Shown here: one piece after another, positions 1 through 54,108 of the stretch
Layout: the number at the start of each line of letters is the position of its first letter
Numbering within the stretch: position 1 is the first letter of the stretch
IMG/VR virus record: IMGVR_UViG_3300010883_000038
Coordinates: 1-54,108 of that record
Reading direction: 5' to 3' (one strand)
From: a virus
DNA length: 54,108 nucleotides
Program-made: the position numbers and the translations under genes
Notes under the pieces: model-generated
What the model saw: only the letters and a program-made list of their open reading frames with translations
The model's database searches: none
Told to the model about the DNA's origin: nothing

Positions 1-408
1 CCCGTTACCGCCGTCTTTCTGAGCGTTTGGATTTGGATGGTGAATTTTAAACCCAGCGTTGTTAACGATACCATAACTTCTAGTGTTTTCGAAATGCCCT
101 GATGTTGTGTTAGCGCCTGCCCCTAATACTCTTACGTATTGTGCTGCAGTAGAATTCGAATCAAACCACGCCTTGATAGCATAAGGCCCGAAAGTTGTGG
201 CATCTATAGTACCAAATTTGTTTATAAAATTTTGTAACGTGCCTGCACCGGCAGCGTCTTGTCGACCCAAATATACTGGTTGGAATGCCGGACCGCGTTG
301 TGCGGTTCCGATAACGGCAAGGGGGACTCCGGATGCTGCAGCTTGTGGGTTACTGATTTCTGTTTCGAAATCGAAGAAGCCCGCGCTTTTAAAAGTTTGT
401 TCAGCCAT
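1..408 (-). CDS. 18: Contractile tail sheath protein, N-terminal part (3' end outside window)
   Basis: The 136 visible residues are the N-terminus of a T4 gp18-type tail sheath subunit, which polymerises around the tail tube and contracts during DNA injection. No ORF of this frame closes inside the window, so the gene runs off the left edge. The start is the ATG at 408-406, preceded by a good ribosome site (GGAG). Typical sheath N-terminal features are visible: an early phenylalanine-rich segment, then VIGTAQRGPAFQPVYLG, a phenylalanine/glycine segment (FINKFGTID) and AQYVRVLGAGAN. This pattern (GTA..GPAF.PV, then F...FG, then YVRVLG) is what sheath proteins share at their N-terminus. The gene follows neck and tail-terminator genes, as in T4. 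A putative promoter element lies 23 bases upstream. The assignment is strong, though the C-terminal domain cannot be inspected. Confidence 0.88.
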   Translation of the reverse strand, partial: MAEQTFKSAGFFDFETEISNPQAAASGVPLAVIGTAQRGPAFQPVYLGRQDAAGAGTLQNFINKFGTIDATTFGPYAIKAWFDSNSTAAQYVRVLGAGANTTSGHFENTRSYGIVNNAGFKIHHPNPNAQKDGGNG

Positions 409-431
409 GAAAATATCTCCTGTTATTCTAT

Positions 432-440
432 TCTAAATAT
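432..440 (-). promoter_or_regulatory. Putative late-promoter element upstream of sheath gene
   Basis: On the minus strand this reads ATATTTAGA, one base away from the ATATTTATR element seen before the neck (3461) and scaffold (9058) genes. The distance to the start codon is 23 bases, almost the same as in those two cases. Function is inferred from position and recurrence only. Confidence 0.35.
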
Positions 441-450
441 GTTTGCCAAG

Positions 451-1608
451 TTATAAAACCTTGACTTCTCTTAATACTGTTTCACCCTTTCGGTGATTTG
501 AGTCTTTAATAATGTATTCAACACGTTCTAATTTGCCTGATTCTGGATTAACTCGCTCTAAATAATAACGATTTGATATTGTTTTATTTGTTTTCCCTAT
601 AGTAACATCAGTTGTAGATGTCTTTGTTTCCAATCCTAATCTAGATCCTGGTAGAGGATCAAATTCATTATCCCATGATGTCTCTATATAATTATTCGGA
701 TCATTCGAAGATTCCTGAGAAAAATCTTTTATTTTTGGTGGTGGACCTAATATTGTTTCGAAAGTCACTCTAGGCGATGATATATACCGTTTAATTGTTG
801 GTAACAAACCAGGAGATTTAGAATTAATCACATACCCGTTAACGTTTAACTCTATTGTTGATTTAATTAATCTCTCTGCGTCGTTCATTCCGTCTGAATT
901 TGTCTCTGAATCAAAATCAGCATTTAAATTTGCCGTAAAGTTGTATCCTTTATCCGATTTTAAAAGAAATGACCTAGACATTGTTGGATAAACGCTTAAT
1001 AAACTTTCGAAAACATCGTTCATCTGAACTTGTGTTGAAGTCCAAAAAGTTACATTATATGATGCGTTAAAAAATCTAGGTGTTGGTATAGTATAAGTCT
1101 CATATATATTTTTTTTAGATGAATACATACTAGTATTTGTCAATCCAGCTGAGAACATTCGTGTTGAATCATTACCGCCGACGGTGTTCTGTTTTATTGT
1201 ATTATCTTGATTCGATAAATTGTTTTCATTTATCTCTTCTTTAAATGCTAAATTTTCGCTATATATTTTTTTCTTAATTACTATCTCTTCCCCGGTTGGA
1301 GAAATACCATACCCTTCTGGATCTTGTGTTAATCCTGTCCGCATAATTGATATCAATGGAAGTATTAATGCGCCCGAATTATCGCGGAGTGGCCGGCGGT
1401 TCTTTAATATTACAGCCCTTTCTCCAGATGCGAATATTGCAGGATATTTTTTCTGCTTACCGTTCTCTTCAAAATAAAATGGCAATATTTCCGAAAATAA
1501 CTTAAATACAGACCGGTCGACATCTTCAACCCCGCATGAAGGAAGCTCTTTGAAATCCTCTATGTTAAATAATGCTGCGTTGATTATATTCTCGTTTTTA
1601 AATATCAT
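451..1608 (-). CDS. 15: Tail terminator / sheath-stabiliser protein, gp15-like
   Basis: A 385-aa protein resembling T4 gp15, the ring protein that caps the finished tail and provides the interface to the neck. The similar part is the middle: a stretch PTPRFFNASYNVTFWTS followed by an F-E-S-L-L-S-V-Y-P segment, then NLNADFDSETN and ERLIKSTIELNVNGYVI. This matches the gp15 order 'P.P....Y.L.I.T...D....VE.ILPYF..., ..R.I..S...NGW..P'. At 385 aa it is longer than T4 gp15 (about 270 aa), with an N-terminal extension and a C-terminal tail rich in charged residues. Its ATG overlaps the stop of the gp14-like gene by four bases (ATGA), implying coupled translation. Position between gp14 and the sheath gene agrees with T4 order. 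The call combines recalled family similarity and synteny. Confidence 0.68.
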   Translation of the reverse strand: MIFKNENIINAALFNIEDFKELPSCGVEDVDRSVFKLFSEILPFYFEENGKQKKYPAIFASGERAVILKNRRPLRDNSGALILPLISIMRTGLTQDPEGYGISPTGEEIVIKKKIYSENLAFKEEINENNLSNQDNTIKQNTVGGNDSTRMFSAGLTNTSMYSSKKNIYETYTIPTPRFFNASYNVTFWTSTQVQMNDVFESLLSVYPTMSRSFLLKSDKGYNFTANLNADFDSETNSDGMNDAERLIKSTIELNVNGYVINSKSPGLLPTIKRYISSPRVTFETILGPPPKIKDFSQESSNDPNNYIETSWDNEFDPLPGSRLGLETKTSTTDVTIGKTNKTISNRYYLERVNPESGKLERVEYIIKDSNHRKGETVLREVKVL

Positions 1609-2249
1609 GAATCATCTCCGTAAAAAGACGATTTAGAGTTGGTAGTAGGCTGTACTGTCTCCCCAGAAGAAAGCGGTGAAGATAACACCTCGTCACTAAC
1701 TAAAGCTCTTTTATCACCGGTGTCGGCGTTTCCACGCTGTTGTGTGAACGTTTCTTGAACTGCGTTCTCATCTAGATACTTCTCTTCGGTTGGACCGAAT
1801 GCCGGCTTGTCTATAATTCCTTTTCTTACCTGCTTTGCAGAGATGTTATATCCAGTAATATGCTCTACTTGCCCGAACATTATTTTGTCTTTTGCAACGT
1901 TGTGCATTTCGTAAAACGTGTCTCCGAACTGAAAATAATCCCCCTCTTCAACCATTATATTTCGATCTACTAAATCGCGATAATGCAAATACAACTCTGC
2001 CGATCTTATCTTATCTTGACCGAAACGATCCTGCTTTAATTCCGTGGCTCCCCAATTAATTCTACAATCGATCTCAACAGGAGGGTCAAAAACCTTCTCG
2101 GTTGCCTCGCTATATATATCGTGGATTTTAGATAAATCGACTCTAGGCTTATAATAGTATATAACCTGGCCAATAACGTCTTTTGTTATTTCCTTTGTTA
2201 TATCCGATATAAAATCGATCTCTCTTGGTGTTATAAATAATCTTGCCAT
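1605..2249 (-). CDS. 14: Neck / head-closure protein, gp14-like
   Basis: A 214-aa protein placed exactly where T4 gp14, a neck protein joining the head to the tail, would be: after gp13 and before gp15. Visible features are an N-terminal helix-rich segment (FISDITKEITKDVIGQVIYYY), a segment INWGATELKQDRFGQD around residues 62-77, and a beta-rich segment YFQFGDTFYEMHNVA near residues 105-120 of the type common in head-closure and neck proteins. The C-terminal 60 residues are polar and probably disordered. The start follows a purine-rich site (GAGAT). Translation is coupled to the next gene by a four-base overlap. Identification relies on gene order plus general resemblance, so it is less certain than gp13. 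Confidence 0.6.
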   Translation of the reverse strand: MARLFITPREIDFISDITKEITKDVIGQVIYYYKPRVDLSKIHDIYSEATEKVFDPPVEIDCRINWGATELKQDRFGQDKIRSAELYLHYRDLVDRNIMVEEGDYFQFGDTFYEMHNVAKDKIMFGQVEHITGYNISAKQVRKGIIDKPAFGPTEEKYLDENAVQETFTQQRGNADTGDKRALVSDEVLSSPLSSGETVQPTTNSKSSFYGDDS

Positions 2250-2261
2250 CTCTTAATCTCC

Positions 2262-3437
2262 TTATCCGATCATGATTGCTTTACCAAACGGAATGGGAAT
2301 TAACTTTAATATTCTTGTCATGTTTTCAGCTTCAGATGCTTGCCCTTCTAACAACTTATCGTATGTCAAACCATCTAGCATCTCTCTAAGATCTGATTTT
2401 AACTTATCTTTTTCAGTCGCACCCTGACTTAATAAATCTGAGCCGTTCAACTGCAAATCGCCGTTAGGAATTGGAATAGATGAAAATTTTCCACGAACCT
2501 GCCCTAATACTTCTTTTGCTAACGCTAAAGAATATTGTCTGATCCATTGCCGACCCATAGAATTAATGTTTTCATACATTATATTCCCGAACGGCACGTT
2601 TTGTGGTCCTGATATTCCGTCGATTGTTGCGTCATCATATGCTGGACTATATCCATCCATAGTGTATCCAACCCTTAGCCACAAATTCTGCCCTGCGTTG
2701 GCGGAAGTAGGCCGAGGGAATATTCTCAACTTTGTACCAACTAACTCATATGTATAATTAGACCGCCGGACTCTATTTGATATATCCATTTGCTGTTGCC
2801 TTAGTATATCTTCAAATACTGGCAATACGTAAAAAACTGTCTCTGGAGTGAAAGATTCGAAACTAAATTCGTTGTTTAAATAATTAATTGCGGCTGTTGT
2901 ATCAAAAAACCGGTAGGCTGCTTGACCTGAAAAGTGATATACGTCAAATATCCTTAGCTTACTTGCGGTACCAGAAGGCTGTTCAGAATATATAGTCTCT
3001 CCAGAATCTGGGTTTATTAAATCTGTATATATATCATAATCTTGTTGTGATCCGGTTAAAACGATCGATCCCGATAGTATGTTATGAGATCCACCTATCC
3101 CAGCATGTGATGCGTATGGCTCTGCTTTCCGCATGAGGAATTCATGTGTCTCTCTTGGGAATCTTGCTTCCGAACCGCTTAGTGATCCAGTAGGAGAACC
3201 CATGATATTAGCCAATTGAGATTTTGTCATATATTCGTTAATATATTTTCCATACTCTAATGTAGATTCTTCGAAACACATCCATACCTGTTTTGAAGTT
3301 AACTCTACACTCAGAATATCATCTCCTAACTTTCTCTTGACAAATGTTACCATAGCATCCGCATCTCCTTGAAATGCAGAATCAGAATCAAAAACACCAA
3401 ATGGTGTTGGATTAAGAGTACTAGTAAATATCGCCAT
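2262..3437 (-). CDS. 13: Neck protein, gp13-like
   Basis: A 391-aa homologue of T4 gp13, a neck component that closes the portal vertex after packaging. The N-terminal region KRKLGDDILSVELTSKQVW and then ESTLEYGKYINEY matches the T4 pattern 'RLG.PI.NVELT..QI...I..ALE.YGEY'. The C-terminus also matches: an R-Q-W-I-R-Q-Y-S-LALAKE-(V)LGQVRGK segment, a P-N-G-D-L-Q-L-NG segment, KDKLKSDLREML, and a final P-I-P-F-G-K-A-I-M-I-G close to the gp13 ending. The central region is longer than in T4 (309 aa). It is the first gene after a terminator (3577-3600) and a putative promoter, so it probably heads a neck-tail transcript. The start has a clear CGGAG ribosome site. Confidence 0.8.
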   Translation of the reverse strand: MAIFTSTLNPTPFGVFDSDSAFQGDADAMVTFVKRKLGDDILSVELTSKQVWMCFEESTLEYGKYINEYMTKSQLANIMGSPTGSLSGSEARFPRETHEFLMRKAEPYASHAGIGGSHNILSGSIVLTGSQQDYDIYTDLINPDSGETIYSEQPSGTASKLRIFDVYHFSGQAAYRFFDTTAAINYLNNEFSFESFTPETVFYVLPVFEDILRQQQMDISNRVRRSNYTYELVGTKLRIFPRPTSANAGQNLWLRVGYTMDGYSPAYDDATIDGISGPQNVPFGNIMYENINSMGRQWIRQYSLALAKEVLGQVRGKFSSIPIPNGDLQLNGSDLLSQGATEKDKLKSDLREMLDGLTYDKLLEGQASEAENMTRILKLIPIPFGKAIMIG

Positions 3438-3460
3438 TGAATTCTCCGTTGGTGCTTAGA

Positions 3461-3469
3461 TATAAATAT
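3461..3469 (-). promoter_or_regulatory. Putative late-promoter element upstream of neck operon
   Basis: Minus-strand ATATTTATA, 23 bases before the gp13-like start codon and followed by the CGGAG ribosome site. It lies between a terminator and the next gene, where a promoter is expected. The same element recurs at the scaffold gene with almost identical spacing. Confidence 0.45.
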
Positions 3470-3576
3470 GACGAAGAAACCCAAAATACTTTTTGGTTTT
3501 TTTATATACAGCATATATAGCGTGCTTTTTTTACAGATCTGTGATCAAGATGCTTAAATAAAAAAAATAAAAAAAA

Positions 3577-3600
3577 ATACCGGCCACTCGGACCGATATT
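3577..3600 (-). terminator. Intrinsic terminator after the 130-aa gene
   Basis: On the minus strand a roughly 10-base-pair stem (AATATCGGTC / GGCCGGTATT, two G-U pairs) closes a short loop and is followed by a long run of T interrupted by single A. It lies downstream of the stop codon at 3667 and upstream of the gp13-like gene. Confidence 0.7.
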
Positions 3601-3666
3601 ATGCAAAGCTTACATGCAGATATATATTATGTCATAATTACATTCTATATTCTGATGTAAAAATTG

Positions 3667-4059
3667 TTATTTTTTTGAAATTGTTTCTCTAAAAATCCTA
3701 TCTCTTCGCAACCATTTCCACATTGTATTAACGTTTGCCTCTACAGAAGCTGATAATCCTGCTGATGGTGTTGAAGCGCTTGCGTCGCACTTGGCCTCTA
3801 AAGCTTCATGTGCTTGTGCGGATGCTACACAGTGTGCTGCCAATTCTGCTTGAACTTTTACCAACGTTGCTTCTAAACTAGCAATCTTACTTTCGAGATT
3901 TGCATGGTTATGGGGTGCTGGTGCAATTGCTTTTGGTGCAGCTGCCGGTGGAGCTACTGCTTTTGGTGCAGCTGCTTTTGGCGTAACTGCTTTTGGCGTA
4001 ACTGGCTTTTGAGATGTGCTTTTAGAATTTGATTCTTTTTTAAATGATGATTTAGCCAT
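3667..4059 (-). CDS. Small Ala/Pro-rich coiled-coil protein, unknown
   Basis: I do not recognise this 130-aa protein. Residues 1-20 are rich in Ser and Lys, and residues 18-48 form an Ala/Pro/Lys linker built from repeats of KAVTP, KAAAP or KAVAP. A predicted coiled coil follows (LESKIASLEATLVKVQAEL, about residues 55-73). The C-terminus is compact and ends in MWKWLRRDRIFRE plus a basic tail. A flexible linker, an oligomerising helix and a basic/aromatic end would suit a minor virion or capsid-associated protein, which is inference. It is a single-gene unit: a promoter-like element lies about 38 bases upstream and an intrinsic terminator lies downstream. The start has an excellent ribosome site (GGAGG). 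Confidence 0.72.
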   Translation of the reverse strand: MAKSSFKKESNSKSTSQKPVTPKAVTPKAAAPKAVAPPAAAPKAIAPAPHNHANLESKIASLEATLVKVQAELAAHCVASAQAHEALEAKCDASASTPSAGLSASVEANVNTMWKWLRRDRIFRETISKK

Positions 4060-4096
4060 TAATTAATCCTCCATAATGGTTAGTGTTTTTATCTTA

Positions 4097-4105
4097 TATA
4101 AGTAT
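4097..4105 (-). promoter_or_regulatory. Putative promoter element, ATACTTATA
   Basis: Minus-strand ATACTTATA, preceded by AGGC, lies 37 bases before the start of the 130-aa gene and after the terminator of the preceding gene. A one-base variant of the ATATTTATA element found before neck and scaffold genes. Supported by position and recurrence only. Confidence 0.4.
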
Positions 4106-4240
4106 GCCTATCCTGTTAAATCGATAAACCATAAAAAATACCTAACAGATACTTCTCTTTTATCTTTTTAGAACATTTATGTGATTAAAGGAACGTTTAA
4201 TAAAATTGCTCGTCGATTGTAACTTCGTTTGCAAAAATAT

Positions 4241-4267
4241 AAAAAGGCGCCCACAAGGGACGCCTTT
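4241..4267 (-). terminator. Intrinsic terminator after the 268-aa gene
   Basis: Minus-strand stem AAAGGCG / CGCCTTT, extended by CCC/GGG inside, with a short loop and followed by a T-rich run. It begins about 40 bases after the stop of the 268-aa gene. The stretch between here and the next start (4060-4240) holds no other gene I can support. Confidence 0.8.
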
Positions 4268-4304
4268 AAATGTTGTTTTTTAATCGCTTAATAAGAGTTA
4301 TTGA

Positions 4305-5111
4305 TTAATCATTATTAGCTTCAGTAACAGCGATAGTTCCTGTTGAAGTTCGAAGGCATGCCTTTACAGTCATTGTGTCGGTTGCAGCACTAGAATGAAA
4401 GTAGATAAATGAACCTGCCAACATAGTGCTACCGCCTGAATCGGTTAGAATTAACTGATTGTGAAGATCCGTAAAAGCTCCAACCCTTGTCATCGTAGTA
4501 CCGCCAGCATTAGATACAAATATTTCAGTTGATTGAGCATCAAATTCATTGTTAACGTGCATCTGAAATGATAAAATGCCACCAGCTGTTACTACATTAT
4601 TTGTAAATATAAGTAACGTTTGATGGGTGTCAGCAGTAAGATCTGGTATTGAGAGTGCTACATCATCATAGTTACCAGTTAATCTGACTACTTTCATATC
4701 AGCTGTTGGCATAGCGCCTGCTTCTACTGGAAAGTCAGCGCCCAAAATACCGGTACCGTCAAGTAAAACGCCAGCTTGTGCTACTGTAACTACGCCAGTT
4801 TGTAGTGCTAAGCCTTGTAGCGCATAAGATAATCTTAGAGCCATATTAGCGCTAGTCAAAACATTCTCTGTTGATACTTCTGCAGTTTGGCCTTCTAATA
4901 TGCCGCCGAAGTTTGTATTCCATGTAGGGTTTAAACCTGAAATGTGCATATCATTAACTAATCCAGCTAAAGCGTCAGACGATTTGACACCAGTTGTAAT
5001 ACCACCCGATACTGTTGTTACGCCGGCTAATTCTACAGCATTTGAAAATGCTACTCCTGTTCCTGTTTTTTGAACCAGACCTTTTGCGTCTGTAATTTCT
5101 ACTCTTGGCAT
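4305..5111 (-). CDS. Putative virion protein after the major capsid gene, unknown
   Basis: A 268-aa protein I do not recognise. Composition is rich in Ala, Gly, Thr and Val with few charges. The second half (about residues 140-268) alternates hydrophobic and polar residues as beta-sandwich proteins do, for example LLIFTNNVVTAGGILSFQMH and SFIYFHSSAATDTMTV. No signal peptide or membrane helix is evident. It is an isolated transcription unit directly downstream of the major capsid gene, with its own terminator and a leader of about 150 bases carrying two promoter-like elements. That arrangement would suit a highly expressed virion component such as a head-decoration or outer capsid protein, but nothing in the sequence proves it. 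The start has GGAG at proper spacing. Confidence 0.75.
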   Translation of the reverse strand: MPRVEITDAKGLVQKTGTGVAFSNAVELAGVTTVSGGITTGVKSSDALAGLVNDMHISGLNPTWNTNFGGILEGQTAEVSTENVLTSANMALRLSYALQGLALQTGVVTVAQAGVLLDGTGILGADFPVEAGAMPTADMKVVRLTGNYDDVALSIPDLTADTHQTLLIFTNNVVTAGGILSFQMHVNNEFDAQSTEIFVSNAGGTTMTRVGAFTDLHNQLILTDSGGSTMLAGSFIYFHSSAATDTMTVKACLRTSTGTIAVTEANND

Positions 5112-5282
5112 AATTTTTCTCCTTTAAAGAATTTAAGATTGTCCACATGATTCCCTAGCTAGCGCGTGGTGTTCGCCTTATGTCCATGCTAGAGGCTTAT
5201 TCATAAGTATGTTTAAGCAAAGGTACTATACCCCTAGTTAAACAAATTTATAATTTAAACGTGATATATAAATATTAAAAAC
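5112..5282 (-). promoter_or_regulatory. Long leader with two promoter-like elements before the 268-aa gene
   Basis: This gap follows the capsid-gene terminator and contains no gene. On the minus strand ATATTTATATA occurs at 5267-5275 immediately after the terminator, and ATACTTATG occurs at 5202-5210. The remaining 90 bases before the start codon are unusually GC-rich for an intergenic region here and may fold. Two spaced elements suggest strong or dual initiation; this is inference. Confidence 0.4.
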
Positions 5283-5285
5283 AAA

Positions 5286-5311
5286 AAAGGGTTGGCATAA
5301 GCCAACCCTTT
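5286..5311 (-). terminator. Strong intrinsic terminator after the major capsid gene
   Basis: A perfect 11-base inverted repeat (AAAGGGTTGGC / GCCAACCCTTT) with a four-base loop is followed on the minus strand by TTTTTTGT. It lies about 50 bases after the capsid stop codon. Confidence 0.9.
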
Positions 5312-5362
5312 CAATATTGTTTTGTCTAACTCAAGGTTAAACAGCTTAGATATGAATGTAAC

Positions 5363-7327
5363 CTAAATTATATTCATATCGAGGCAGGTGACGGTACCGT
5401 AAAAGTCAGAACGAACCATCTTCTTTCCGTAACGAGTCATTACGCCCTTGCGAGGAGTAAAGTCTTCAGGAGCGAAGATTGTAGGTGTAACAATCAAAGG
5501 TACATATGGTGCATATACATAACCAGTTTCTAGATAAGAACCGCCCTTGTATCCAAGAAGAATCTTGTTACGTGGGAAGTAAGGATCTTTATAAACTGTG
5601 AAACGGTTACTAAGCTGTCCAACTTTTTCAGCGCCAATACTCATTCCAGAACCAACCTGTCCGTCGCCATCAAGGCTAAAGTTAGGCTTGTACAAGATAG
5701 AAGACTCAAGAATCGTTGCAACATCCGGTCCTACGACTACGAAGTTTGCAGATCCACGAAGGGTCTTACGATGAATTGTATTAGCAGCGTCGATAATAGT
5801 CTCAATAAGAGTCTCGTACCATTCGCGAACTGTACCAGTAAATGTTGGTCCACCATGAAGAGTTGAAGCTCTTGTTGCCGCAGCGCCAGTTTCCTTGTTA
5901 ACAAACTTACCAGGTGCACGACTCCAATAGAAGTTTGCGCCGTTAGCTTGTGTCAATAGGTCGTTCAAGATCTCGCGATCAAGTTCGAGAGCGATTTGCT
6001 CAGAAAGAATCTGAGTAAGCTCAACTTCAGCGTCAAGTGAGTGATATGCATTAAGATCTTGAGCAAGCTCTGGAGACCAACGTGCACGCAACTTACGAGT
6101 TACAGCAGTTACACTAAGTGATTCGATCTTAATATCGATTTCAGGAATAACTGGAGTCGGTGAAGAACCCAAGTTAGACTCAAAAGCAGGGATAGTAAGA
6201 CTATCACCGTTATCACCAACATTTAGATCTGGTCCAAGAACGAATGCCAATTGCAAATCATCATTAGTATCTCCAGCGATGTAACCAAGATCTCCAGTAG
6301 AACCTTTAGTCGCTGAGCCTGTACCGAAGCAAGACATTAGGACGTAAGCGTTAGCTGTAGATGTTGTTGCCAACGGACTTGATGTAACAGCCGCAGTAGA
6401 CGCATCAATAGTTACTAGTGAGTTTAGTCTTCGAAGATTAGCAATTCCTTTACCACCTTGATATGCAGCAGGGATAATTTCAGGAGGCTCGCCATCGATA
6501 TGAATAGTAGAACCAGCTGGTGTTGAAACCGCAACGTCTTTAATCATAGTAAGGTCAGCAGCAAAATTACCAGACCCAGTCAAGAATCCAACAGGTACGC
6601 GGAGGAATTGGAAGCATGTGACTTCGCCATTCTCCATTGCTGTTGTAACTTGAGGATCGAATTGCATGAAACGACCAGAAGCACCAGTCAACTGAGTAGC
6701 TGAGGTGATGACTTCACCCAGTTCCCACTTTCCAGCTTGGTTAATAATACCAAATTGAAATTCGCGTGATTCAATACCATCGATTTCGACTGTATCGAAT
6801 CTACGAGAGAAACCAGAACCAGCAAGATCGTATTGACCGCCTGCTGCCAAAGAACCAGACTGAACGCCTTTTCCTGTTGGAGAAGCATATATAGATCCGC
6901 CTGCTTGATAAATAGCGTTTTCGCCAGCTTCATTAGAACCGTCATTATCTGTATCCATCAAACCGTTGTCTGAACCGTATGTGTAATCTAGATAGAAAAG
7001 TAGGCCAGATGGCAAACTCATTGGTTGGATTGAAACAAGATCGTTAGCAACCAATCCACCGAATACGCGACGTACGATTGGAAATGCAATGTTTTGGAAT
7101 CCACGAACGTCGCCAGAAGCAGCGCCTGAAGTTCCAAGTGTGTTTGTTTCACGTAATAGTTGAGCTGCTTGGTTTTCAAGCAATACTGACATGTTTTCAC
7201 GAGATGTGGCCTGGAGACCTCTAAGTAATCCAGTTCGGTTCCACTTTTCTGTGAGTCGTTGATGTTGGACACCCATGTGTCTTGAACGGATACCCTCCGT
7301 CAATTGATTTAATGTAAAATTAGACAT
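5363..7327 (-). CDS. 23: Major capsid protein, gp23-like
   Basis: A 654-aa protein with the features of the T4 gp23 shell protein. Residues 48-60 (VLLENQAAQLLRE) correspond to the conserved N-terminal 'LFENQ' helix. Residues 81-116 (FPIVRRVF, then LVSIQPMSLPSGLLFYLDYTYG) match 'A..MGMVRRA.PNLIAFDI.GVQPM..PTG..FALR..YG'. The C-terminal half has LRARWSPELAQDLNAYHSLD and FVVVGPDVATIL, the latter like the gp23 'VV.S..VA..L' segment. It is about 130 aa longer than T4 gp23, mostly because of an extended region around residues 118-260. Residues 9-12 read L-T-E-G, a possible gp21-type cleavage site at the very N-terminus. Residues 125-132 (DTDNDGSN) look like a calcium-binding loop. It directly follows the scaffold gene and is followed by a strong terminator. 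Confidence 0.93.
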   Translation of the reverse strand: MSNFTLNQLTEGIRSRHMGVQHQRLTEKWNRTGLLRGLQATSRENMSVLLENQAAQLLRETNTLGTSGAASGDVRGFQNIAFPIVRRVFGGLVANDLVSIQPMSLPSGLLFYLDYTYGSDNGLMDTDNDGSNEAGENAIYQAGGSIYASPTGKGVQSGSLAAGGQYDLAGSGFSRRFDTVEIDGIESREFQFGIINQAGKWELGEVITSATQLTGASGRFMQFDPQVTTAMENGEVTCFQFLRVPVGFLTGSGNFAADLTMIKDVAVSTPAGSTIHIDGEPPEIIPAAYQGGKGIANLRRLNSLVTIDASTAAVTSSPLATTSTANAYVLMSCFGTGSATKGSTGDLGYIAGDTNDDLQLAFVLGPDLNVGDNGDSLTIPAFESNLGSSPTPVIPEIDIKIESLSVTAVTRKLRARWSPELAQDLNAYHSLDAEVELTQILSEQIALELDREILNDLLTQANGANFYWSRAPGKFVNKETGAAATRASTLHGGPTFTGTVREWYETLIETIIDAANTIHRKTLRGSANFVVVGPDVATILESSILYKPNFSLDGDGQVGSGMSIGAEKVGQLSNRFTVYKDPYFPRNKILLGYKGGSYLETGYVYAPYVPLIVTPTIFAPEDFTPRKGVMTRYGKKMVRSDFYGTVTCLDMNII

Positions 7328-7370
7328 TTTATTGACTCCTTAAGTCTTATATGTTTTTGTTTGGTTTTAA

Positions 7371-9035
7371 CTACTCTTTTAATCCTGCCAGAGTGGCCCA
7401 GCGATCAAGTCCGTTACCATTTTTTGCCGGTGCCGCCGACTTGGTAGGATTACTAGATGATCCGCCGCGTACCAAACCTTCACTTAATTTGCCGGTAGAA
7501 GCGTTTTTGCTTCCGGAACGACGTCGAAGACTTTCGGTAAGGCTAGTATAAAGCAACTTGGCTTCACGGTGCGTCTTGGCATTATCTAGAGCCTCAACAA
7601 TTGCACGTTGCTGTTTTGAGTTTAAGTCATGCTGTTGCATGAGCTTATTAACGTAAAGTAACTTTGCGTTGAACAAATTTGATTCTCGAAGTTCTTGCTT
7701 TGCTGCAGCAACCTCTTTACGAGCTTCAAGTAATGCTTTCTTAGTAGCTGTCTCACTGACGCGAGATTTTCTATTTGTACGTCGTGCTAAACGCCTTTTT
7801 CTAGACTCTGTAGCAATTGCGCGAGATGTCGAAGCTCCGCCGAATGAATCAGCTGCTTTAACAGCGTCTCCAGATCCGTCGATGTTAAGATCTTCACCAT
7901 CAGCATCACCAAGTTCGTCAGCCAATGCGTTAATAAGATCTTCACGGGAAATATCAAGCACTTCGTCAGCACCAGAGTGCATTGCTGCAACAGGGTCACC
8001 CATTTCAGAGATTCTACGACGTCTTGCACCTGAATTCTTTTTAGAAGAACGACGCATTTTACGGATTTCTCGTCGAATAGCGGCTTCAGAAATTTCTACT
8101 ATTTCTTCTTCAGAATCTTCTTCATCAGCTTCGTCCATATGATCCATTTCATCCATGTCATCCATGTCGTCCATTTCATCCATGTAACTAGTTTCATCCA
8201 TGTCGTCCATTTCGTCCATTTCAAGATCTAGCTCCATTTCTTCGTCTTCAGCAGAATCTTCTTCTACTTCAGCGTCATCGTCAGCGTCAGCGTCAGCGCC
8301 TGCAACGTCTAGACCAATTGCTGATGCTAAGTCTTCTACAGCTGATTTAATTGCAGCAACATCGAGATCTGCTTCTTCTTCTGCAGATTCAAGTTCTTCT
8401 GTTTCTTCACCTTGATCGTCGCCTAGGTCGATGTCTTCATCACCTTCGAATAACCACCAAGCATCTTTATTTTGCCGGGCGGACCGGCGAGTTGTATTTG
8501 ACATTTTGCTCTCCTTTAGAACTTCGTTTATTTCTTTGCCGAGTTTTTTATCAGCCTCGTTAGTACGCACTAACAAAGATTTAATTTTTCTCAATTCAGA
8601 TAAAATTTTCTTTTTCTTTGTTTTAGATTTTGTTTCTTTTAACTGAAGAACTAAATCTACAGCTGCTTTTCTCAATTGATTTGCTCGTCTATCTAAACGA
8701 CTTTCAACGGTTATATTAACAGTAACGTTTTTATCTTCTTCAGAGTCGTCCTCTACCTCTATGTCATCCGAAGACTCAATAGGATCATCGACTAAAAGTT
8801 GCTCTGGGAATTCGTATGTTCCGGTACCCATATCAGAAGACATGTCGATGACGTCGTCAACACTCTCTTCTTCGCCGAAATCTAATTCAGATTCTAAGTC
8901 ATCATTAATTTCTTGTTCAATCAACCGTCTAATCTTAGGCGCGATTGATTCAATCACTTTGTTAGTAGCGTTCTTTTCTGCGATCTCTTTTAACTTTTTC
9001 GCATCCGCTATAGCTTCACTATATATATTACTCAT
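7371..9035 (-). CDS. 22: Prohead core scaffold protein, gp22-like
   Basis: A 554-aa highly charged protein located immediately before the capsid gene, as T4 gp22 is. It forms the internal core on which the shell assembles and is then degraded. It is longer than T4 gp22 (about 270 aa). Residues about 195-310 are extremely acidic, with repeats of D-E-M-D-D-M. The second half is basic and helical with coiled-coil character (ARKEVAAAKQELRESNLFNA, then YVNKLMQQHDLNSKQQRAIVEAL). Candidate gp21 cleavage sites of the (L/I)-x-E-(A/G) type occur as LFEG, ISEA, LLEA, IVEA and LSEG. The last residues (DRWATLAGLKE) resemble the end of the 142-aa protein at 10759. A putative late promoter is 22 bases upstream. 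Assigned by position, composition and cleavage sites, not by overall identity. Confidence 0.8.
   Translation of the reverse strand: MSNIYSEAIADAKKLKEIAEKNATNKVIESIAPKIRRLIEQEINDDLESELDFGEEESVDDVIDMSSDMGTGTYEFPEQLLVDDPIESSDDIEVEDDSEEDKNVTVNITVESRLDRRANQLRKAAVDLVLQLKETKSKTKKKKILSELRKIKSLLVRTNEADKKLGKEINEVLKESKMSNTTRRSARQNKDAWWLFEGDEDIDLGDDQGEETEELESAEEEADLDVAAIKSAVEDLASAIGLDVAGADADADDDAEVEEDSAEDEEMELDLEMDEMDDMDETSYMDEMDDMDDMDEMDHMDEADEEDSEEEIVEISEAAIRREIRKMRRSSKKNSGARRRRISEMGDPVAAMHSGADEVLDISREDLINALADELGDADGEDLNIDGSGDAVKAADSFGGASTSRAIATESRKRRLARRTNRKSRVSETATKKALLEARKEVAAAKQELRESNLFNAKLLYVNKLMQQHDLNSKQQRAIVEALDNAKTHREAKLLYTSLTESLRRRSGSKNASTGKLSEGLVRGGSSSNPTKSAAPAKNGNGLDRWATLAGLKE
8130..8225 (-). 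repeat. 22: Short tandem repeat encoding the Asp/Met-rich tract of the scaffold
   Basis: Near-identical units of 6-9 bases (catgtcatc / ccatttcatc type) repeat about ten times and encode DEMDDMD-like residues. Such a tract is prone to slippage and could vary in length between relatives. Confidence 0.75.
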
Positions 9036-9057
9036 TTAAATCTCCGTATACACAAAC

Positions 9058-9066
9058 CATAAATAT
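9058..9066 (-). promoter_or_regulatory. Putative late-promoter element upstream of scaffold-capsid unit
   Basis: Minus-strand ATATTTATG, 22 bases before the scaffold start codon, followed by the CGGAG ribosome site. Same element and spacing as at 3461 (gp13-like gene). Confidence 0.45.
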
Positions 9067-9084
9067 ACCTTTACTAGACAAATT

Positions 9085-9294
9085 TCAACTTTTTTTCGAA
9101 CGGCGCATGCCAGCTTTCTTTTTAAGTCGATTTTTTTGCCCTTTGGTTACCGGAGCTTCACGATCGCGAATCTCCTTAAGAATGCCTGATTTTTTCCATT
9201 TTTGTAAAAATTTTCTAATTAATTTCTGGTTTTCAGTTATTGCATCACCTGATTTAGATGTTACTTTTACCTGAAAATTAAAGTGACTTTTCAT
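9085..9294 (-). CDS. rpsU: Ribosomal protein bS21 homologue
   Basis: A 69-aa basic protein resembling bacterial small-subunit protein bS21, which helps the 30S subunit base-pair with the Shine-Dalgarno region. The core reads ENQKLIRKFLQKWKKSGILK, then EIRDRE, then a basic tail (KGQKNRLKKKAGMRRSKK). This follows the bS21 order 'E.id.ALRrFKr..ekaGil.E.R.RE.yekPs.kRkrk...A..R'. Length (about 70 aa) also fits. The N-terminus (FNFQVKVTSKSGD) is longer before the first helix than in E. coli bS21. Start ATG has a GGAAG ribosome site. It sits between head-assembly genes on the same strand, 17 bases after the preceding gene, so it is probably expressed late with them. The likely role is to enter host ribosomes and favour phage messages; that part is inference. 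Phage-encoded bS21 is known from several aquatic phages. Confidence 0.82.
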   Translation of the reverse strand: MKSHFNFQVKVTSKSGDAITENQKLIRKFLQKWKKSGILKEIRDREAPVTKGQKNRLKKKAGMRRSKKS

Positions 9295-9310
9295 AAAACT
9301 TCCATTATAA

Positions 9311-9583
9311 CTATACGCATATACGCTTTGATTGTTTGATTTTTTGCTCTTCTAAACCGTATACTAACTTTTCAGAAGCGCCTTCTTTATTTGCTTTATT
9401 ATAAGTATGCCCTGAAATGCTAGAAGCCATATAAAATCTATCAGATCTTGAATTGTTGCTGGCTTCTTTTAATAATTCTAAAGAGACCGATGTAGATTTG
9501 CGCATATTAAGATAAGGAATTAAACCTTTTGCTATATAGCTTATTTCATTAATATTGCTTGCCGGGGTACTATATTTTACCAT
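9311..9583 (-). CDS. Hypothetical protein, 90 aa
   Basis: Not recognised. The 90-aa product is polar and Ser/Lys-rich, with a hydrophobic patch near the N-terminus (ISYIAKGLIPYLNM, residues 14-27) and a basic end. No motif, signal peptide or membrane helix is convincing. It lies between a hairpin (9666-9693) and the bS21 gene. An ATACTTATA element inside its coding region (9400-9408), about 105 bases before the bS21 start, could serve the downstream gene. The ribosome site before the ATG is weak, so the real start or even the gene itself is less certain than its neighbours. Confidence 0.5.
   Translation of the reverse strand: MVKYSTPASNINEISYIAKGLIPYLNMRKSTSVSLELLKEASNNSRSDRFYMASSISGHTYNKANKEGASEKLVYGLEEQKIKQSKRICV
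9400..9408 (-). promoter_or_regulatory. Promoter-like element inside the 90-aa gene, upstream of bS21
   Basis: Minus-strand GGGCATACTTATA, essentially the same string as at 4097 (GGCATACTTATA), but located inside a coding region about 105 bases before the bS21 start. Could give bS21 its own transcript. Chance occurrence in AT-rich coding DNA is possible. Confidence 0.25.
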
Positions 9584-9665
9584 AAAACTATCGGAGACTG
9601 GGATTTACTAATCATACTTTTCTTTAACTTTGTTATTTAACTTTAACTCATCACCTAAATATGTA

Positions 9666-9693
9666 AAGCCTTCACACGTTAATATGAAGGCTT
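9666..9693 (-). terminator. Hairpin, probable weak terminator
   Basis: A perfect nine-base inverted repeat (AAGCCTTCA / TGAAGGCTT) with a 10-base loop lies about 55 bases after the stop of the 207-aa gene. The following T-run on the minus strand is poor (TTTACATATTT), so termination may be partial. The gap 9584-9749 holds nothing else I can support. Confidence 0.55.
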
Positions 9694-9749
9694 CTCACTA
9701 TATTTTTTCATCGCATAATAGTTTTTATCTTAAACGATGAAGTGATATT

Positions 9750-10373
9750 TTATTGTGCTTGCCATCTACCATATTCTAAAACGCTATCTGACATCCAACC
9801 GCCTAAGCGATCCTTTGTAGCTGAAGGGTTCAATGTTCCGTCTCCAGCGTTTAAGTCCAACGACGTTTCAACTATTTCTGATGAAGGGGTTGCTCCTTTT
9901 GGTGGAAAAGAATTTCTAATCCCTGAATGCTTAGATTCGAATTCCTCTTTATAGTCTTTTGCTGATGCAGCTCCAGCCGATATATCTGGGACATATGGAT
10001 TTGGAATGTTTAATTTTGCGGTATCAACGTTGCTCAAATTAGGTGTCTTTGCGTATGTCAAATGATCAGTAGTTACAGATGCACCAAAATATTGTCCTGC
10101 GGCTGCAGTTGGTTGCGCTCCGAGAGCTAGTTCACTGTCTCCGCTCATAAGCTCCACGAATAATGCGCGGGGATTGTATGCATTTAAGCCGAGACGATTT
10201 GAATCATATAACTGACTCATGTGATCTCCGCGTCCATAGATAATATGCCCTGTAATAGGGTTCTTATCTTCAGATGGTATTGGGCAGTTTGCAGCATCAC
10301 TTGGTTTTGCCCATGTCGGTTCAATGTTACTTTGGAATGCTCCACTAAAATCTGTTATGTTTATTATAGCCAT
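9750..10373 (-). CDS. Hypothetical head-operon protein, 207 aa
   Basis: Not recognised. The 207-aa product has no membrane helix or signal peptide, is rich in Pro, Gly, Asn and Ala, and looks like a soluble structural protein. A mid-protein segment SGDSELALGAQPTAAAGQYF (residues 77-96) separates two polar halves, and the C-terminus ends WMSDSVLEYGRWQAQ. It stands among head-assembly genes between the protease and the scaffold. In T4 this interval (21-22) has no extra genes, so this phage carries additional head-region proteins. A minor capsid or internal head protein is plausible but unproven. The start has a good AAGGAG site. Confidence 0.72.
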   Translation of the reverse strand: MAIINITDFSGAFQSNIEPTWAKPSDAANCPIPSEDKNPITGHIIYGRGDHMSQLYDSNRLGLNAYNPRALFVELMSGDSELALGAQPTAAAGQYFGASVTTDHLTYAKTPNLSNVDTAKLNIPNPYVPDISAGAASAKDYKEEFESKHSGIRNSFPPKGATPSSEIVETSLDLNAGDGTLNPSATKDRLGGWMSDSVLEYGRWQAQ

Positions 10374-10387
10374 GATATGTTATCTCC

Positions 10388-10681
10388 TTATATCTTTTTA
10401 AGAATTCTTTTTTTAAGAGTTCTTTTCATGGACTGAACTTTTCTCATTTCGCGAACTAAATTTTTATGTTCTAAATTTAACTTTGCTTCTTTTATTTTAA
10501 GAACTTTTATAAAATCTATTTCTTGTTCAAGAGCGTTTCCTTCTTGACCAGCCTCGACTTCTTCAGCCTTGACTTTTGCAACTGGCGTTGGAATTCCGTC
10601 TAATTTGTTAGATCCACTTTCAAGCTTTTCAGCTTCCTTTAAAATAAATGCATGGAGATTAAATATTTTTGATTTTCTCAC
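10388..10681 (-). CDS. Small helical protein, possible prohead-core component
   Basis: I place the start at the GTG at 10681-10679 because a clear GGGAG ribosome site lies seven bases upstream. A longer reading from a GTG at 10735 has no such site. The resulting 97-aa protein begins MRKSKIFNLHAFILKEAEKL, has an acidic middle with V-E-A-G (a possible gp21-type site), and ends in a strongly basic helix (REMRKVQSMKRTLKKRILKK). Small, charged, helical proteins beside the protease and scaffold genes are typical of T4 core components such as gp67 and gp68, but no specific match is claimed. It lies 14 bases before the 207-aa gene. Confidence 0.68.
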   Translation of the reverse strand: MRKSKIFNLHAFILKEAEKLESGSNKLDGIPTPVAKVKAEEVEAGQEGNALEQEIDFIKVLKIKEAKLNLEHKNLVREMRKVQSMKRTLKKRILKKI

Positions 10682-10758
10682 GGTAATTCTCCCAATAAGA
10701 TTTGTTAATCGGCTTATAATATTAATTATGTGCACAAACAGTTTTTACACTAATTTTT

Positions 10759-11187
10759 TTATGGTTTTTCAAAAGCAAGAGTTGCCCAGTTTTGAGATCC
10801 TTCGAATAGCTGCTCTAAATCGCCGTTAGCAACTGCTAGAGCCTCTGCAGACTGGCCAGGCCTTGCTGTCATTGAAGAATTTGACATCCCCTGTGTCATC
10901 AGAGTCGTAGAAGCGGTATCCCTTAGTATCTCAGCCATGATTGGATCAGACGTGAAATTATTAATAACGCTATCGTTAATTGCCGGAGGAGCTACTTTTT
11001 TAGAATCTAATAAATCTCTATTTTTTTGTATTCTTTCCATTTTAGAGTTTTTCCCTGAAGATGGTCGGGGCCGAGCAGCCTCAACTAACGACGCTACTCC
11101 TGATTCCGAATTGATTCCTTCAACTAAAATTTCAACTAAACACTCTTTAATTAACTGCTTGAGAACTGAACGTTTTATTTTTGACAT
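10759..11187 (-). CDS. Putative prohead-core protein with gp21-type cleavage sites
   Basis: A 142-aa protein without a recognised family. Three sites fit the T4 prohead-protease rule (L/I)-x-E before A/G: LVEG near residue 21, LVEA near residue 34, and LFEG at residues 127-130. The C-terminus after the last site is SQNWATLAFEKP, sharing WATLA at the same distance from the end as the scaffold protein (RWATLAGLKE). The N-terminus is a positively charged amphipathic helix (KRSVLKQLIKECLVEILVEG). These features suggest an internal core protein that is processed during head maturation; this is inference from motifs and position between protease and scaffold. The start has AGGAAA. Confidence 0.72.
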   Translation of the reverse strand: MSKIKRSVLKQLIKECLVEILVEGINSESGVASLVEAARPRPSSGKNSKMERIQKNRDLLDSKKVAPPAINDSVINNFTSDPIMAEILRDTASTTLMTQGMSNSSMTARPGQSAEALAVANGDLEQLFEGSQNWATLAFEKP

Positions 11188-11195
11188 GTTATTTC

Positions 11196-11702
11196 CTAGG
11201 ATGAATATGCTGCGATGCTATAGACCGCCGCGGCTACACCGGCCACAGCTGCTGTTGTTGATATTCCAGATATGTCTGCAGTATTATGTATGTCTGGGAA
11301 CTCTCTTACACTTGTTAGACCTGCTATTAAAGAAATTGTTAGGTCGTTAATATTATTAGGTACTTCAATCAATATCCTTTTGCACTTAAGCTCGAGAGGT
11401 ACAGATATTCCGTTAAGTGTTGCTGCAGGAATGTGATTATCGGCTTGAATACCGGCTGTGGAAGCGACGTCAGAAAACCCAACCATAACATTGGTTAGTG
11501 TTCCACCGAGCGTTAAATATATCCAACGAGATACATACGGCAATGTTAATGTAACTATTTTGGCACCGGAGAGGTCGCCAAGAGCTTTATAAAAAACAAA
11601 CGGAACGCCGCTTTGCTGATATTCTGCAGCGTTATTATGGTTTGGTTTTGGATAACGCATCGATGCAGCTGCATCAGCGCGGTCGAGATCAAGATATGAC
11701 AT
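11196..11702 (-). CDS. Putative virion protein, 168 aa, unknown
   Basis: Its ATG overlaps the protease stop (TAATG), so it is translationally coupled to gp21. The 168-aa product starts with a polar segment (MRYPKPNHNNAAEYQQSG), then shows alternating hydrophobic strands (AKIVTLTLPYVSRWIYLTLG, and KRILIEVPNNINDLTISLI). It ends in a small-residue hydrophobic stretch (STTAAVAGVAAAVYSIAAYSS), which could be a membrane-active or packing helix. The length recalls tail-tube proteins, but the sequence does not fit T4 gp19, so I do not make that call. A small head or virion component is the most economical guess. Confidence 0.72.
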   Translation of the reverse strand: MSYLDLDRADAAASMRYPKPNHNNAAEYQQSGVPFVFYKALGDLSGAKIVTLTLPYVSRWIYLTLGGTLTNVMVGFSDVASTAGIQADNHIPAATLNGISVPLELKCKRILIEVPNNINDLTISLIAGLTSVREFPDIHNTADISGISTTAAVAGVAAAVYSIAAYSS

Positions 11703-12316
11703 TATTTATTACTCCATGTTAGTATATCGTTAAGTATTCTATCCACTCTATCTGATTTATTAAACACTTTATTTAAATCAGCTTCATTTATTTCGCGCCC
11801 TTCTTTCATCATAAAAGCACCTGGCGTGGATGGCTCTGAAACGAAATCCCAACATATAAGCTGAAAATCGTCTTGTACAATTTGATTATCCCCCTCGCGA
11901 CGAGTAGACCCTACCCCTCGAGAAGATATCCCTAAAGTCACCCCAGAATCTACTAGAGCCTTAAGGATTTGACCGGCTGGTGTTTCTAATACCTCTACAG
12001 TACCGTAACAAACGTCACCATCCATATATGCCTCTGTGATTATATGCGAAGCGTTCTTTAATTCAACAACCGAAGATTCTGGATGGTCTAATTCTCCTAA
12101 CGCTCTCCTTTCAGCGATAAACTTTTGATAATTTCTTATTTCTCGCGATAAGATCTCTATAGGATATATTCTTCCGTTTTGATTCAAAGTATTTGCTTTC
12201 TGCAAAACCCCCTTCATTATATACCTTCCGCCAGAATTAGTTTTCTCTTCTAGAAGCTGATCTTTGTCGAATGTCCATGCGTTCCATTCCTGCAATAGCT
12301 TAATTGTATTATCCAC
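11702..12316 (-). CDS. 21: Prohead core protease, gp21-like
   Basis: A 204-aa homologue of T4 gp21, the serine protease inside the prohead that degrades scaffold and trims capsid proteins, then itself. Typical features are the N-terminal KGVLQKANTLNQNGRIYP (residues 35-52), the catalytic-histidine segment RALGELDHPE (His78), a strand region ITEAYMDGDVCYGTVEVL, and the nucleophile segment SGVTLGISSRGVGS with Ser131/132. Then comes LICWDFVSEPSTPGAFM. This Asp-His-Ser layout is shared with herpesvirus assemblin-like prohead proteases. Length is close to T4 (212 aa). Translation starts at a GTG with an AAAGGAGA ribosome site and overlaps the preceding gene by eight bases. Position after portal and before scaffold fits T4. 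Confidence 0.93.
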   Translation of the reverse strand: MDNTIKLLQEWNAWTFDKDQLLEEKTNSGGRYIMKGVLQKANTLNQNGRIYPIEILSREIRNYQKFIAERRALGELDHPESSVVELKNASHIITEAYMDGDVCYGTVEVLETPAGQILKALVDSGVTLGISSRGVGSTRREGDNQIVQDDFQLICWDFVSEPSTPGAFMMKEGREINEADLNKVFNKSDRVDRILNDILTWSNK

Positions 12317-13151
12317 GTGTCTTCTCCTTTAACTCGTTTTGTAATTGACACAATGTCATGAATCTACTAAACGTTTCATCGTTAATATCTTCTGTATCTA
12401 GGTTTTTAAGCTCTAACAGAACCGGTGAGATTTTTGATTTAACTAATGAAGAATCGCAAGAATCATGATACACTTTTAATCCAGTCAAACAATTTTCTTT
12501 GATTGACTCTAATGTTGATTTAAAGCTGTAAGAAGTTTCCGCAAAAACATACTGCTTAATTAAAGACTTTTGAACATCTGTTAATCTAGACTTATACCGG
12601 TTGTTGAATTTTTCAGTCATTATCTTTACGACAAGATTATCTACTTCCGGAACTCTTTGTTCTGCTAAACTAACTGTTGATTTTTTTCTGATCAATATAT
12701 TATGAGCCTTGTTTTCGTACTCTACTAATCTTTCGAAATCTTTGCTTTCGCATCGCCAATCATTAATCAGCGTCTGGATTGTGGCAAAATCTTTATACTC
12801 TTTAATCTTTGTTTTATAAAATGACTTTCCAAACGACAAATTGATATCTCTAATCATTTTAGACTTTTCTCTTTCCAACCTAGAATGATCATGAGAACGT
12901 GAAGCCTTTTTTGCCTCTCCTAGAATAGCCGTAGCCAAACTTGGATCGCTTATTTCTGGCTTAATCAATGCCTGAAATAGCTTGTGCTCTTTATAAAGCT
13001 CTGTGCCCGGTTTAAAATACGTTTTAATTATATTTTTTGCCGTTGCCAATGTTTCATGATTATTCTCTACAATCCCCTTTGACATAGTCAAAATTAACTG
13101 CTCGTAAATAATCCCGACATTTCTTTTTTTGTTGTGAGATTTTCTATTCAT
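12309..13151 (-). CDS. Hypothetical protein between portal and protease, 280 aa
   Basis: Not recognised. The 280-aa product is basic, predicted nearly all helical, and starts with a very basic segment (MNRKSHNKKRNVGIIYEQL). It has long charged helices and an acidic helical end. There are no membrane segments and no evident catalytic motif. The start overlaps the portal stop by eight bases and has a GGAGG site; its own stop overlaps the protease start. Tight coupling between portal and protease suggests a role in portal or core assembly. T4 has gp67 and gp68 in this interval, but they are much smaller, so this may be a non-homologous core or initiator protein (inference). Confidence 0.75.
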   Translation of the reverse strand: MNRKSHNKKRNVGIIYEQLILTMSKGIVENNHETLATAKNIIKTYFKPGTELYKEHKLFQALIKPEISDPSLATAILGEAKKASRSHDHSRLEREKSKMIRDINLSFGKSFYKTKIKEYKDFATIQTLINDWRCESKDFERLVEYENKAHNILIRKKSTVSLAEQRVPEVDNLVVKIMTEKFNNRYKSRLTDVQKSLIKQYVFAETSYSFKSTLESIKENCLTGLKVYHDSCDSSLVKSKISPVLLELKNLDTEDINDETFSRFMTLCQLQNELKEKTRG

Positions 13152-16100
13152 CGTCTTCCTCCAATTCGAAGTCTAATTCCTCATCGATATTTTCTTTAAG
13201 GACTTGTTTAATACCTAATCCAGAACGCATTGATTCTAACGCTCTTAACATACCGTGATCCAAACTTGGGCGATAACCAATATAATTATCATCATCAACA
13301 GTAGATTTCCCTAAAATCATGTCAGCTAATGATTCTTTTTTAGATTCTGAAAATGGTTTGCCAAATGGGTTTTTTAAAAAGTCTTTGTCATAAGGGTCAT
13401 TTAAAGTATCCTGAGCCCTTCCGGCCTTACCAGTTGACACCATGGTTTTAAAATCTGGCATGCCAGTTTCTAACGGGCCGCCCTTAACTTTTCTGTCGCG
13501 CTTCTTAACTAACGGCTCGCCCCATATGTTTTTTTGTTTAACGTTTGAAGAAGGTTTTACTCCATCCATAGATATATTCTCTATATCTATATCATCATCT
13601 GAATATTCCTCGTCAGAGTTATACTCATCATCCGCTTCTTTCATTTTGCTGCGATATTTAGAAGGCTCTGCTGTTAATAAATCGCCTTGATTGTAATCTG
13701 ATGCGAATAGATCTACACCACCATCTCCGCCGTCATCTCCGCCGTCATCTCCGCCAGCGTCTCCTCCAGCTTCAGGTGCAGTTGTAGCCTCAAGCTCTAA
13801 ATCCGCGCGCTTGTCTTCAACCTTTTCGTCTTCTATTCTCTCTATTTCATCTCGTGTGAAGCCAAATACATTTCTTCGTATCCATCCGCGAGATACCATC
13901 CCTTCTGGAACGGCCGATGCTATACTAAACTTTTGCTCTATTAATGCCAGTTTTTGCTGCTGTGCAAGAGATGATGGGTTTGATAACTGTAAACTGAAAT
14001 CTAATAGATCTTCTCCATCGAAACCGTGAGAAAATAAATGTATCATAGCGATTTTGTTTAACTCAGCTATAATTGTTTTTTGAATACGCTGAATTGTTCT
14101 ACTGAACCTTATATCTTCTTGAGCCAGTGTTGCTTTTGCTCCGACATCTTCGTCATATCCAAGATAAGCTTTTGGTATTTTCAATGCAGCAAACAACTTT
14201 TTCTGAATGTACTCTACATCCTCGATAGCCGAGGTATTTTGCCCGCCTGCTAAATTGTCGATCTTTGTACCAGACTCCCCACCGCGGACTGGTATGAAAT
14301 AATCCTCATCTACGCTATTTTTAACAAATACACCGTTTTTGCTATATTTCCCGTCTAATTCGATCGATTGAACAGCAAAATTATGACGATCATCTTCACC
14401 TTTCGGCCCAATGACAGTCATACAATATACATCAGACGAATCAAATACTTCCTCTGTTCGAATTACTTTGTGATTTCTATATCCTTGATCAACTGCTGAT
14501 CTAAAATCACCGTAACCTTTTGCTAATCCTTCACGCTTCGCAACAGAAACCATAGCTGCAATGTTGAATTTAGAAACACTCCTATTATTGTTCTTATTAG
14601 CTTCTTCTAACAACTCTGTAATTTTATTATCAGATCTGATTGCATCGGTTAAATCATTACGATTAATCTTTGGATTTTGACTAATCTGATCTGCAACAAA
14701 TTCGAATACTTCTTTTGGAATATTCCATCTCATCGATTCTTTTCTTACTTTCTTATCGACTTTCCATGAAGCTGCTTGTCCTACACGCCGATTTTCATTA
14801 TGGGATTTATGAAGATCTGATCCATTATACCCTGCCATTGCAGCAACAGAATTTCTTTCAATATTCCATTTAGACTGGTTTTTTCTTTTTTCAGCTGACT
14901 TATTATAAGCGATTAGATTTTCTCTTCCAACTAATGCATGATATTTCCAATGATCAACATTACCCATCCACACTAAATTTGATGGTGTGGCATCAAGACT
15001 ATTAAAATTCTTGTGATGTACTACTAAATTATTGTTAATACCCCAATTGATATCTTTTCTGGCTGTTTCTCTTTGTTCACATAATGCAGAATTCGCAACT
15101 CGTCTGTGGATTAAAATATCTTTATTTGTACCGGGATCATATACAATCGGATATCCTTGAATATCCCAGTTTTCTTCTTTGCTACTCATCTTTCGATATA
15201 ATGGCATTAAGCTGTCATCAGCTTCCAATTCGTCTGCTCTTTTAGAAGATCCATCTCTCATCACGAATGGATGTTCTGGAGCTGTCATGACGTATGTATC
15301 ATCATCTAACCATACTTTGATCATCATATCTGCGGTATAGTTTTTTCCGCACCACGAGACTTTTCCGGGAACAATCTGGTTTGTTTCGTCTTGAATCGAA
15401 TATACCCAACATTCTTTTCCAGCGTCGACTTCTTTTGACAATTCTTCTATAGTTAAAGTTCTGCCGTCAAGAAGAGGTATTGGAGTATCCTTCCAGATAG
15501 GCATAGGGTTATATCTTAAATCAACCTGTCCTGTCGACTTATTAACTACCGGTGCTCTTTTTAAAGCTGTCTTAGCCTGCTCTACGTAATTAGGAACATC
15601 TTCAGGTGGTACGTTTCCGACGTCGATATAAAAAACACGACGCTCTGGTGATCTCATAACCCGGTATACCAGCATGGCATCTTCAATCAATATTAACTGT
15701 CGCCAAATTCGTCTGGCGGATTCTAAAACGGATGAGCCATATGGTAAAAAGGCGTCGTTACCTAATAAACGGAAATGTGATATTTGCCAATTCTCGAGAA
15801 CCTGATTACCGTTTGCAACCCACCGAAACCTAACGGCTGATGGATCATCCGGATCATACCCTTCCTCTCTTTCCATCTCTGTAATAGGAATTGGATAAGC
15901 GTTGATAACGCCGAATTCTGGATGGATATCGTTAAAAAGGAAAAAATCGCCGTACTTGACTAAATTTCTAACCCACATCACCATATTAAAATCAACGTTC
16001 AATGTATCATAAAAAAGTGTGCTCAATAACTCTCTGATTTTTCTATTATCAGACCTAATATGCAGACACTTACCTTCAGCATCTTCAGACACCGTTTCTT

Positions 16101-17499
16101 CAGCGTATATGTCTAATGCTGACGCAATTTCTGGAGTGTTATGAATAATAATAGAATCAGTTGCATAATTCTTATATCCGTCAACTGTCAAATCGTAAAG
16201 GTCAATCACTTCATAAGGCTCAACCGAAACCACTTTATGGTTTTCGAAGTTATCTCTGAAATCTTGAACGTTTGCAAATCCGTTTTGCTTTAGTCTTCCC
16301 AAGATTTTCACGTAAGTAGTACCAAGAGCTGCAGCCCACGTGGACGACTTAATACCAGGTGAATAAGCATTACATACAGCCTGGTATGATAAACCCTTAT
16401 CATATCGAGGATTCTTATCACCTTTATTATTCCACCCGTTATTACGCCATTTTGAGTCATAAGCTGTTGCGAACGAAGTGAAGTTCTTAAAACCATTATC
16501 TCTCAGTCTATTACTAATAACGGTTGAAGAACAATCAAGAGTCATTTGCAGTTTTGCCCAGTTATATCCGTCTCTGTCACACAGCTGTAAAATCTTTGGA
16601 AATGTGACGTCAGATCTTTCAGCTGGATTATTCTCTGTCATAAATTTACTGTGATTTATCTTGAAATTCTTTATCCATTCACTGTTGATACTATGATCCC
16701 ATTTTTTCCCATTGAGAATCTCTGCATGATAAGCCAAATGTTCTTTTGCATCCATGATTTGTAAGTTCTCTGGGCTGTTATCAAATTTCTTAAAGTTTTT
16801 ATGGTGTACGTGTTCTGTACTCAAAACTTTTCTATCCGCAACCCATGCTGCTATTAACCTGTGCTCAGCTATCCAACCATTGTTCATCGTCGAATTTTTT
16901 TTATCCATCGTATAAACCCACTGATAACCTGTTGAATCTTCTTTTTCTCCGGGTTTTGCGAAGAAATCTCGTCGATAAAAAGGCATCATAGAGTCATTTA
17001 CTTGCAAATCTTGTACTTCGCAATAAGTACCATCTCTTCTCATTACACGGTGATCTGCAGTTGCTATTAATTCTTTGCCCGAATCAAACGTGACTTTGTA
17101 AGCCATTTGTGTAGATGTCTTCCGAGCGCATTTGCCAAATGTCGGCACAATTTGCTGTTTTTCATGATCATAAGCATATACGATAAATGAATAATCAGCA
17201 TTAGCCTCACATCGTTTTGCAAGCTCTTGTATTTCTACAAAGCCACTAGGCGAAGCTATTTTAGTCCATCCTGCAACACATGCTTCCATTTCAGCAAAAT
17301 CAGAATACCTTGCCATACGATCGAAAGCGCCGTAGGCCGACATTGTGGAATTATAAACGTCAGAATGCTGCTTTTTAAACATCTCGACCGAAGAAGATGC
17401 CCCCTTAGCCTTTGCATCATAACTTTTTATTTTCCTCTTTATGGTTGGACCTGACCTAAACAGTTTCGTTAATCTTCTAAATAAATTTTCTTCAGCCAT
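13144..17499 (-). CDS. 20: Portal protein precursor with two inteins, gp20-like
   Basis: A 1451-aa precursor that should give a 675-aa portal after removal of two inteins (residues 74-454 and 667-1061). The portal is the 12-fold ring through which DNA is packaged; T4 gp20 has 524 aa. Exteins show conserved portal segments: RYSDFAEMEA / TPEIASALDIYAEE (split by intein 1), VRNLVKYGDFFLFND, RLLGNDAFLPYGSSVLE, VMRSPERRVFYIDVGN, RYNPM / SVDEDYFIPVRGG (split by intein 2), then IPKAYLGYDED and ATLAQEDIRFSRTIQ. The C-terminus (about residues 1220-1451) is an added Gly/Asp-rich and acidic region that may contact scaffold or be disordered. The ATG has a GAGGAA site, and the stop overlaps the next gene. 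The frame is intact throughout, so splicing, not frameshift, explains the size. Confidence 0.95.
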   Translation of the reverse strand: MAEENLFRRLTKLFRSGPTIKRKIKSYDAKAKGASSSVEMFKKQHSDVYNSTMSAYGAFDRMARYSDFAEMEACVAGWTKIASPSGFVEIQELAKRCEANADYSFIVYAYDHEKQQIVPTFGKCARKTSTQMAYKVTFDSGKELIATADHRVMRRDGTYCEVQDLQVNDSMMPFYRRDFFAKPGEKEDSTGYQWVYTMDKKNSTMNNGWIAEHRLIAAWVADRKVLSTEHVHHKNFKKFDNSPENLQIMDAKEHLAYHAEILNGKKWDHSINSEWIKNFKINHSKFMTENNPAERSDVTFPKILQLCDRDGYNWAKLQMTLDCSSTVISNRLRDNGFKNFTSFATAYDSKWRNNGWNNKGDKNPRYDKGLSYQAVCNAYSPGIKSSTWAAALGTTYVKILGRLKQNGFANVQDFRDNFENHKVVSVEPYEVIDLYDLTVDGYKNYATDSIIIHNTPEIASALDIYAEETVSEDAEGKCLHIRSDNRKIRELLSTLFYDTLNVDFNMVMWVRNLVKYGDFFLFNDIHPEFGVINAYPIPITEMEREEGYDPDDPSAVRFRWVANGNQVLENWQISHFRLLGNDAFLPYGSSVLESARRIWRQLILIEDAMLVYRVMRSPERRVFYIDVGNVPPEDVPNYVEQAKTALKRAPVVNKSTGQVDLRYNPMPIWKDTPIPLLDGRTLTIEELSKEVDAGKECWVYSIQDETNQIVPGKVSWCGKNYTADMMIKVWLDDDTYVMTAPEHPFVMRDGSSKRADELEADDSLMPLYRKMSSKEENWDIQGYPIVYDPGTNKDILIHRRVANSALCEQRETARKDINWGINNNLVVHHKNFNSLDATPSNLVWMGNVDHWKYHALVGRENLIAYNKSAEKRKNQSKWNIERNSVAAMAGYNGSDLHKSHNENRRVGQAASWKVDKKVRKESMRWNIPKEVFEFVADQISQNPKINRNDLTDAIRSDNKITELLEEANKNNNRSVSKFNIAAMVSVAKREGLAKGYGDFRSAVDQGYRNHKVIRTEEVFDSSDVYCMTVIGPKGEDDRHNFAVQSIELDGKYSKNGVFVKNSVDEDYFIPVRGGESGTKIDNLAGGQNTSAIEDVEYIQKKLFAALKIPKAYLGYDEDVGAKATLAQEDIRFSRTIQRIQKTIIAELNKIAMIHLFSHGFDGEDLLDFSLQLSNPSSLAQQQKLALIEQKFSIASAVPEGMVSRGWIRRNVFGFTRDEIERIEDEKVEDKRADLELEATTAPEAGGDAGGDDGGDDGGDGGVDLFASDYNQGDLLTAEPSKYRSKMKEADDEYNSDEEYSDDDIDIENISMDGVKPSSNVKQKNIWGEPLVKKRDRKVKGGPLETGMPDFKTMVSTGKAGRAQDTLNDPYDKDFLKNPFGKPFSESKKESLADMILGKSTVDDDNYIGYRPSLDHGMLRALESMRSGLGIKQVLKENIDEELDFELEEDDE
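13724..13768 (-). repeat. 20: Short tandem repeat encoding Gly-Asp tract of portal C-terminus
   Basis: Units of about 12 bases (ccgtcatctccg type) repeat and encode GGDDGGDDGGDGG. Low-complexity and probably length-variable. Confidence 0.6.
14317..15501 (-). other. Intein 2 of the portal (class 3-like, HNH endonuclease)
   Basis: A 395-residue intein (precursor residues 667-1061). Block A is PIWKDTPIPLLDGRTLTIEE, which aligns with the usual C-x-x-D-T start but has Pro in place of the nucleophile. Block B (YVMTAPEHPFVM) keeps T-x-x-H. Block F reads SSDVYCMTVIG, with Cys1026 where class 1 inteins have Asp. The end is GVFVKN followed by Ser, lacking the usual penultimate His. A non-nucleophilic first residue with a block F Cys and Ser/Thr +1 is the hallmark of class 3 inteins. 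The class 3 Trp in block B is Phe here, so it is class 3-like. An HNH domain (VVHHKNFNSLDATPSNL, then HWKYHA) and a DNA-binding region lie inside. Confidence 0.88.
16138..17280 (-). other. Intein 1 of the portal (class 1, HNH endonuclease)
   Basis: A 381-residue intein (precursor residues 74-454). Cys74 is the first residue (CVAGWTKIAS), block B reads LIATADHRV with the T-x-x-H motif, block F is VIDLYDLTVDG, and the end is SIIIHN followed by Thr, so penultimate His, terminal Asn and +1 Thr are all present. This is the standard class 1 arrangement and should be splicing-competent. Between the blocks lies an HNH homing endonuclease (HVHHKNFKKFDNSPENL, then HLAYHAE). Two similar helix-turn-helix-like units follow, each ending in RL..NGF.N...F (around residues 331-343 and 402-414), probably for DNA recognition. 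It interrupts the highly conserved portal motif before TPEIASALDIYAEE. Confidence 0.93.
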
Positions 17500-17529
17500 T
17501 TATTTTTTCCTCTGACATTAAGTATGTTC

Positions 17530-19098
17530 TTATTTCATAAGCCAGTCAAAATTAGGTTCTGACTGTGGACCGTTAGGCAATATTGATTTATTCCCATTCT
17601 TATCAAATCCTGCGTTATGATCATTATTTTTAGTTGAATTGCTGCTAACCCCAAACGCCGCAAGCATAGCAGAATTTAAATCTGTTCCATGCGAACTTAG
17701 CTGAGGGCTAGTATCATATAGCCAAACCCCAATAGCTAAAGCCATAATCAAATCATCGTTTTGTCCTTTTTGAGCTTGTGCCTTTCCGTTCTTCCAAACG
17801 AATGTTTTTAGTTCTGAATACAATCTAGATGATTTTATCATGATTTGTTTTGTCCGTAAAACTTCTTCTAGCTTTGTTAATATTTGATTTCTAGTTTTTA
17901 CGTTTGTTTGAAACCCTATTTTTCCGATATCTTTTGTTCCATACATATAGCTATAACGATCTTTTTCGCTTGGAAAATAAAGATTTTTATAATTCATTTC
18001 TGATAATTTCATTATTACTGCATATCCGTATGAGTTATTTTCAGGGCACAATAATGCATCGTTATACCGACGGCCTGCTTCAGCTAAAATTAATGCGAAT
18101 TTATCCGGAGGCTGCTTCCCTCTGTACTCAGCTACAACCGCTGATGCACTTGTATCGATTACGTAAAACGTAGAATAGTCTTTAGCATCGCCACGGGCGA
18201 CATCTGCTGAAATTACATATTTCTTATCACTGAGTGGGTAATTCCACACCCAGACACCCATATCCGGTCCCCATCGATCGATAGGCTCCCTAATCCAGGC
18301 TCTTAAATACTCGATATCCTCAGCTTGAAGAAAAGTATCGCCAGAAGCTTGGAAATCGCACATTAACTCTTGCGCAATCTGCTTTTTAGACATGTTTTTT
18401 GTTTCTTCTTTAAACCATTCCTCGCCCCTATCAGGATGGACGTCCCATTGAAGCTTAATTGGGTTAAATTTATTTTCTCCATCAACTGCTTGCTTCCATA
18501 AATCATAATATTGACCGCCAACGCCGTTTGGAGTAGATAATACGATAGCACGACCACCGGTTGATAATGTTGGGTACAAACCTGTCCACAATGTATCGAA
18601 ATTACGCACAAATGCCGCTTCATCAACAATTAAAAGTGTCAATGCCTCAGATCTACCTGCGTCGTCTGATGTAGGGATAGCTTTTATTGTTGATCCGTTT
18701 GAAAACTCTAATGCTTGCTTGTTATTGTTAACTATCTCTGGCAGCAACAACCACTTTGGCATAGTCTGAATAACAAACTTAACTTTTCTAATAAAGTTTT
18801 GAGCTACTGCCAACTTTGTAGCAATAACTAATACGTTTTTGTCTTTATGAAATATTGCTAGCCAAGCTGAATAGCCAGCAGCGATCGTAGAAAGACCAAG
18901 CTGCCGTGATTTTAAAATTATATTAAATCTGTGCTCTTCAAACTGCTCGACGCAATCGTTCTGAAACGGATATGTTTTAAATGGGATAGCACCCTTGATC
19001 GGATGCTGAATTTGAACGTATTTATTAAAAAAATACTGTGGATCTTTTCCACACTTTATTATTTCTTTTATTTGCCGCTGTTTTTGACTAACTGACAT
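17530..19098 (-). CDS. 17: Large terminase subunit, gp17-like
   Basis: The packaging motor and headful nuclease. With the ATG at 19098 as start (a TTG two codons earlier is also open) the product has 522 aa, against 610 in T4. ATPase domain: adenine-binding region YPFQNDCVEQF, Walker A-like KSRQLGLST (residues 63-71), Walker B LLIVDEAAF (155-163) and coupling motif VLSTPNG (187-193). Nuclease domain of RNase H fold: ISADVARGDAKDYST with Asp299, then CPENNSYG with Glu353, and a late Asp in GQNDDLIMALAIG. The final 60 residues are polar, like the portal-contacting C-terminus of other terminases. The start overlaps the previous gene by 11 bases, and the portal gene follows after 30. Large terminase is certain; no small subunit was identified in the window. 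Confidence 0.95.
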   Translation of the reverse strand: MSVSQKQRQIKEIIKCGKDPQYFFNKYVQIQHPIKGAIPFKTYPFQNDCVEQFEEHRFNIILKSRQLGLSTIAAGYSAWLAIFHKDKNVLVIATKLAVAQNFIRKVKFVIQTMPKWLLLPEIVNNNKQALEFSNGSTIKAIPTSDDAGRSEALTLLIVDEAAFVRNFDTLWTGLYPTLSTGGRAIVLSTPNGVGGQYYDLWKQAVDGENKFNPIKLQWDVHPDRGEEWFKEETKNMSKKQIAQELMCDFQASGDTFLQAEDIEYLRAWIREPIDRWGPDMGVWVWNYPLSDKKYVISADVARGDAKDYSTFYVIDTSASAVVAEYRGKQPPDKFALILAEAGRRYNDALLCPENNSYGYAVIMKLSEMNYKNLYFPSEKDRYSYMYGTKDIGKIGFQTNVKTRNQILTKLEEVLRTKQIMIKSSRLYSELKTFVWKNGKAQAQKGQNDDLIMALAIGVWLYDTSPQLSSHGTDLNSAMLAAFGVSSNSTKNNDHNAGFDKNGNKSILPNGPQSEPNFDWLMK

Positions 19099-19492
19099 TA
19101 CCAACGCTCAAAGAATATACTATAATTCTAGAATATCTTGCACGCACTAACTCTCTATTATGCGATACATGAACTACTTCTGGGTTTTGCTCGTTTAAAA
19201 TCTTTAATTTAAGAGTTACTCCAGCTCTTTCTTTAAAATCGGATTTAACTGTTTTTACTTTCTCTGTTAAAGCCTTAATACTAGCTGCGTCTAATTCTTT
19301 TTTCTGTGTTTCTAACCCTAATCTTGGATTGAAATTAACAGGACACTCAAATCTTAACGCTATTTTTAACTCGCCTGTTTCAGGGCATGTACTTGTTTTA
19401 TGACGGATAGCGTACCCCTCTCTAATCGAGCCTCTTCCGAATGTAACGTCAAGTAAGTTTTCAAGTATGTTATAGTGGTTCATATTTAGCAT
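19088..19492 (-). CDS. Hypothetical protein upstream of terminase, 134 aa
   Basis: Start placed at the ATG at 19492-19490, which has an AGGAG site eight bases upstream; a reading from 19534 would add 14 residues and has no such site. The 134-aa product shows mixed alpha/beta character: an N-terminal helix (NHYNILENLLDVTF), strands (ELKIALRFECPVNF), a Lys-rich helix (SIKALTEKVKTVKSDFK) and strands at the end (YSRIIVYSLSVG). No family is recognised. In T4 the gene before gp17 encodes the small terminase gp16, but this protein does not have that all-helical look, so I leave it unnamed. It lies two bases after the zinc-ribbon gene stop. Confidence 0.72.
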   Translation of the reverse strand: MLNMNHYNILENLLDVTFGRGSIREGYAIRHKTSTCPETGELKIALRFECPVNFNPRLGLETQKKELDAASIKALTEKVKTVKSDFKERAGVTLKLKILNEQNPEVVHVSHNRELVRARYSRIIVYSLSVGNVS

Positions 19493-19493
19493 A

Positions 19494-19754
19494 TTAATTC
19501 TCCTGATTATTATTAAATATTCTGTTCTTGACATCTTTTCCGGTCGGACGCCAACCTTGTTGCCATTTTTCTTTATTAGGTTGACGAAATATTAACGAAC
19601 AATCTAAACAACAGTCAAAATTTTCGTGCTCTACTATATCCTCTTGATGCCGAAGAGCAAAGCCACAAATACTACAATCTGCTGCAGCACGTTTATAATT
19701 ATGTGGCTTGATTATTAATAAACCATCTTTTCTTTCATATATTACATTAGACAT
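19494..19754 (-). CDS. Small zinc-ribbon-like protein, 86 aa
   Basis: Start chosen at ATG 19754-19752, since the longer reading begins at a TTG. The 86-aa product has paired cysteines C27-x-x-C30 and C49-x-x-C52 (DCSICGFAL and CCLDCSLIF), which would bind one zinc ion. A Trp-rich basic segment follows (NKEKWQQGWRPTGKDVKNRI). Zinc ribbons of this size often bind nucleic acid or bridge proteins. It overlaps the end of the Mre11-Rad50 gene by eight bases, so it is likely co-translated with recombination functions. Precise function is unknown. Confidence 0.72.
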   Translation of the reverse strand: MSNVIYERKDGLLIIKPHNYKRAAADCSICGFALRHQEDIVEHENFDCCLDCSLIFRQPNKEKWQQGWRPTGKDVKNRIFNNNQEN

Positions 19755-22700
19755 ACACAACCTGGGAATCTTTTCCCTGTTTTGTTATCTCTACTATGTT
19801 ATCTACAGAATCCTTAATAACATCTACATGGGAAATTATCATGATCAAACGATAATATGACTTAAGGCGTCGCAACAATGCTGTTGCTGCTTCGAGATTC
19901 TGTGGATCTAAAGACCCAAACCCTTCATCAACTATAAACATGTCTGACTTGTTAAGATTTGAAACGTTCCCTAATGCCACCCTCAATGCCATCGATGAAA
20001 CCATCTTTTCCATTCCACTAGCGCACTCAATCGGCCGGCGCGAATCTCCGTAATTTATAAATATATCTGTTTTCCTATCAGTTATATCTAACTCAACTGT
20101 AAACCCTGACAAATCCTGAAGAATATTTGTCAACTCAGCGTTAATGATTGGTAACTGCTTTTTCATTATATATGTTGGAATCCCTCGCCAACTAGTCGCC
20201 TTCAATAAATAATCGTATACTCTCCACTCTACCTGCAACCGATCGTATTCTAATGACTCTTCTTCTAACTGCTTAATCGTTGCCTGACACTTTCCTATGT
20301 TTTGAGCTAAACTAAACATTTCTGACTTTTGATCTTTTATGTTTCTATCTATCTCTTTCATGGATTTTTTGATCTGTGCTAATACAGCCGTTTTTTCGCC
20401 GTCAACGTTTAATTCTAAATCAGTAATTTCATCCGATAAATTTCTAATATCAGATTGAAAAAATTCTATCGATCGCTTTTCACCCTCTATTTTAGAATCT
20501 AAAACAATAATTTCCATTTTGCAATCTTGAATCGACTTTGTTAACTCGTTATACCGATCAATTTTCTGTCTTAAACCCTCACCCTCAAGCAAATCAAACT
20601 TAGATTTTGCTTCGTCTAACTCTCGTTTCAGATTTAAAACTAACCCCTTTTGCTCTTTAAGTAACCCCTTGTTCTTATGAGACTCAGATATAAACCGACA
20701 TGTTGGAAACATATCATCGCATGGCACCTCTTTAAGAAGCGAAACTGACTTCTTCTGATTAGCCATTAATGTTTTCTCTTGCTTTAATCCCGCGGACATC
20801 TTTTGTAGATTACTTTTTAAACCATCCATTAATTCTAATCGTCTCTGATACGACTCGAGTGGGAAATTTTCTTTAATATTAATATAATTTGCCTGTGTTT
20901 CTTTCTTTAAACTAATCTTACTTTGTAAAGCACTTAAGTTGTTAATAACCAGCTCTAATCCTGACTTCTTATCGATAAGTAGGTTTGTTTTATATGCTAA
21001 TACGGCCGGATCCGTAAAATCACCTACGACTTCCTCAGCAGCTTTAAATTTATATGCCTCGTATCGCTCAGATAATATACTTATTTTTTCAGTTATATCC
21101 GATCTCTGCTCTTTAAAACTATTGATGTTTGATCGATTATTTCTTATAAGAGTAACCCAATCTTTTTCTGACAATCTTTTCAACATAGCCTTTACGCCAG
21201 CAGAATCTTCTTTAACTATCCCTTGGATCTGATCGAATATATCTAATCCCATGAAATTTGAAATAGTCTTTTTCCTCTCTGTTGCCCCCTGAGCTATAAA
21301 TGAATTCATGTTCCCCTGCGCGGCAAATGACGTCATCATAAAATCCTCTGGAGTTCCTATTAAATTCCGAAGATTCTTCTCTGTATCTCGACGCTGCTCG
21401 CCAGATATATCCTTGATAATCTGCCCATCATCATTAACCTCATATAATGAAAGGTAAGACATTGCGCCCTCGCCCTTACCACCGCGAGCTGGATAACGTA
21501 CCGAGTGTCTCTCTAATCGATAAAGCTTTCCATTAACAGAAAAGGTTATGTCTGCCGAACAATTTGAGCGCCGAGAATTAATCACATGCTGAATAGATGT
21601 TATCCCTCTATCATTTGAATTAAATAATGCATACATCATTGTTCCAGGAATAGAAGACTTTCCAGAACGATTCTTTCCAAATAATCCAACGATCCCAGAC
21701 AGCTTTGAAAAGTTAATCGAATTATCCTTTCCATACCCAAATGTATTATCAAAATTCATCTCTCTAATAGACCATTGATTCCCTAAATTATCTTTTGGCA
21801 CGTTAATTTTAGGAATTGTTTCGTCAACGATTCTATCAACCGCAGCCCAGAAATCAACATCATCCGTTTCGTCGTCACACCACTCTCTAAGCAAATTCTT
21901 ATGAATCGATGCGTCCGAAAGATCGTCTATTTTAATTTTCTCTGATGTCTCCGCAGAGATAGAATTCTGCTTTAACTTTAACTGATATACAACCTCGTCA
22001 GCAGCGTGCTCTCTCCGAAGAACAGTAGCCATTTTCCTTTGTGCCTTTGGCCCTAACTCAATTGTTGATCGAATCCGATACCTAGCGCCTTTTGGCCAAT
22101 TGTCCATACACTCGGATATTGTTGACTGCACTGTACCTTGCCAATCGACGGTAACGAAAGGATTATGATGCTTAATTGGATAAAAGTCAACAGAAAAATC
22201 GTCGTTAGACTTAATATCCCATAATAAAAAACCTTTCTCGCCAGACTCTCCGTAATTCTGCTGAATTGTTGATCCGGGATACCAGATTCTTCCCTCTTTA
22301 TCTAGCTGCTGTTTCTTATGAATATCTCCCAACATAACGAAATCAAATCCGCGGAAAAAATCCATCTTGCAATCGCCATCTAACATGAAATTCATATCTG
22401 TATGAGACCCCCACACTGAACCATGATATATTGCTATACTAGTTTTCCCCTCAACAGGCCTAACGTTAGAATACCCCTCTTCGTCAAAAGGACTGAATGC
22501 GCACCAAACAAAATCAGAATTAGATGGATCTTCATACATTCCTGAATCTCTATAAAGATGCACATTTTGCAAATTCAATGCCCTCAATATAGGTGAGATT
22601 GCATCCTGTCTATCCTTATTGTTAATAAGACCGTCATGGTTACCTAATAGAATGTGCACCGGAGCGATTCTACTCATTTCAGTAAACCACCAATTAAGGC

Positions 22701-22878
22701 AATCGATCAACTCAGGACTAATCCCTTGTGTCTTCGAATGTACGATATCCCCTGCTAAACAGATAGCATCGACTTTTAATGATGCTAATTGTTCAAACAT
22801 ATCTTTAAAAGATCTTCTGTATTCTGTATGGCGAGTTAAACCTCGCCAATGGACGTCTGCAATATGGGCAATTCTCAT
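19747..22878 (-). CDS. Fused Mre11-Rad50 (SbcD-SbcC, gp47-gp46) recombination nuclease
   Basis: A 1043-aa single chain that joins two proteins encoded by separate genes in T4 (47 and 46). Residues 1 to about 360 are a calcineurin-like phosphoesterase: IADVHWRG (Asp8, His10), LAGDIVHS (Asp44), LLGNHDG (Asn80, His81), YHGSVWGSH and LGDIHKKQ. Residues about 366-1043 are a Rad50/SbcC ATPase: Walker A LFGKNRSGKSS (399-409), long coiled coils with a hook-like PCDDMFPTC (Cys720, Cys727), ABC signature ECASGMEKM (951-959), and Walker B MFIVDEGFGSLD (980-991). The complex resects DNA ends and feeds recombination-dependent replication. The reading frame is continuous, with no internal stop. The hook spacing (six residues between Cys) differs from the usual CxxC. 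The start has an AGGAA site. Confidence 0.93.
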   Translation of the reverse strand: MRIAHIADVHWRGLTRHTEYRRSFKDMFEQLASLKVDAICLAGDIVHSKTQGISPELIDCLNWWFTEMSRIAPVHILLGNHDGLINNKDRQDAISPILRALNLQNVHLYRDSGMYEDPSNSDFVWCAFSPFDEEGYSNVRPVEGKTSIAIYHGSVWGSHTDMNFMLDGDCKMDFFRGFDFVMLGDIHKKQQLDKEGRIWYPGSTIQQNYGESGEKGFLLWDIKSNDDFSVDFYPIKHHNPFVTVDWQGTVQSTISECMDNWPKGARYRIRSTIELGPKAQRKMATVLRREHAADEVVYQLKLKQNSISAETSEKIKIDDLSDASIHKNLLREWCDDETDDVDFWAAVDRIVDETIPKINVPKDNLGNQWSIREMNFDNTFGYGKDNSINFSKLSGIVGLFGKNRSGKSSIPGTMMYALFNSNDRGITSIQHVINSRRSNCSADITFSVNGKLYRLERHSVRYPARGGKGEGAMSYLSLYEVNDDGQIIKDISGEQRRDTEKNLRNLIGTPEDFMMTSFAAQGNMNSFIAQGATERKKTISNFMGLDIFDQIQGIVKEDSAGVKAMLKRLSEKDWVTLIRNNRSNINSFKEQRSDITEKISILSERYEAYKFKAAEEVVGDFTDPAVLAYKTNLLIDKKSGLELVINNLSALQSKISLKKETQANYINIKENFPLESYQRRLELMDGLKSNLQKMSAGLKQEKTLMANQKKSVSLLKEVPCDDMFPTCRFISESHKNKGLLKEQKGLVLNLKRELDEAKSKFDLLEGEGLRQKIDRYNELTKSIQDCKMEIIVLDSKIEGEKRSIEFFQSDIRNLSDEITDLELNVDGEKTAVLAQIKKSMKEIDRNIKDQKSEMFSLAQNIGKCQATIKQLEEESLEYDRLQVEWRVYDYLLKATSWRGIPTYIMKKQLPIINAELTNILQDLSGFTVELDITDRKTDIFINYGDSRRPIECASGMEKMVSSMALRVALGNVSNLNKSDMFIVDEGFGSLDPQNLEAATALLRRLKSYYRLIMIISHVDVIKDSVDNIVEITKQGKDSQVVYV

Positions 22879-22886
22879 GAATATTC

Positions 22887-23816
22887 CTATAATTTATTGA
22901 TTAAAAACGGTAATGATCCAAATTCATTATTATATTCTACAGCAGTCGACATCAGATGTTCAATTGATAATGCATTCATATCTCCTAAATCCCCTGTCTC
23001 AGGTGATGCGAGTGAAACCTTTAAATCGTACGACGACAAAAGCGCGGCAATTCTTAACTGCTTCTTATAAGCGTCAGGATCTAATGATAATATTACATCC
23101 ATTGAATTACGAACTATCTTCTGAAATAATAAACTATCCTCAGATAGAGAAGAACCCAATATACAAACAGCGTTTAACTTACTACACTTCATCCAATCTA
23201 AAGGACCCTCTACGATCGTCAAGGACTCAGCAGACCAATCTATATCGATATCGTTAAATATTATATGCCGCTTGTTTGCCTTTGCGTTAATATACGTATA
23301 AGGAGTCTCGTCGATTGCTCGAGCAGAATAATAATTTAAATTACCCTCGCAATCGAAAGATGGAATCAATAACCGACGTCGATATTTCCACTCGTCTGTA
23401 TACCCGATCCGGTACCGCCAAAGATGAGTATCCGTATATCCCCGAGAATGGCAGTATGCCCTTATTGCTCGAGCATCCGGATCCGACAAATACTGCATAA
23501 TAAGCCTAAATCCTTCCGGCAATTCAACTAGTGGTTCGTCCTCTGTAATAGCCTCTAAGTTGTAGGCGAAGTTTTTACCAAACTTTTCAAAATATTGAGC
23601 AACCTTACTAGGCTTCTTCTGCTTAATAAGACGACCTAAATTCCTACCTTTACTATTACATACCCAGCAATGATAAAGATCAGAATCTAACCTGATATTC
23701 ATTTTGAGCTTTTTTGTGTCCTTACAAAACGGACACGGAATCATTAGTTCTATTCCGTTGTTTTGAAGGCGTGATGTACCGAATATCGATGTAATAAATT
23801 TAATTTTATCATTCAT
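22887..23816 (-). CDS. DNA primase, DnaG/gp61-like
   Basis: A 309-aa protein with the organisation of a bacterial-type primase, close in length to T4 gp61 (342 aa). The N-terminal zinc-binding domain reads MIPCPFCKDTKKLKMN, then YHCWVCNSKG, giving Cys28, Cys31, Cys50 and Cys53. A central region with RIGYTDEWKYRRRLLIPSFD resembles the DnaG RNA-polymerase core. The Toprim domain has TIVEGPLDW (Glu203) and ILSLDPDA (Asp246, Asp248). It makes RNA primers for lagging-strand synthesis and would partner a gp41-type helicase, which is not in this window. It lies between the resolvase and Mre11-Rad50 genes with gaps of 8-16 bases. The ribosome site is weak, so coupling to upstream translation is likely. 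Confidence 0.9.
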   Translation of the reverse strand: MNDKIKFITSIFGTSRLQNNGIELMIPCPFCKDTKKLKMNIRLDSDLYHCWVCNSKGRNLGRLIKQKKPSKVAQYFEKFGKNFAYNLEAITEDEPLVELPEGFRLIMQYLSDPDARAIRAYCHSRGYTDTHLWRYRIGYTDEWKYRRRLLIPSFDCEGNLNYYSARAIDETPYTYINAKANKRHIIFNDIDIDWSAESLTIVEGPLDWMKCSKLNAVCILGSSLSEDSLLFQKIVRNSMDVILSLDPDAYKKQLRIAALLSSYDLKVSLASPETGDLGDMNALSIEHLMSTAVEYNNEFGSLPFLINKL

Positions 23817-23832
23817 ACTGATTATAGTACAT

Positions 23833-24384
23833 CTAATTATTGTATTTTACAAATCCTGCTTGAGCTATTACCCATGCATCAGCCATATCTCGAGATTGAG
23901 GAATTGTAATTTCTAATCCTTTCCTAGGACCAGATTGCAAAACTTTTTTTGGCCAATCATACTTTAAATGACGATCTACCCATTCGAAAACCTGCTCTTT
24001 AACGTCTTTACCAGACTTCTTTTTAGACATAGTCTTAATCCCGCACAACTTTCTTGATTCACTCACAGAAATCAGCCCAGGGATGCTTTCGAAATGTTCG
24101 GCACATATGTATTGGACTACGCCGTTGAAAGACGCTAGACGCGTGATTGTGTTAGCAGAAGACATGCCTGCGCCATACCTTTGAAATGCCTGCTCTATAT
24201 ATATTTTATCTATTCCAGGATACTTCTTAATTAAACTAATAATCTTATCCCTAAATATAAACCCTTTTTCAACTAACTCTTTTGTTTTGGATAATGATAT
24301 CCAATCTAACTCAACTAAACTTCCGTCGTCGCTCAATATACAGTAACCGGTTGCAGAAGTTGAAACGTCTAAACCTAATATCAT
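23833..24384 (-). CDS. RuvC-like Holliday junction resolvase
   Basis: A 183-aa RNase H-fold nuclease. Visible features are the first strand MILGLDVSTSATGYCIL with Asp6, the second acidic motif KIYIEQAF with Glu64, a helix AGMSSANTITRLASFNGVVQ typical of RuvC and phage resolvases, and a C-terminal helix SRDMADAWVIAQAG with Asp166 and Asp169. Such enzymes cut four-way junctions, which in this context would remove branches before packaging. T4 uses a different enzyme for this (endonuclease VII, gp49). The start overlaps the stop of the preceding structural gene (TAATG), so it is translationally coupled to a virion gene, an odd partnership. It leads the recombination-primase block. Confidence 0.88.
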   Translation of the reverse strand: MILGLDVSTSATGYCILSDDGSLVELDWISLSKTKELVEKGFIFRDKIISLIKKYPGIDKIYIEQAFQRYGAGMSSANTITRLASFNGVVQYICAEHFESIPGLISVSESRKLCGIKTMSKKKSGKDVKEQVFEWVDRHLKYDWPKKVLQSGPRKGLEITIPQSRDMADAWVIAQAGFVKYNN

Positions 24385-27026
24385 TAATAATCTACCCTCA
24401 ATCTGAATAAAAACTTGTTCTCAGACCTTTTTACAATTGGTTGTGCAAACTTTGCTTTTCCAATAACATTTAAATTATCATCGTGCAAATATATTGTTGA
24501 TATATACACGAAATCGTCGGCCGTCTCATTCTCGTTTGATGATGGCTTAAGCTTATTATAGTTCGGATTTGACGAACTGTTAACTAAATGCTCATGAGCC
24601 ATAACGTTAATTTCTTGAGAATATATATTATGCACTCCCTCAAATGATATATCTAAATTTTGATCACCAATCGCGTATAAAGATGGATTTCGAACGTATA
24701 TTAACCCTTCGTTATAATAAACGTCGCCAACGGAATTCCATGTTGCAACTGATCCAGATGTTTGATGACGATATAGGTTTCCTTCACCGTCGTCTCTTAA
24801 AATAATCTGTGACTTAGAATCAGTATGCAAAAAAGACTTAATTTCTATACTCTTTCTTTTAATTGAATCCCCGTAATAAAGCTGTGGTATCGTTATAACG
24901 TTAACTAAATTACCTACAAAATCCGATGCATCAAAAAATGTTTTAATATCTTCTCCGGATGGGATATTAAATTTTGGAATATCTCCCTCTACATCGGGAG
25001 TTGCTTCTGCTGTCGTAAACAGAGCTACTCCTGCGTTATATCTAGTATCGCCGCCTTGTGTATCTGTTGTTCCGAATGTAGGCTCAATAAAACTATCACC
25101 AACCGTGAATGCCTCATCAATAAAAAACATTCTAGAATCATATATATCGTTTAAATTTCCTATATCTTTAGTGTTAATTGATTCACCGTTTTCAATAATA
25201 TATTTGCTTCCAGTAATATTTGTTAAAACCCCATAACCAGGACGAAATAGTCCGTTATCGCACGGAAGTACAAAACAATTCCTTTTTTGATGCTGTGGCT
25301 TAGACGAGAAGGAAGAAGACAGTTCGTGCACCGTCACTCGGTCATTAGTTCTATATAAACTTTCTGACATGTTATGAGCAAATGGAAATACTGTGTTAAC
25401 ATATTCTTTACAAAAATTCTGAATATTCATATTAGCAAAGCCGCCGATGCTGGAATGATTCGTGTTATAAGGCGTTCTATAAATTTTTGCGTATGCGGTA
25501 GCTTTCCCGTCGAATAGATCGGCTAAAGAAGTAGTGGCTGGGTTTAGCTGACCTTGCGTTGCAACGAAATCCCGGTGGGCGGAAACTTGTGTGCCTGAAA
25601 GGTACATTGACGATGAGTCGTCTGACGTTGGGCTCTGATTTGTTACAGATAGTTTTGCCGCTAGTACACTTGTTTGATTCATTATCATGCTAGCATCGTA
25701 TAAGCAAGGGATATAAAGCTTTAAACCAAGATTTGTTAATTCTGTCGCCGATCCGGTATAACCGTTTCTAGACCCGGTCATTATTTGAGATTTTGACAAA
25801 TACTTATTCCAAATTTTTATTTCATGCACGTTTATATTTGCAAAGTTATTTAATTCTCCATCTGGGCTTCCAGTTCCAGTGGTACCGCCGGCTCCACTCT
25901 CGGTTGGTACAGCTCCGCCAGTGTTCTGTTCATATGACTTTGCAAGTAGTGTAAGGTCTGAAGATGTTCCGGAAAAAAATGCTCCCATTATTAAATCTCT
26001 GCCGGGAGTTTTCGTTGGGGAATAATTTAATTGGTGCACACCAGCTGTATTACCATCGATTACATACTCGAGGGTTTTAAACGAATTATTGTACCTAATA
26101 GAACAATTATGCCAGTACTCTGGTTTTAAATCAAAGTTAGACTGTTTAGCAAACCCACCTTGAAACGAAGCGTGTGAATCTGTATCGAAGCTTGCAATGG
26201 CGTCGGGTCTATTTGATCCGCTAGCTAACGATGCGGATACACCGTGCTGACTAGCGAGGGCGTAATTTGTCGGGTACCCGTTTTCATTTACTTCCGACCC
26301 TGAAATGATTGAAACGCAAAAATCTCCTGGGAGATGCATAACTGTATTCGACCCAGTTGTATGATTAATCTTTACATAAAATTCTATAGTGAAATCATCG
26401 CTAGTGTTATATACGTCCGCATCATTCTTATACACTAATGCCGATTTGTAGTCAGTTGAAAATAAATTTAAGCAATTGTAGTTAGTGTATTTTGATCCTA
26501 ACCTTGAATTTGATACAGAATATTCTTTTTCTAGAATTCTTTCTGCCAATTGTAAAGCCCGAGAACCGGTAGTGTAAAATGAACTTCCTGGCTTTAAATT
26601 TCTAATCGATAACTCTGTGCTGTTCCTAGGATGCATCTCGATATCGCTGTACCCGACCTCTCCAGAAAAAGCAGCTTGAATCCCGTATTTTTCAAATTCT
26701 GGGATTTGATTGACTCCTGGATTATTAGTACCATCTAGCAAAATCCCTAACGCGAGATCTCCCCGTGAGTCAATGGTACCGTCGTTAAGTAAATCGAATA
26801 TTCTTCCTCTTCTTCCTTCGAACGTGTTTTCGCTGAAGGTCTGGGGATCATTTGTCCCAGTAAGTCCTGCCCTCATATCAACGCTGTCTTTCTGAGTTTC
26901 AGATCTGTTAACAATTACTTTTAGAGCGCCAGTTGTTCCCATAGAAGAAGTAACAAAAGACCTTTTAGGATGCAACTGTATAGAATTACTGCTAATATTG
27001 CCCGGACCTAATTTAACAAACGACAT
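24384..27026 (-). CDS. Large virion protein with LamG-like domain
   Basis: An 880-aa beta-rich protein. Residues about 225-360 look like a LamG/concanavalin-like jelly roll: SDDFTIEFYVKIN, then YWHNCSIRYNNSFKTLEYVID and a following glycine-rich strand. LamG domains in phage tails usually bind carbohydrate or form decorations. The last 70 residues share a pattern with the end of the next upstream gene product (464 aa): SSN-P-(N/T)-(Y/F), then a strand with Y/F-I-S/T, LHDDNLNVIGKAKF, P-I-V-K, and R-L-R-V-D-Y at the stop. A baseplate or tail-associated structural role is likely, from position after a run of similar genes. No transmembrane or signal segment. Start has AAGGAAGG. Confidence 0.78.
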   Translation of the reverse strand: MSFVKLGPGNISSNSIQLHPKRSFVTSSMGTTGALKVIVNRSETQKDSVDMRAGLTGTNDPQTFSENTFEGRRGRIFDLLNDGTIDSRGDLALGILLDGTNNPGVNQIPEFEKYGIQAAFSGEVGYSDIEMHPRNSTELSIRNLKPGSSFYTTGSRALQLAERILEKEYSVSNSRLGSKYTNYNCLNLFSTDYKSALVYKNDADVYNTSDDFTIEFYVKINHTTGSNTVMHLPGDFCVSIISGSEVNENGYPTNYALASQHGVSASLASGSNRPDAIASFDTDSHASFQGGFAKQSNFDLKPEYWHNCSIRYNNSFKTLEYVIDGNTAGVHQLNYSPTKTPGRDLIMGAFFSGTSSDLTLLAKSYEQNTGGAVPTESGAGGTTGTGSPDGELNNFANINVHEIKIWNKYLSKSQIMTGSRNGYTGSATELTNLGLKLYIPCLYDASMIMNQTSVLAAKLSVTNQSPTSDDSSSMYLSGTQVSAHRDFVATQGQLNPATTSLADLFDGKATAYAKIYRTPYNTNHSSIGGFANMNIQNFCKEYVNTVFPFAHNMSESLYRTNDRVTVHELSSSFSSKPQHQKRNCFVLPCDNGLFRPGYGVLTNITGSKYIIENGESINTKDIGNLNDIYDSRMFFIDEAFTVGDSFIEPTFGTTDTQGGDTRYNAGVALFTTAEATPDVEGDIPKFNIPSGEDIKTFFDASDFVGNLVNVITIPQLYYGDSIKRKSIEIKSFLHTDSKSQIILRDDGEGNLYRHQTSGSVATWNSVGDVYYNEGLIYVRNPSLYAIGDQNLDISFEGVHNIYSQEINVMAHEHLVNSSSNPNYNKLKPSSNENETADDFVYISTIYLHDDNLNVIGKAKFAQPIVKRSENKFLFRLRVDY

Positions 27027-27047
27027 ATAACGCCTTCCTTTTTAAAA

Positions 27048-28442
27048 TTAAAAATCGAGGCGGACTCTTACTGTTAAATCTTTCTCGTCGTTTTTCTCAA
27101 TTGGTCTCGAGACTTTTCCTACGGCCAATAAATCCATATTTGGACCATACAATCCAACAGAAGTTATAAAAGTAAAAGATCTTTCAGTTGCATCAGTAGA
27201 ATCTTCAATGACATTTAGATTGTTTGATGTATCGACAAAAGTTGGGTTTGAAGAATAGTTAAATTCTCCGGGCGACGCACGACAAAAATATATCGTTGAT
27301 TGAATTTGAGTCTGGTTCTGAAATGCAGCTGATGTCAATGTCCCAGAAGAAAATCTAGTTGTAGAAAAGTGATCTAGTATATTATCGATTGATGCGGACA
27401 CTAGGAAGTCTGGTGAGAATGATGCCGAAATATTTCCATTACATGAAGAGTCTCCAATAACAGCTGTGCCTTTTGCAATCGTTCCTAATGATGTCATAAC
27501 TCCTGCGCCGGCTCCTTTAGATTTATCAGATGCATGAGTGAACGATGTGTCATTCATTGCGTCGACAAGACCATATACTGGCTGCTTATTCCATGTTATT
27601 TTATCGATATCTAATACAACAATGCCGGTATCATAAAACATTAGTCCTACGTCTCGTGTTGTATCACTAGCCATCTTCAATCTAGCTACTGTACCGGCTA
27701 CTGTCATTCGTGAATTAGAGTTAGCGCCGACATCAGCAAATATTTCTACCCCTTGTTCTGAGGTGTAAGCTATTCCAGCATTACCTATATTTGCTGATCC
27801 CGTAACTTCACCAGCTGTCGCTACGTTATGTGTGCCGAGTTCATTAACACCGTCGATAAACCTTTCTTGAGACTGTCCCCCTAAAGAAGCAGAAGTATAG
27901 AATCTCATTGCGAATGTTTCTTTTCTAACTTTATCTCGGGCGAAAAGCCTTTTTACATTTAAGAATACAGCAGAGTTAATTCGATTTGCATCAGTAGTTA
28001 CTAAACCGTTGTTTCTAGGATATGAAGTTTCGCCTAAATAAAACGCATGATCTGCGTTGCCTAAAAGATAAGAAGAATATTGACGGTATACGTCGACTTT
28101 TTCTCTCATCATTAAGCTCTGAGATGCAAACAAAAGTTTTCCAGATGTATCGATTGAATACCCTGGTGCTTCTGATACGATATTTGTTACAGCTGAATTG
28201 TGAAATAGCCCAACTGACATGTCGAAAATTGGATTTGCTGTTTGCAAACTATAATCTTGATCATATACAGTCTGATATAATGAAGATGTTACTCCTGGAC
28301 CGATGCCTCCAGTAACGAAAACTTGATATTTTCTTCTAGTAGCTGAACCCGATATATCTTCTTGGATTACGTCGATTAACTGATTTAACGACGATGCCGG
28401 CTGCGTGAAATCTGCCGGCGAGAATGACTTGAACTGTGCCAT
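27048..28442 (-). CDS. Virion structural protein, 464 aa
   Basis: Not assigned to a named family, but it looks structural: beta-rich, Ser/Thr/Asn-rich, no membrane segment. Its start (AQFKSFSPADFTQPAS) is followed by long alternating strands. The end carries the same module as the 880-aa protein: FNYSSNPTF, then FITSVGLYGPN, LLAVGKVSRPI-E-K and R-V-R-L-D-F at the stop. I have seen this ending in several structural proteins of large marine myoviruses, but this is recall, not a search. It sits between the 240-aa and LamG genes with gaps of 12 and 21 bases. Tail or baseplate component is the likely role. The ATG has AAGGAG. Confidence 0.78.
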   Translation of the reverse strand: MAQFKSFSPADFTQPASSLNQLIDVIQEDISGSATRRKYQVFVTGGIGPGVTSSLYQTVYDQDYSLQTANPIFDMSVGLFHNSAVTNIVSEAPGYSIDTSGKLLFASQSLMMREKVDVYRQYSSYLLGNADHAFYLGETSYPRNNGLVTTDANRINSAVFLNVKRLFARDKVRKETFAMRFYTSASLGGQSQERFIDGVNELGTHNVATAGEVTGSANIGNAGIAYTSEQGVEIFADVGANSNSRMTVAGTVARLKMASDTTRDVGLMFYDTGIVVLDIDKITWNKQPVYGLVDAMNDTSFTHASDKSKGAGAGVMTSLGTIAKGTAVIGDSSCNGNISASFSPDFLVSASIDNILDHFSTTRFSSGTLTSAAFQNQTQIQSTIYFCRASPGEFNYSSNPTFVDTSNNLNVIEDSTDATERSFTFITSVGLYGPNMDLLAVGKVSRPIEKNDEKDLTVRVRLDF

Positions 28443-28454
28443 GAAAAAAACTCC

Positions 28455-29177
28455 TTAATACTGTACTGTTAGTTCGAATGTAGTTGATACTCCGGTAGAA
28501 ATACCGTCGACTTTAACGATGGTAACAACCTGGTTATTCGAATTTTGAAATGCTGTTAAATTACTTCCTTGAGATACCGTGCGAAACACTGCCCTTAAAG
28601 ATGAAAGCTGAGTTCCTGTTCCAGTAGAAGTTGCCGGCATGTCGTATACTATGTTTGTACTGAACGGTACTGACCTAGGTGTAATAGATCCAGCGTTCAG
28701 GCTAATAAACCTAGAATCGATTGTCACTCTATACTGTGTCTCTCTTAGTATAGACTGAACTATGTTTGACACGTTCGATGGAATTGTTTGATTTATTGTA
28801 GTTTCAGCAAGATTTGAGCCGGCGACATTAGATAAAGATGTGGTTGAATCAGATGTTATAGCAAGTGTTGGAAAAACTGTTAGCGTTGGATCTGATAGGG
28901 TTATTAATGGATACTTTAATCCTAAAGCCCCTATAGTCTGTGCTTCGAAAACAGGAGTGTTCTTTTCGATTTTTTCTTTTCCTACTGTTCGGCCGAACTT
29001 TTTTATCAAAGTATAATCTACTTCGTCGTCGCCAAAACCGTAATGTACGATCCTGAATGTACCGTTGTTTCTTGCTAGCAACTCTCTGCCTTTATCGGTT
29101 AAAACAGCATCGATGATGATGTTATTAGTGCTGTGATCTAAGAATCCGATGGGACACCTCCTGAGGCATATTGCCAC
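28455..29177 (-). CDS. Virion protein of the 'IIDAVLTDKGRELLA' type, 240 aa
   Basis: A 240-aa protein. Its N-terminal region (STNNIIIDAVLTDKGRELLA, then GTFRIVHYGFGDDEVDY) is similar to that of the 299-aa protein at 38369 (RIMDVLITNNGRRQIADGTF). Both belong to a family common in structural regions of T4-like and other large phages, with no proven role. The rest is Ser/Thr-rich and beta-like, ending in a strand (STTFELTVQY). Translation start is uncertain. The GTG at 29177 lacks a ribosome site, whereas a perfect AGGAGG lies inside the frame six bases before an ATC codon at 29150. The true protein may therefore begin nine residues later, at a non-standard codon. Confidence 0.76.
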   Translation of the reverse strand: MAICLRRCPIGFLDHSTNNIIIDAVLTDKGRELLARNNGTFRIVHYGFGDDEVDYTLIKKFGRTVGKEKIEKNTPVFEAQTIGALGLKYPLITLSDPTLTVFPTLAITSDSTTSLSNVAGSNLAETTINQTIPSNVSNIVQSILRETQYRVTIDSRFISLNAGSITPRSVPFSTNIVYDMPATSTGTGTQLSSLRAVFRTVSQGSNLTAFQNSNNQVVTIVKVDGISTGVSTTFELTVQY

Positions 29178-29220
29178 TTGTGTTTTTTATGAGTTTTTCT
29201 ATACTATCTAATTATATCAT

Positions 29221-31338
29221 TTAATTGGAATTCGGTAAAAATATATCTAGAATATTGCCAGATTGTGTGTTTGTGTTTATTATCTGCAACCTATATGATG
29301 GACTGCTTGGCGTACCGTTTGTTGTCGGACCTTTGTGGTTTGTTATTGGGAATCCAACATTATCATCAGCAGACGTACTAATATCAGTTACGTCCGGTTT
29401 GTAAAATATAGACATTTTTTTAACATTCGACGCTTTAATAGCATCTAAAAATATCTTATCAGACATCATGAAATTTGGATATTGTTTTGGTGCGCCTTTA
29501 AAAGATACAAATTCTACGACAATAACGTTACGATAAGAATCTAATCTAACCTTATATTGTGGAGATAAATTAGAAGAATTCCCATGCGCATCGATAACGC
29601 ACATAGCAAATATCTGTTCAGAGTCTGGCTCTATATTCACAGCGTAATTACTAACAGGGTAATTATATGATGTCACTAATCCGCCAACATTTTCTATTGT
29701 TTTAAAAGGCTCGATTCCGTCATAAAACATCAACATTCTTTTCAATTTAAAAGGTGTGTTCGTATTTGGCCTGGAAAACACCTGATATCCTTTAATATCG
29801 CCTATAGGGCCGCCGCTGTCGTTTATTTGACCCATTGGCATTCCCCATCGCATGTTAAGCTTTACACCGTCCCAATCAAACTGAATTGCCTCGATTGGCG
29901 GAGGAGGGACGGTTTCTATTGCAGAAATTTCGGCTGTTTTAGACTGAGTGCCTATTATTAAAATGTTCTCTGCATCGTCTCCTTCGTATTCTTTATACCT
30001 TAGAATACACAATGGATGAATATTATATTTATATTTTGCTCCGTATTTAACGTTATAATCTTTAAATTCAGACTCTGTTCTATTAACAATTGCAATTGAA
30101 GGCTTGGCTATGGAAACCCCGGAAGTTATGTCATGCTTAAAAATTATATATCCAATTACCGATATCCCTTGTAGATCTCCGTTAACTGGGTCATCGTTTA
30201 AAACGATTGGATCTACCAACATATTATATTCATCTAAATTAAACAATAACGGTGAAACAACTTTTCTTTGCCTAACTTGCGCTACTTTTAAAGTGTCTAG
30301 ATCTTGAGAGAAATTTACACCATGGATAGAAAAAGGATTTAATGCCGCGGCTTCTCCTATATCGTATACGAAATCAGTTGCAACAAACGTTTGCAACGAA
30401 GCTTTAGAAATTGTATCTGCTGACTCTATAGTAGGTCTGGCTGTTGATGTGTTTAAATATGTCGGGACAGGCAGAGCTATGTCTGGTAGCAGTTTATTAA
30501 ATAATTCTACGTTTGCTGGACTAGATGCGCCACTGAAGAATGCGTCGACGGTATTCGTTGCAGTACCTCCTGATGCGTTTTGGACGAAATTCTGCATTGT
30601 TAATATTTCACTAGTTAATTTTGTATAACCGTTAGACTGTAGCATTAATTCAGAAGTTATTTTTAAAAGATTTTCTTCACTTAAAATATCATTTATGCGA
30701 TTTGTTAATAGAGGCCCCATGGTATCATCAGAAGCCATAGTGTTAATTTCGTCGAATTCTAACTTTATATATCTAGGATCTCCATACTTTGTTTTAAAAC
30801 TATTGGCTGTATACACGTTTTGGTTATATTCATCTGTCGTTTCGTCTTTAGTGAAATATCTATATACAAAACTTGCCCTAAGCATTTTAGGATCTGGTAA
30901 ATTTAACGAGTATATAGGACTAGATGGAACTGCTGTAATGGCTGTACTGTTGTCTTCGGTATCCTCCGGATCAACTATATCTCCGGCAGTTGTGATATCC
31001 AAACGTGTTGCCGTTTGAGCTCCACCCGATGTATAGATGTCGATTGGATCTTCATCTTCTTCCGATTCAATATCTGGAGCTGTATCTTCCGTTTCTTGTT
31101 CGTAGTCCGGGCGAGGAACATCTGATTGCCCCGCTTCTGGAACTATAGGTGAATTTACAACCGAATAGTCGTCTTCGGAATTTCCAGAACTTAAGATTGG
31201 CAATTCAGAATCGCTATCTTCGTCAAACGCTTTGGATAGAGCTCTGTTTTCTAAACTATTCTCTTGGACTGGTAACTGGCTAGTGGGTGCAAGCCGTCTG
31301 TTGCCGAAGTCTCCGTTGTTAGTACCGCCTTGTTGCAT
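29221..31338 (-). CDS. Virion protein with fibronectin-like domain, 705 aa
   Basis: A 705-aa protein, not assigned to a named family. The N-terminal 110 residues are acidic and low-complexity (repeats of D, E, S and P), probably disordered. The region around residues 500-620 looks like a fibronectin type III fold: FDWDGVKLNMRWGMP, then IKGYQVFSRPN, TPFKLKRML and a Y-A-V-N strand followed by EQIFAMCVIDAHGNSSNLS. Such domains are frequent in phage tail and baseplate proteins and can mediate surface contact. It begins three bases after the stop of the 1525-aa gene with an AAAGGA site, so the two proteins are probably made together. Role in baseplate or tail is inferred from context. Confidence 0.75.
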   Translation of the reverse strand: MQQGGTNNGDFGNRRLAPTSQLPVQENSLENRALSKAFDEDSDSELPILSSGNSEDDYSVVNSPIVPEAGQSDVPRPDYEQETEDTAPDIESEEDEDPIDIYTSGGAQTATRLDITTAGDIVDPEDTEDNSTAITAVPSSPIYSLNLPDPKMLRASFVYRYFTKDETTDEYNQNVYTANSFKTKYGDPRYIKLEFDEINTMASDDTMGPLLTNRINDILSEENLLKITSELMLQSNGYTKLTSEILTMQNFVQNASGGTATNTVDAFFSGASSPANVELFNKLLPDIALPVPTYLNTSTARPTIESADTISKASLQTFVATDFVYDIGEAAALNPFSIHGVNFSQDLDTLKVAQVRQRKVVSPLLFNLDEYNMLVDPIVLNDDPVNGDLQGISVIGYIIFKHDITSGVSIAKPSIAIVNRTESEFKDYNVKYGAKYKYNIHPLCILRYKEYEGDDAENILIIGTQSKTAEISAIETVPPPPIEAIQFDWDGVKLNMRWGMPMGQINDSGGPIGDIKGYQVFSRPNTNTPFKLKRMLMFYDGIEPFKTIENVGGLVTSYNYPVSNYAVNIEPDSEQIFAMCVIDAHGNSSNLSPQYKVRLDSYRNVIVVEFVSFKGAPKQYPNFMMSDKIFLDAIKASNVKKMSIFYKPDVTDISTSADDNVGFPITNHKGPTTNGTPSSPSYRLQIINTNTQSGNILDIFLPNSN

Positions 31339-31341
31339 AAG

Positions 31342-34300
31342 TTAACTATCCTTTGGTTGCAGAGTTGTACATTCAATATATATCTGAACGTTAAAATCGT
31401 TGTTAATAGAATTACTGTCTGCTGATTCGTTTAAATCAAATACATAATTATCATTATCGAGTGGTAATAAACTGGATGTACCAACCTCGTGCAACGCCGT
31501 GAGTGGTATTGATAGTTCTCCAAGATGGGTATAAAAAGAAAACACTCGGTCAAACACGTTTGGAGATAAAACCTTTGTTGTCATTTGGTCAGCTGAAAAC
31601 AATCTAGATTGGGTTATAGAAATAAAGTTTGTATATGTTTCGTATGCTGCAGCAATATTGTTACTGCTACTTTTTGCAAGATATTCGTGAAATGGTATTA
31701 TCTTACCATCTTTAACAAAATTCTCTGCGTTTGTAGCGGAAGTATAATCTAAAATCAAATCTAAATTATCATTCGCGAGCTCGTCTAGATACAATATGTT
31801 TGATTCTTTGTTAACGCTAAAGCTTGCCTCATCTACATTAAGACCGGCATATACGTTTAAATAAGTCTTAACTGCGAAATCGTCAAAATGATTTCGCATT
31901 ATCTGGCGAGCCAAGTCCTCAGAACCGAGTCCGGAATCATTTTGCACGGTTTCTATGATCCCTTTGAGCATTGTCTCTATTGTTGATGCAGCTGCAACTT
32001 TATATTTGTATGTATCTTTATCTATATACCCGTACTCTACTGTTTCAAATGCGGTACTTCCAATTTCAACGCTGGCAACTGAAGCGTTGTTAATAAACAG
32101 TGCCGGCCAATAATATCTCTTTATATCGTTGAATTGAATATTCCCTATCACAGATGTTGTTTTTTGATTAATTTTAATCAGCCGATTAACGATTGGGTAA
32201 TTTTCTGAATTGGTTTCTGACACTTGACTGTCAATATACCCGGCTGGGATTCCGATTGTTAATATTTTGCCTTCGTTTGGTTTTGCAACCCCAACATTGT
32301 CTGTGTGCTTTCCCACGACAGATGGAATAAGGGCATTATCGATATACTCTGTTATAATATTAGCATATCCTGTACTTAACGTTGAATTTGACGGCAGATA
32401 TCCGGAGTATGCTCTAGGACGCTCTTCTGATGCTATATATTCTCTTAAGATAGTCTGCCTTAAAGATGAGTATTCGACAACCTCTGCCATTTCTATACCT
32501 GGCAACTTTGCGATATCAAAAAGCACATCGGAATTTGGTATTTCACCCACAAGAGATATATCTGTTTTTATATTTTTAAATTTATCTATTATACTATCTA
32601 GAAACTGAATTATTCTTCTTGCATCTTCTCTTTGATATATACTATATGTGATCATACTACCCATAACCCCTCGAAGCGGAGGCGATTCGAATGCGTTTTT
32701 AGGCACCTCTGCATCATCGATCCATGTGTATGGAACAAAATCATCAGTGTTTGCTAAAAAACTATATCTATTTGCAGCTTTTTCTATAAAAGATCCGAAA
32801 GTCTCACCGGAAGTGGCTAGCCAACTAACTAGAACATCTGGAGTTCCCTCGGATATGATTTCTTTGGCATATGATGGAACTAATTGGTTTAATACAAAAT
32901 CGCTAGTATCTAATTTGTATCCAGCACTTTGCCATTTTCCATATTGACACGCCCATCTTGTTGGCCCCTTTGAAGGATCGACATTTTCCACAATTGGCAA
33001 AAACACTTTTGCAATTTCTGCCGAAATGAACGGTGTATTGTACCGCACACCAATGTAGAGTTTTCCTGTACCAAAATGATCTTTGCTAGCGTAGTGGCCA
33101 TCGATTGGCCACGGGAATGAAGACACTACCTTCTGTGAAATTTCGCTAGCGATTGTTAACACAAGAGCTCTAATTTGCAAATGATGATAATTGCCATTAA
33201 TGGTATATGTATCTGGGTTATTCTGCCATGGTTCGATTGATTTGTATATATTACTTGAAAACGGAGAACTATATATTTCATTTGCAATACCAGCTGCTAC
33301 CGAATCTGTATACGCCCCTGGACTTGTACTAGCGTACCCAGCGTCGTTTGCTAGCACCGCAATATCATAATATATGTTTTTTTCTATTTCGGAAAGCAAA
33401 CAGTTAACAATCGAAAGTGCGTTTTTGATAATGTCTGTAGCCTCGCCAGGATTGATATTTTTGGAAAGCCCCGGATTGCCTGAAATAATTGATAATAATC
33501 TATTTTGCAAAGTATCTGCCCCATCCCCTTGTTGGATTGGGACAGCGACCTGTGTTGTCTGATATGCAAAAAACCAAAAAACTTCTTCATCGTTAAAAAG
33601 CGATATTTGTGACAACAACCAAAAAGCGTATATTGCTTTCTTCGTATTGTATGAATCAACTCCGGCTCTTGTTGTGTCTGCAGCTATTTCTTCGGGATTG
33701 CTTGTGGCGATGATGGATGCTGACCCGTACTGTTTCCCCACTGGCTGATCACCCGGGTTTGGATTTTCAAATTCAACATCCCACCCTGTAAAGGAGGGAC
33801 TGGGTATCATAAATGAAATGCTGCCGCCGGCAGCATTTCCCCATGGCTTGGGAGACCATGCACTTAAATTACCAGAAGACCATGAATAAAGCGCTCTTAA
33901 TACTTCGTTTATCACTATTTGCGAGTTGCCTTTAGACGTGTAAGACGATATTTTTGATTTTGCTGCTTCATGAATAGCCGAATATTTTTCGTTCCACTCG
34001 TCTAAACCCTCAAATTTTAATGGTCTGTCTTCGAATATATTGGCTATATTTGGATCGATCCATTTTTCGACACCAGATATTAGCCTTTTTTCGGATGTTT
34101 CCGAATATATCCCCGGATTGGCAAAAGGCATAATCGATTGCCCTGCTGTATTGAACTTTAATATTTGAGCTAGTTTCTTAGAATTATCTAATAGACCAAT
34201 TTGTTCTTGCGTAATAGCATCACCTATCTCCTGCGACAACAAATTCTCAGTATTAAAAGTTAAAAGCGCTTCTGCATCCGATAAAGGTGAATTAGCTATA

Positions 34301-35919
34301 GCATAAGAGCTAAAAAGCTCTGCATATAGAAGTTGAGCTACATGAGCAGTCATTGCGTCTGAATTGCCAGCAAATCGCGATTTTATAGTTTCTAGCCCAT
34401 CGATCAATTTCTGATTTTCGGAAAGTGTAAAACTATATAGTTTGTTCTGATCATATTCCCCAGCATTAACACCATTGTACCCTAGATTTTGGTTCTGAGA
34501 TTCAGGTTCGGTGCCGGTGATGGTGTTACCGGTGCCGGAAAAAAGGTTGTTGGCGGCGTCGGTGGGGGCGCTGAGAGTGTTTTCAGCTTGACTGCTGTTG
34601 AAGTCTAATATTTGCATCAGGTCGGTCAAGCCCGGGGCATTGGATGCAGAAGAACCGACTTCTTCGTTGTTTGAGAGCTCTCTAGGATTATTAGAGCTGC
34701 CATTGACTTTCGAAAGTCCTGATTTTGATTGTTTAACACCGTTAATAAAATGATATAAAAACCAGCCCCCCGTAGAATTTGGAGATGTTGATAAGTCGTT
34801 ATACATATTTCTAACGGCTCGATTTAAATCTAATTCTTCGCCATATCCTAGGTATCCTAACCCATAAGAATTATAATCTTTCAATGTATCTATAAAAGAT
34901 TGTTTATAAACATCCACTTGTTTTATAAAATCAATGGCTTGATATAATTTCAGCACTTTTTGTTGATTTGTGTCTATTAACTCTGAATATAGATCCGGGT
35001 TGTTTAAAACAATATTATTAACAAAATCTATGACTTTATCTTGCTTTAAAATGTTAAATGTTAACGATGATTGTATCACATTCAATGCAGCGCTGTTAGT
35101 ACTAGAGTTGGGAGCTCCAGCAGCTAAAGGAGCTGTCTCCTGATATGTTGTTTGCATTAATATTTTCGGTCTATTTGTTGCAATCCCTAATTTACTAAGT
35201 GGCGCTGCAGGAGAAAGTGGGATTAAACTATCGTTATCAGCCATATGGCTTTGATGAACAAAACTTGTTGAATCGATATTGACAGATGTGCTATTTAGCA
35301 TCCCCAAAGCTGGATTTGATGATATGTCTATTGAAAGGTGTAGATTGTCTGGATCTTCGAAAGAAGTAGATTGCTCTGTACTATTTTCCCCAGCAGATAA
35401 TCCAGCAGCTTCTTCAGCAGCTTCTGCAGCTTTTCTTCTGAGACGATCGAAAAGGCTCTCTATTCCGGAAGATTCAGGTTTATTGCTTTCCGGATTTGGT
35501 GTTAAAGCATTGTCAACGGTTTCTGTATCTCGAGCTTCTATTTGCGTCGGGCTTTCATACCCCATTGAATATGCATCTAGATCTTCTTCATTCAGATCTA
35601 CTATTATATAGCCGTAGCCGTGCTTTTTTATGAAGTCTCCTGCATCCTGTGGAGCTGACTGTACAAAAGAAATATGGTATGACATGTCTAATTCTAACGC
35701 AGTCATGAAGAACGATAAATTTTCAGCGGTGGCCGTTTCCCCTGGGATAATATCGGATGCGTTTTCTTGAATGACCCTCACCATAGAGTCGACTACTTTA
35801 TTCGGGTCTATTTTATCTGATATGTTTTGCAGCTGCAGATGTATCCCCTCTAAGCTTAGCCACGAATTTAATGATGAGTCTTGAGCTTGGGGCGCATTTT
35901 CTCTACCGTTGTTAGACAT
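31342..35919 (-). CDS. Very large putative virion/baseplate protein, 1525 aa
   Basis: Not recognised. The 1525-aa product has no signal peptide or clear membrane helix and is rich in Asn and Ser. The N-terminus (residues 1-150) has a compact region with SFFMTALELDMSYHISFV and GYGYIIVDLNEEDLDAY. Residues about 140-190 include an Ala/Glu helix (RRKAAEAAEEAAG), and the long middle is mixed. Size and position among structural genes suggest a baseplate or tail-spike scaffold, or an injected virion protein. Codon use changes sharply over about 34495-34645 (residues about 425-473): codons there end in G or C, unlike the rest, suggesting an inserted segment. It starts with GAGGA about nine bases upstream. 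Confidence 0.75.
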   Translation of the reverse strand: MSNNGRENAPQAQDSSLNSWLSLEGIHLQLQNISDKIDPNKVVDSMVRVIQENASDIIPGETATAENLSFFMTALELDMSYHISFVQSAPQDAGDFIKKHGYGYIIVDLNEEDLDAYSMGYESPTQIEARDTETVDNALTPNPESNKPESSGIESLFDRLRRKAAEAAEEAAGLSAGENSTEQSTSFEDPDNLHLSIDISSNPALGMLNSTSVNIDSTSFVHQSHMADNDSLIPLSPAAPLSKLGIATNRPKILMQTTYQETAPLAAGAPNSSTNSAALNVIQSSLTFNILKQDKVIDFVNNIVLNNPDLYSELIDTNQQKVLKLYQAIDFIKQVDVYKQSFIDTLKDYNSYGLGYLGYGEELDLNRAVRNMYNDLSTSPNSTGGWFLYHFINGVKQSKSGLSKVNGSSNNPRELSNNEEVGSSASNAPGLTDLMQILDFNSSQAENTLSAPTDAANNLFSGTGNTITGTEPESQNQNLGYNGVNAGEYDQNKLYSFTLSENQKLIDGLETIKSRFAGNSDAMTAHVAQLLYAELFSSYAIANSPLSDAEALLTFNTENLLSQEIGDAITQEQIGLLDNSKKLAQILKFNTAGQSIMPFANPGIYSETSEKRLISGVEKWIDPNIANIFEDRPLKFEGLDEWNEKYSAIHEAAKSKISSYTSKGNSQIVINEVLRALYSWSSGNLSAWSPKPWGNAAGGSISFMIPSPSFTGWDVEFENPNPGDQPVGKQYGSASIIATSNPEEIAADTTRAGVDSYNTKKAIYAFWLLSQISLFNDEEVFWFFAYQTTQVAVPIQQGDGADTLQNRLLSIISGNPGLSKNINPGEATDIIKNALSIVNCLLSEIEKNIYYDIAVLANDAGYASTSPGAYTDSVAAGIANEIYSSPFSSNIYKSIEPWQNNPDTYTINGNYHHLQIRALVLTIASEISQKVVSSFPWPIDGHYASKDHFGTGKLYIGVRYNTPFISAEIAKVFLPIVENVDPSKGPTRWACQYGKWQSAGYKLDTSDFVLNQLVPSYAKEIISEGTPDVLVSWLATSGETFGSFIEKAANRYSFLANTDDFVPYTWIDDAEVPKNAFESPPLRGVMGSMITYSIYQREDARRIIQFLDSIIDKFKNIKTDISLVGEIPNSDVLFDIAKLPGIEMAEVVEYSSLRQTILREYIASEERPRAYSGYLPSNSTLSTGYANIITEYIDNALIPSVVGKHTDNVGVAKPNEGKILTIGIPAGYIDSQVSETNSENYPIVNRLIKINQKTTSVIGNIQFNDIKRYYWPALFINNASVASVEIGSTAFETVEYGYIDKDTYKYKVAAASTIETMLKGIIETVQNDSGLGSEDLARQIMRNHFDDFAVKTYLNVYAGLNVDEASFSVNKESNILYLDELANDNLDLILDYTSATNAENFVKDGKIIPFHEYLAKSSSNNIAAAYETYTNFISITQSRLFSADQMTTKVLSPNVFDRVFSFYTHLGELSIPLTALHEVGTSSLLPLDNDNYVFDLNESADSNSINNDFNVQIYIECTTLQPKDS
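34495..34645 (-). other. GC-rich codon island inside the 1525-aa gene
   Basis: Codons read ACC, GAC, GCC, GCC, AAC, AAC, then GGC, ACC, GGT, AAC, ACC, ATC, ACC, GGC, in a gene whose codons otherwise end mostly in A or T. The encoded segment is Ser/Thr/Asn-rich (for example NLFSGTGNTITGTEP). It keeps the reading frame. It looks like a linker acquired from DNA with different composition. Confidence 0.6.
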
Positions 35920-35968
35920 AATACTAACAATCCTCTTTTATATTTTTTCTTATGATTATCATATACTT

Positions 35969-38365
35969 TTATCTCAATTTACTGTTTTTTATTTTATCTG
36001 ATGACAATTTATTTGAATTGTTTCGAGGTTTTTCTATATAATTATATGTTTTTAAATCTAGTTCTAACGAAATTGTATTAAAAATTCTTTCCATAGCATA
36101 ATTTCTACCAATAAGAGCATACTTTATTTTGTTTGCTGCAATAGCCGGTGCGATAGTATCTATGTAATAAAATTTCCCACTTGATAATTTGTGTTTTCCT
36201 AAAGACGTCCAAGAACCATTTGAAGAATTAGCATATAACAATTCTACATGATCCATTTCATTATATGCGGTTTTAGGTATAGTAGCTTCAATTATAACGT
36301 ATGCTGCTGACTTGCCTTGCGCGCCTAATTTGCATTTTAAATTAAACGGACTTGTTACGGTATTGGTTTCTCCGGGCATGGTCAGAATGACTGCTTTGTT
36401 TGTCAACGATTCAACTTTCATTTTGTGTTTTGACTCTCCTAACTTTGGAATTATTCCAAAATCTTTTGAAAGTGGTGAATCGTATATGTAAGGATGATAA
36501 GAATACCCAACTTTTCCATCTGTAAATTCATTTGGAACAGTTAACTTTACAGGGTTTTGCAAAAATGAAAGTTCGTTAGATAACAAGTAATACCCAACTC
36601 TCAACTCGTATGTATAATCTACGCCAGGTCTTATTCTCGTTAATCCATATCTAGATGAAAAGTCGCTGTCGATAACAAATTTCCCAGATACAGAGAGCTC
36701 TTCAGTTAATTCTACTGGGATATCACTCACATTCTTTGATGGGTTAATCACAAAAGTATCGATTATCCTGGATTCTTCTCGAGCTCTAGAAGAATGCCTA
36801 ACCAATTGCAATAAGCCTATCTTTTTTTGTTGTCGACACGCTTCGAATATACTATCCTCTGGATTGTTTAAATCGTCTGTTGCTAGTGGGATCCAAAGAT
36901 CTGGAATAAATACAGAAAACTTGATTTCATGTACATTGTTAATACTATTTATACTGCTTTTTCTAAATATAATTCCGGAGATATCTTTTTCAAACACTCT
37001 TGAAATTTTATTTCCAACGTGACTTTCTAAGCCCCATTTATCGATAGTGAAAAAGTCGTGTTGATAAACCGAATTAACTAAGGCTATAGATTTATCGATA
37101 TAATCAACATAATACTCTGACTTTCCTGTACCGTCGGGCAATGTTATATTAATCGCTGAAAGTCTTATTTTTTCTCCAGACAATAAATTTTCTCTAATAG
37201 CATATAATTTCGAAGCGTTTCTAGGATAATTGTATATTTTAAATTCTAGTGCCTCTCCTGACGTCCCTCCTCGCGAAACTTGATATGAATTAATATTAGC
37301 GGTTGTTGGCGCATTAATGCCTTGGTGGACGTATGTTTGAGACCAACACATATTTTTGCCTTCGACACGGGGAACAACGTTAAACATCAAACCAGATGAG
37401 GAATCTACTGCGAGTTTGATGGCCGGTGTTGATTTGCTATTAAACACCCCTAACGACTGATATCGATCTTTCTCGGGAGCTGCCGATAACCTTCGAACGA
37501 ACAACTGAAATTCTGTTATTGAATTACTAAATTTGCTGCTTACGTGTACATAAAATCCGGCGCTGTTTTCTGACATTGTTATATTAAAGATTGGTTTTTT
37601 TCTAGTTAGAATTTTCCATACCGATAAATATTTAGGATTGTTGCTTTGGTGGAGCGATTGTTCTACTTTTGCTGCTGACTTCCCAACAGTCCCTATGGTT
37701 TTGCCGTTTTTGTTTTTTAAATTAATCTTTATTGTTTCGTTTTTCGATACCTTTATTATAGAAGTTATAACAGTTTTTTTAGGAACTATTTTTTGCTTCA
37801 CAAATTTAACTAATGGAGTGAATAAATTTTTACTAATCTTTGGTGAATCAGCTGAGAATATTCCTGACGATAGATTGCTTTTTTGTGATAACTTTGATGC
37901 CTGAGCATCATATGAAACTTTTTTTGCGAGTACCTTTCCGAAATCAACCTGCAATATTGGCAACGGTTTAAACGTTTTCTCCGAGTATGTTGGCGTCTCT
38001 CTTATTATTTCGTCTTTAATTTGTTCTGACTTAGACTTGCCTAAATCTCCATGCCCTATAGACATTTTAGGATCGATACTAGCCATTTTTCTAGTCTTAT
38101 TATCAAAAGATGACTTTACAGTGTCTTTAACAATTTTAGATATATTTGCTTGATCTTTTTTCATGTTGTTAGCGCGAGGTTTTGCAACAGTTACAATCTC
38201 TATTTCGTTAATATCTTCATTTATTAATTCCGCCATGTTTGATTCAATACTTATTACGTACTCTACCATATTCGTGGCTGGGTTTAAACCTCGAGCGACA
38301 GGCTGAACGTCAACGCTAGCATTGCTTGTTTTAGGAATAACGTTTTTGTTTTTAAATATTGACAT
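35969..38365 (-). CDS. Large putative virion protein with beta-sandwich repeats, 798 aa
   Basis: Not assigned to a family. The 798-aa product has a basic, Lys/Ser-rich N-terminal 230 residues (many K, for example FKNKNVIPKTSN and KQKIVPKKTVITSIIKVSKNE). Several immunoglobulin/fibronectin-like stretches follow, including GVDYTYELRVGYYLL, ISGIIFRKSSINSINNVHEI and NKIKYALIGRNYAMER. The end is basic. This resembles the 705-aa protein in style. The layout of a basic tail plus repeated beta domains would suit a baseplate or tail-surface protein that binds polysaccharide or neighbouring subunits, which is inference. It starts three bases after the stop of the 299-aa gene. Confidence 0.72.
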   Translation of the reverse strand: MSIFKNKNVIPKTSNASVDVQPVARGLNPATNMVEYVISIESNMAELINEDINEIEIVTVAKPRANNMKKDQANISKIVKDTVKSSFDNKTRKMASIDPKMSIGHGDLGKSKSEQIKDEIIRETPTYSEKTFKPLPILQVDFGKVLAKKVSYDAQASKLSQKSNLSSGIFSADSPKISKNLFTPLVKFVKQKIVPKKTVITSIIKVSKNETIKINLKNKNGKTIGTVGKSAAKVEQSLHQSNNPKYLSVWKILTRKKPIFNITMSENSAGFYVHVSSKFSNSITEFQLFVRRLSAAPEKDRYQSLGVFNSKSTPAIKLAVDSSSGLMFNVVPRVEGKNMCWSQTYVHQGINAPTTANINSYQVSRGGTSGEALEFKIYNYPRNASKLYAIRENLLSGEKIRLSAINITLPDGTGKSEYYVDYIDKSIALVNSVYQHDFFTIDKWGLESHVGNKISRVFEKDISGIIFRKSSINSINNVHEIKFSVFIPDLWIPLATDDLNNPEDSIFEACRQQKKIGLLQLVRHSSRAREESRIIDTFVINPSKNVSDIPVELTEELSVSGKFVIDSDFSSRYGLTRIRPGVDYTYELRVGYYLLSNELSFLQNPVKLTVPNEFTDGKVGYSYHPYIYDSPLSKDFGIIPKLGESKHKMKVESLTNKAVILTMPGETNTVTSPFNLKCKLGAQGKSAAYVIIEATIPKTAYNEMDHVELLYANSSNGSWTSLGKHKLSSGKFYYIDTIAPAIAANKIKYALIGRNYAMERIFNTISLELDLKTYNYIEKPRNNSNKLSSDKIKNSKLR

Positions 38366-38368
38366 GAT

Positions 38369-39268
38369 TTACTCAAATAATATAGACATAAGTCTTATAA
38401 ATTTTGGATTGTTATGATCGTCTCTATACATTTTCCCTAGATGGTATATAGAACCTAAGAATTGCCCGGTATCATCGAAATAAGATCCATAATCTACCAT
38501 GGCTAATTTGTTAACCTCATTTTCTTTTGGCTCGAAGCATTGAAGAACAAGATTTGTTATTTGATCTGATGACTCTATATTTACCGTACGAACTTGAGAA
38601 TTGACGCCTAAACTGTTTTTTAAACTTGCAAATGTTTTTGTTGGCTCATAATTTAGCTTAACATATGTTGCCAATGGCTGAACTACGTTGTTTGATTCGT
38701 ATATTGGCGCCATGTATCTAAATTGTGGCTGGGAATTTGTTGTTTCGTGTGCCCATATTGCGGATATATTTTCGATTTGTCGGGTAGCCTTTTTTACAGG
38801 TTCAAAACTAACTTCATATTTGCTTAAATTAAAATACTCTTTTAAGACACGAGGATTGGTTGATCCTATAATCTGCAAATGGTCGATATGATCTATAGCT
38901 GTTTGTATAATGTCGGCTGATGAACTGTATATATCAACAGCGCCTGATAAAAATGTTGCTGCAACGTTAGCATCATCGTTAGCAACCGAACCGTTAACGA
39001 CGCTTTTCCCGGATGAAGTATCCATAGAAATAGAGTTTTTACTATTAATCTCTGGAATAATAGTGTCTGTGTTGCTTGAATAAGCCTCAAACATTATTCT
39101 AGAGCCAGCATCATCAGCAACCCCGGTGCCGTCATCTCTATAGAACATGCCATGATCTGAAAAGCTGGCGAATTCTATTTTAAACGTACCATCGGCTATT
39201 TGCCGGCGACCATTGTTTGTGATTAACACATCCATGATTCTTTGTTTGCTATTTAAAATCCCTGCCAT
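38369..39268 (-). CDS. Virion protein of the 'DVLITNNGRRQIA' type, 299 aa
   Basis: A 299-aa protein whose N-terminus (LNSKQRIMDVLITNNGRRQI, then DGTFKIEFASFSDHG) matches the 240-aa protein at 28455. The two are probably diverged copies of the same structural family. The C-terminus (DTGQFLGSIYHLGKMYR followed by a short tail) resembles the end module of other structural proteins here (a small strand, G/N-rich turn and a Leu/Phe-rich end). It begins the run of seven large genes and follows a gap of about 165 bases. The start has AGGAG eight bases upstream. Tail or baseplate is the likely location. Confidence 0.75.
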   Translation of the reverse strand: MAGILNSKQRIMDVLITNNGRRQIADGTFKIEFASFSDHGMFYRDDGTGVADDAGSRIMFEAYSSNTDTIIPEINSKNSISMDTSSGKSVVNGSVANDDANVAATFLSGAVDIYSSSADIIQTAIDHIDHLQIIGSTNPRVLKEYFNLSKYEVSFEPVKKATRQIENISAIWAHETTNSQPQFRYMAPIYESNNVVQPLATYVKLNYEPTKTFASLKNSLGVNSQVRTVNIESSDQITNLVLQCFEPKENEVNKLAMVDYGSYFDDTGQFLGSIYHLGKMYRDDHNNPKFIRLMSILFE

Positions 39269-39434
39269 ATTATAAACTCCTAACCTAATTATGCCTTAAA
39301 CTAGAATTTAGATAGATGCGTTTGAATATATAACATTAAGATTTTTTTATATATTCGTTATTCCCTTCTATCTAACTGCTTATATAGGCCTTACGAACTT
39401 TATCCAGCCCCTAAACTGTTTGCCATACTCTCGA

Positions 39435-39782
39435 TTAATTAGCTTTTTTTTCCTTATCTATTAAATCATCGATTCTTTCGGCGAACTGTGATAGATAATC
39501 TATTTTATCTTTAAGCCTATGAACTTGTTCTTTTAAACTTTCGCAATACTCTACTGAACAAGATACCACCTCTTGTAACCCTGAAGCCAATATAGCGATT
39601 CTTTCGTCGATAGAGCTAGAAGCGTTTGCTGCAACTATTTTTTCTCTAATAAGATTAGTAGTTCTAGATGACAACTCAGCCGTTGCTGTGACTCCATCAT
39701 TAGCTAACAAAAGCTCGGCCTTTAAACCGACTATTTCTTTTTCAAATTCTAATTTTATAATTGACATATACAACATTCCCAT
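39435..39782 (-). CDS. Small coiled-coil protein, 115 aa
   Basis: Not recognised. The 115-aa product (or 110 aa from the ATG at 39767, which has a better ribosome site) is helical. It contains heptad-like stretches (EFEKEIVGLKAELLLAND, and VHRLKDKIDYLSQFAERIDD) and ends with DKEKKAN. One central segment has two Cys (VSCSVEYCE). It could be a small chaperone or assembly factor for the fibres or tail, or an accessory baseplate protein. It follows an AT-rich spacer (39783-39889) that carries an AATAAATAT-type element (minus strand ATATTTATT). Confidence 0.6.
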   Translation of the reverse strand: MGMLYMSIIKLEFEKEIVGLKAELLLANDGVTATAELSSRTTNLIREKIVAANASSSIDERIAILASGLQEVVSCSVEYCESLKEQVHRLKDKIDYLSQFAERIDDLIDKEKKAN

Positions 39783-39842
39783 CTAAACTATACGCTCTTT
39801 TAATAATAAATAAAAGTCTATATAGTGTAAACGCTAATATAC

Positions 39843-39851
39843 AATAAATAT
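39843..39851 (-). promoter_or_regulatory. Promoter-like element, ATATTTATT
   Basis: Minus-strand ATATTTATT in an AT-rich spacer, about 60 bases upstream of the 115-aa gene. It resembles the elements at 3461 and 9058 but the background is so AT-rich that chance is likely. Confidence 0.25.
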
Positions 39852-39889
39852 ATATATTTTATACTAGAAGATAAATTATATACTATCTT

Positions 39890-40243
39890 TTAAGATTCTT
39901 TAGAATTAACCGGAGCTTCTTCGGCTTCTTCTATTTTCATATATTTAGAAAATGTATACCATAAAAAAGTATATTTTAAAAGCTCTTTAAATTCTGCCTC
40001 TCTCGTTTCTGGTTCTCCAGAAAATGATTTGCTTAGTGCGGTAATATATGTAACACTTTTAGTTTTAGGATTCTTACCAGACTTTTCATAACGAGCTTGC
40101 TTCATGTATTGCTTTCCAAAAAGCTTAAACTTACCCGTTGCTCCCTCTTCGCAATACAAAAAAGAAGTATCTTTAAGAACTACGAATAACAATGATACCC
40201 AAACTTTAATAATAGCGAAAATAACTCTAATTTTATTGAACAT
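39890..40243 (-). CDS. Small membrane protein, 117 aa
   Basis: Start placed at the ATG at 40243-40241, which has AGGAGA just upstream; the longer reading from 40273 adds ten residues without a ribosome site. The N-terminus has one probable membrane helix (IRVIFAIIKVWVSLLFVVL, about residues 5-23), followed by a soluble part rich in Lys and Glu (SKSFSGEPETREAEFKELL) and an aromatic segment (YTFLWYTFSKYMK). The end is acidic (EEAEEAPVN). Function is unknown; a membrane-anchored protein expressed with the fibre region could relate to lysis or superinfection, but nothing specific supports either. Confidence 0.68.
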   Translation of the reverse strand: MFNKIRVIFAIIKVWVSLLFVVLKDTSFLYCEEGATGKFKLFGKQYMKQARYEKSGKNPKTKSVTYITALSKSFSGEPETREAEFKELLKYTFLWYTFSKYMKIEEAEEAPVNSKES

Positions 40244-40323
40244 GTTTTCTCCTGAATTGTATATTACCGGCAATAATCTAAAAGTTAATTTTTTAAACTG
40301 CCGGGAGATATAAATAAAAAAAA

Positions 40324-40343
40324 TCCCCCTCCGAAGAGAGGGA
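40324..40343 (-). terminator. Strong UUCG intrinsic terminator after the 822-aa fibre gene
   Basis: Minus strand: TCCCTCTC-TTCG-GAGGGGGA, an eight-pair stem (one G-U) with the very stable C(UUCG)G loop, followed by eight T. It begins about 30 bases after the fibre stop codon. Confidence 0.92.
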
Positions 40344-40373
40344 CAAAACTAAGGTTAGTTTTATTTTTTAAGC

Positions 40374-42842
40374 TTAACTCATAGAAACGAGTATCTGAAG
40401 ATCGTCACCAGCTTCTATCAATGCACTAGAAAAGTGAATTTCCATAGCACCAGATGCAATACCACCTGTTGAAGAAATATCGTAGTCTCCGGATCCGGAA
40501 CCCAACGTTGGAGGTGTAAGAAGAACACCATTCATGAATACCATGATCTTTGAGTAATCTTTACTACCGTTCACGTAAAATTCTGAAAGACTTTTCGGAA
40601 GTCCAGAAGATATCATAGTTGTTCCTGCAGGAGCTGTTGGATGAGCTCCGCCGGCACCAAAGTGCATGATGGTGCTATAACCAGCAGCAACTTGATTTGC
40701 AACAACTTCACGCGAGATCTGAAAGTTCATTGCACGACCTGTACCGTCCAGCTTCGCAAACAATGTTGCATCTGCAGCAATACGAGCAGCCTCTTCATTG
40801 GACATTGCCAATTCAGCAGCAGCTTGGTTAGCATCAACATCAGACTGAATCGCATTACGAGCAACAAGATCAGCAGCATCTTTGACTTCTGCAGCTAATT
40901 CGTTAGCATCAACATCAGCTTGAATCGCAGCACGAGCAGTTGCAGCAGCGCCATCGTCAGCACCGTGTTGTGCAACGATTGCGTTACGTGCAGCAAGACT
41001 TAATGCAGCAGCGGCTGTATCAGCAGCTTTGTAATCAGCATCCATTGCAGCTAAAGATGCATCAGCATCAGCTTCGTTAGCATCAACATCAGACTGAATA
41101 GCAGCACGAGCAGTTGCAGCAGCACCATCATCAAGACCATGTTGTGCAACGATTGCAGCACGAGCAGTTGCAGCAGAAGCGAAAGAAGCTAGAGAAGAAA
41201 CTTCGTTAGCATCGACATCAGACTGAATCGCATTACGAGCAGTTGCAGCAGAAGCGAAAGAAGCATCAGCAGCTAATTCGTTAGCGTCAACATCATTCTG
41301 AATAGAAGCACGAGCAGATGAAGCAGCAGCGAAAGATCCTAGAGAAGAAACTTCGTTAGCATCAACATCAGCCTGAACAACAGCACGAGCATCTGCATTA
41401 GTAGTTGCAGCAGAAGAATCTGCAGCAGCAAATTCACTTCTGATAGCAGTACGATCACCAGCAGCAGCACCATCATCAGCGCCATGTTGAGCGATGATTG
41501 CGTTACGACCAGCCAAGTTAGCACTTGCAGCAGCAGTATCAGCAGCAGCAAATTCAGTTCTTACAGCAGCACGATCAGTTGCAGCAGCAGTAATATCACC
41601 ATTTGTAGCAAGAATTTCTGCATTCAAGTTACCAATAACAACAGCAAGTGCATCATCATTAACTGTATCAACAGAGTTGATTAAAGTAACGATTTCAGCA
41701 AATGAATCTTTGTCAGCAGAAGATGCTAATAAGATTGCATCAATGCGGCCTTCTTCAGTTTCAACTTTTGCATCAGCAGTTGCTTTTGCAGATACTAACA
41801 AAGCGTCAGCAGCAGATTTTGCAGTAATGATTGCAGCTTCAGCAAGAGACAAATCACTAGCTTGTTTAGCAACCTGAGCAGCCAATGCAATATCGTTAGA
41901 TGCTTCATAAGCAGCTTCTTTAGCTACCTGTGCAGCAAGACCAGAAGTCAATACACCTTCAGCAGCACGAGCAGCAGTTGCTTCAGCAGCGATTGCAAGG
42001 TCAGCATCAGCTTCGTTAGCGTCAACATCAGCTTGAATTCCAGCTTCAGCAGCAAGACGAGCAACCAATTCAGCAGCAACAGCAGCATCCGCAACACTTT
42101 TTGCAGAAAGAATTGAAGCATCACGTGCAGATTCGTTAGCAATACGAGCATCACCAGCAAATGTACGTTCAGCAGCATCACCAGCAGCGCGCGCAACCAA
42201 TTCAGCAGCTAGACCGTTCGTAAGAACAAGCTCAGCAGCACGAGCAGCCAATGCTTCAGCAGACAAATTTGCAGTCAAAGTTGCATCAGCAGCTTTGTAT
42301 GCAAGATCCATTGCAGCTCTTTCGCTTTCTTGCTTAACTTCTTGAGCAGTAAGATCCATACCGATTCCACCGGTGAAAGTATCTTGAGCAGCATCTATTA
42401 AAGCTTGAGCAGTTTCACTTGCAGTAATAAGGCTGACTGTTACGAGTGCCGCAGCAGTATCAGCAGCTTTGTATGCAAGATCCATTGCAGCAAGAGCAGC
42501 ATCAGAATCAGCTTCATTTTGATCAACATCAGCTTGAAGAGCATTACGACCAGCTAAAGAGGCTGCAGCTTCGAATGAATCAGCGCTCATACGATTGCTT
42601 GTTTCAGCAGCAAGAGCAGCATCAGCAGCTAATTTAGCAGCAGCAATTTCAGAAGTTCTTGTAGATTCGTTACCAGCACGAGCAGCAGCTGCTTGTGATT
42701 CAACAGTTGCTATTGCAAAGTCGACAGAGTTAAAATCGATAATGATTCCGGAAGCATCAACTTTAGTTGTTCCAGCATTAGATCCAGTAACAACAGAATT
42801 CAATTCTATCTGTTTGAGTTGGATTTTTGATTTTTGTGACAT
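40374..42842 (-). CDS. Alanine-rich tail-fibre protein with heptad-like repeats, 822 aa
   Basis: An 822-aa protein, over a third alanine. Residues 30-690 consist of imperfect repeats such as DVDANEADADASLAAMDAD and RNAIVAQHGADDGAAA, with eight copies of a V-D-(A/Q)-N-(E/Q) element. This pattern forms extended trimeric coiled-coil shafts in phage fibres. The DNA of the repeats is nearly identical in places (a gttagcatcaacatcag core), so it is prone to recombination. The C-terminal 100 residues are different and globular: FYVNGSKDYSKIMVFMNGVL, a glycine-rich loop, then G-D-Y-D-I-S and a final strand ALIEAGDDLQILVSMS. This end matches the C-terminal domains of the 1999-aa protein. A long shaft with a distal tip is the likely role. 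The start has TGGAGA and the gene ends at a strong terminator. Confidence 0.82.
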   Translation of the reverse strand: MSQKSKIQLKQIELNSVVTGSNAGTTKVDASGIIIDFNSVDFAIATVESQAAAARAGNESTRTSEIAAAKLAADAALAAETSNRMSADSFEAAASLAGRNALQADVDQNEADSDAALAAMDLAYKAADTAAALVTVSLITASETAQALIDAAQDTFTGGIGMDLTAQEVKQESERAAMDLAYKAADATLTANLSAEALAARAAELVLTNGLAAELVARAAGDAAERTFAGDARIANESARDASILSAKSVADAAVAAELVARLAAEAGIQADVDANEADADLAIAAEATAARAAEGVLTSGLAAQVAKEAAYEASNDIALAAQVAKQASDLSLAEAAIITAKSAADALLVSAKATADAKVETEEGRIDAILLASSADKDSFAEIVTLINSVDTVNDDALAVVIGNLNAEILATNGDITAAATDRAAVRTEFAAADTAAASANLAGRNAIIAQHGADDGAAAGDRTAIRSEFAAADSSAATTNADARAVVQADVDANEVSSLGSFAAASSARASIQNDVDANELAADASFASAATARNAIQSDVDANEVSSLASFASAATARAAIVAQHGLDDGAAATARAAIQSDVDANEADADASLAAMDADYKAADTAAAALSLAARNAIVAQHGADDGAAATARAAIQADVDANELAAEVKDAADLVARNAIQSDVDANQAAAELAMSNEEAARIAADATLFAKLDGTGRAMNFQISREVVANQVAAGYSTIMHFGAGGAHPTAPAGTTMISSGLPKSLSEFYVNGSKDYSKIMVFMNGVLLTPPTLGSGSGDYDISSTGGIASGAMEIHFSSALIEAGDDLQILVSMS
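40780..42600 (-). repeat. Internal DNA repeat array in the 822-aa fibre gene
   Basis: A gttagcatcaacatcag-type core occurs about eight times with few changes (examples near 40827, 40905, 41078, 41205, 41281, 41358, 42018, 42520), separated by similar alanine-codon runs. Spacing is irregular, unlike a CRISPR array, and everything stays in the fibre frame. Confidence 0.75.
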
Positions 42843-43091
42843 ATTAATTTCTCCATAGAAATTTAGTTTAGTTTATTCTTACGAAATGCAAGAATAATCA
42901 ACATATAACTTAAACAAAACTTAACTTAAGAATGCCTATAAGTCCTAAGACTTTAAGCGCTTTTATTAATATTTGAAAGCAATTTAAATATGAAATATGA
43001 AACTGATCCGCTCAGATGCGATATCTATATATATTTTAAAACTAACTTTCTCGATTTTCAACTTGTATACCAATAAGTATGCCAGATTATT
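42843..43091 (-). promoter_or_regulatory. Intergenic region upstream of the 822-aa fibre gene with promoter-like elements
   Basis: No gene is supported in these 249 bases. On the minus strand GGCATACTTATT lies at 43072-43080, matching the GGCATACTTATA string at 4097. A related GGACTTATAGG lies near 42937-42946, about 95 bases before the fibre start. Either could drive fibre expression. Confidence 0.35.
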
Positions 43092-43325
43092 TTAATTCCT
43101 ATATAAAATTTTCTTTAAATTTCTTACGTGATTATCATAAACGGCGCATTGAGAAGACGCGAATTCTATAGCGTATTTTATCCCCATGGATTGTGGGTCA
43201 TCAAATTCGAACATAAACTGTCCAGATGGCTCCCTAAATGCGTTTGACAATACCATTCCCTTCATCATTAAAAATGCGGCTATTGATAAATCTGATGTTT
43301 TATATTTTTCAACTTCTGCTGTCAC
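43092..43325 (-). CDS. Small protein, 77 aa
   Basis: Not recognised. The 77-aa product starts at a GTG with an ideal AGGAGG site, which makes the gene credible in spite of its size. It is amphipathic, with Met-rich segment (IAAFLMMKGMVLSNAFREP) followed by FMFEFDDPQSMGIKYAIEFA and a short polar end. A D-D-P segment and several Phe/Met suggest a compact fold; similar short DUF-like proteins occur in T4-like phages. It sits between two fibre genes, preceded by an ATACTTATA element (43380-43388). Confidence 0.6.
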   Translation of the reverse strand: MTAEVEKYKTSDLSIAAFLMMKGMVLSNAFREPSGQFMFEFDDPQSMGIKYAIEFASSQCAVYDNHVRNLKKILYRN

Positions 43326-43379
43326 GTTTTTATCCTCCTATAAATAGATACCTTGAATATTTGCTTTGGCCTATTCTGA

Positions 43380-43388
43380 TATAAGTAT
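43380..43388 (-). promoter_or_regulatory. Promoter-like element, ATACTTATA
   Basis: Minus-strand GGAATACTTATA lies after the stop of the 1999-aa gene and about 55 bases before the 77-aa gene start, in a 100-base gap with no other content. Same element as at 4097. Confidence 0.4.
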
Positions 43389-43425
43389 TCCTTAAATATG
43401 CGTTTAAAACTTCAATTATAACAAA

Positions 43426-46400
43426 TTAAAATATAATCACTTGAACCATATCATTCTGCTCTAAAACTGAGTTAAACAATATTGAGCCTGTCGACTGTAA
43501 CACATAATCGTATGCGGATCCGGTTCTTAAAGATTGACCGTTTAAAAAAACATCAATTCGATCTGGATTGTAATTAACTGATGAAAAGTCCATAGAATGA
43601 CAGTCATATGGCTGTGCGATTGCGTGCGAACCGGTGATATCAAAAAACTTTTTTGACCTGTTCGTGGATATTGCAATTTCTTGTGGATTAGCCGTTGAAA
43701 TACTAATACCATCGGCGGCCCTTAATACTCTTTGGTTTGCATGCGATGTCTCTGAACCGAATGTTACAAATTGCATTGTTGTAAAATCAACCATTGTTGG
43801 ATCTTTAAGCTTAGATATTACAGCGCTAATATGATCCGACGAATCTAGTCCGAAAGAAAACCTTACACTTGATGATGCAATTATAGAATAGTCAGCCGCT
43901 GACGAAGCAACATCAGATGATGATCCAGAAAGCAGCAATTGGCCGTTAAGATAAACGTCGATTAGATTACTATCATATGAAACGTCTGAAAAGTCTGAAC
44001 CGTGCACAGAGAAGTCAGTATTAGTAGGGTGCGACGATGTTACGAAATATCCTTTCTTATTACGCGCTGAAACAGCTGTGAGATCTGCGGAAATTTTAAA
44101 TTGATTTGACCCGGTTGTTATTTTTATACCAGGCCCTGCTTCAATTAATTTTGCATTTGGAGTCGATCCAGACAATTCAGATACAAGATATTGTACGTCT
44201 GCATCTCCTGTACCAGCTTGCTCTAAAGCTGTTATTGTTATTGACCCGTCGCTACCAGATACTATAGAAATATTATTTCCCTGCCGTATATATGAAGATC
44301 CATCAGATAACTGTGTTAACGATCCGGATAGGGCGGGAGCCGTAACGGTACCGGTAAATCTAGATCCAGTAATCGTTGCTATAATCGAATTATCAACTGT
44401 CAATTCTGAAGTGTCGATTAAAAGTCCGCCGCTAGGTTTAAGATCTAGACGAAGCATTGTCCCAGCAAGATCTAAGCCATCCCCTGCAGTATAAGTTGTG
44501 TTAGTATCAGTATAATTTGAAGTGTGGATTGTACTATTGCTGGTCTGAGTCCAGTCAATATGCTCAGCAGATGAGTAACTTGATAACTGATTGTGATTAA
44601 AGTCTGATGAAATATAGGTAGTATCGGTATCAGAAGAAGATATTGTAATATGCCCTGCTGAAGATGAAACTATAGTAATATTTTCCCCTTCACGGAGATA
44701 CGATGTTCCATCCTGCAGGCGTGTTAACGACCCCGATAATGCTGGAGCTGATACCACTCCAGAAAAGTCTGAGCCTGTAAGTGTTGCTACAATCGAATTA
44801 TCAATATCTAATTCTGCGGAAGTTATTGTAAGACCAGATCCGGATTTTAAATCTAATTCGAATTCTGTCCCACTTAATTCTAAACCGGCTCCGGGGGTAT
44901 ATGTTGTGTTGGTATCAGAATAATTGTCAGCATGAACAGTACCAACACCGGAAATAGTTAGATCTACAGTCGCGGTTGCTCCATCAACAATACCACTCAA
45001 CTTAGTTTTTAAAACGTTCGTAAAGTTATTTTGAGTTAAGCCGCCGTCTCCGACAGTATATGTGGTATCAATATAATTTGCCGTATGAATTGCTGCAGCG
45101 TTAGCTTGTGTCCAATCGATATGCTCGTTAGATACAAAGTTAGTAAGCTGATCATGATCAAAATCTGAAGATGTATACGTAGTATCTGTATCCGTAGCCG
45201 TTATAGTAATTGTATCTGACTCTGTACTTGTTGTTATTGAAACGTTAGAGCCAGCAGCCAACGTTAAAGTATCTGTTTGTGAATCAGCTACAATATTGTC
45301 TTGGCCAGCAACCGAAAGAGTGCTAAATGCGTTTGTTGCTCCTCCAGTTGATGTAATAGTTATAGCCCCGGAAGACCCAGTAACAATAGTAACGTTTGAT
45401 CCAGCGATCAAATAAGAACTACCATCAGCTAATCGTGTTAATGAGCCTGTAAGATAGTTTCCTTTCAATAATGAGCCACTAACTGTTGTTGTAGAATGTA
45501 TCGATCCCGTAACTCCAACATGCCCAGAAAACACCGATCCGGAAAGAGTCGCGACAACTGAATTGTCTACGGATAGAGCTGTTCCACTTAGGCTTAAGCC
45601 TGTTTCGGCTGTATAAGTAGTATCTGTGTTAGTATAATTTGACTCATGAATCTGACTGGGAGATGAAGTTGTCCAGTCAATATGCTCGTTTGCCACGAAT
45701 CCGGATAAGTCGTCATGGACAAAATCTGCCGATTCATATGTTGTATTAGTATCGACAGATGATATCGTAATCGCGCCAGAAGACCCGGATAAGACCGTAA
45801 TGTTATTTCCTGCACGAATGTAAGAGGAACCGTCAGAAAGATGCGTAAGCGAACCAGATAGAGCCGGGGCTGTGACAGTGCCAGTGAAGGCTGATCCAGT
45901 AATAGTTGCAATTATAGAATTATCAACCGACAATTTAGTGGAATCGATTACAAGCCCGGATGCTGGCTTAATATCTAATGCGAACTTTGTTCCGGAAAGA
46001 TCTATTCCAGCTCCAGAAGTATATGTCGTATCCGTATCAATATAATTTGTAGAATGCATAGTTCCAGCATTCATTTGCGTCCAGTCTATATGCTCGTTTG
46101 CTTCAAATCCAGCTAGCTGATTGTGATTAAAATCTGATGATACGTATGTAGTATTAGTGTCTGTTGATTCTATCGTTAAGGTGTTACCAGACATAACAGT
46201 AGAAACATTAGTTCCGCCAGCTATTGTTAGAGTGTCTCCAGGCGTCATTGCCCCGAACCCAGAATCACCGGCAATGACAGTATCAGAAACTGCAAATTCT
46301 AAGTTTCCGTTATCGTCGTTATACGTTACTGTGATCCCAACCTCTGCGCCATCTATCATGCCGCCGACCATATCTTGAACCTGCTCTATGGTAAGTTGAG

Positions 46401-49400
46401 TATCAGTGTTAACAGAACCGGGGAGGTTGCTTACAAGCACTTTTTTAGTTGAATTATCTGTTGAGTCTTGAATTACTACGTAATCGCCGGCAGCAGCGGT
46501 AGCACCTAGAGCTGAAAGCCCAGAAGCGTCAAGAGCTAAAGAAACTGCCCCTGTATTACTACCTCCTGATAATCCGCTACCAGCAGTAACTGAAGTGATA
46601 TCGCCATTTCCCTCTGGTAAAGCTGCAGAAATTGTTATTGCGCCAGACGAACCGGTTACTATTTGAACGTTCGAACCTGCTATTATATATGAAGTACCGT
46701 CTTGAAGTTTTGTAAGTGATCCGGATAACGCCGGAGCTGATACAGTTCCGGAAAATATCGACCCTGTCAGAGTAGCTACGATTGAATCATTTATCGAAAG
46801 TGTGGTTCCAGATAAGTCTAAGCCAGTACTAGCAGTGTAAGTAGTGTCTGTATCCGTGTAATTATCAGAATGAATAGTACCAGCGCCCGACACAGTTAGA
46901 TCGACTGTGTTTGTTGCGTTAGATGCAATACTATCTAACTTGGCTTTTAAATTATTTGCAAAATTGTTTTGAGTTAACCCTCCGTCTCCAACACTATATG
47001 TGGTATCTGTATAATTGCTAGCGTGAATAATACCGGCAGAAGAAGAGGTCCAGTCAATATGTTCAGCAGATACAAAGTTAGTAAGCTGATCATGATCAAA
47101 ATCCCCGGAGGTGTAAGTTGTGTCTGTGTCTGACGATGTTATTGTAATCGCGCCGGAAGACCCTGTTGCTATCGTAACATTTGGGCCGGCGATGAGATAA
47201 CTCGAGCCATCTTGAAGATTAGTTAGTGATCCAGTGAGTGCAGGAGCTGATACGGTTCCGGAAAAAGTTGATCCGGTGATTGTTGCGATTATAGAATTAT
47301 CAACATCTAATTTTGCTGATGTGACTTTAAGACCGGAATCTGTCTTAATATCTATAGCTATTTCTGTGCCCGTTAAATCAAGGCCGGCTCCCGCGGTATA
47401 AGTTGTATCTGTATTGGTATAATTTGTCGTGTTGATTGTTCCAGTGTTAGCTTGTGTCCAATCAATATGCTCGTTAGATACGAATCCGGATAAATCATCA
47501 TGGACAAAATCAGAAGATACGTATGTAGTATCAGTATCTGTAGTGGTTATTGTTAGAGTATCACCAGATATTGTAGTGGTTACGTTAGTTCCGCCAGCTA
47601 TATTTAATGTGTTCCCAGGAATTATAGCTGTTGAACCAGAATCTCCCGAAATACCTAAAGCTGATACTATAAAATCGATCTCTCCGTTTATGTCATCATA
47701 TGCAATTGCGATACCGTTTTTTGTTCCACCTAATGCTATAAGATTACCGGCGTAGTCCTCGACCTGCTCCTGAGTAAGGTGTGTATTTGTGTCAATCGAT
47801 GTAATTGTAATCGTATCAGAATTATTATCTGTTGTTATACTAACGTTAGGCCCGGCCGACAATGTTAAAGTATCTGTGTTATCGTCCGCGATTACGTTAT
47901 CTTGCCCTTCAACGGATATTGTTTTGAAAACGTTCTGTGCTGCATTAGATGAAATTGTCACAGCGCCTGATGATCCGGTGACTATTGTGATATTATTTCC
48001 AGCTATCATGTAACTAGAACCGTCACTCAAATTTGTCAACGACCCGGAAAGTGACGGAGCTGATACTACTCCAGAGAAAACTGACCCAGTGAGTGTAGCG
48101 ACTATAGAATTGTCGACGGCCAACTGATTAGAATTGATCTTTATTCCGCCAGAAGATTTAAGATTAGCGCTTAAAACAGTACCGTTAAGATTTAGGCCAG
48201 CGGCTGTTGTATATGTTGTGTTTGTGTCAGTAGAAGATATTGTAATATAGCCGGCAGATGCCGACGCTATAGAAACATTCTCGCCACCGCGAAGATAGGA
48301 TGTTCCATCTTGCAATTGTGTTAACGAACCTGATAAAACTGGAGCAGATACCACTCCGGAAAACTGAGATCCTGTAAGAGACGCAAAAATAGAATTATCT
48401 ACGGCTAATTTGCCGGTGGCTGTTTTTATACCACCATTTGTCTGTATCGCAGTGCTAAAAACATTTCCAGATAAACTAAGTCCATTTCCAGCTGTATATG
48501 TTGTATCAGTAGCCGTTGATGCAATTGTTATTGATCCGTTTGAAGCTGACGTTACAGCTATATCATTGCCAGCTACCAGATAAGATGTTCCGTCGCTAAG
48601 ATTAGTCAACGAGCCAGAAAGAGCGGGAGCTTTTATTGTTCCAGAAAATGTGGATCCTGTAAGCGTTGCGATTATAGAATTGTCGATCCCAATTGAATCA
48701 GCACTAACCGATATCCCTGTTCCCGCCCCAATATTAATTGTTGCGACCCCAGCTTCAGATCCGCCTGTAAGTCCAGTTCCGGCAACGATTTCAGTAATAT
48801 CGCCCTCTGCTGCCGCAGCAACGACCGCATCTAAATATCTTCCTATATATAAATAAGCTTCAACATATTCTGGATTATTTGAATGATCTCCAGACCCAGG
48901 AGGATCCTGCTGAAAAAGTATCCCGTTATAATAATCAATTGTCCAATCTCTTGAATCTAATAAAGGAATTTGAGTCCCAGAATTCTTTTCAGCAGTACCG
49001 CCATAAAATGGCTTAGCCTCGTACCTAGAACCAAATGACCCGGGAACTAATTGAAGTGCCCCATTCGAACTATATAATACAGAGTTGTTCACGAATAGTC
49101 CAGTCGGCCCATGGTTCGAACCAATCTCGTATCCGGATGGTAACTTTAATTTAAATGCGTGACGCCCGACAGCACTATCCGTACCCGCTATAAACTCACA
49201 TTCAAACCTAACTAATTCAACTTGATAATTTCCAGTACCTGATCTATCATACAAGTTACTAAATGATGGCGATGGTGGTATTGGATCTCCATATATTGTT
49301 GAACTTCCTAAGGTTATGTTTGAAGGCAACCCCTCGTTAGCAAGCGACTTATTATTTGACGTGTGCGCCTTGCCAGACAATTTCTTAATTGAAAGATTTA

Positions 49401-49425
49401 TTTTTGTTGAATCACTTAAAGACAT
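43426..49425 (-). CDS. Giant repeat-rich tail-fibre/adhesin protein, 1999 aa
   Basis: A 1999-aa beta-rich fibre. After an N-terminal region of about 235 residues that includes structural-looking strands (VELVRFECEFIAGTDSAVG), nine copies of a module follow. Each has a V-D-N-S-I-(I/V)-A-T-L-T-G-S start, F-S-G-x-V-S-A-P-A-L-S, G-S-L-T-x-L-x-D-G-(S/T)-S-Y and a G-S-S-G-A-I-T-I-S end. Linkers of D-T-D-T-T-Y and E-H-I-D-W-T type separate them. The last 200 residues hold two similar domains with DVYLNGQLLLSGS and DVFLNGQSLRTGS, also found at the end of the 822-aa protein. Such repeats form stacked beta-helical shafts in phage fibres. The start lies four bases after the stop of the 1432-aa gene. Host-recognition role is inferred. 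Confidence 0.82.
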   Translation of the reverse strand: MSLSDSTKINLSIKKLSGKAHTSNNKSLANEGLPSNITLGSSTIYGDPIPPSPSFSNLYDRSGTGNYQVELVRFECEFIAGTDSAVGRHAFKLKLPSGYEIGSNHGPTGLFVNNSVLYSSNGALQLVPGSFGSRYEAKPFYGGTAEKNSGTQIPLLDSRDWTIDYYNGILFQQDPPGSGDHSNNPEYVEAYLYIGRYLDAVVAAAAEGDITEIVAGTGLTGGSEAGVATINIGAGTGISVSADSIGIDNSIIATLTGSTFSGTIKAPALSGSLTNLSDGTSYLVAGNDIAVTSASNGSITIASTATDTTYTAGNGLSLSGNVFSTAIQTNGGIKTATGKLAVDNSIFASLTGSQFSGVVSAPVLSGSLTQLQDGTSYLRGGENVSIASASAGYITISSTDTNTTYTTAAGLNLNGTVLSANLKSSGGIKINSNQLAVDNSIVATLTGSVFSGVVSAPSLSGSLTNLSDGSSYMIAGNNITIVTGSSGAVTISSNAAQNVFKTISVEGQDNVIADDNTDTLTLSAGPNVSITTDNNSDTITITSIDTNTHLTQEQVEDYAGNLIALGGTKNGIAIAYDDINGEIDFIVSALGISGDSGSTAIIPGNTLNIAGGTNVTTTISGDTLTITTTDTDTTYVSSDFVHDDLSGFVSNEHIDWTQANTGTINTTNYTNTDTTYTAGAGLDLTGTEIAIDIKTDSGLKVTSAKLDVDNSIIATITGSTFSGTVSAPALTGSLTNLQDGSSYLIAGPNVTIATGSSGAITITSSDTDTTYTSGDFDHDQLTNFVSAEHIDWTSSSAGIIHASNYTDTTYSVGDGGLTQNNFANNLKAKLDSIASNATNTVDLTVSGAGTIHSDNYTDTDTTYTASTGLDLSGTTLSINDSIVATLTGSIFSGTVSAPALSGSLTKLQDGTSYIIAGSNVQIVTGSSGAITISAALPEGNGDITSVTAGSGLSGGSNTGAVSLALDASGLSALGATAAAGDYVVIQDSTDNSTKKVLVSNLPGSVNTDTQLTIEQVQDMVGGMIDGAEVGITVTYNDDNGNLEFAVSDTVIAGDSGFGAMTPGDTLTIAGGTNVSTVMSGNTLTIESTDTNTTYVSSDFNHNQLAGFEANEHIDWTQMNAGTMHSTNYIDTDTTYTSGAGIDLSGTKFALDIKPASGLVIDSTKLSVDNSIIATITGSAFTGTVTAPALSGSLTHLSDGSSYIRAGNNITVLSGSSGAITISSVDTNTTYESADFVHDDLSGFVANEHIDWTTSSPSQIHESNYTNTDTTYTAETGLSLSGTALSVDNSVVATLSGSVFSGHVGVTGSIHSTTTVSGSLLKGNYLTGSLTRLADGSSYLIAGSNVTIVTGSSGAITITSTGGATNAFSTLSVAGQDNIVADSQTDTLTLAAGSNVSITTSTESDTITITATDTDTTYTSSDFDHDQLTNFVSNEHIDWTQANAAAIHTANYIDTTYTVGDGGLTQNNFTNVLKTKLSGIVDGATATVDLTISGVGTVHADNYSDTNTTYTPGAGLELSGTEFELDLKSGSGLTITSAELDIDNSIVATLTGSDFSGVVSAPALSGSLTRLQDGTSYLREGENITIVSSSAGHITISSSDTDTTYISSDFNHNQLSSYSSAEHIDWTQTSNSTIHTSNYTDTNTTYTAGDGLDLAGTMLRLDLKPSGGLLIDTSELTVDNSIIATITGSRFTGTVTAPALSGSLTQLSDGSSYIRQGNNISIVSGSDGSITITALEQAGTGDADVQYLVSELSGSTPNAKLIEAGPGIKITTGSNQFKISADLTAVSARNKKGYFVTSSHPTNTDFSVHGSDFSDVSYDSNLIDVYLNGQLLLSGSSSDVASSAADYSIIASSSVRFSFGLDSSDHISAVISKLKDPTMVDFTTMQFVTFGSETSHANQRVLRAADGISISTANPQEIAISTNRSKKFFDITGSHAIAQPYDCHSMDFSSVNYNPDRIDVFLNGQSLRTGSAYDYVLQSTGSILFNSVLEQNDMVQVIIF
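44250..48700 (-). repeat. Nine-copy protein module repeat in the 1999-aa gene
   Basis: The nine DNSI.ATLTGS...FSG modules are recognisable in protein but diverged in DNA (different codons for the same residues), unlike the nearly identical repeats in the 822-aa gene. This suggests older duplication with purifying selection. Confidence 0.8.
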
Positions 49426-49429
49426 AACT

Positions 49430-52400
49430 TTATAACCAAGAGACGTTTATTTCTGATATACTTCCGGTCCAAGCGCTTGAAGCTAACACCTTTATAATTA
49501 TATATTCAGCTGAACCAACTGTCTGTGTCCCAAAAGTAACTTCATTTGTAGCGTTCAATGTGGAATCTAATGAACCGACTAAACATCCGGAATTATCAGA
49601 CACTTCCCCGGAGGAAAAACTAGTTGCTAAATCCATCCAACCGGTACCAGAGGATCCATTACTTGGCAATTTGCAAAACACTTTAATGTTAGAAGAACTC
49701 AGATTACTTCCGGAGTTGGAAATTGTTCCAGAACCATTTAATGTTAAATTAAAATTTGTTTTTGATCCGCCGCCATTGTTAACGAACTTTCTAAAATATG
49801 TTCGAGTACCAGATACGATATCGCTATAATCCACATTTGATCCAGGACCGTTTAAAATATCTGAAAAATCCCCTCCGTTTACACTCTGGATTGGAGCTAT
49901 AAGAACCTGGTTGTACACTAATAATCCGTCACTCGATGATAAACTAGCTGTTGAATCCCACGCGGAGTTTGCATTTATGTCCGATTGCTCGTTGTATGCG
50001 TGACTTTTCATACGATATGTCTCTCCTCTAAAAGGCTCTGACGTTGGTGTAGCGGTATCGCTCAAACCATATAATAGTATCCCTGAAATTGACTGACTTC
50101 CGGCTGATGACAAATTTGGCTTTAAAGGATGCGGTACGTTTGCATTAACTGAAATAGTCCCGTTTAAAATAGGATCTGCTGAAATTGTTGCTGTCGCCCC
50201 TGATATCACTAATACTTTTGTTTCGTCTTCTCCGTTGTTATAATTTATACTTGGTATGTTTTGAGACGGAACGGTTGTATTTGTACCGCCGAATGTTATC
50301 TGACTAGTAGAATAAACGTTTCTATATACATTCGTGACTGTTAATGAATATGTAGCAGTTCCGCCAGTATGATATTTTACCCCAGAAAGATATTTAATGC
50401 CTGTCATAGATAAAGACCCCAATGACCCTCCTGATACAGTCATTGCAATTCCAGCTCCAACGACGTCGTTAACCCATTCAACATAATTACACACTCTATC
50501 GATACCGCCTACCGTATGAACTATCCGCATGTAATTCCAACCGTTTCTTTGGTCAGCAGCTAGAATCTTATATCCCCCTTGTCTATGTTGAAATGTAGGA
50601 AAATTAGTACCATCAGCAAAATGTCCGGGAGTTGTTGCTGATAGAGTAAACCCTGAACCGTTTGCGTTTAAAGAATTCCCCGCGATGAAAGTGCTTAAAT
50701 CAGTTTCATGAATTACTGATGAATTGTCATTAACATAAAGCTTTAATGTGCCCTGATTTGCGTCGCCAAACGAATCTGCAACGTAATTTGATCCTTCAGA
50801 CTGAATGTCTTCGTTCAAAGTACCGTTAATAGTTGTCATAGAACCAAAACACGCAACCCTGACGTCATTCGAAGCGACCATGTTAATATAACTGTTGTTT
50901 ATATCGATGTCAGACAAATTTGAGGCTGGTGTTAACATTGATGGCCTAGAGTTTGAATATCCTGCGATTGATTGAGAATTTCCAAATGATAGGTTTGCTG
51001 ATGTCCCTGTATCGTTACAATCTATATCATCTAATTGTGGTGCTGCAGACGGCGCCAGTCCTTTGAGCACCTCGTTAAATCTATCGATAGCTGTGCCAAT
51101 CGGCGTTGTTGCGGCAAAGTCTGTAAAAAGACCGTCGGAATATACTCCGTCTTCTGCATCTCCAATTGATGCTGTTAAAGCTATAGCTGTAGCTCCTTGT
51201 TGATTCATTATAAAACCGGGACCGAAATTAATTGCTGTCATCTCGGTAACAGCCGTCGACCCTGAGTTTGCTGTGATTGGTGATCCTCCTATTCCTGCGC
51301 CTCCGTCTGATAATGAAATTGTTATTGCTCCGCTAGAACCAGTAGCAATCTCTATATTATCCCCTGCTATCAAATATGAAGAACCGTCAGTTAGCTTAGT
51401 TAAAGAACCAGATATACCGCAGCCGGCCTCTAATGCTCCACTTGCGTATACATCGCCGCCAAAAACAGCAGTTCCAAACGTCTTGTTTTTTAAAGCCCCT
51501 TTACTCCCAGAAACAAAAAAGAAAACGTCTGCGCCTGATTGAGATGCTGTGTAATCTAACCCTAGATCCCCCGCAACTGAAACTGACCCACTATGATTGA
51601 CACCATCTATAGCTGATGTTCCAATAACAAGATCCGATGCCATTCTTAATGGTGATCCGCCATACAGTGTTCCGGATATAACAACGTCCCCACCGAAAAG
51701 AGCTAAGCCGGCTGTATCTGTATTTTTACTTCCGATACTCCCTGAAAACCAATGAGCGACGTCATTACCTTTACACATTGTCTCGTCACGACCATGAAGC
51801 ACAAGATCATGAACCCCGAAACTACCGGTAATGCCGGCTCCAGATAATCCTCTCAGCCTTCCGGTGAACACAGGTTCGCCTGCAACCTCCATGGAACTTT
51901 GGAATATTACGTCAGTTGCTATTCTCAGTGGTGACCCACCATGCAACGTTCCAGATATAACTACGTCACCGCCGAACACTGCAGCTCCGGGAGATGCGCC
52001 GTCTTTACTTCCTTGACTCCCAGAAAAGTAGATGAATGCGTCAGTACCTACGTCAGATACTTTATGACCCGAACCTAAATTTCCGGCAATAGATAAAGAC
52101 CCTGTTGTGGTTAAAAAACCTGCCGCTGGAGAATTAAAATGATATTCTTTTACAGCCGGTGTAATTATTAATTCACCCTCTGATCCTGTTGTTAAGAAAG
52201 AACCGGCTCCTTGCCCCATGTATACATGCATGTCGTTGCCAGATACCGACAACCCTCTACCAGCAAAGTCTTCAGCCTGAACATCTAATGTATACGATAT
52301 ATTTGATCCGATCGGCTGAGATGAACCTCCACCAGATAGCCCATCGCCAGCATTAACAGTAAGTGTCGTGTTTCCTTGAGCCGCGTTGCCGGCAGACGTA

Positions 52401-53728
52401 CCATACTGAACTGACAATGCGGATCCACCGCCGCCAGTAAGTCCTGCGCCAGCTGCAGCAGCTGAAATTCTTAAGTTATCAGACCCGTCGTCTTCTAAAC
52501 CTGTTCCTGCAAAGTCGCTTGGCTCGATAGCTAATTCTGTGGAAACTATCTTAAGACCAGCGGAAGATTTTAAATCTACAGAAAACGAAGCGCCAGATAT
52601 ATCTAAACCGTCGCCAGCTGCTAAAACAGACTCATTTGTTAACGTACCATCTGAAGATAAAACAACGTATGCTGCTCCAACTGGAGCTGCTCCAACGCTT
52701 AAATCAGCTATAGTAGCTTTTTTCAATGCAGATGCTGTAACATCGTATATAAGGACTTCGTCATTGGTTGCCAATGTTGTTGTGCCCATGTTAGTTATAT
52801 CGACGCTTAAGACACCACTAGCAGCCGCCAAAGCTGTACTAGATGTTGTACCTTTAATACCTGACACGATATCTGCTATAGATTCTTTTTTAGATGTATT
52901 GTCTGTGGCGTCAATTATTGCTAGACTGTCATTTGCAACGTCAACCGTGGCAGCTGACAAATCATTTAAATCGACCGTTAGCTTCCCTCCGGACTCTCCT
53001 ATACCTGCATTAGTCCCGGAAGCTAAATATTGCCCGAAATCTTCTACGGTTATTTTTTTAACTTCGTTCGAATCATTAACATCAGCTGCAGCTAAAAGAT
53101 CGCCAGATGCCAATGTACTTTCGCTCAATGCGCTCGACAACCCTGATATGTTTAAACTAGTACCAGCTGCCTGAATTGTACCAACAGTTGCCTTTTTCAA
53201 TGTGCCGTCTGTAGCGTCATGGATCAATACATAATCTGCTGTGGCAGCAGTTACGGCTGATTGAGAATTAATATCAACTGATATAGCCCTAGCAACTGAC
53301 CCGTCAAAACTAGACCCTGCAGCGAATTGCAACCCTGCGCCGACTGTCAAGACTTCCTCAGTCGTTCCAGCTGCATTAGAAGCTAATGATATTGAACCGT
53401 CTGCGTTATTTGTCACTGTGATATTATCGCCAGCTCGTAAATAATTTGTTCCGTCGACTAGTTTCTGTAACGAACCAGTAAACCCTAAATTAGCTGTAAT
53501 ATTCTGTAATGCGTATATCTCTCCAGAGCCGGTTATATCACCCGTAACGTTTAAATCAGCAATATGATTATCGTCAAACAACCCTATCTGTAATCCGTTT
53601 GGTGCTACGACGTTAGTAATTTTATCGGTTGCTATATCCCGAAATACCATGAAATCGGTCTGTGCAATTAAATCCGCAGTCCAAACTATATTCGAGCCAG
53701 GAGTTGAATTGTTGTTGTTACTTGACAT
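49430..53728 (-). CDS. Large fibre/receptor-binding protein, 1432 aa
   Basis: A 1432-aa protein in the same operon as the 1999-aa fibre. Residues 1-160 carry an N-terminal domain (DFMVFRDIATDKITNVV) with one copy of the G-S-L-Q-K-L-V-D-G-T-N-Y module shared with its neighbour. Residues about 160-350 contain four related units with D-(A/V)-T-D-x-x-x-K-K-x-(T/S)-(I/V), and residues about 570-770 contain three units with F-G-G-D-V-(V/Y)-x-S-G-(T/A)-L. The C-terminal 600 residues are non-repetitive (TDFAATTPIGTAIDRFNEVL, ending GSISEINVSWL) and could be the receptor-binding tip. The start has a GGGGAGA site. Role in adhesion is inferred from size, repeats and position, since phage tips are highly variable. 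Confidence 0.8.
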   Translation of the reverse strand: MSSNNNNSTPGSNIVWTADLIAQTDFMVFRDIATDKITNVVAPNGLQIGLFDDNHIADLNVTGDITGSGEIYALQNITANLGFTGSLQKLVDGTNYLRAGDNITVTNNADGSISLASNAAGTTEEVLTVGAGLQFAAGSSFDGSVARAISVDINSQSAVTAATADYVLIHDATDGTLKKATVGTIQAAGTSLNISGLSSALSESTLASGDLLAAADVNDSNEVKKITVEDFGQYLASGTNAGIGESGGKLTVDLNDLSAATVDVANDSLAIIDATDNTSKKESIADIVSGIKGTTSSTALAAASGVLSVDITNMGTTTLATNDEVLIYDVTASALKKATIADLSVGAAPVGAAYVVLSSDGTLTNESVLAAGDGLDISGASFSVDLKSSAGLKIVSTELAIEPSDFAGTGLEDDGSDNLRISAAAAGAGLTGGGGSALSVQYGTSAGNAAQGNTTLTVNAGDGLSGGGSSQPIGSNISYTLDVQAEDFAGRGLSVSGNDMHVYMGQGAGSFLTTGSEGELIITPAVKEYHFNSPAAGFLTTTGSLSIAGNLGSGHKVSDVGTDAFIYFSGSQGSKDGASPGAAVFGGDVVISGTLHGGSPLRIATDVIFQSSMEVAGEPVFTGRLRGLSGAGITGSFGVHDLVLHGRDETMCKGNDVAHWFSGSIGSKNTDTAGLALFGGDVVISGTLYGGSPLRMASDLVIGTSAIDGVNHSGSVSVAGDLGLDYTASQSGADVFFFVSGSKGALKNKTFGTAVFGGDVYASGALEAGCGISGSLTKLTDGSSYLIAGDNIEIATGSSGAITISLSDGGAGIGGSPITANSGSTAVTEMTAINFGPGFIMNQQGATAIALTASIGDAEDGVYSDGLFTDFAATTPIGTAIDRFNEVLKGLAPSAAPQLDDIDCNDTGTSANLSFGNSQSIAGYSNSRPSMLTPASNLSDIDINNSYINMVASNDVRVACFGSMTTINGTLNEDIQSEGSNYVADSFGDANQGTLKLYVNDNSSVIHETDLSTFIAGNSLNANGSGFTLSATTPGHFADGTNFPTFQHRQGGYKILAADQRNGWNYMRIVHTVGGIDRVCNYVEWVNDVVGAGIAMTVSGGSLGSLSMTGIKYLSGVKYHTGGTATYSLTVTNVYRNVYSTSQITFGGTNTTVPSQNIPSINYNNGEDETKVLVISGATATISADPILNGTISVNANVPHPLKPNLSSAGSQSISGILLYGLSDTATPTSEPFRGETYRMKSHAYNEQSDINANSAWDSTASLSSSDGLLVYNQVLIAPIQSVNGGDFSDILNGPGSNVDYSDIVSGTRTYFRKFVNNGGGSKTNFNLTLNGSGTISNSGSNLSSSNIKVFCKLPSNGSSGTGWMDLATSFSSGEVSDNSGCLVGSLDSTLNATNEVTFGTQTVGSAEYIIIKVLASSAWTGSISEINVSWL
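51420..53240 (-). repeat. Two module families in the 1432-aa gene
   Basis: Around 52690-53240 lie four KKATI.DL-type units (DATDGTLKKATVGTI and relatives). Around 51420-52010 lie three FGGDVVISGTL-type units. A single further DSTDNSTKKVLVSNL unit occurs in the 1999-aa gene (about 46420-46490), so modules are exchanged between the two genes. Confidence 0.65.
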
Positions 53729-53744
53729 ATAATTTCTCCCCTAA

Positions 53745-54107
53745 TTAAAGTCCGGTGTTTCTAACAAATGGGCCGCGGCCAGGTGTAAAGTTTGGAGATA
53801 TGTCTGCTGTTCCAACAGTAATCGCATCACGATTTGTGGATGCATCTCCATTATTTCTATCGAAAAATGGAATAGATGAAGAAGCATGTGAGGAAAGATT
53901 TGAGCACCTTGTATCACTTCTTTTATCAGCCTTTAACGGCTGACCGTTTCTTGTAACAAACTTTTGCTCAACGGCGAACGTTACAACATCGTTGATCAAA
54001 TTTGCAGAATAATTTCTCATCTCTATTAAATCCCTAAACTGACCGTAACTCTTTCTACTATAAATCGCTTGAGAATAATTAGGGCTAGTATTACTAATTC
54101 CGTATTT
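53745..54107 (-). CDS. Virion protein, C-terminal part (5' end outside window)
   Basis: The frame stays open from the stop at 53745 to the right edge, giving at least 120 residues. An ATG at 54020 is only an internal Met: the upstream residues are coding-like (NTSPNYSQAIYSRKSYGQF followed by RDLIEMR) with no stop. The segment RKSYGQFRDLIEMR resembles the start of structural proteins in large marine phages where tail subunits read YGQFRD(L/M). The end is polar and Gly/Pro-rich (PNFTPGRGPFVRNTGL) and matches nothing I recognise. The gene lies 16 bases before the 1432-aa fibre gene and probably opens or continues the same operon. Confidence 0.72.
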   Translation of the reverse strand, partial: KYGISNTSPNYSQAIYSRKSYGQFRDLIEMRNYSANLINDVVTFAVEQKFVTRNGQPLKADKRSDTRCSNLSSHASSSIPFFDRNNGDASTNRDAITVGTADISPNFTPGRGPFVRNTGL

Positions 54108-54108
54108 A

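Follow-up and report, generated by a model that had tools for sequence, protein, structure and literature searches.

Known Inteins Related to the Portal Inserts

Class 3 inteins of the classical WCT type are represented in the literature by those of MP-Be and of the Msm and Mle DnaB proteins. In a large survey, which comprises 1701 class 3 inteins, this class was defined operationally by the lack of an N-terminal Cys together with a Cys at position F:4, and deviations from the classical Trp at B:12 and Thr at G:5 were reported for only 6.1% and 4.6% of its members, respectively (Hoffmann 2020, PMC7891396). Tests on three class 3 inteins showed that the Trp at B:12 is required (PMC5222942), and a review assigns a single origin to class 3 inteins (PMC4031507). 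Grafting of the WCT triplet onto a class 1 intein failed, and in view of this result a structural study argued that a change from class 1 to class 3 is improbable (PMC7664689).

As in the locus described here, the portal is the host gene of inteins already listed for 6 phages of mycobacteriophage cluster C1; all types described in the corresponding paper are either class 1 or WCT class 3 (PMC5050341). A single host protein with two inteins is likewise known from DnaB of M. smegmatis, whose DnaB-1 intein is class 3; this case differs in its host protein, a replicative helicase, and in the WCT type of its class 3 intein (PMC6195587, PMC5222942). Inteins in the terminase large subunit (TerL) of the phiCbK type have been annotated in isolates since 2012 (PMC3556154). 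No description of portals with multiple inteins was found in the open-access literature searched.

A T4-Type Portal Gene Interrupted Twice

The window, that is, the whole stretch of 54,108 nucleotides that was analysed (IMG/VR virus record IMGVR_UViG_3300010883_000038), contains a gp20-like portal gene with the following parts and neighbours (↓ denotes a junction between intein and extein):

13144..17499, minus strand: portal (gp20-like) precursor ORF, 1451 aa, ATG start, no internal stop (Pfam Portal_T4, 2e-70)
17281..17499, minus strand: N-extein, aa 1-73, with the C-terminal end RYSDFAEMEA, which adjoins TPEI in uninterrupted homologues
16138..17280, minus strand: intein 1, aa 74-454, 381 aa, with the class 1 features Cys1, TxxH, Asp at F:4 (LYDLTV), and the end HN↓T
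16738..16815, minus strand: HNH endonuclease core of intein 1 (Pfam HNH_3, E=0.009, below the cut-off)
15502..16137, minus strand: middle extein, aa 455-666, from TPEIASALDIYAEE to RYNPM
14317..15501, minus strand: intein 2, aa 667-1061, 395 aa, with Pro1, block F VYCMTV...DRHNF, and the end KN↓S
14965..15039, minus strand: HNH endonuclease core of intein 2 (Pfam HNH_3, E=0.02, below the cut-off), missing in the minimal allele of relative L008
13144..14316, minus strand: C-extein, aa 1062-1451, plus stop, starting with SVDEDYFIPVRGG and delimited by alignment with uninterrupted portals
17530..19104, minus strand: terminase large subunit (PHROG terminase, 5e-51), in which no intein was found
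11702..12316, minus strand: prohead protease (PHROG head maturation protease, 7e-51)

Both the Portal_T4 homology and the order of the head genes (terL-portal-protease-MCP) identify the gene as a T4-type portal (gp20), and an uninterrupted homologue aligns with T4 gp20 structures (E ~1e-30). Each insert on its own is matched by Pfam Intein_splicing above the curated cut-off (9e-15 for intein 1 and 1.4e-10 for intein 2), and profiles locate the splicing blocks A, B, F, and G in frame in both. The extein joins, moreover, correspond to those of uninterrupted homologues: EMEA↓TPEI and RYNP[LM]↓SVDED are contiguous in 40 aligned IMG/VR portals with both sites empty, without any gap up to five residues from either joint, and BLAST segments cross site 1 in 80/80 and site 2 in 79/80 homologues. 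Site 2 adjoins Ser329 in the numbering of the 524-residue T4 gp20 (residue counted by hand via an uninterrupted homologue). The portal search was not used to estimate how frequent portal inteins are, as its ranking favoured uninterrupted genes.

The original prediction of a portal gene with two inteins is thus borne out with exact boundaries and with joints at conserved portal sites, and removal of aa 74-454 and aa 667-1061 reproduces the size of the predicted spliced portal (675 aa); a frame broken by a sequencing error, which had been named as a possible objection, is not seen across the 1451 codons. At the level of sequence, the gene is confirmed as a T4-type portal gene interrupted by two HINT/HNH inteins, both of which would have to splice to yield the normal 675-residue portal.

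Occupancy of Portal Sites in Relatives

The same sites are occupied differently in the portals of four close relatives. In L008, site 1 is empty and intein 2 comprises only 249 residues, most of the endonuclease being missing (HNH-less), while L009 and L010 carry intein 1 with an empty site 2, and L011 has both inteins, the terminal residue of its intein 2 being Gln rather than Asn. Since either insert is found alone in relatives, inteins 1 and 2 are independently mobile elements, and their mixed occupancy is the pattern of independent homing elements rather than of a conserved regulatory device.

Two collection scans, followed by profile searches, gathered 138 distinct inteins of the portal family, nearly all of them in T4-like portals as judged by their flanks. 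They are distributed over about six insertion sites (before (T/S)PEI; RN[LM]↓CKYGD; YNP↓(S/C/T)xxD(Y/F); GGQ(F/Y)↓TGDIDD; GG↓NLGEIDD; near SKATLAQED). One intein is present in 75 distinct ORFs, two in 25, three in 10, and four in 2, which leaves 12 distinct ORFs with at least three; three portal inteins are also found in the huge phage record LR756508. With up to four portal inteins per relative, a double insertion, which had been regarded as unusual for a portal, is instead recurrent. T4-like portal genes represent an intein hot spot, which is relevant to the annotation of viral contigs.

Catalytic Residues and Class Assignment

Intein 1 combines Cys1 with TADH in block B (His at B:10) and a HN↓T end. 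Judged by these residues, it is an ordinary class 1 intein and would follow the standard path of an acyl shift at Cys1, transfer to Thr+1, and Asn cyclisation. The relevant codons of intein 2 are:

15499..15501, minus strand: Pro codon, position 1
15349..15351, minus strand: Cys51 codon (Cys in all 56 members of the deduplicated Pro1 set, Ala in 56/64 Cys1 relatives)
15271..15273, minus strand: His77 codon (block B:10), invariant
14422..14424, minus strand: Cys360 codon (block F:4), proposed first nucleophile

The two inteins, originally taken as alike, thus differ in their catalytic residues (Cys1 and Asp at F:4 versus Pro1 and Cys at F:4) and hence, on this evidence, in mechanism class. Class 1 inteins have Cys or Ser at residue 1; intein 2, like the rest of a set of 64 distinct Pro1 portal inteins, has Pro, which rules out an ordinary class 1 intein. 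With Pro1 and Cys360, it falls under the operational definition of class 3 (PMC7891396), yet it lacks the WCT signature, since block B reads TAPEH with Phe79 at B:12, where class 3 has Trp, and Val393 occupies G:5, where class 3 has Thr. An AlphaFold2 model of intein 2 with its flanks (mean pLDDT 87) retrieved solved inteins in Foldseek (best E 2.9e-7), and sequence-only PDB searches gave weak intein matches only.

Among known inteins, the classical WCT intein of Phrappuccino TerL (L266) shares Pro1, Cys F:4, and the HINT fold with intein 2. Compared with the classical WCT type, however, intein 2 has neither Trp B:12 nor Thr G:5 nor the penultimate His (KN↓S end), contains HNH instead of the usual LAGLIDADG endonuclease and DRHNF in block F, and takes a different position in the tree. 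A deviating triplet and the absence of the penultimate His are also features of the AceL NrdHF split intein (MCT variant), which is class 3 by experiment (PMC7891396) but differs in retaining Thr G:5, in being split, and in its low similarity to other inteins. The TerL inteins of phiCbK-like Caulobacter and Brevundimonas phages likewise have Cys F:4 and, in most cases, Pro1, and that of phiCbK, with Phe B:12 and Val G:5, is an isolate case of the intein 2 layout; the layout as such (Pro1 and Cys F:4 without W and T) is therefore not new. They differ in the terminase host gene, in the penultimate His present in most of them, and in a weak similarity confined to the N-block; a plasmid search with the phiCbK TerL intein gave no matches. 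Full-length homology, including HNH where present, is found with Cys1 HNH inteins of T4-like portals (L049, L050, L056, L209, L053), which reside in the same gene as intein 2 and sometimes at the same site, but differ from it in Cys1, in Cys, Asp, or Thr at F:4, in Thr at B:7, and, for most, in Ala at position 51.

Residue Patterns of the Pro1 Portal Inteins

All portal Pro1 members come from metagenomic contigs. Cys F:4 is present in 64/64 (63 rows were scored and L174, with DMYCMTV, was read by eye), Trp B:12 in 3/64, and Thr G:5 in 1/64; in Cys1 relatives, the residue at F:4 is Asp (26), Thr (25), or Cys (16). In the deduplicated set, Pro1, Cys F:4, His B:10, and the block-F DRH each occur in 56/56 members, and these features together with Cys51 are invariant in a 45-row alignment spanning 34-79% identity to intein 2. 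The invariance of Cys51 is partly biased, as one of the two patterns in the first collection scan includes this residue (KV[SV]WCGK); loci found only by the second scan are free of this bias. A basal Pro1 group (L041, L043, L048, L091) retains in block B the Thr typical of class 1, where most others have Ala.

The linkage between Pro1 and Cys F:4 in portals is one inherited evolutionary event and not 64. Within the tree, 8 changes at F:4 fall in the Cys1 part and none in the Pro1 clade, where 4.1 were expected (p=0.058), a difference that is only suggestive of excess constraint on this position within the clade.

Origin of the Pro1 Clade

In a maximum-likelihood tree calculated from the splicing blocks after deletion of residue 1, F:4, B:7, B:12, G:5, and G:6, the portal Pro1 inteins without exception form a single clade (100/100), which is nested among Cys1 portal inteins. 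Its nearest branch has Cys1 and Cys F:4 (L049, L050, L056; support 99/85), the second branch outward again Cys1 and Cys F:4 (99/86), and the third Cys1 and Asp F:4, an order that remained unchanged on removal of the terminase outgroup and of the longest Cys1 branches. Profile comparison of Pro1 and Cys1 portal inteins gave a match over the full length including HNH (E=1e-84), and comparison with the phiCbK-type TerL Pro1 inteins a match in the N-block only (E=7e-6). In relatives, the same portal site is occupied by Cys1 inteins (e. g., L209 and L070).

These results bear on the idea that intein 2 descends from a classical WCT class 3 intein, having lost Trp and Thr and acquired HNH, which we consider unlikely. 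Pro1 and Cys F:4 do constitute the class 3 layout, the N-blocks of Pro1 portal and phiCbK-type inteins align weakly, and the latter, with Pro1 and Cys F:4 in the absence of W and T, indicate that a loss of both residues is possible. However, the nested position of the clade with its intermediate branches and the full-length profile match to Cys1 portal inteins speak against such descent, and among known class 3 inteins about 82% have LAGLIDADG rather than HNH (PMC7891396). Forcing portal Pro1, WCT, and phiCbK-type terminase inteins into a single group was rejected (AU p=0.011), the classical class 3 reference being one long branch in this test, and with this one WCT reference common descent with classical class 3 was not recovered. 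The class 3 references in the tree comprised one WCT and 7 phiCbK-type TerL rows, several of them on long branches; the WCT set is thin, with one complete phage sequence and a partial PA1C SNF2 intein. A position of intein 2 inside classical class 3 is rejected on the basis of the tree, the AU test, and the profile comparison.

The best reading of these data is that an intein with a putative block-F nucleophile arose inside one of the class 1 families and independently of classical class 3. In the simplest history, for which we infer the order of steps, Cys F:4 was gained, Cys1 was subsequently lost, and Thr B:7 was lost thereafter. On balance, we lean towards the wider reading that the Pro1 portal inteins form a second, independently evolved intein class starting from a block F cysteine. 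Cys F:4 would have been gained while Cys1 was kept, followed by the change of Cys1 to Pro with the appearance of Cys51 and of the block-F Asp-Arg, and finally by the loss of Thr B:7; novel helper residues, perhaps His77 together with Asp371/Arg372, would replace the Trp and Thr of class 3. If true, such a second class would refute the view that class 3-type splicing arose only once, and would show the class switch to be within evolutionary reach. As Cys1/Asp F:4, Cys1/Cys F:4, and Pro1/Cys F:4 form a graded series in one gene, and sometimes at one site, the question of a class switch becomes directly testable. We did not find the portal Pro1 clade, its intermediates, or its tree position described before; the Pro1 portal inteins seem to be a large, unrecognised group, whose living intermediates suggest a route for the switch from Cys1 to an internal Cys.

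Proposed Splicing of Intein 2 and Alternatives

Taken together, the portal gene probably harbours two independently mobile HNH inteins, with intein 2 being a class-3-like intein without Trp and Thr that stems from a class 1 family. With Pro as residue 1, intein 2 cannot start from this position. We propose that Cys360 (F:4), helped by His77 (B:10), would attack the Met666-Pro667 bond to give a branched thioester, from which the N-extein would pass to Ser+1; cyclisation of Asn395, without the usual penultimate His, would be the final step. Efficient splicing has been demonstrated for a class 3 intein whose triplet deviates and which lacks the penultimate His (PMC7891396), and this makes a further deviation in intein 2 plausible. 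On the other hand, the requirement for Trp B:12 and the failed WCT graft make a class-3-like mechanism that dispenses with W and T tentative, and counting against Cys F:4 as the nucleophile is its occurrence in class 1 inteins, too.

A class 2-like path, with direct attack of the +1 residue on the N-terminal junction, would account for a residue 1 that is not a nucleophile, and the +1 residue is indeed Cys in 26/64 Pro1 members. It is Ser or Thr, however, in 38/64 (Ser in intein 2), and since class 2 uses Cys+1 along with Asp F:4 (PMC4031507), this path is very improbable; it would also leave the invariance of Cys F:4 unexplained. We regard as similarly improbable that portal splicing is regulated so as to time head assembly or to act as a sensor in it, or is under redox control via Cys51 and Cys360. 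Portal assembly does require a continuous protein, intein 2 would use a cysteine, invariance of Cys51 is restricted to the Pro1 clade, and one study reports that DnaB inteins of mycobacteria sense oxidative stress (PMC6195587). Yet the inserts occur sporadically, and no regulatory feature was found. The timing role suggested in the original prediction is thus unsupported, given that either insert is missing in close relatives and both are missing in dozens of portals. An artefact of assembly or a degenerate insert that does not splice might be suspected in a metagenomic contig, the more so as minimal alleles exist, but is extremely improbable: the frame of 1451 codons is uninterrupted, many independent metagenomes show the same inteins at identical sites, the catalytic positions are invariant across wide divergence, and a portal with a degenerate insert would stay broken at two conserved motifs.

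This group also includes natural mini-inteins with Pro1 (L022, L240, L181, L201; about 165-175 residues), which are potential tools for protein ligation.

Inteins in other phage genes

Judged by their sequences, the phiCbK-like phages, which are laboratory phages, carry inteins in TerL that are class-3-like without following the classical WCT signature (Trp B:12, Cys F:4, Thr G:5), because at phiCbK (L258) and the related intein loci L259-L264, the members read have Cys F:4 and lack both Trp B:12 and Thr G:5. Residue 1 is Pro in the members read of L258-L264, with Cp1R7A-A1 as the sole exception.

In the Pro1 intein 2 of L011, a close relative of the window portal with both intein sites occupied, the end at 4801 reads Phe-Gln before Ser+1, Gln replacing the terminal Asn. 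Four inteins (one Ser1, one Cys1, and two Pro1) interrupt the T4-like portal of L091. The contig that encodes it, NVTD01000053.1, is 9 kb long and was placed in the bin of a Candidatus Wolfebacteria MAG, where it is probably of phage origin. The portal ORF of L002 (LR756508.1, 141895-151736, in an unannotated 484 kb huge-phage record) holds three inteins, two of them small and devoid of an endonuclease; a further one lies in the ORF immediately upstream.

Other features of the window

19747-22878, minus: 1043-aa ORF
31342-35919: 1525-aa ORF
41157-41391: tandem repeat, 75-base unit, 3.1 copies, within an 822-aa ORF without assigned function
43426-49425, minus: giant 1999-aa ORF
49430-53728, minus: giant 1432-aa ORF, adjoining the former

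Pfam returned no matches for the 1999-, 1432-, and 1525-aa ORFs. The 1043-aa ORF appears to be a single-frame fusion of the gp47/gp46 (SbcD/SbcC) nuclease and ATPase, its C-terminal part matching an SbcC PHROG and its N-terminal part being read by eye.
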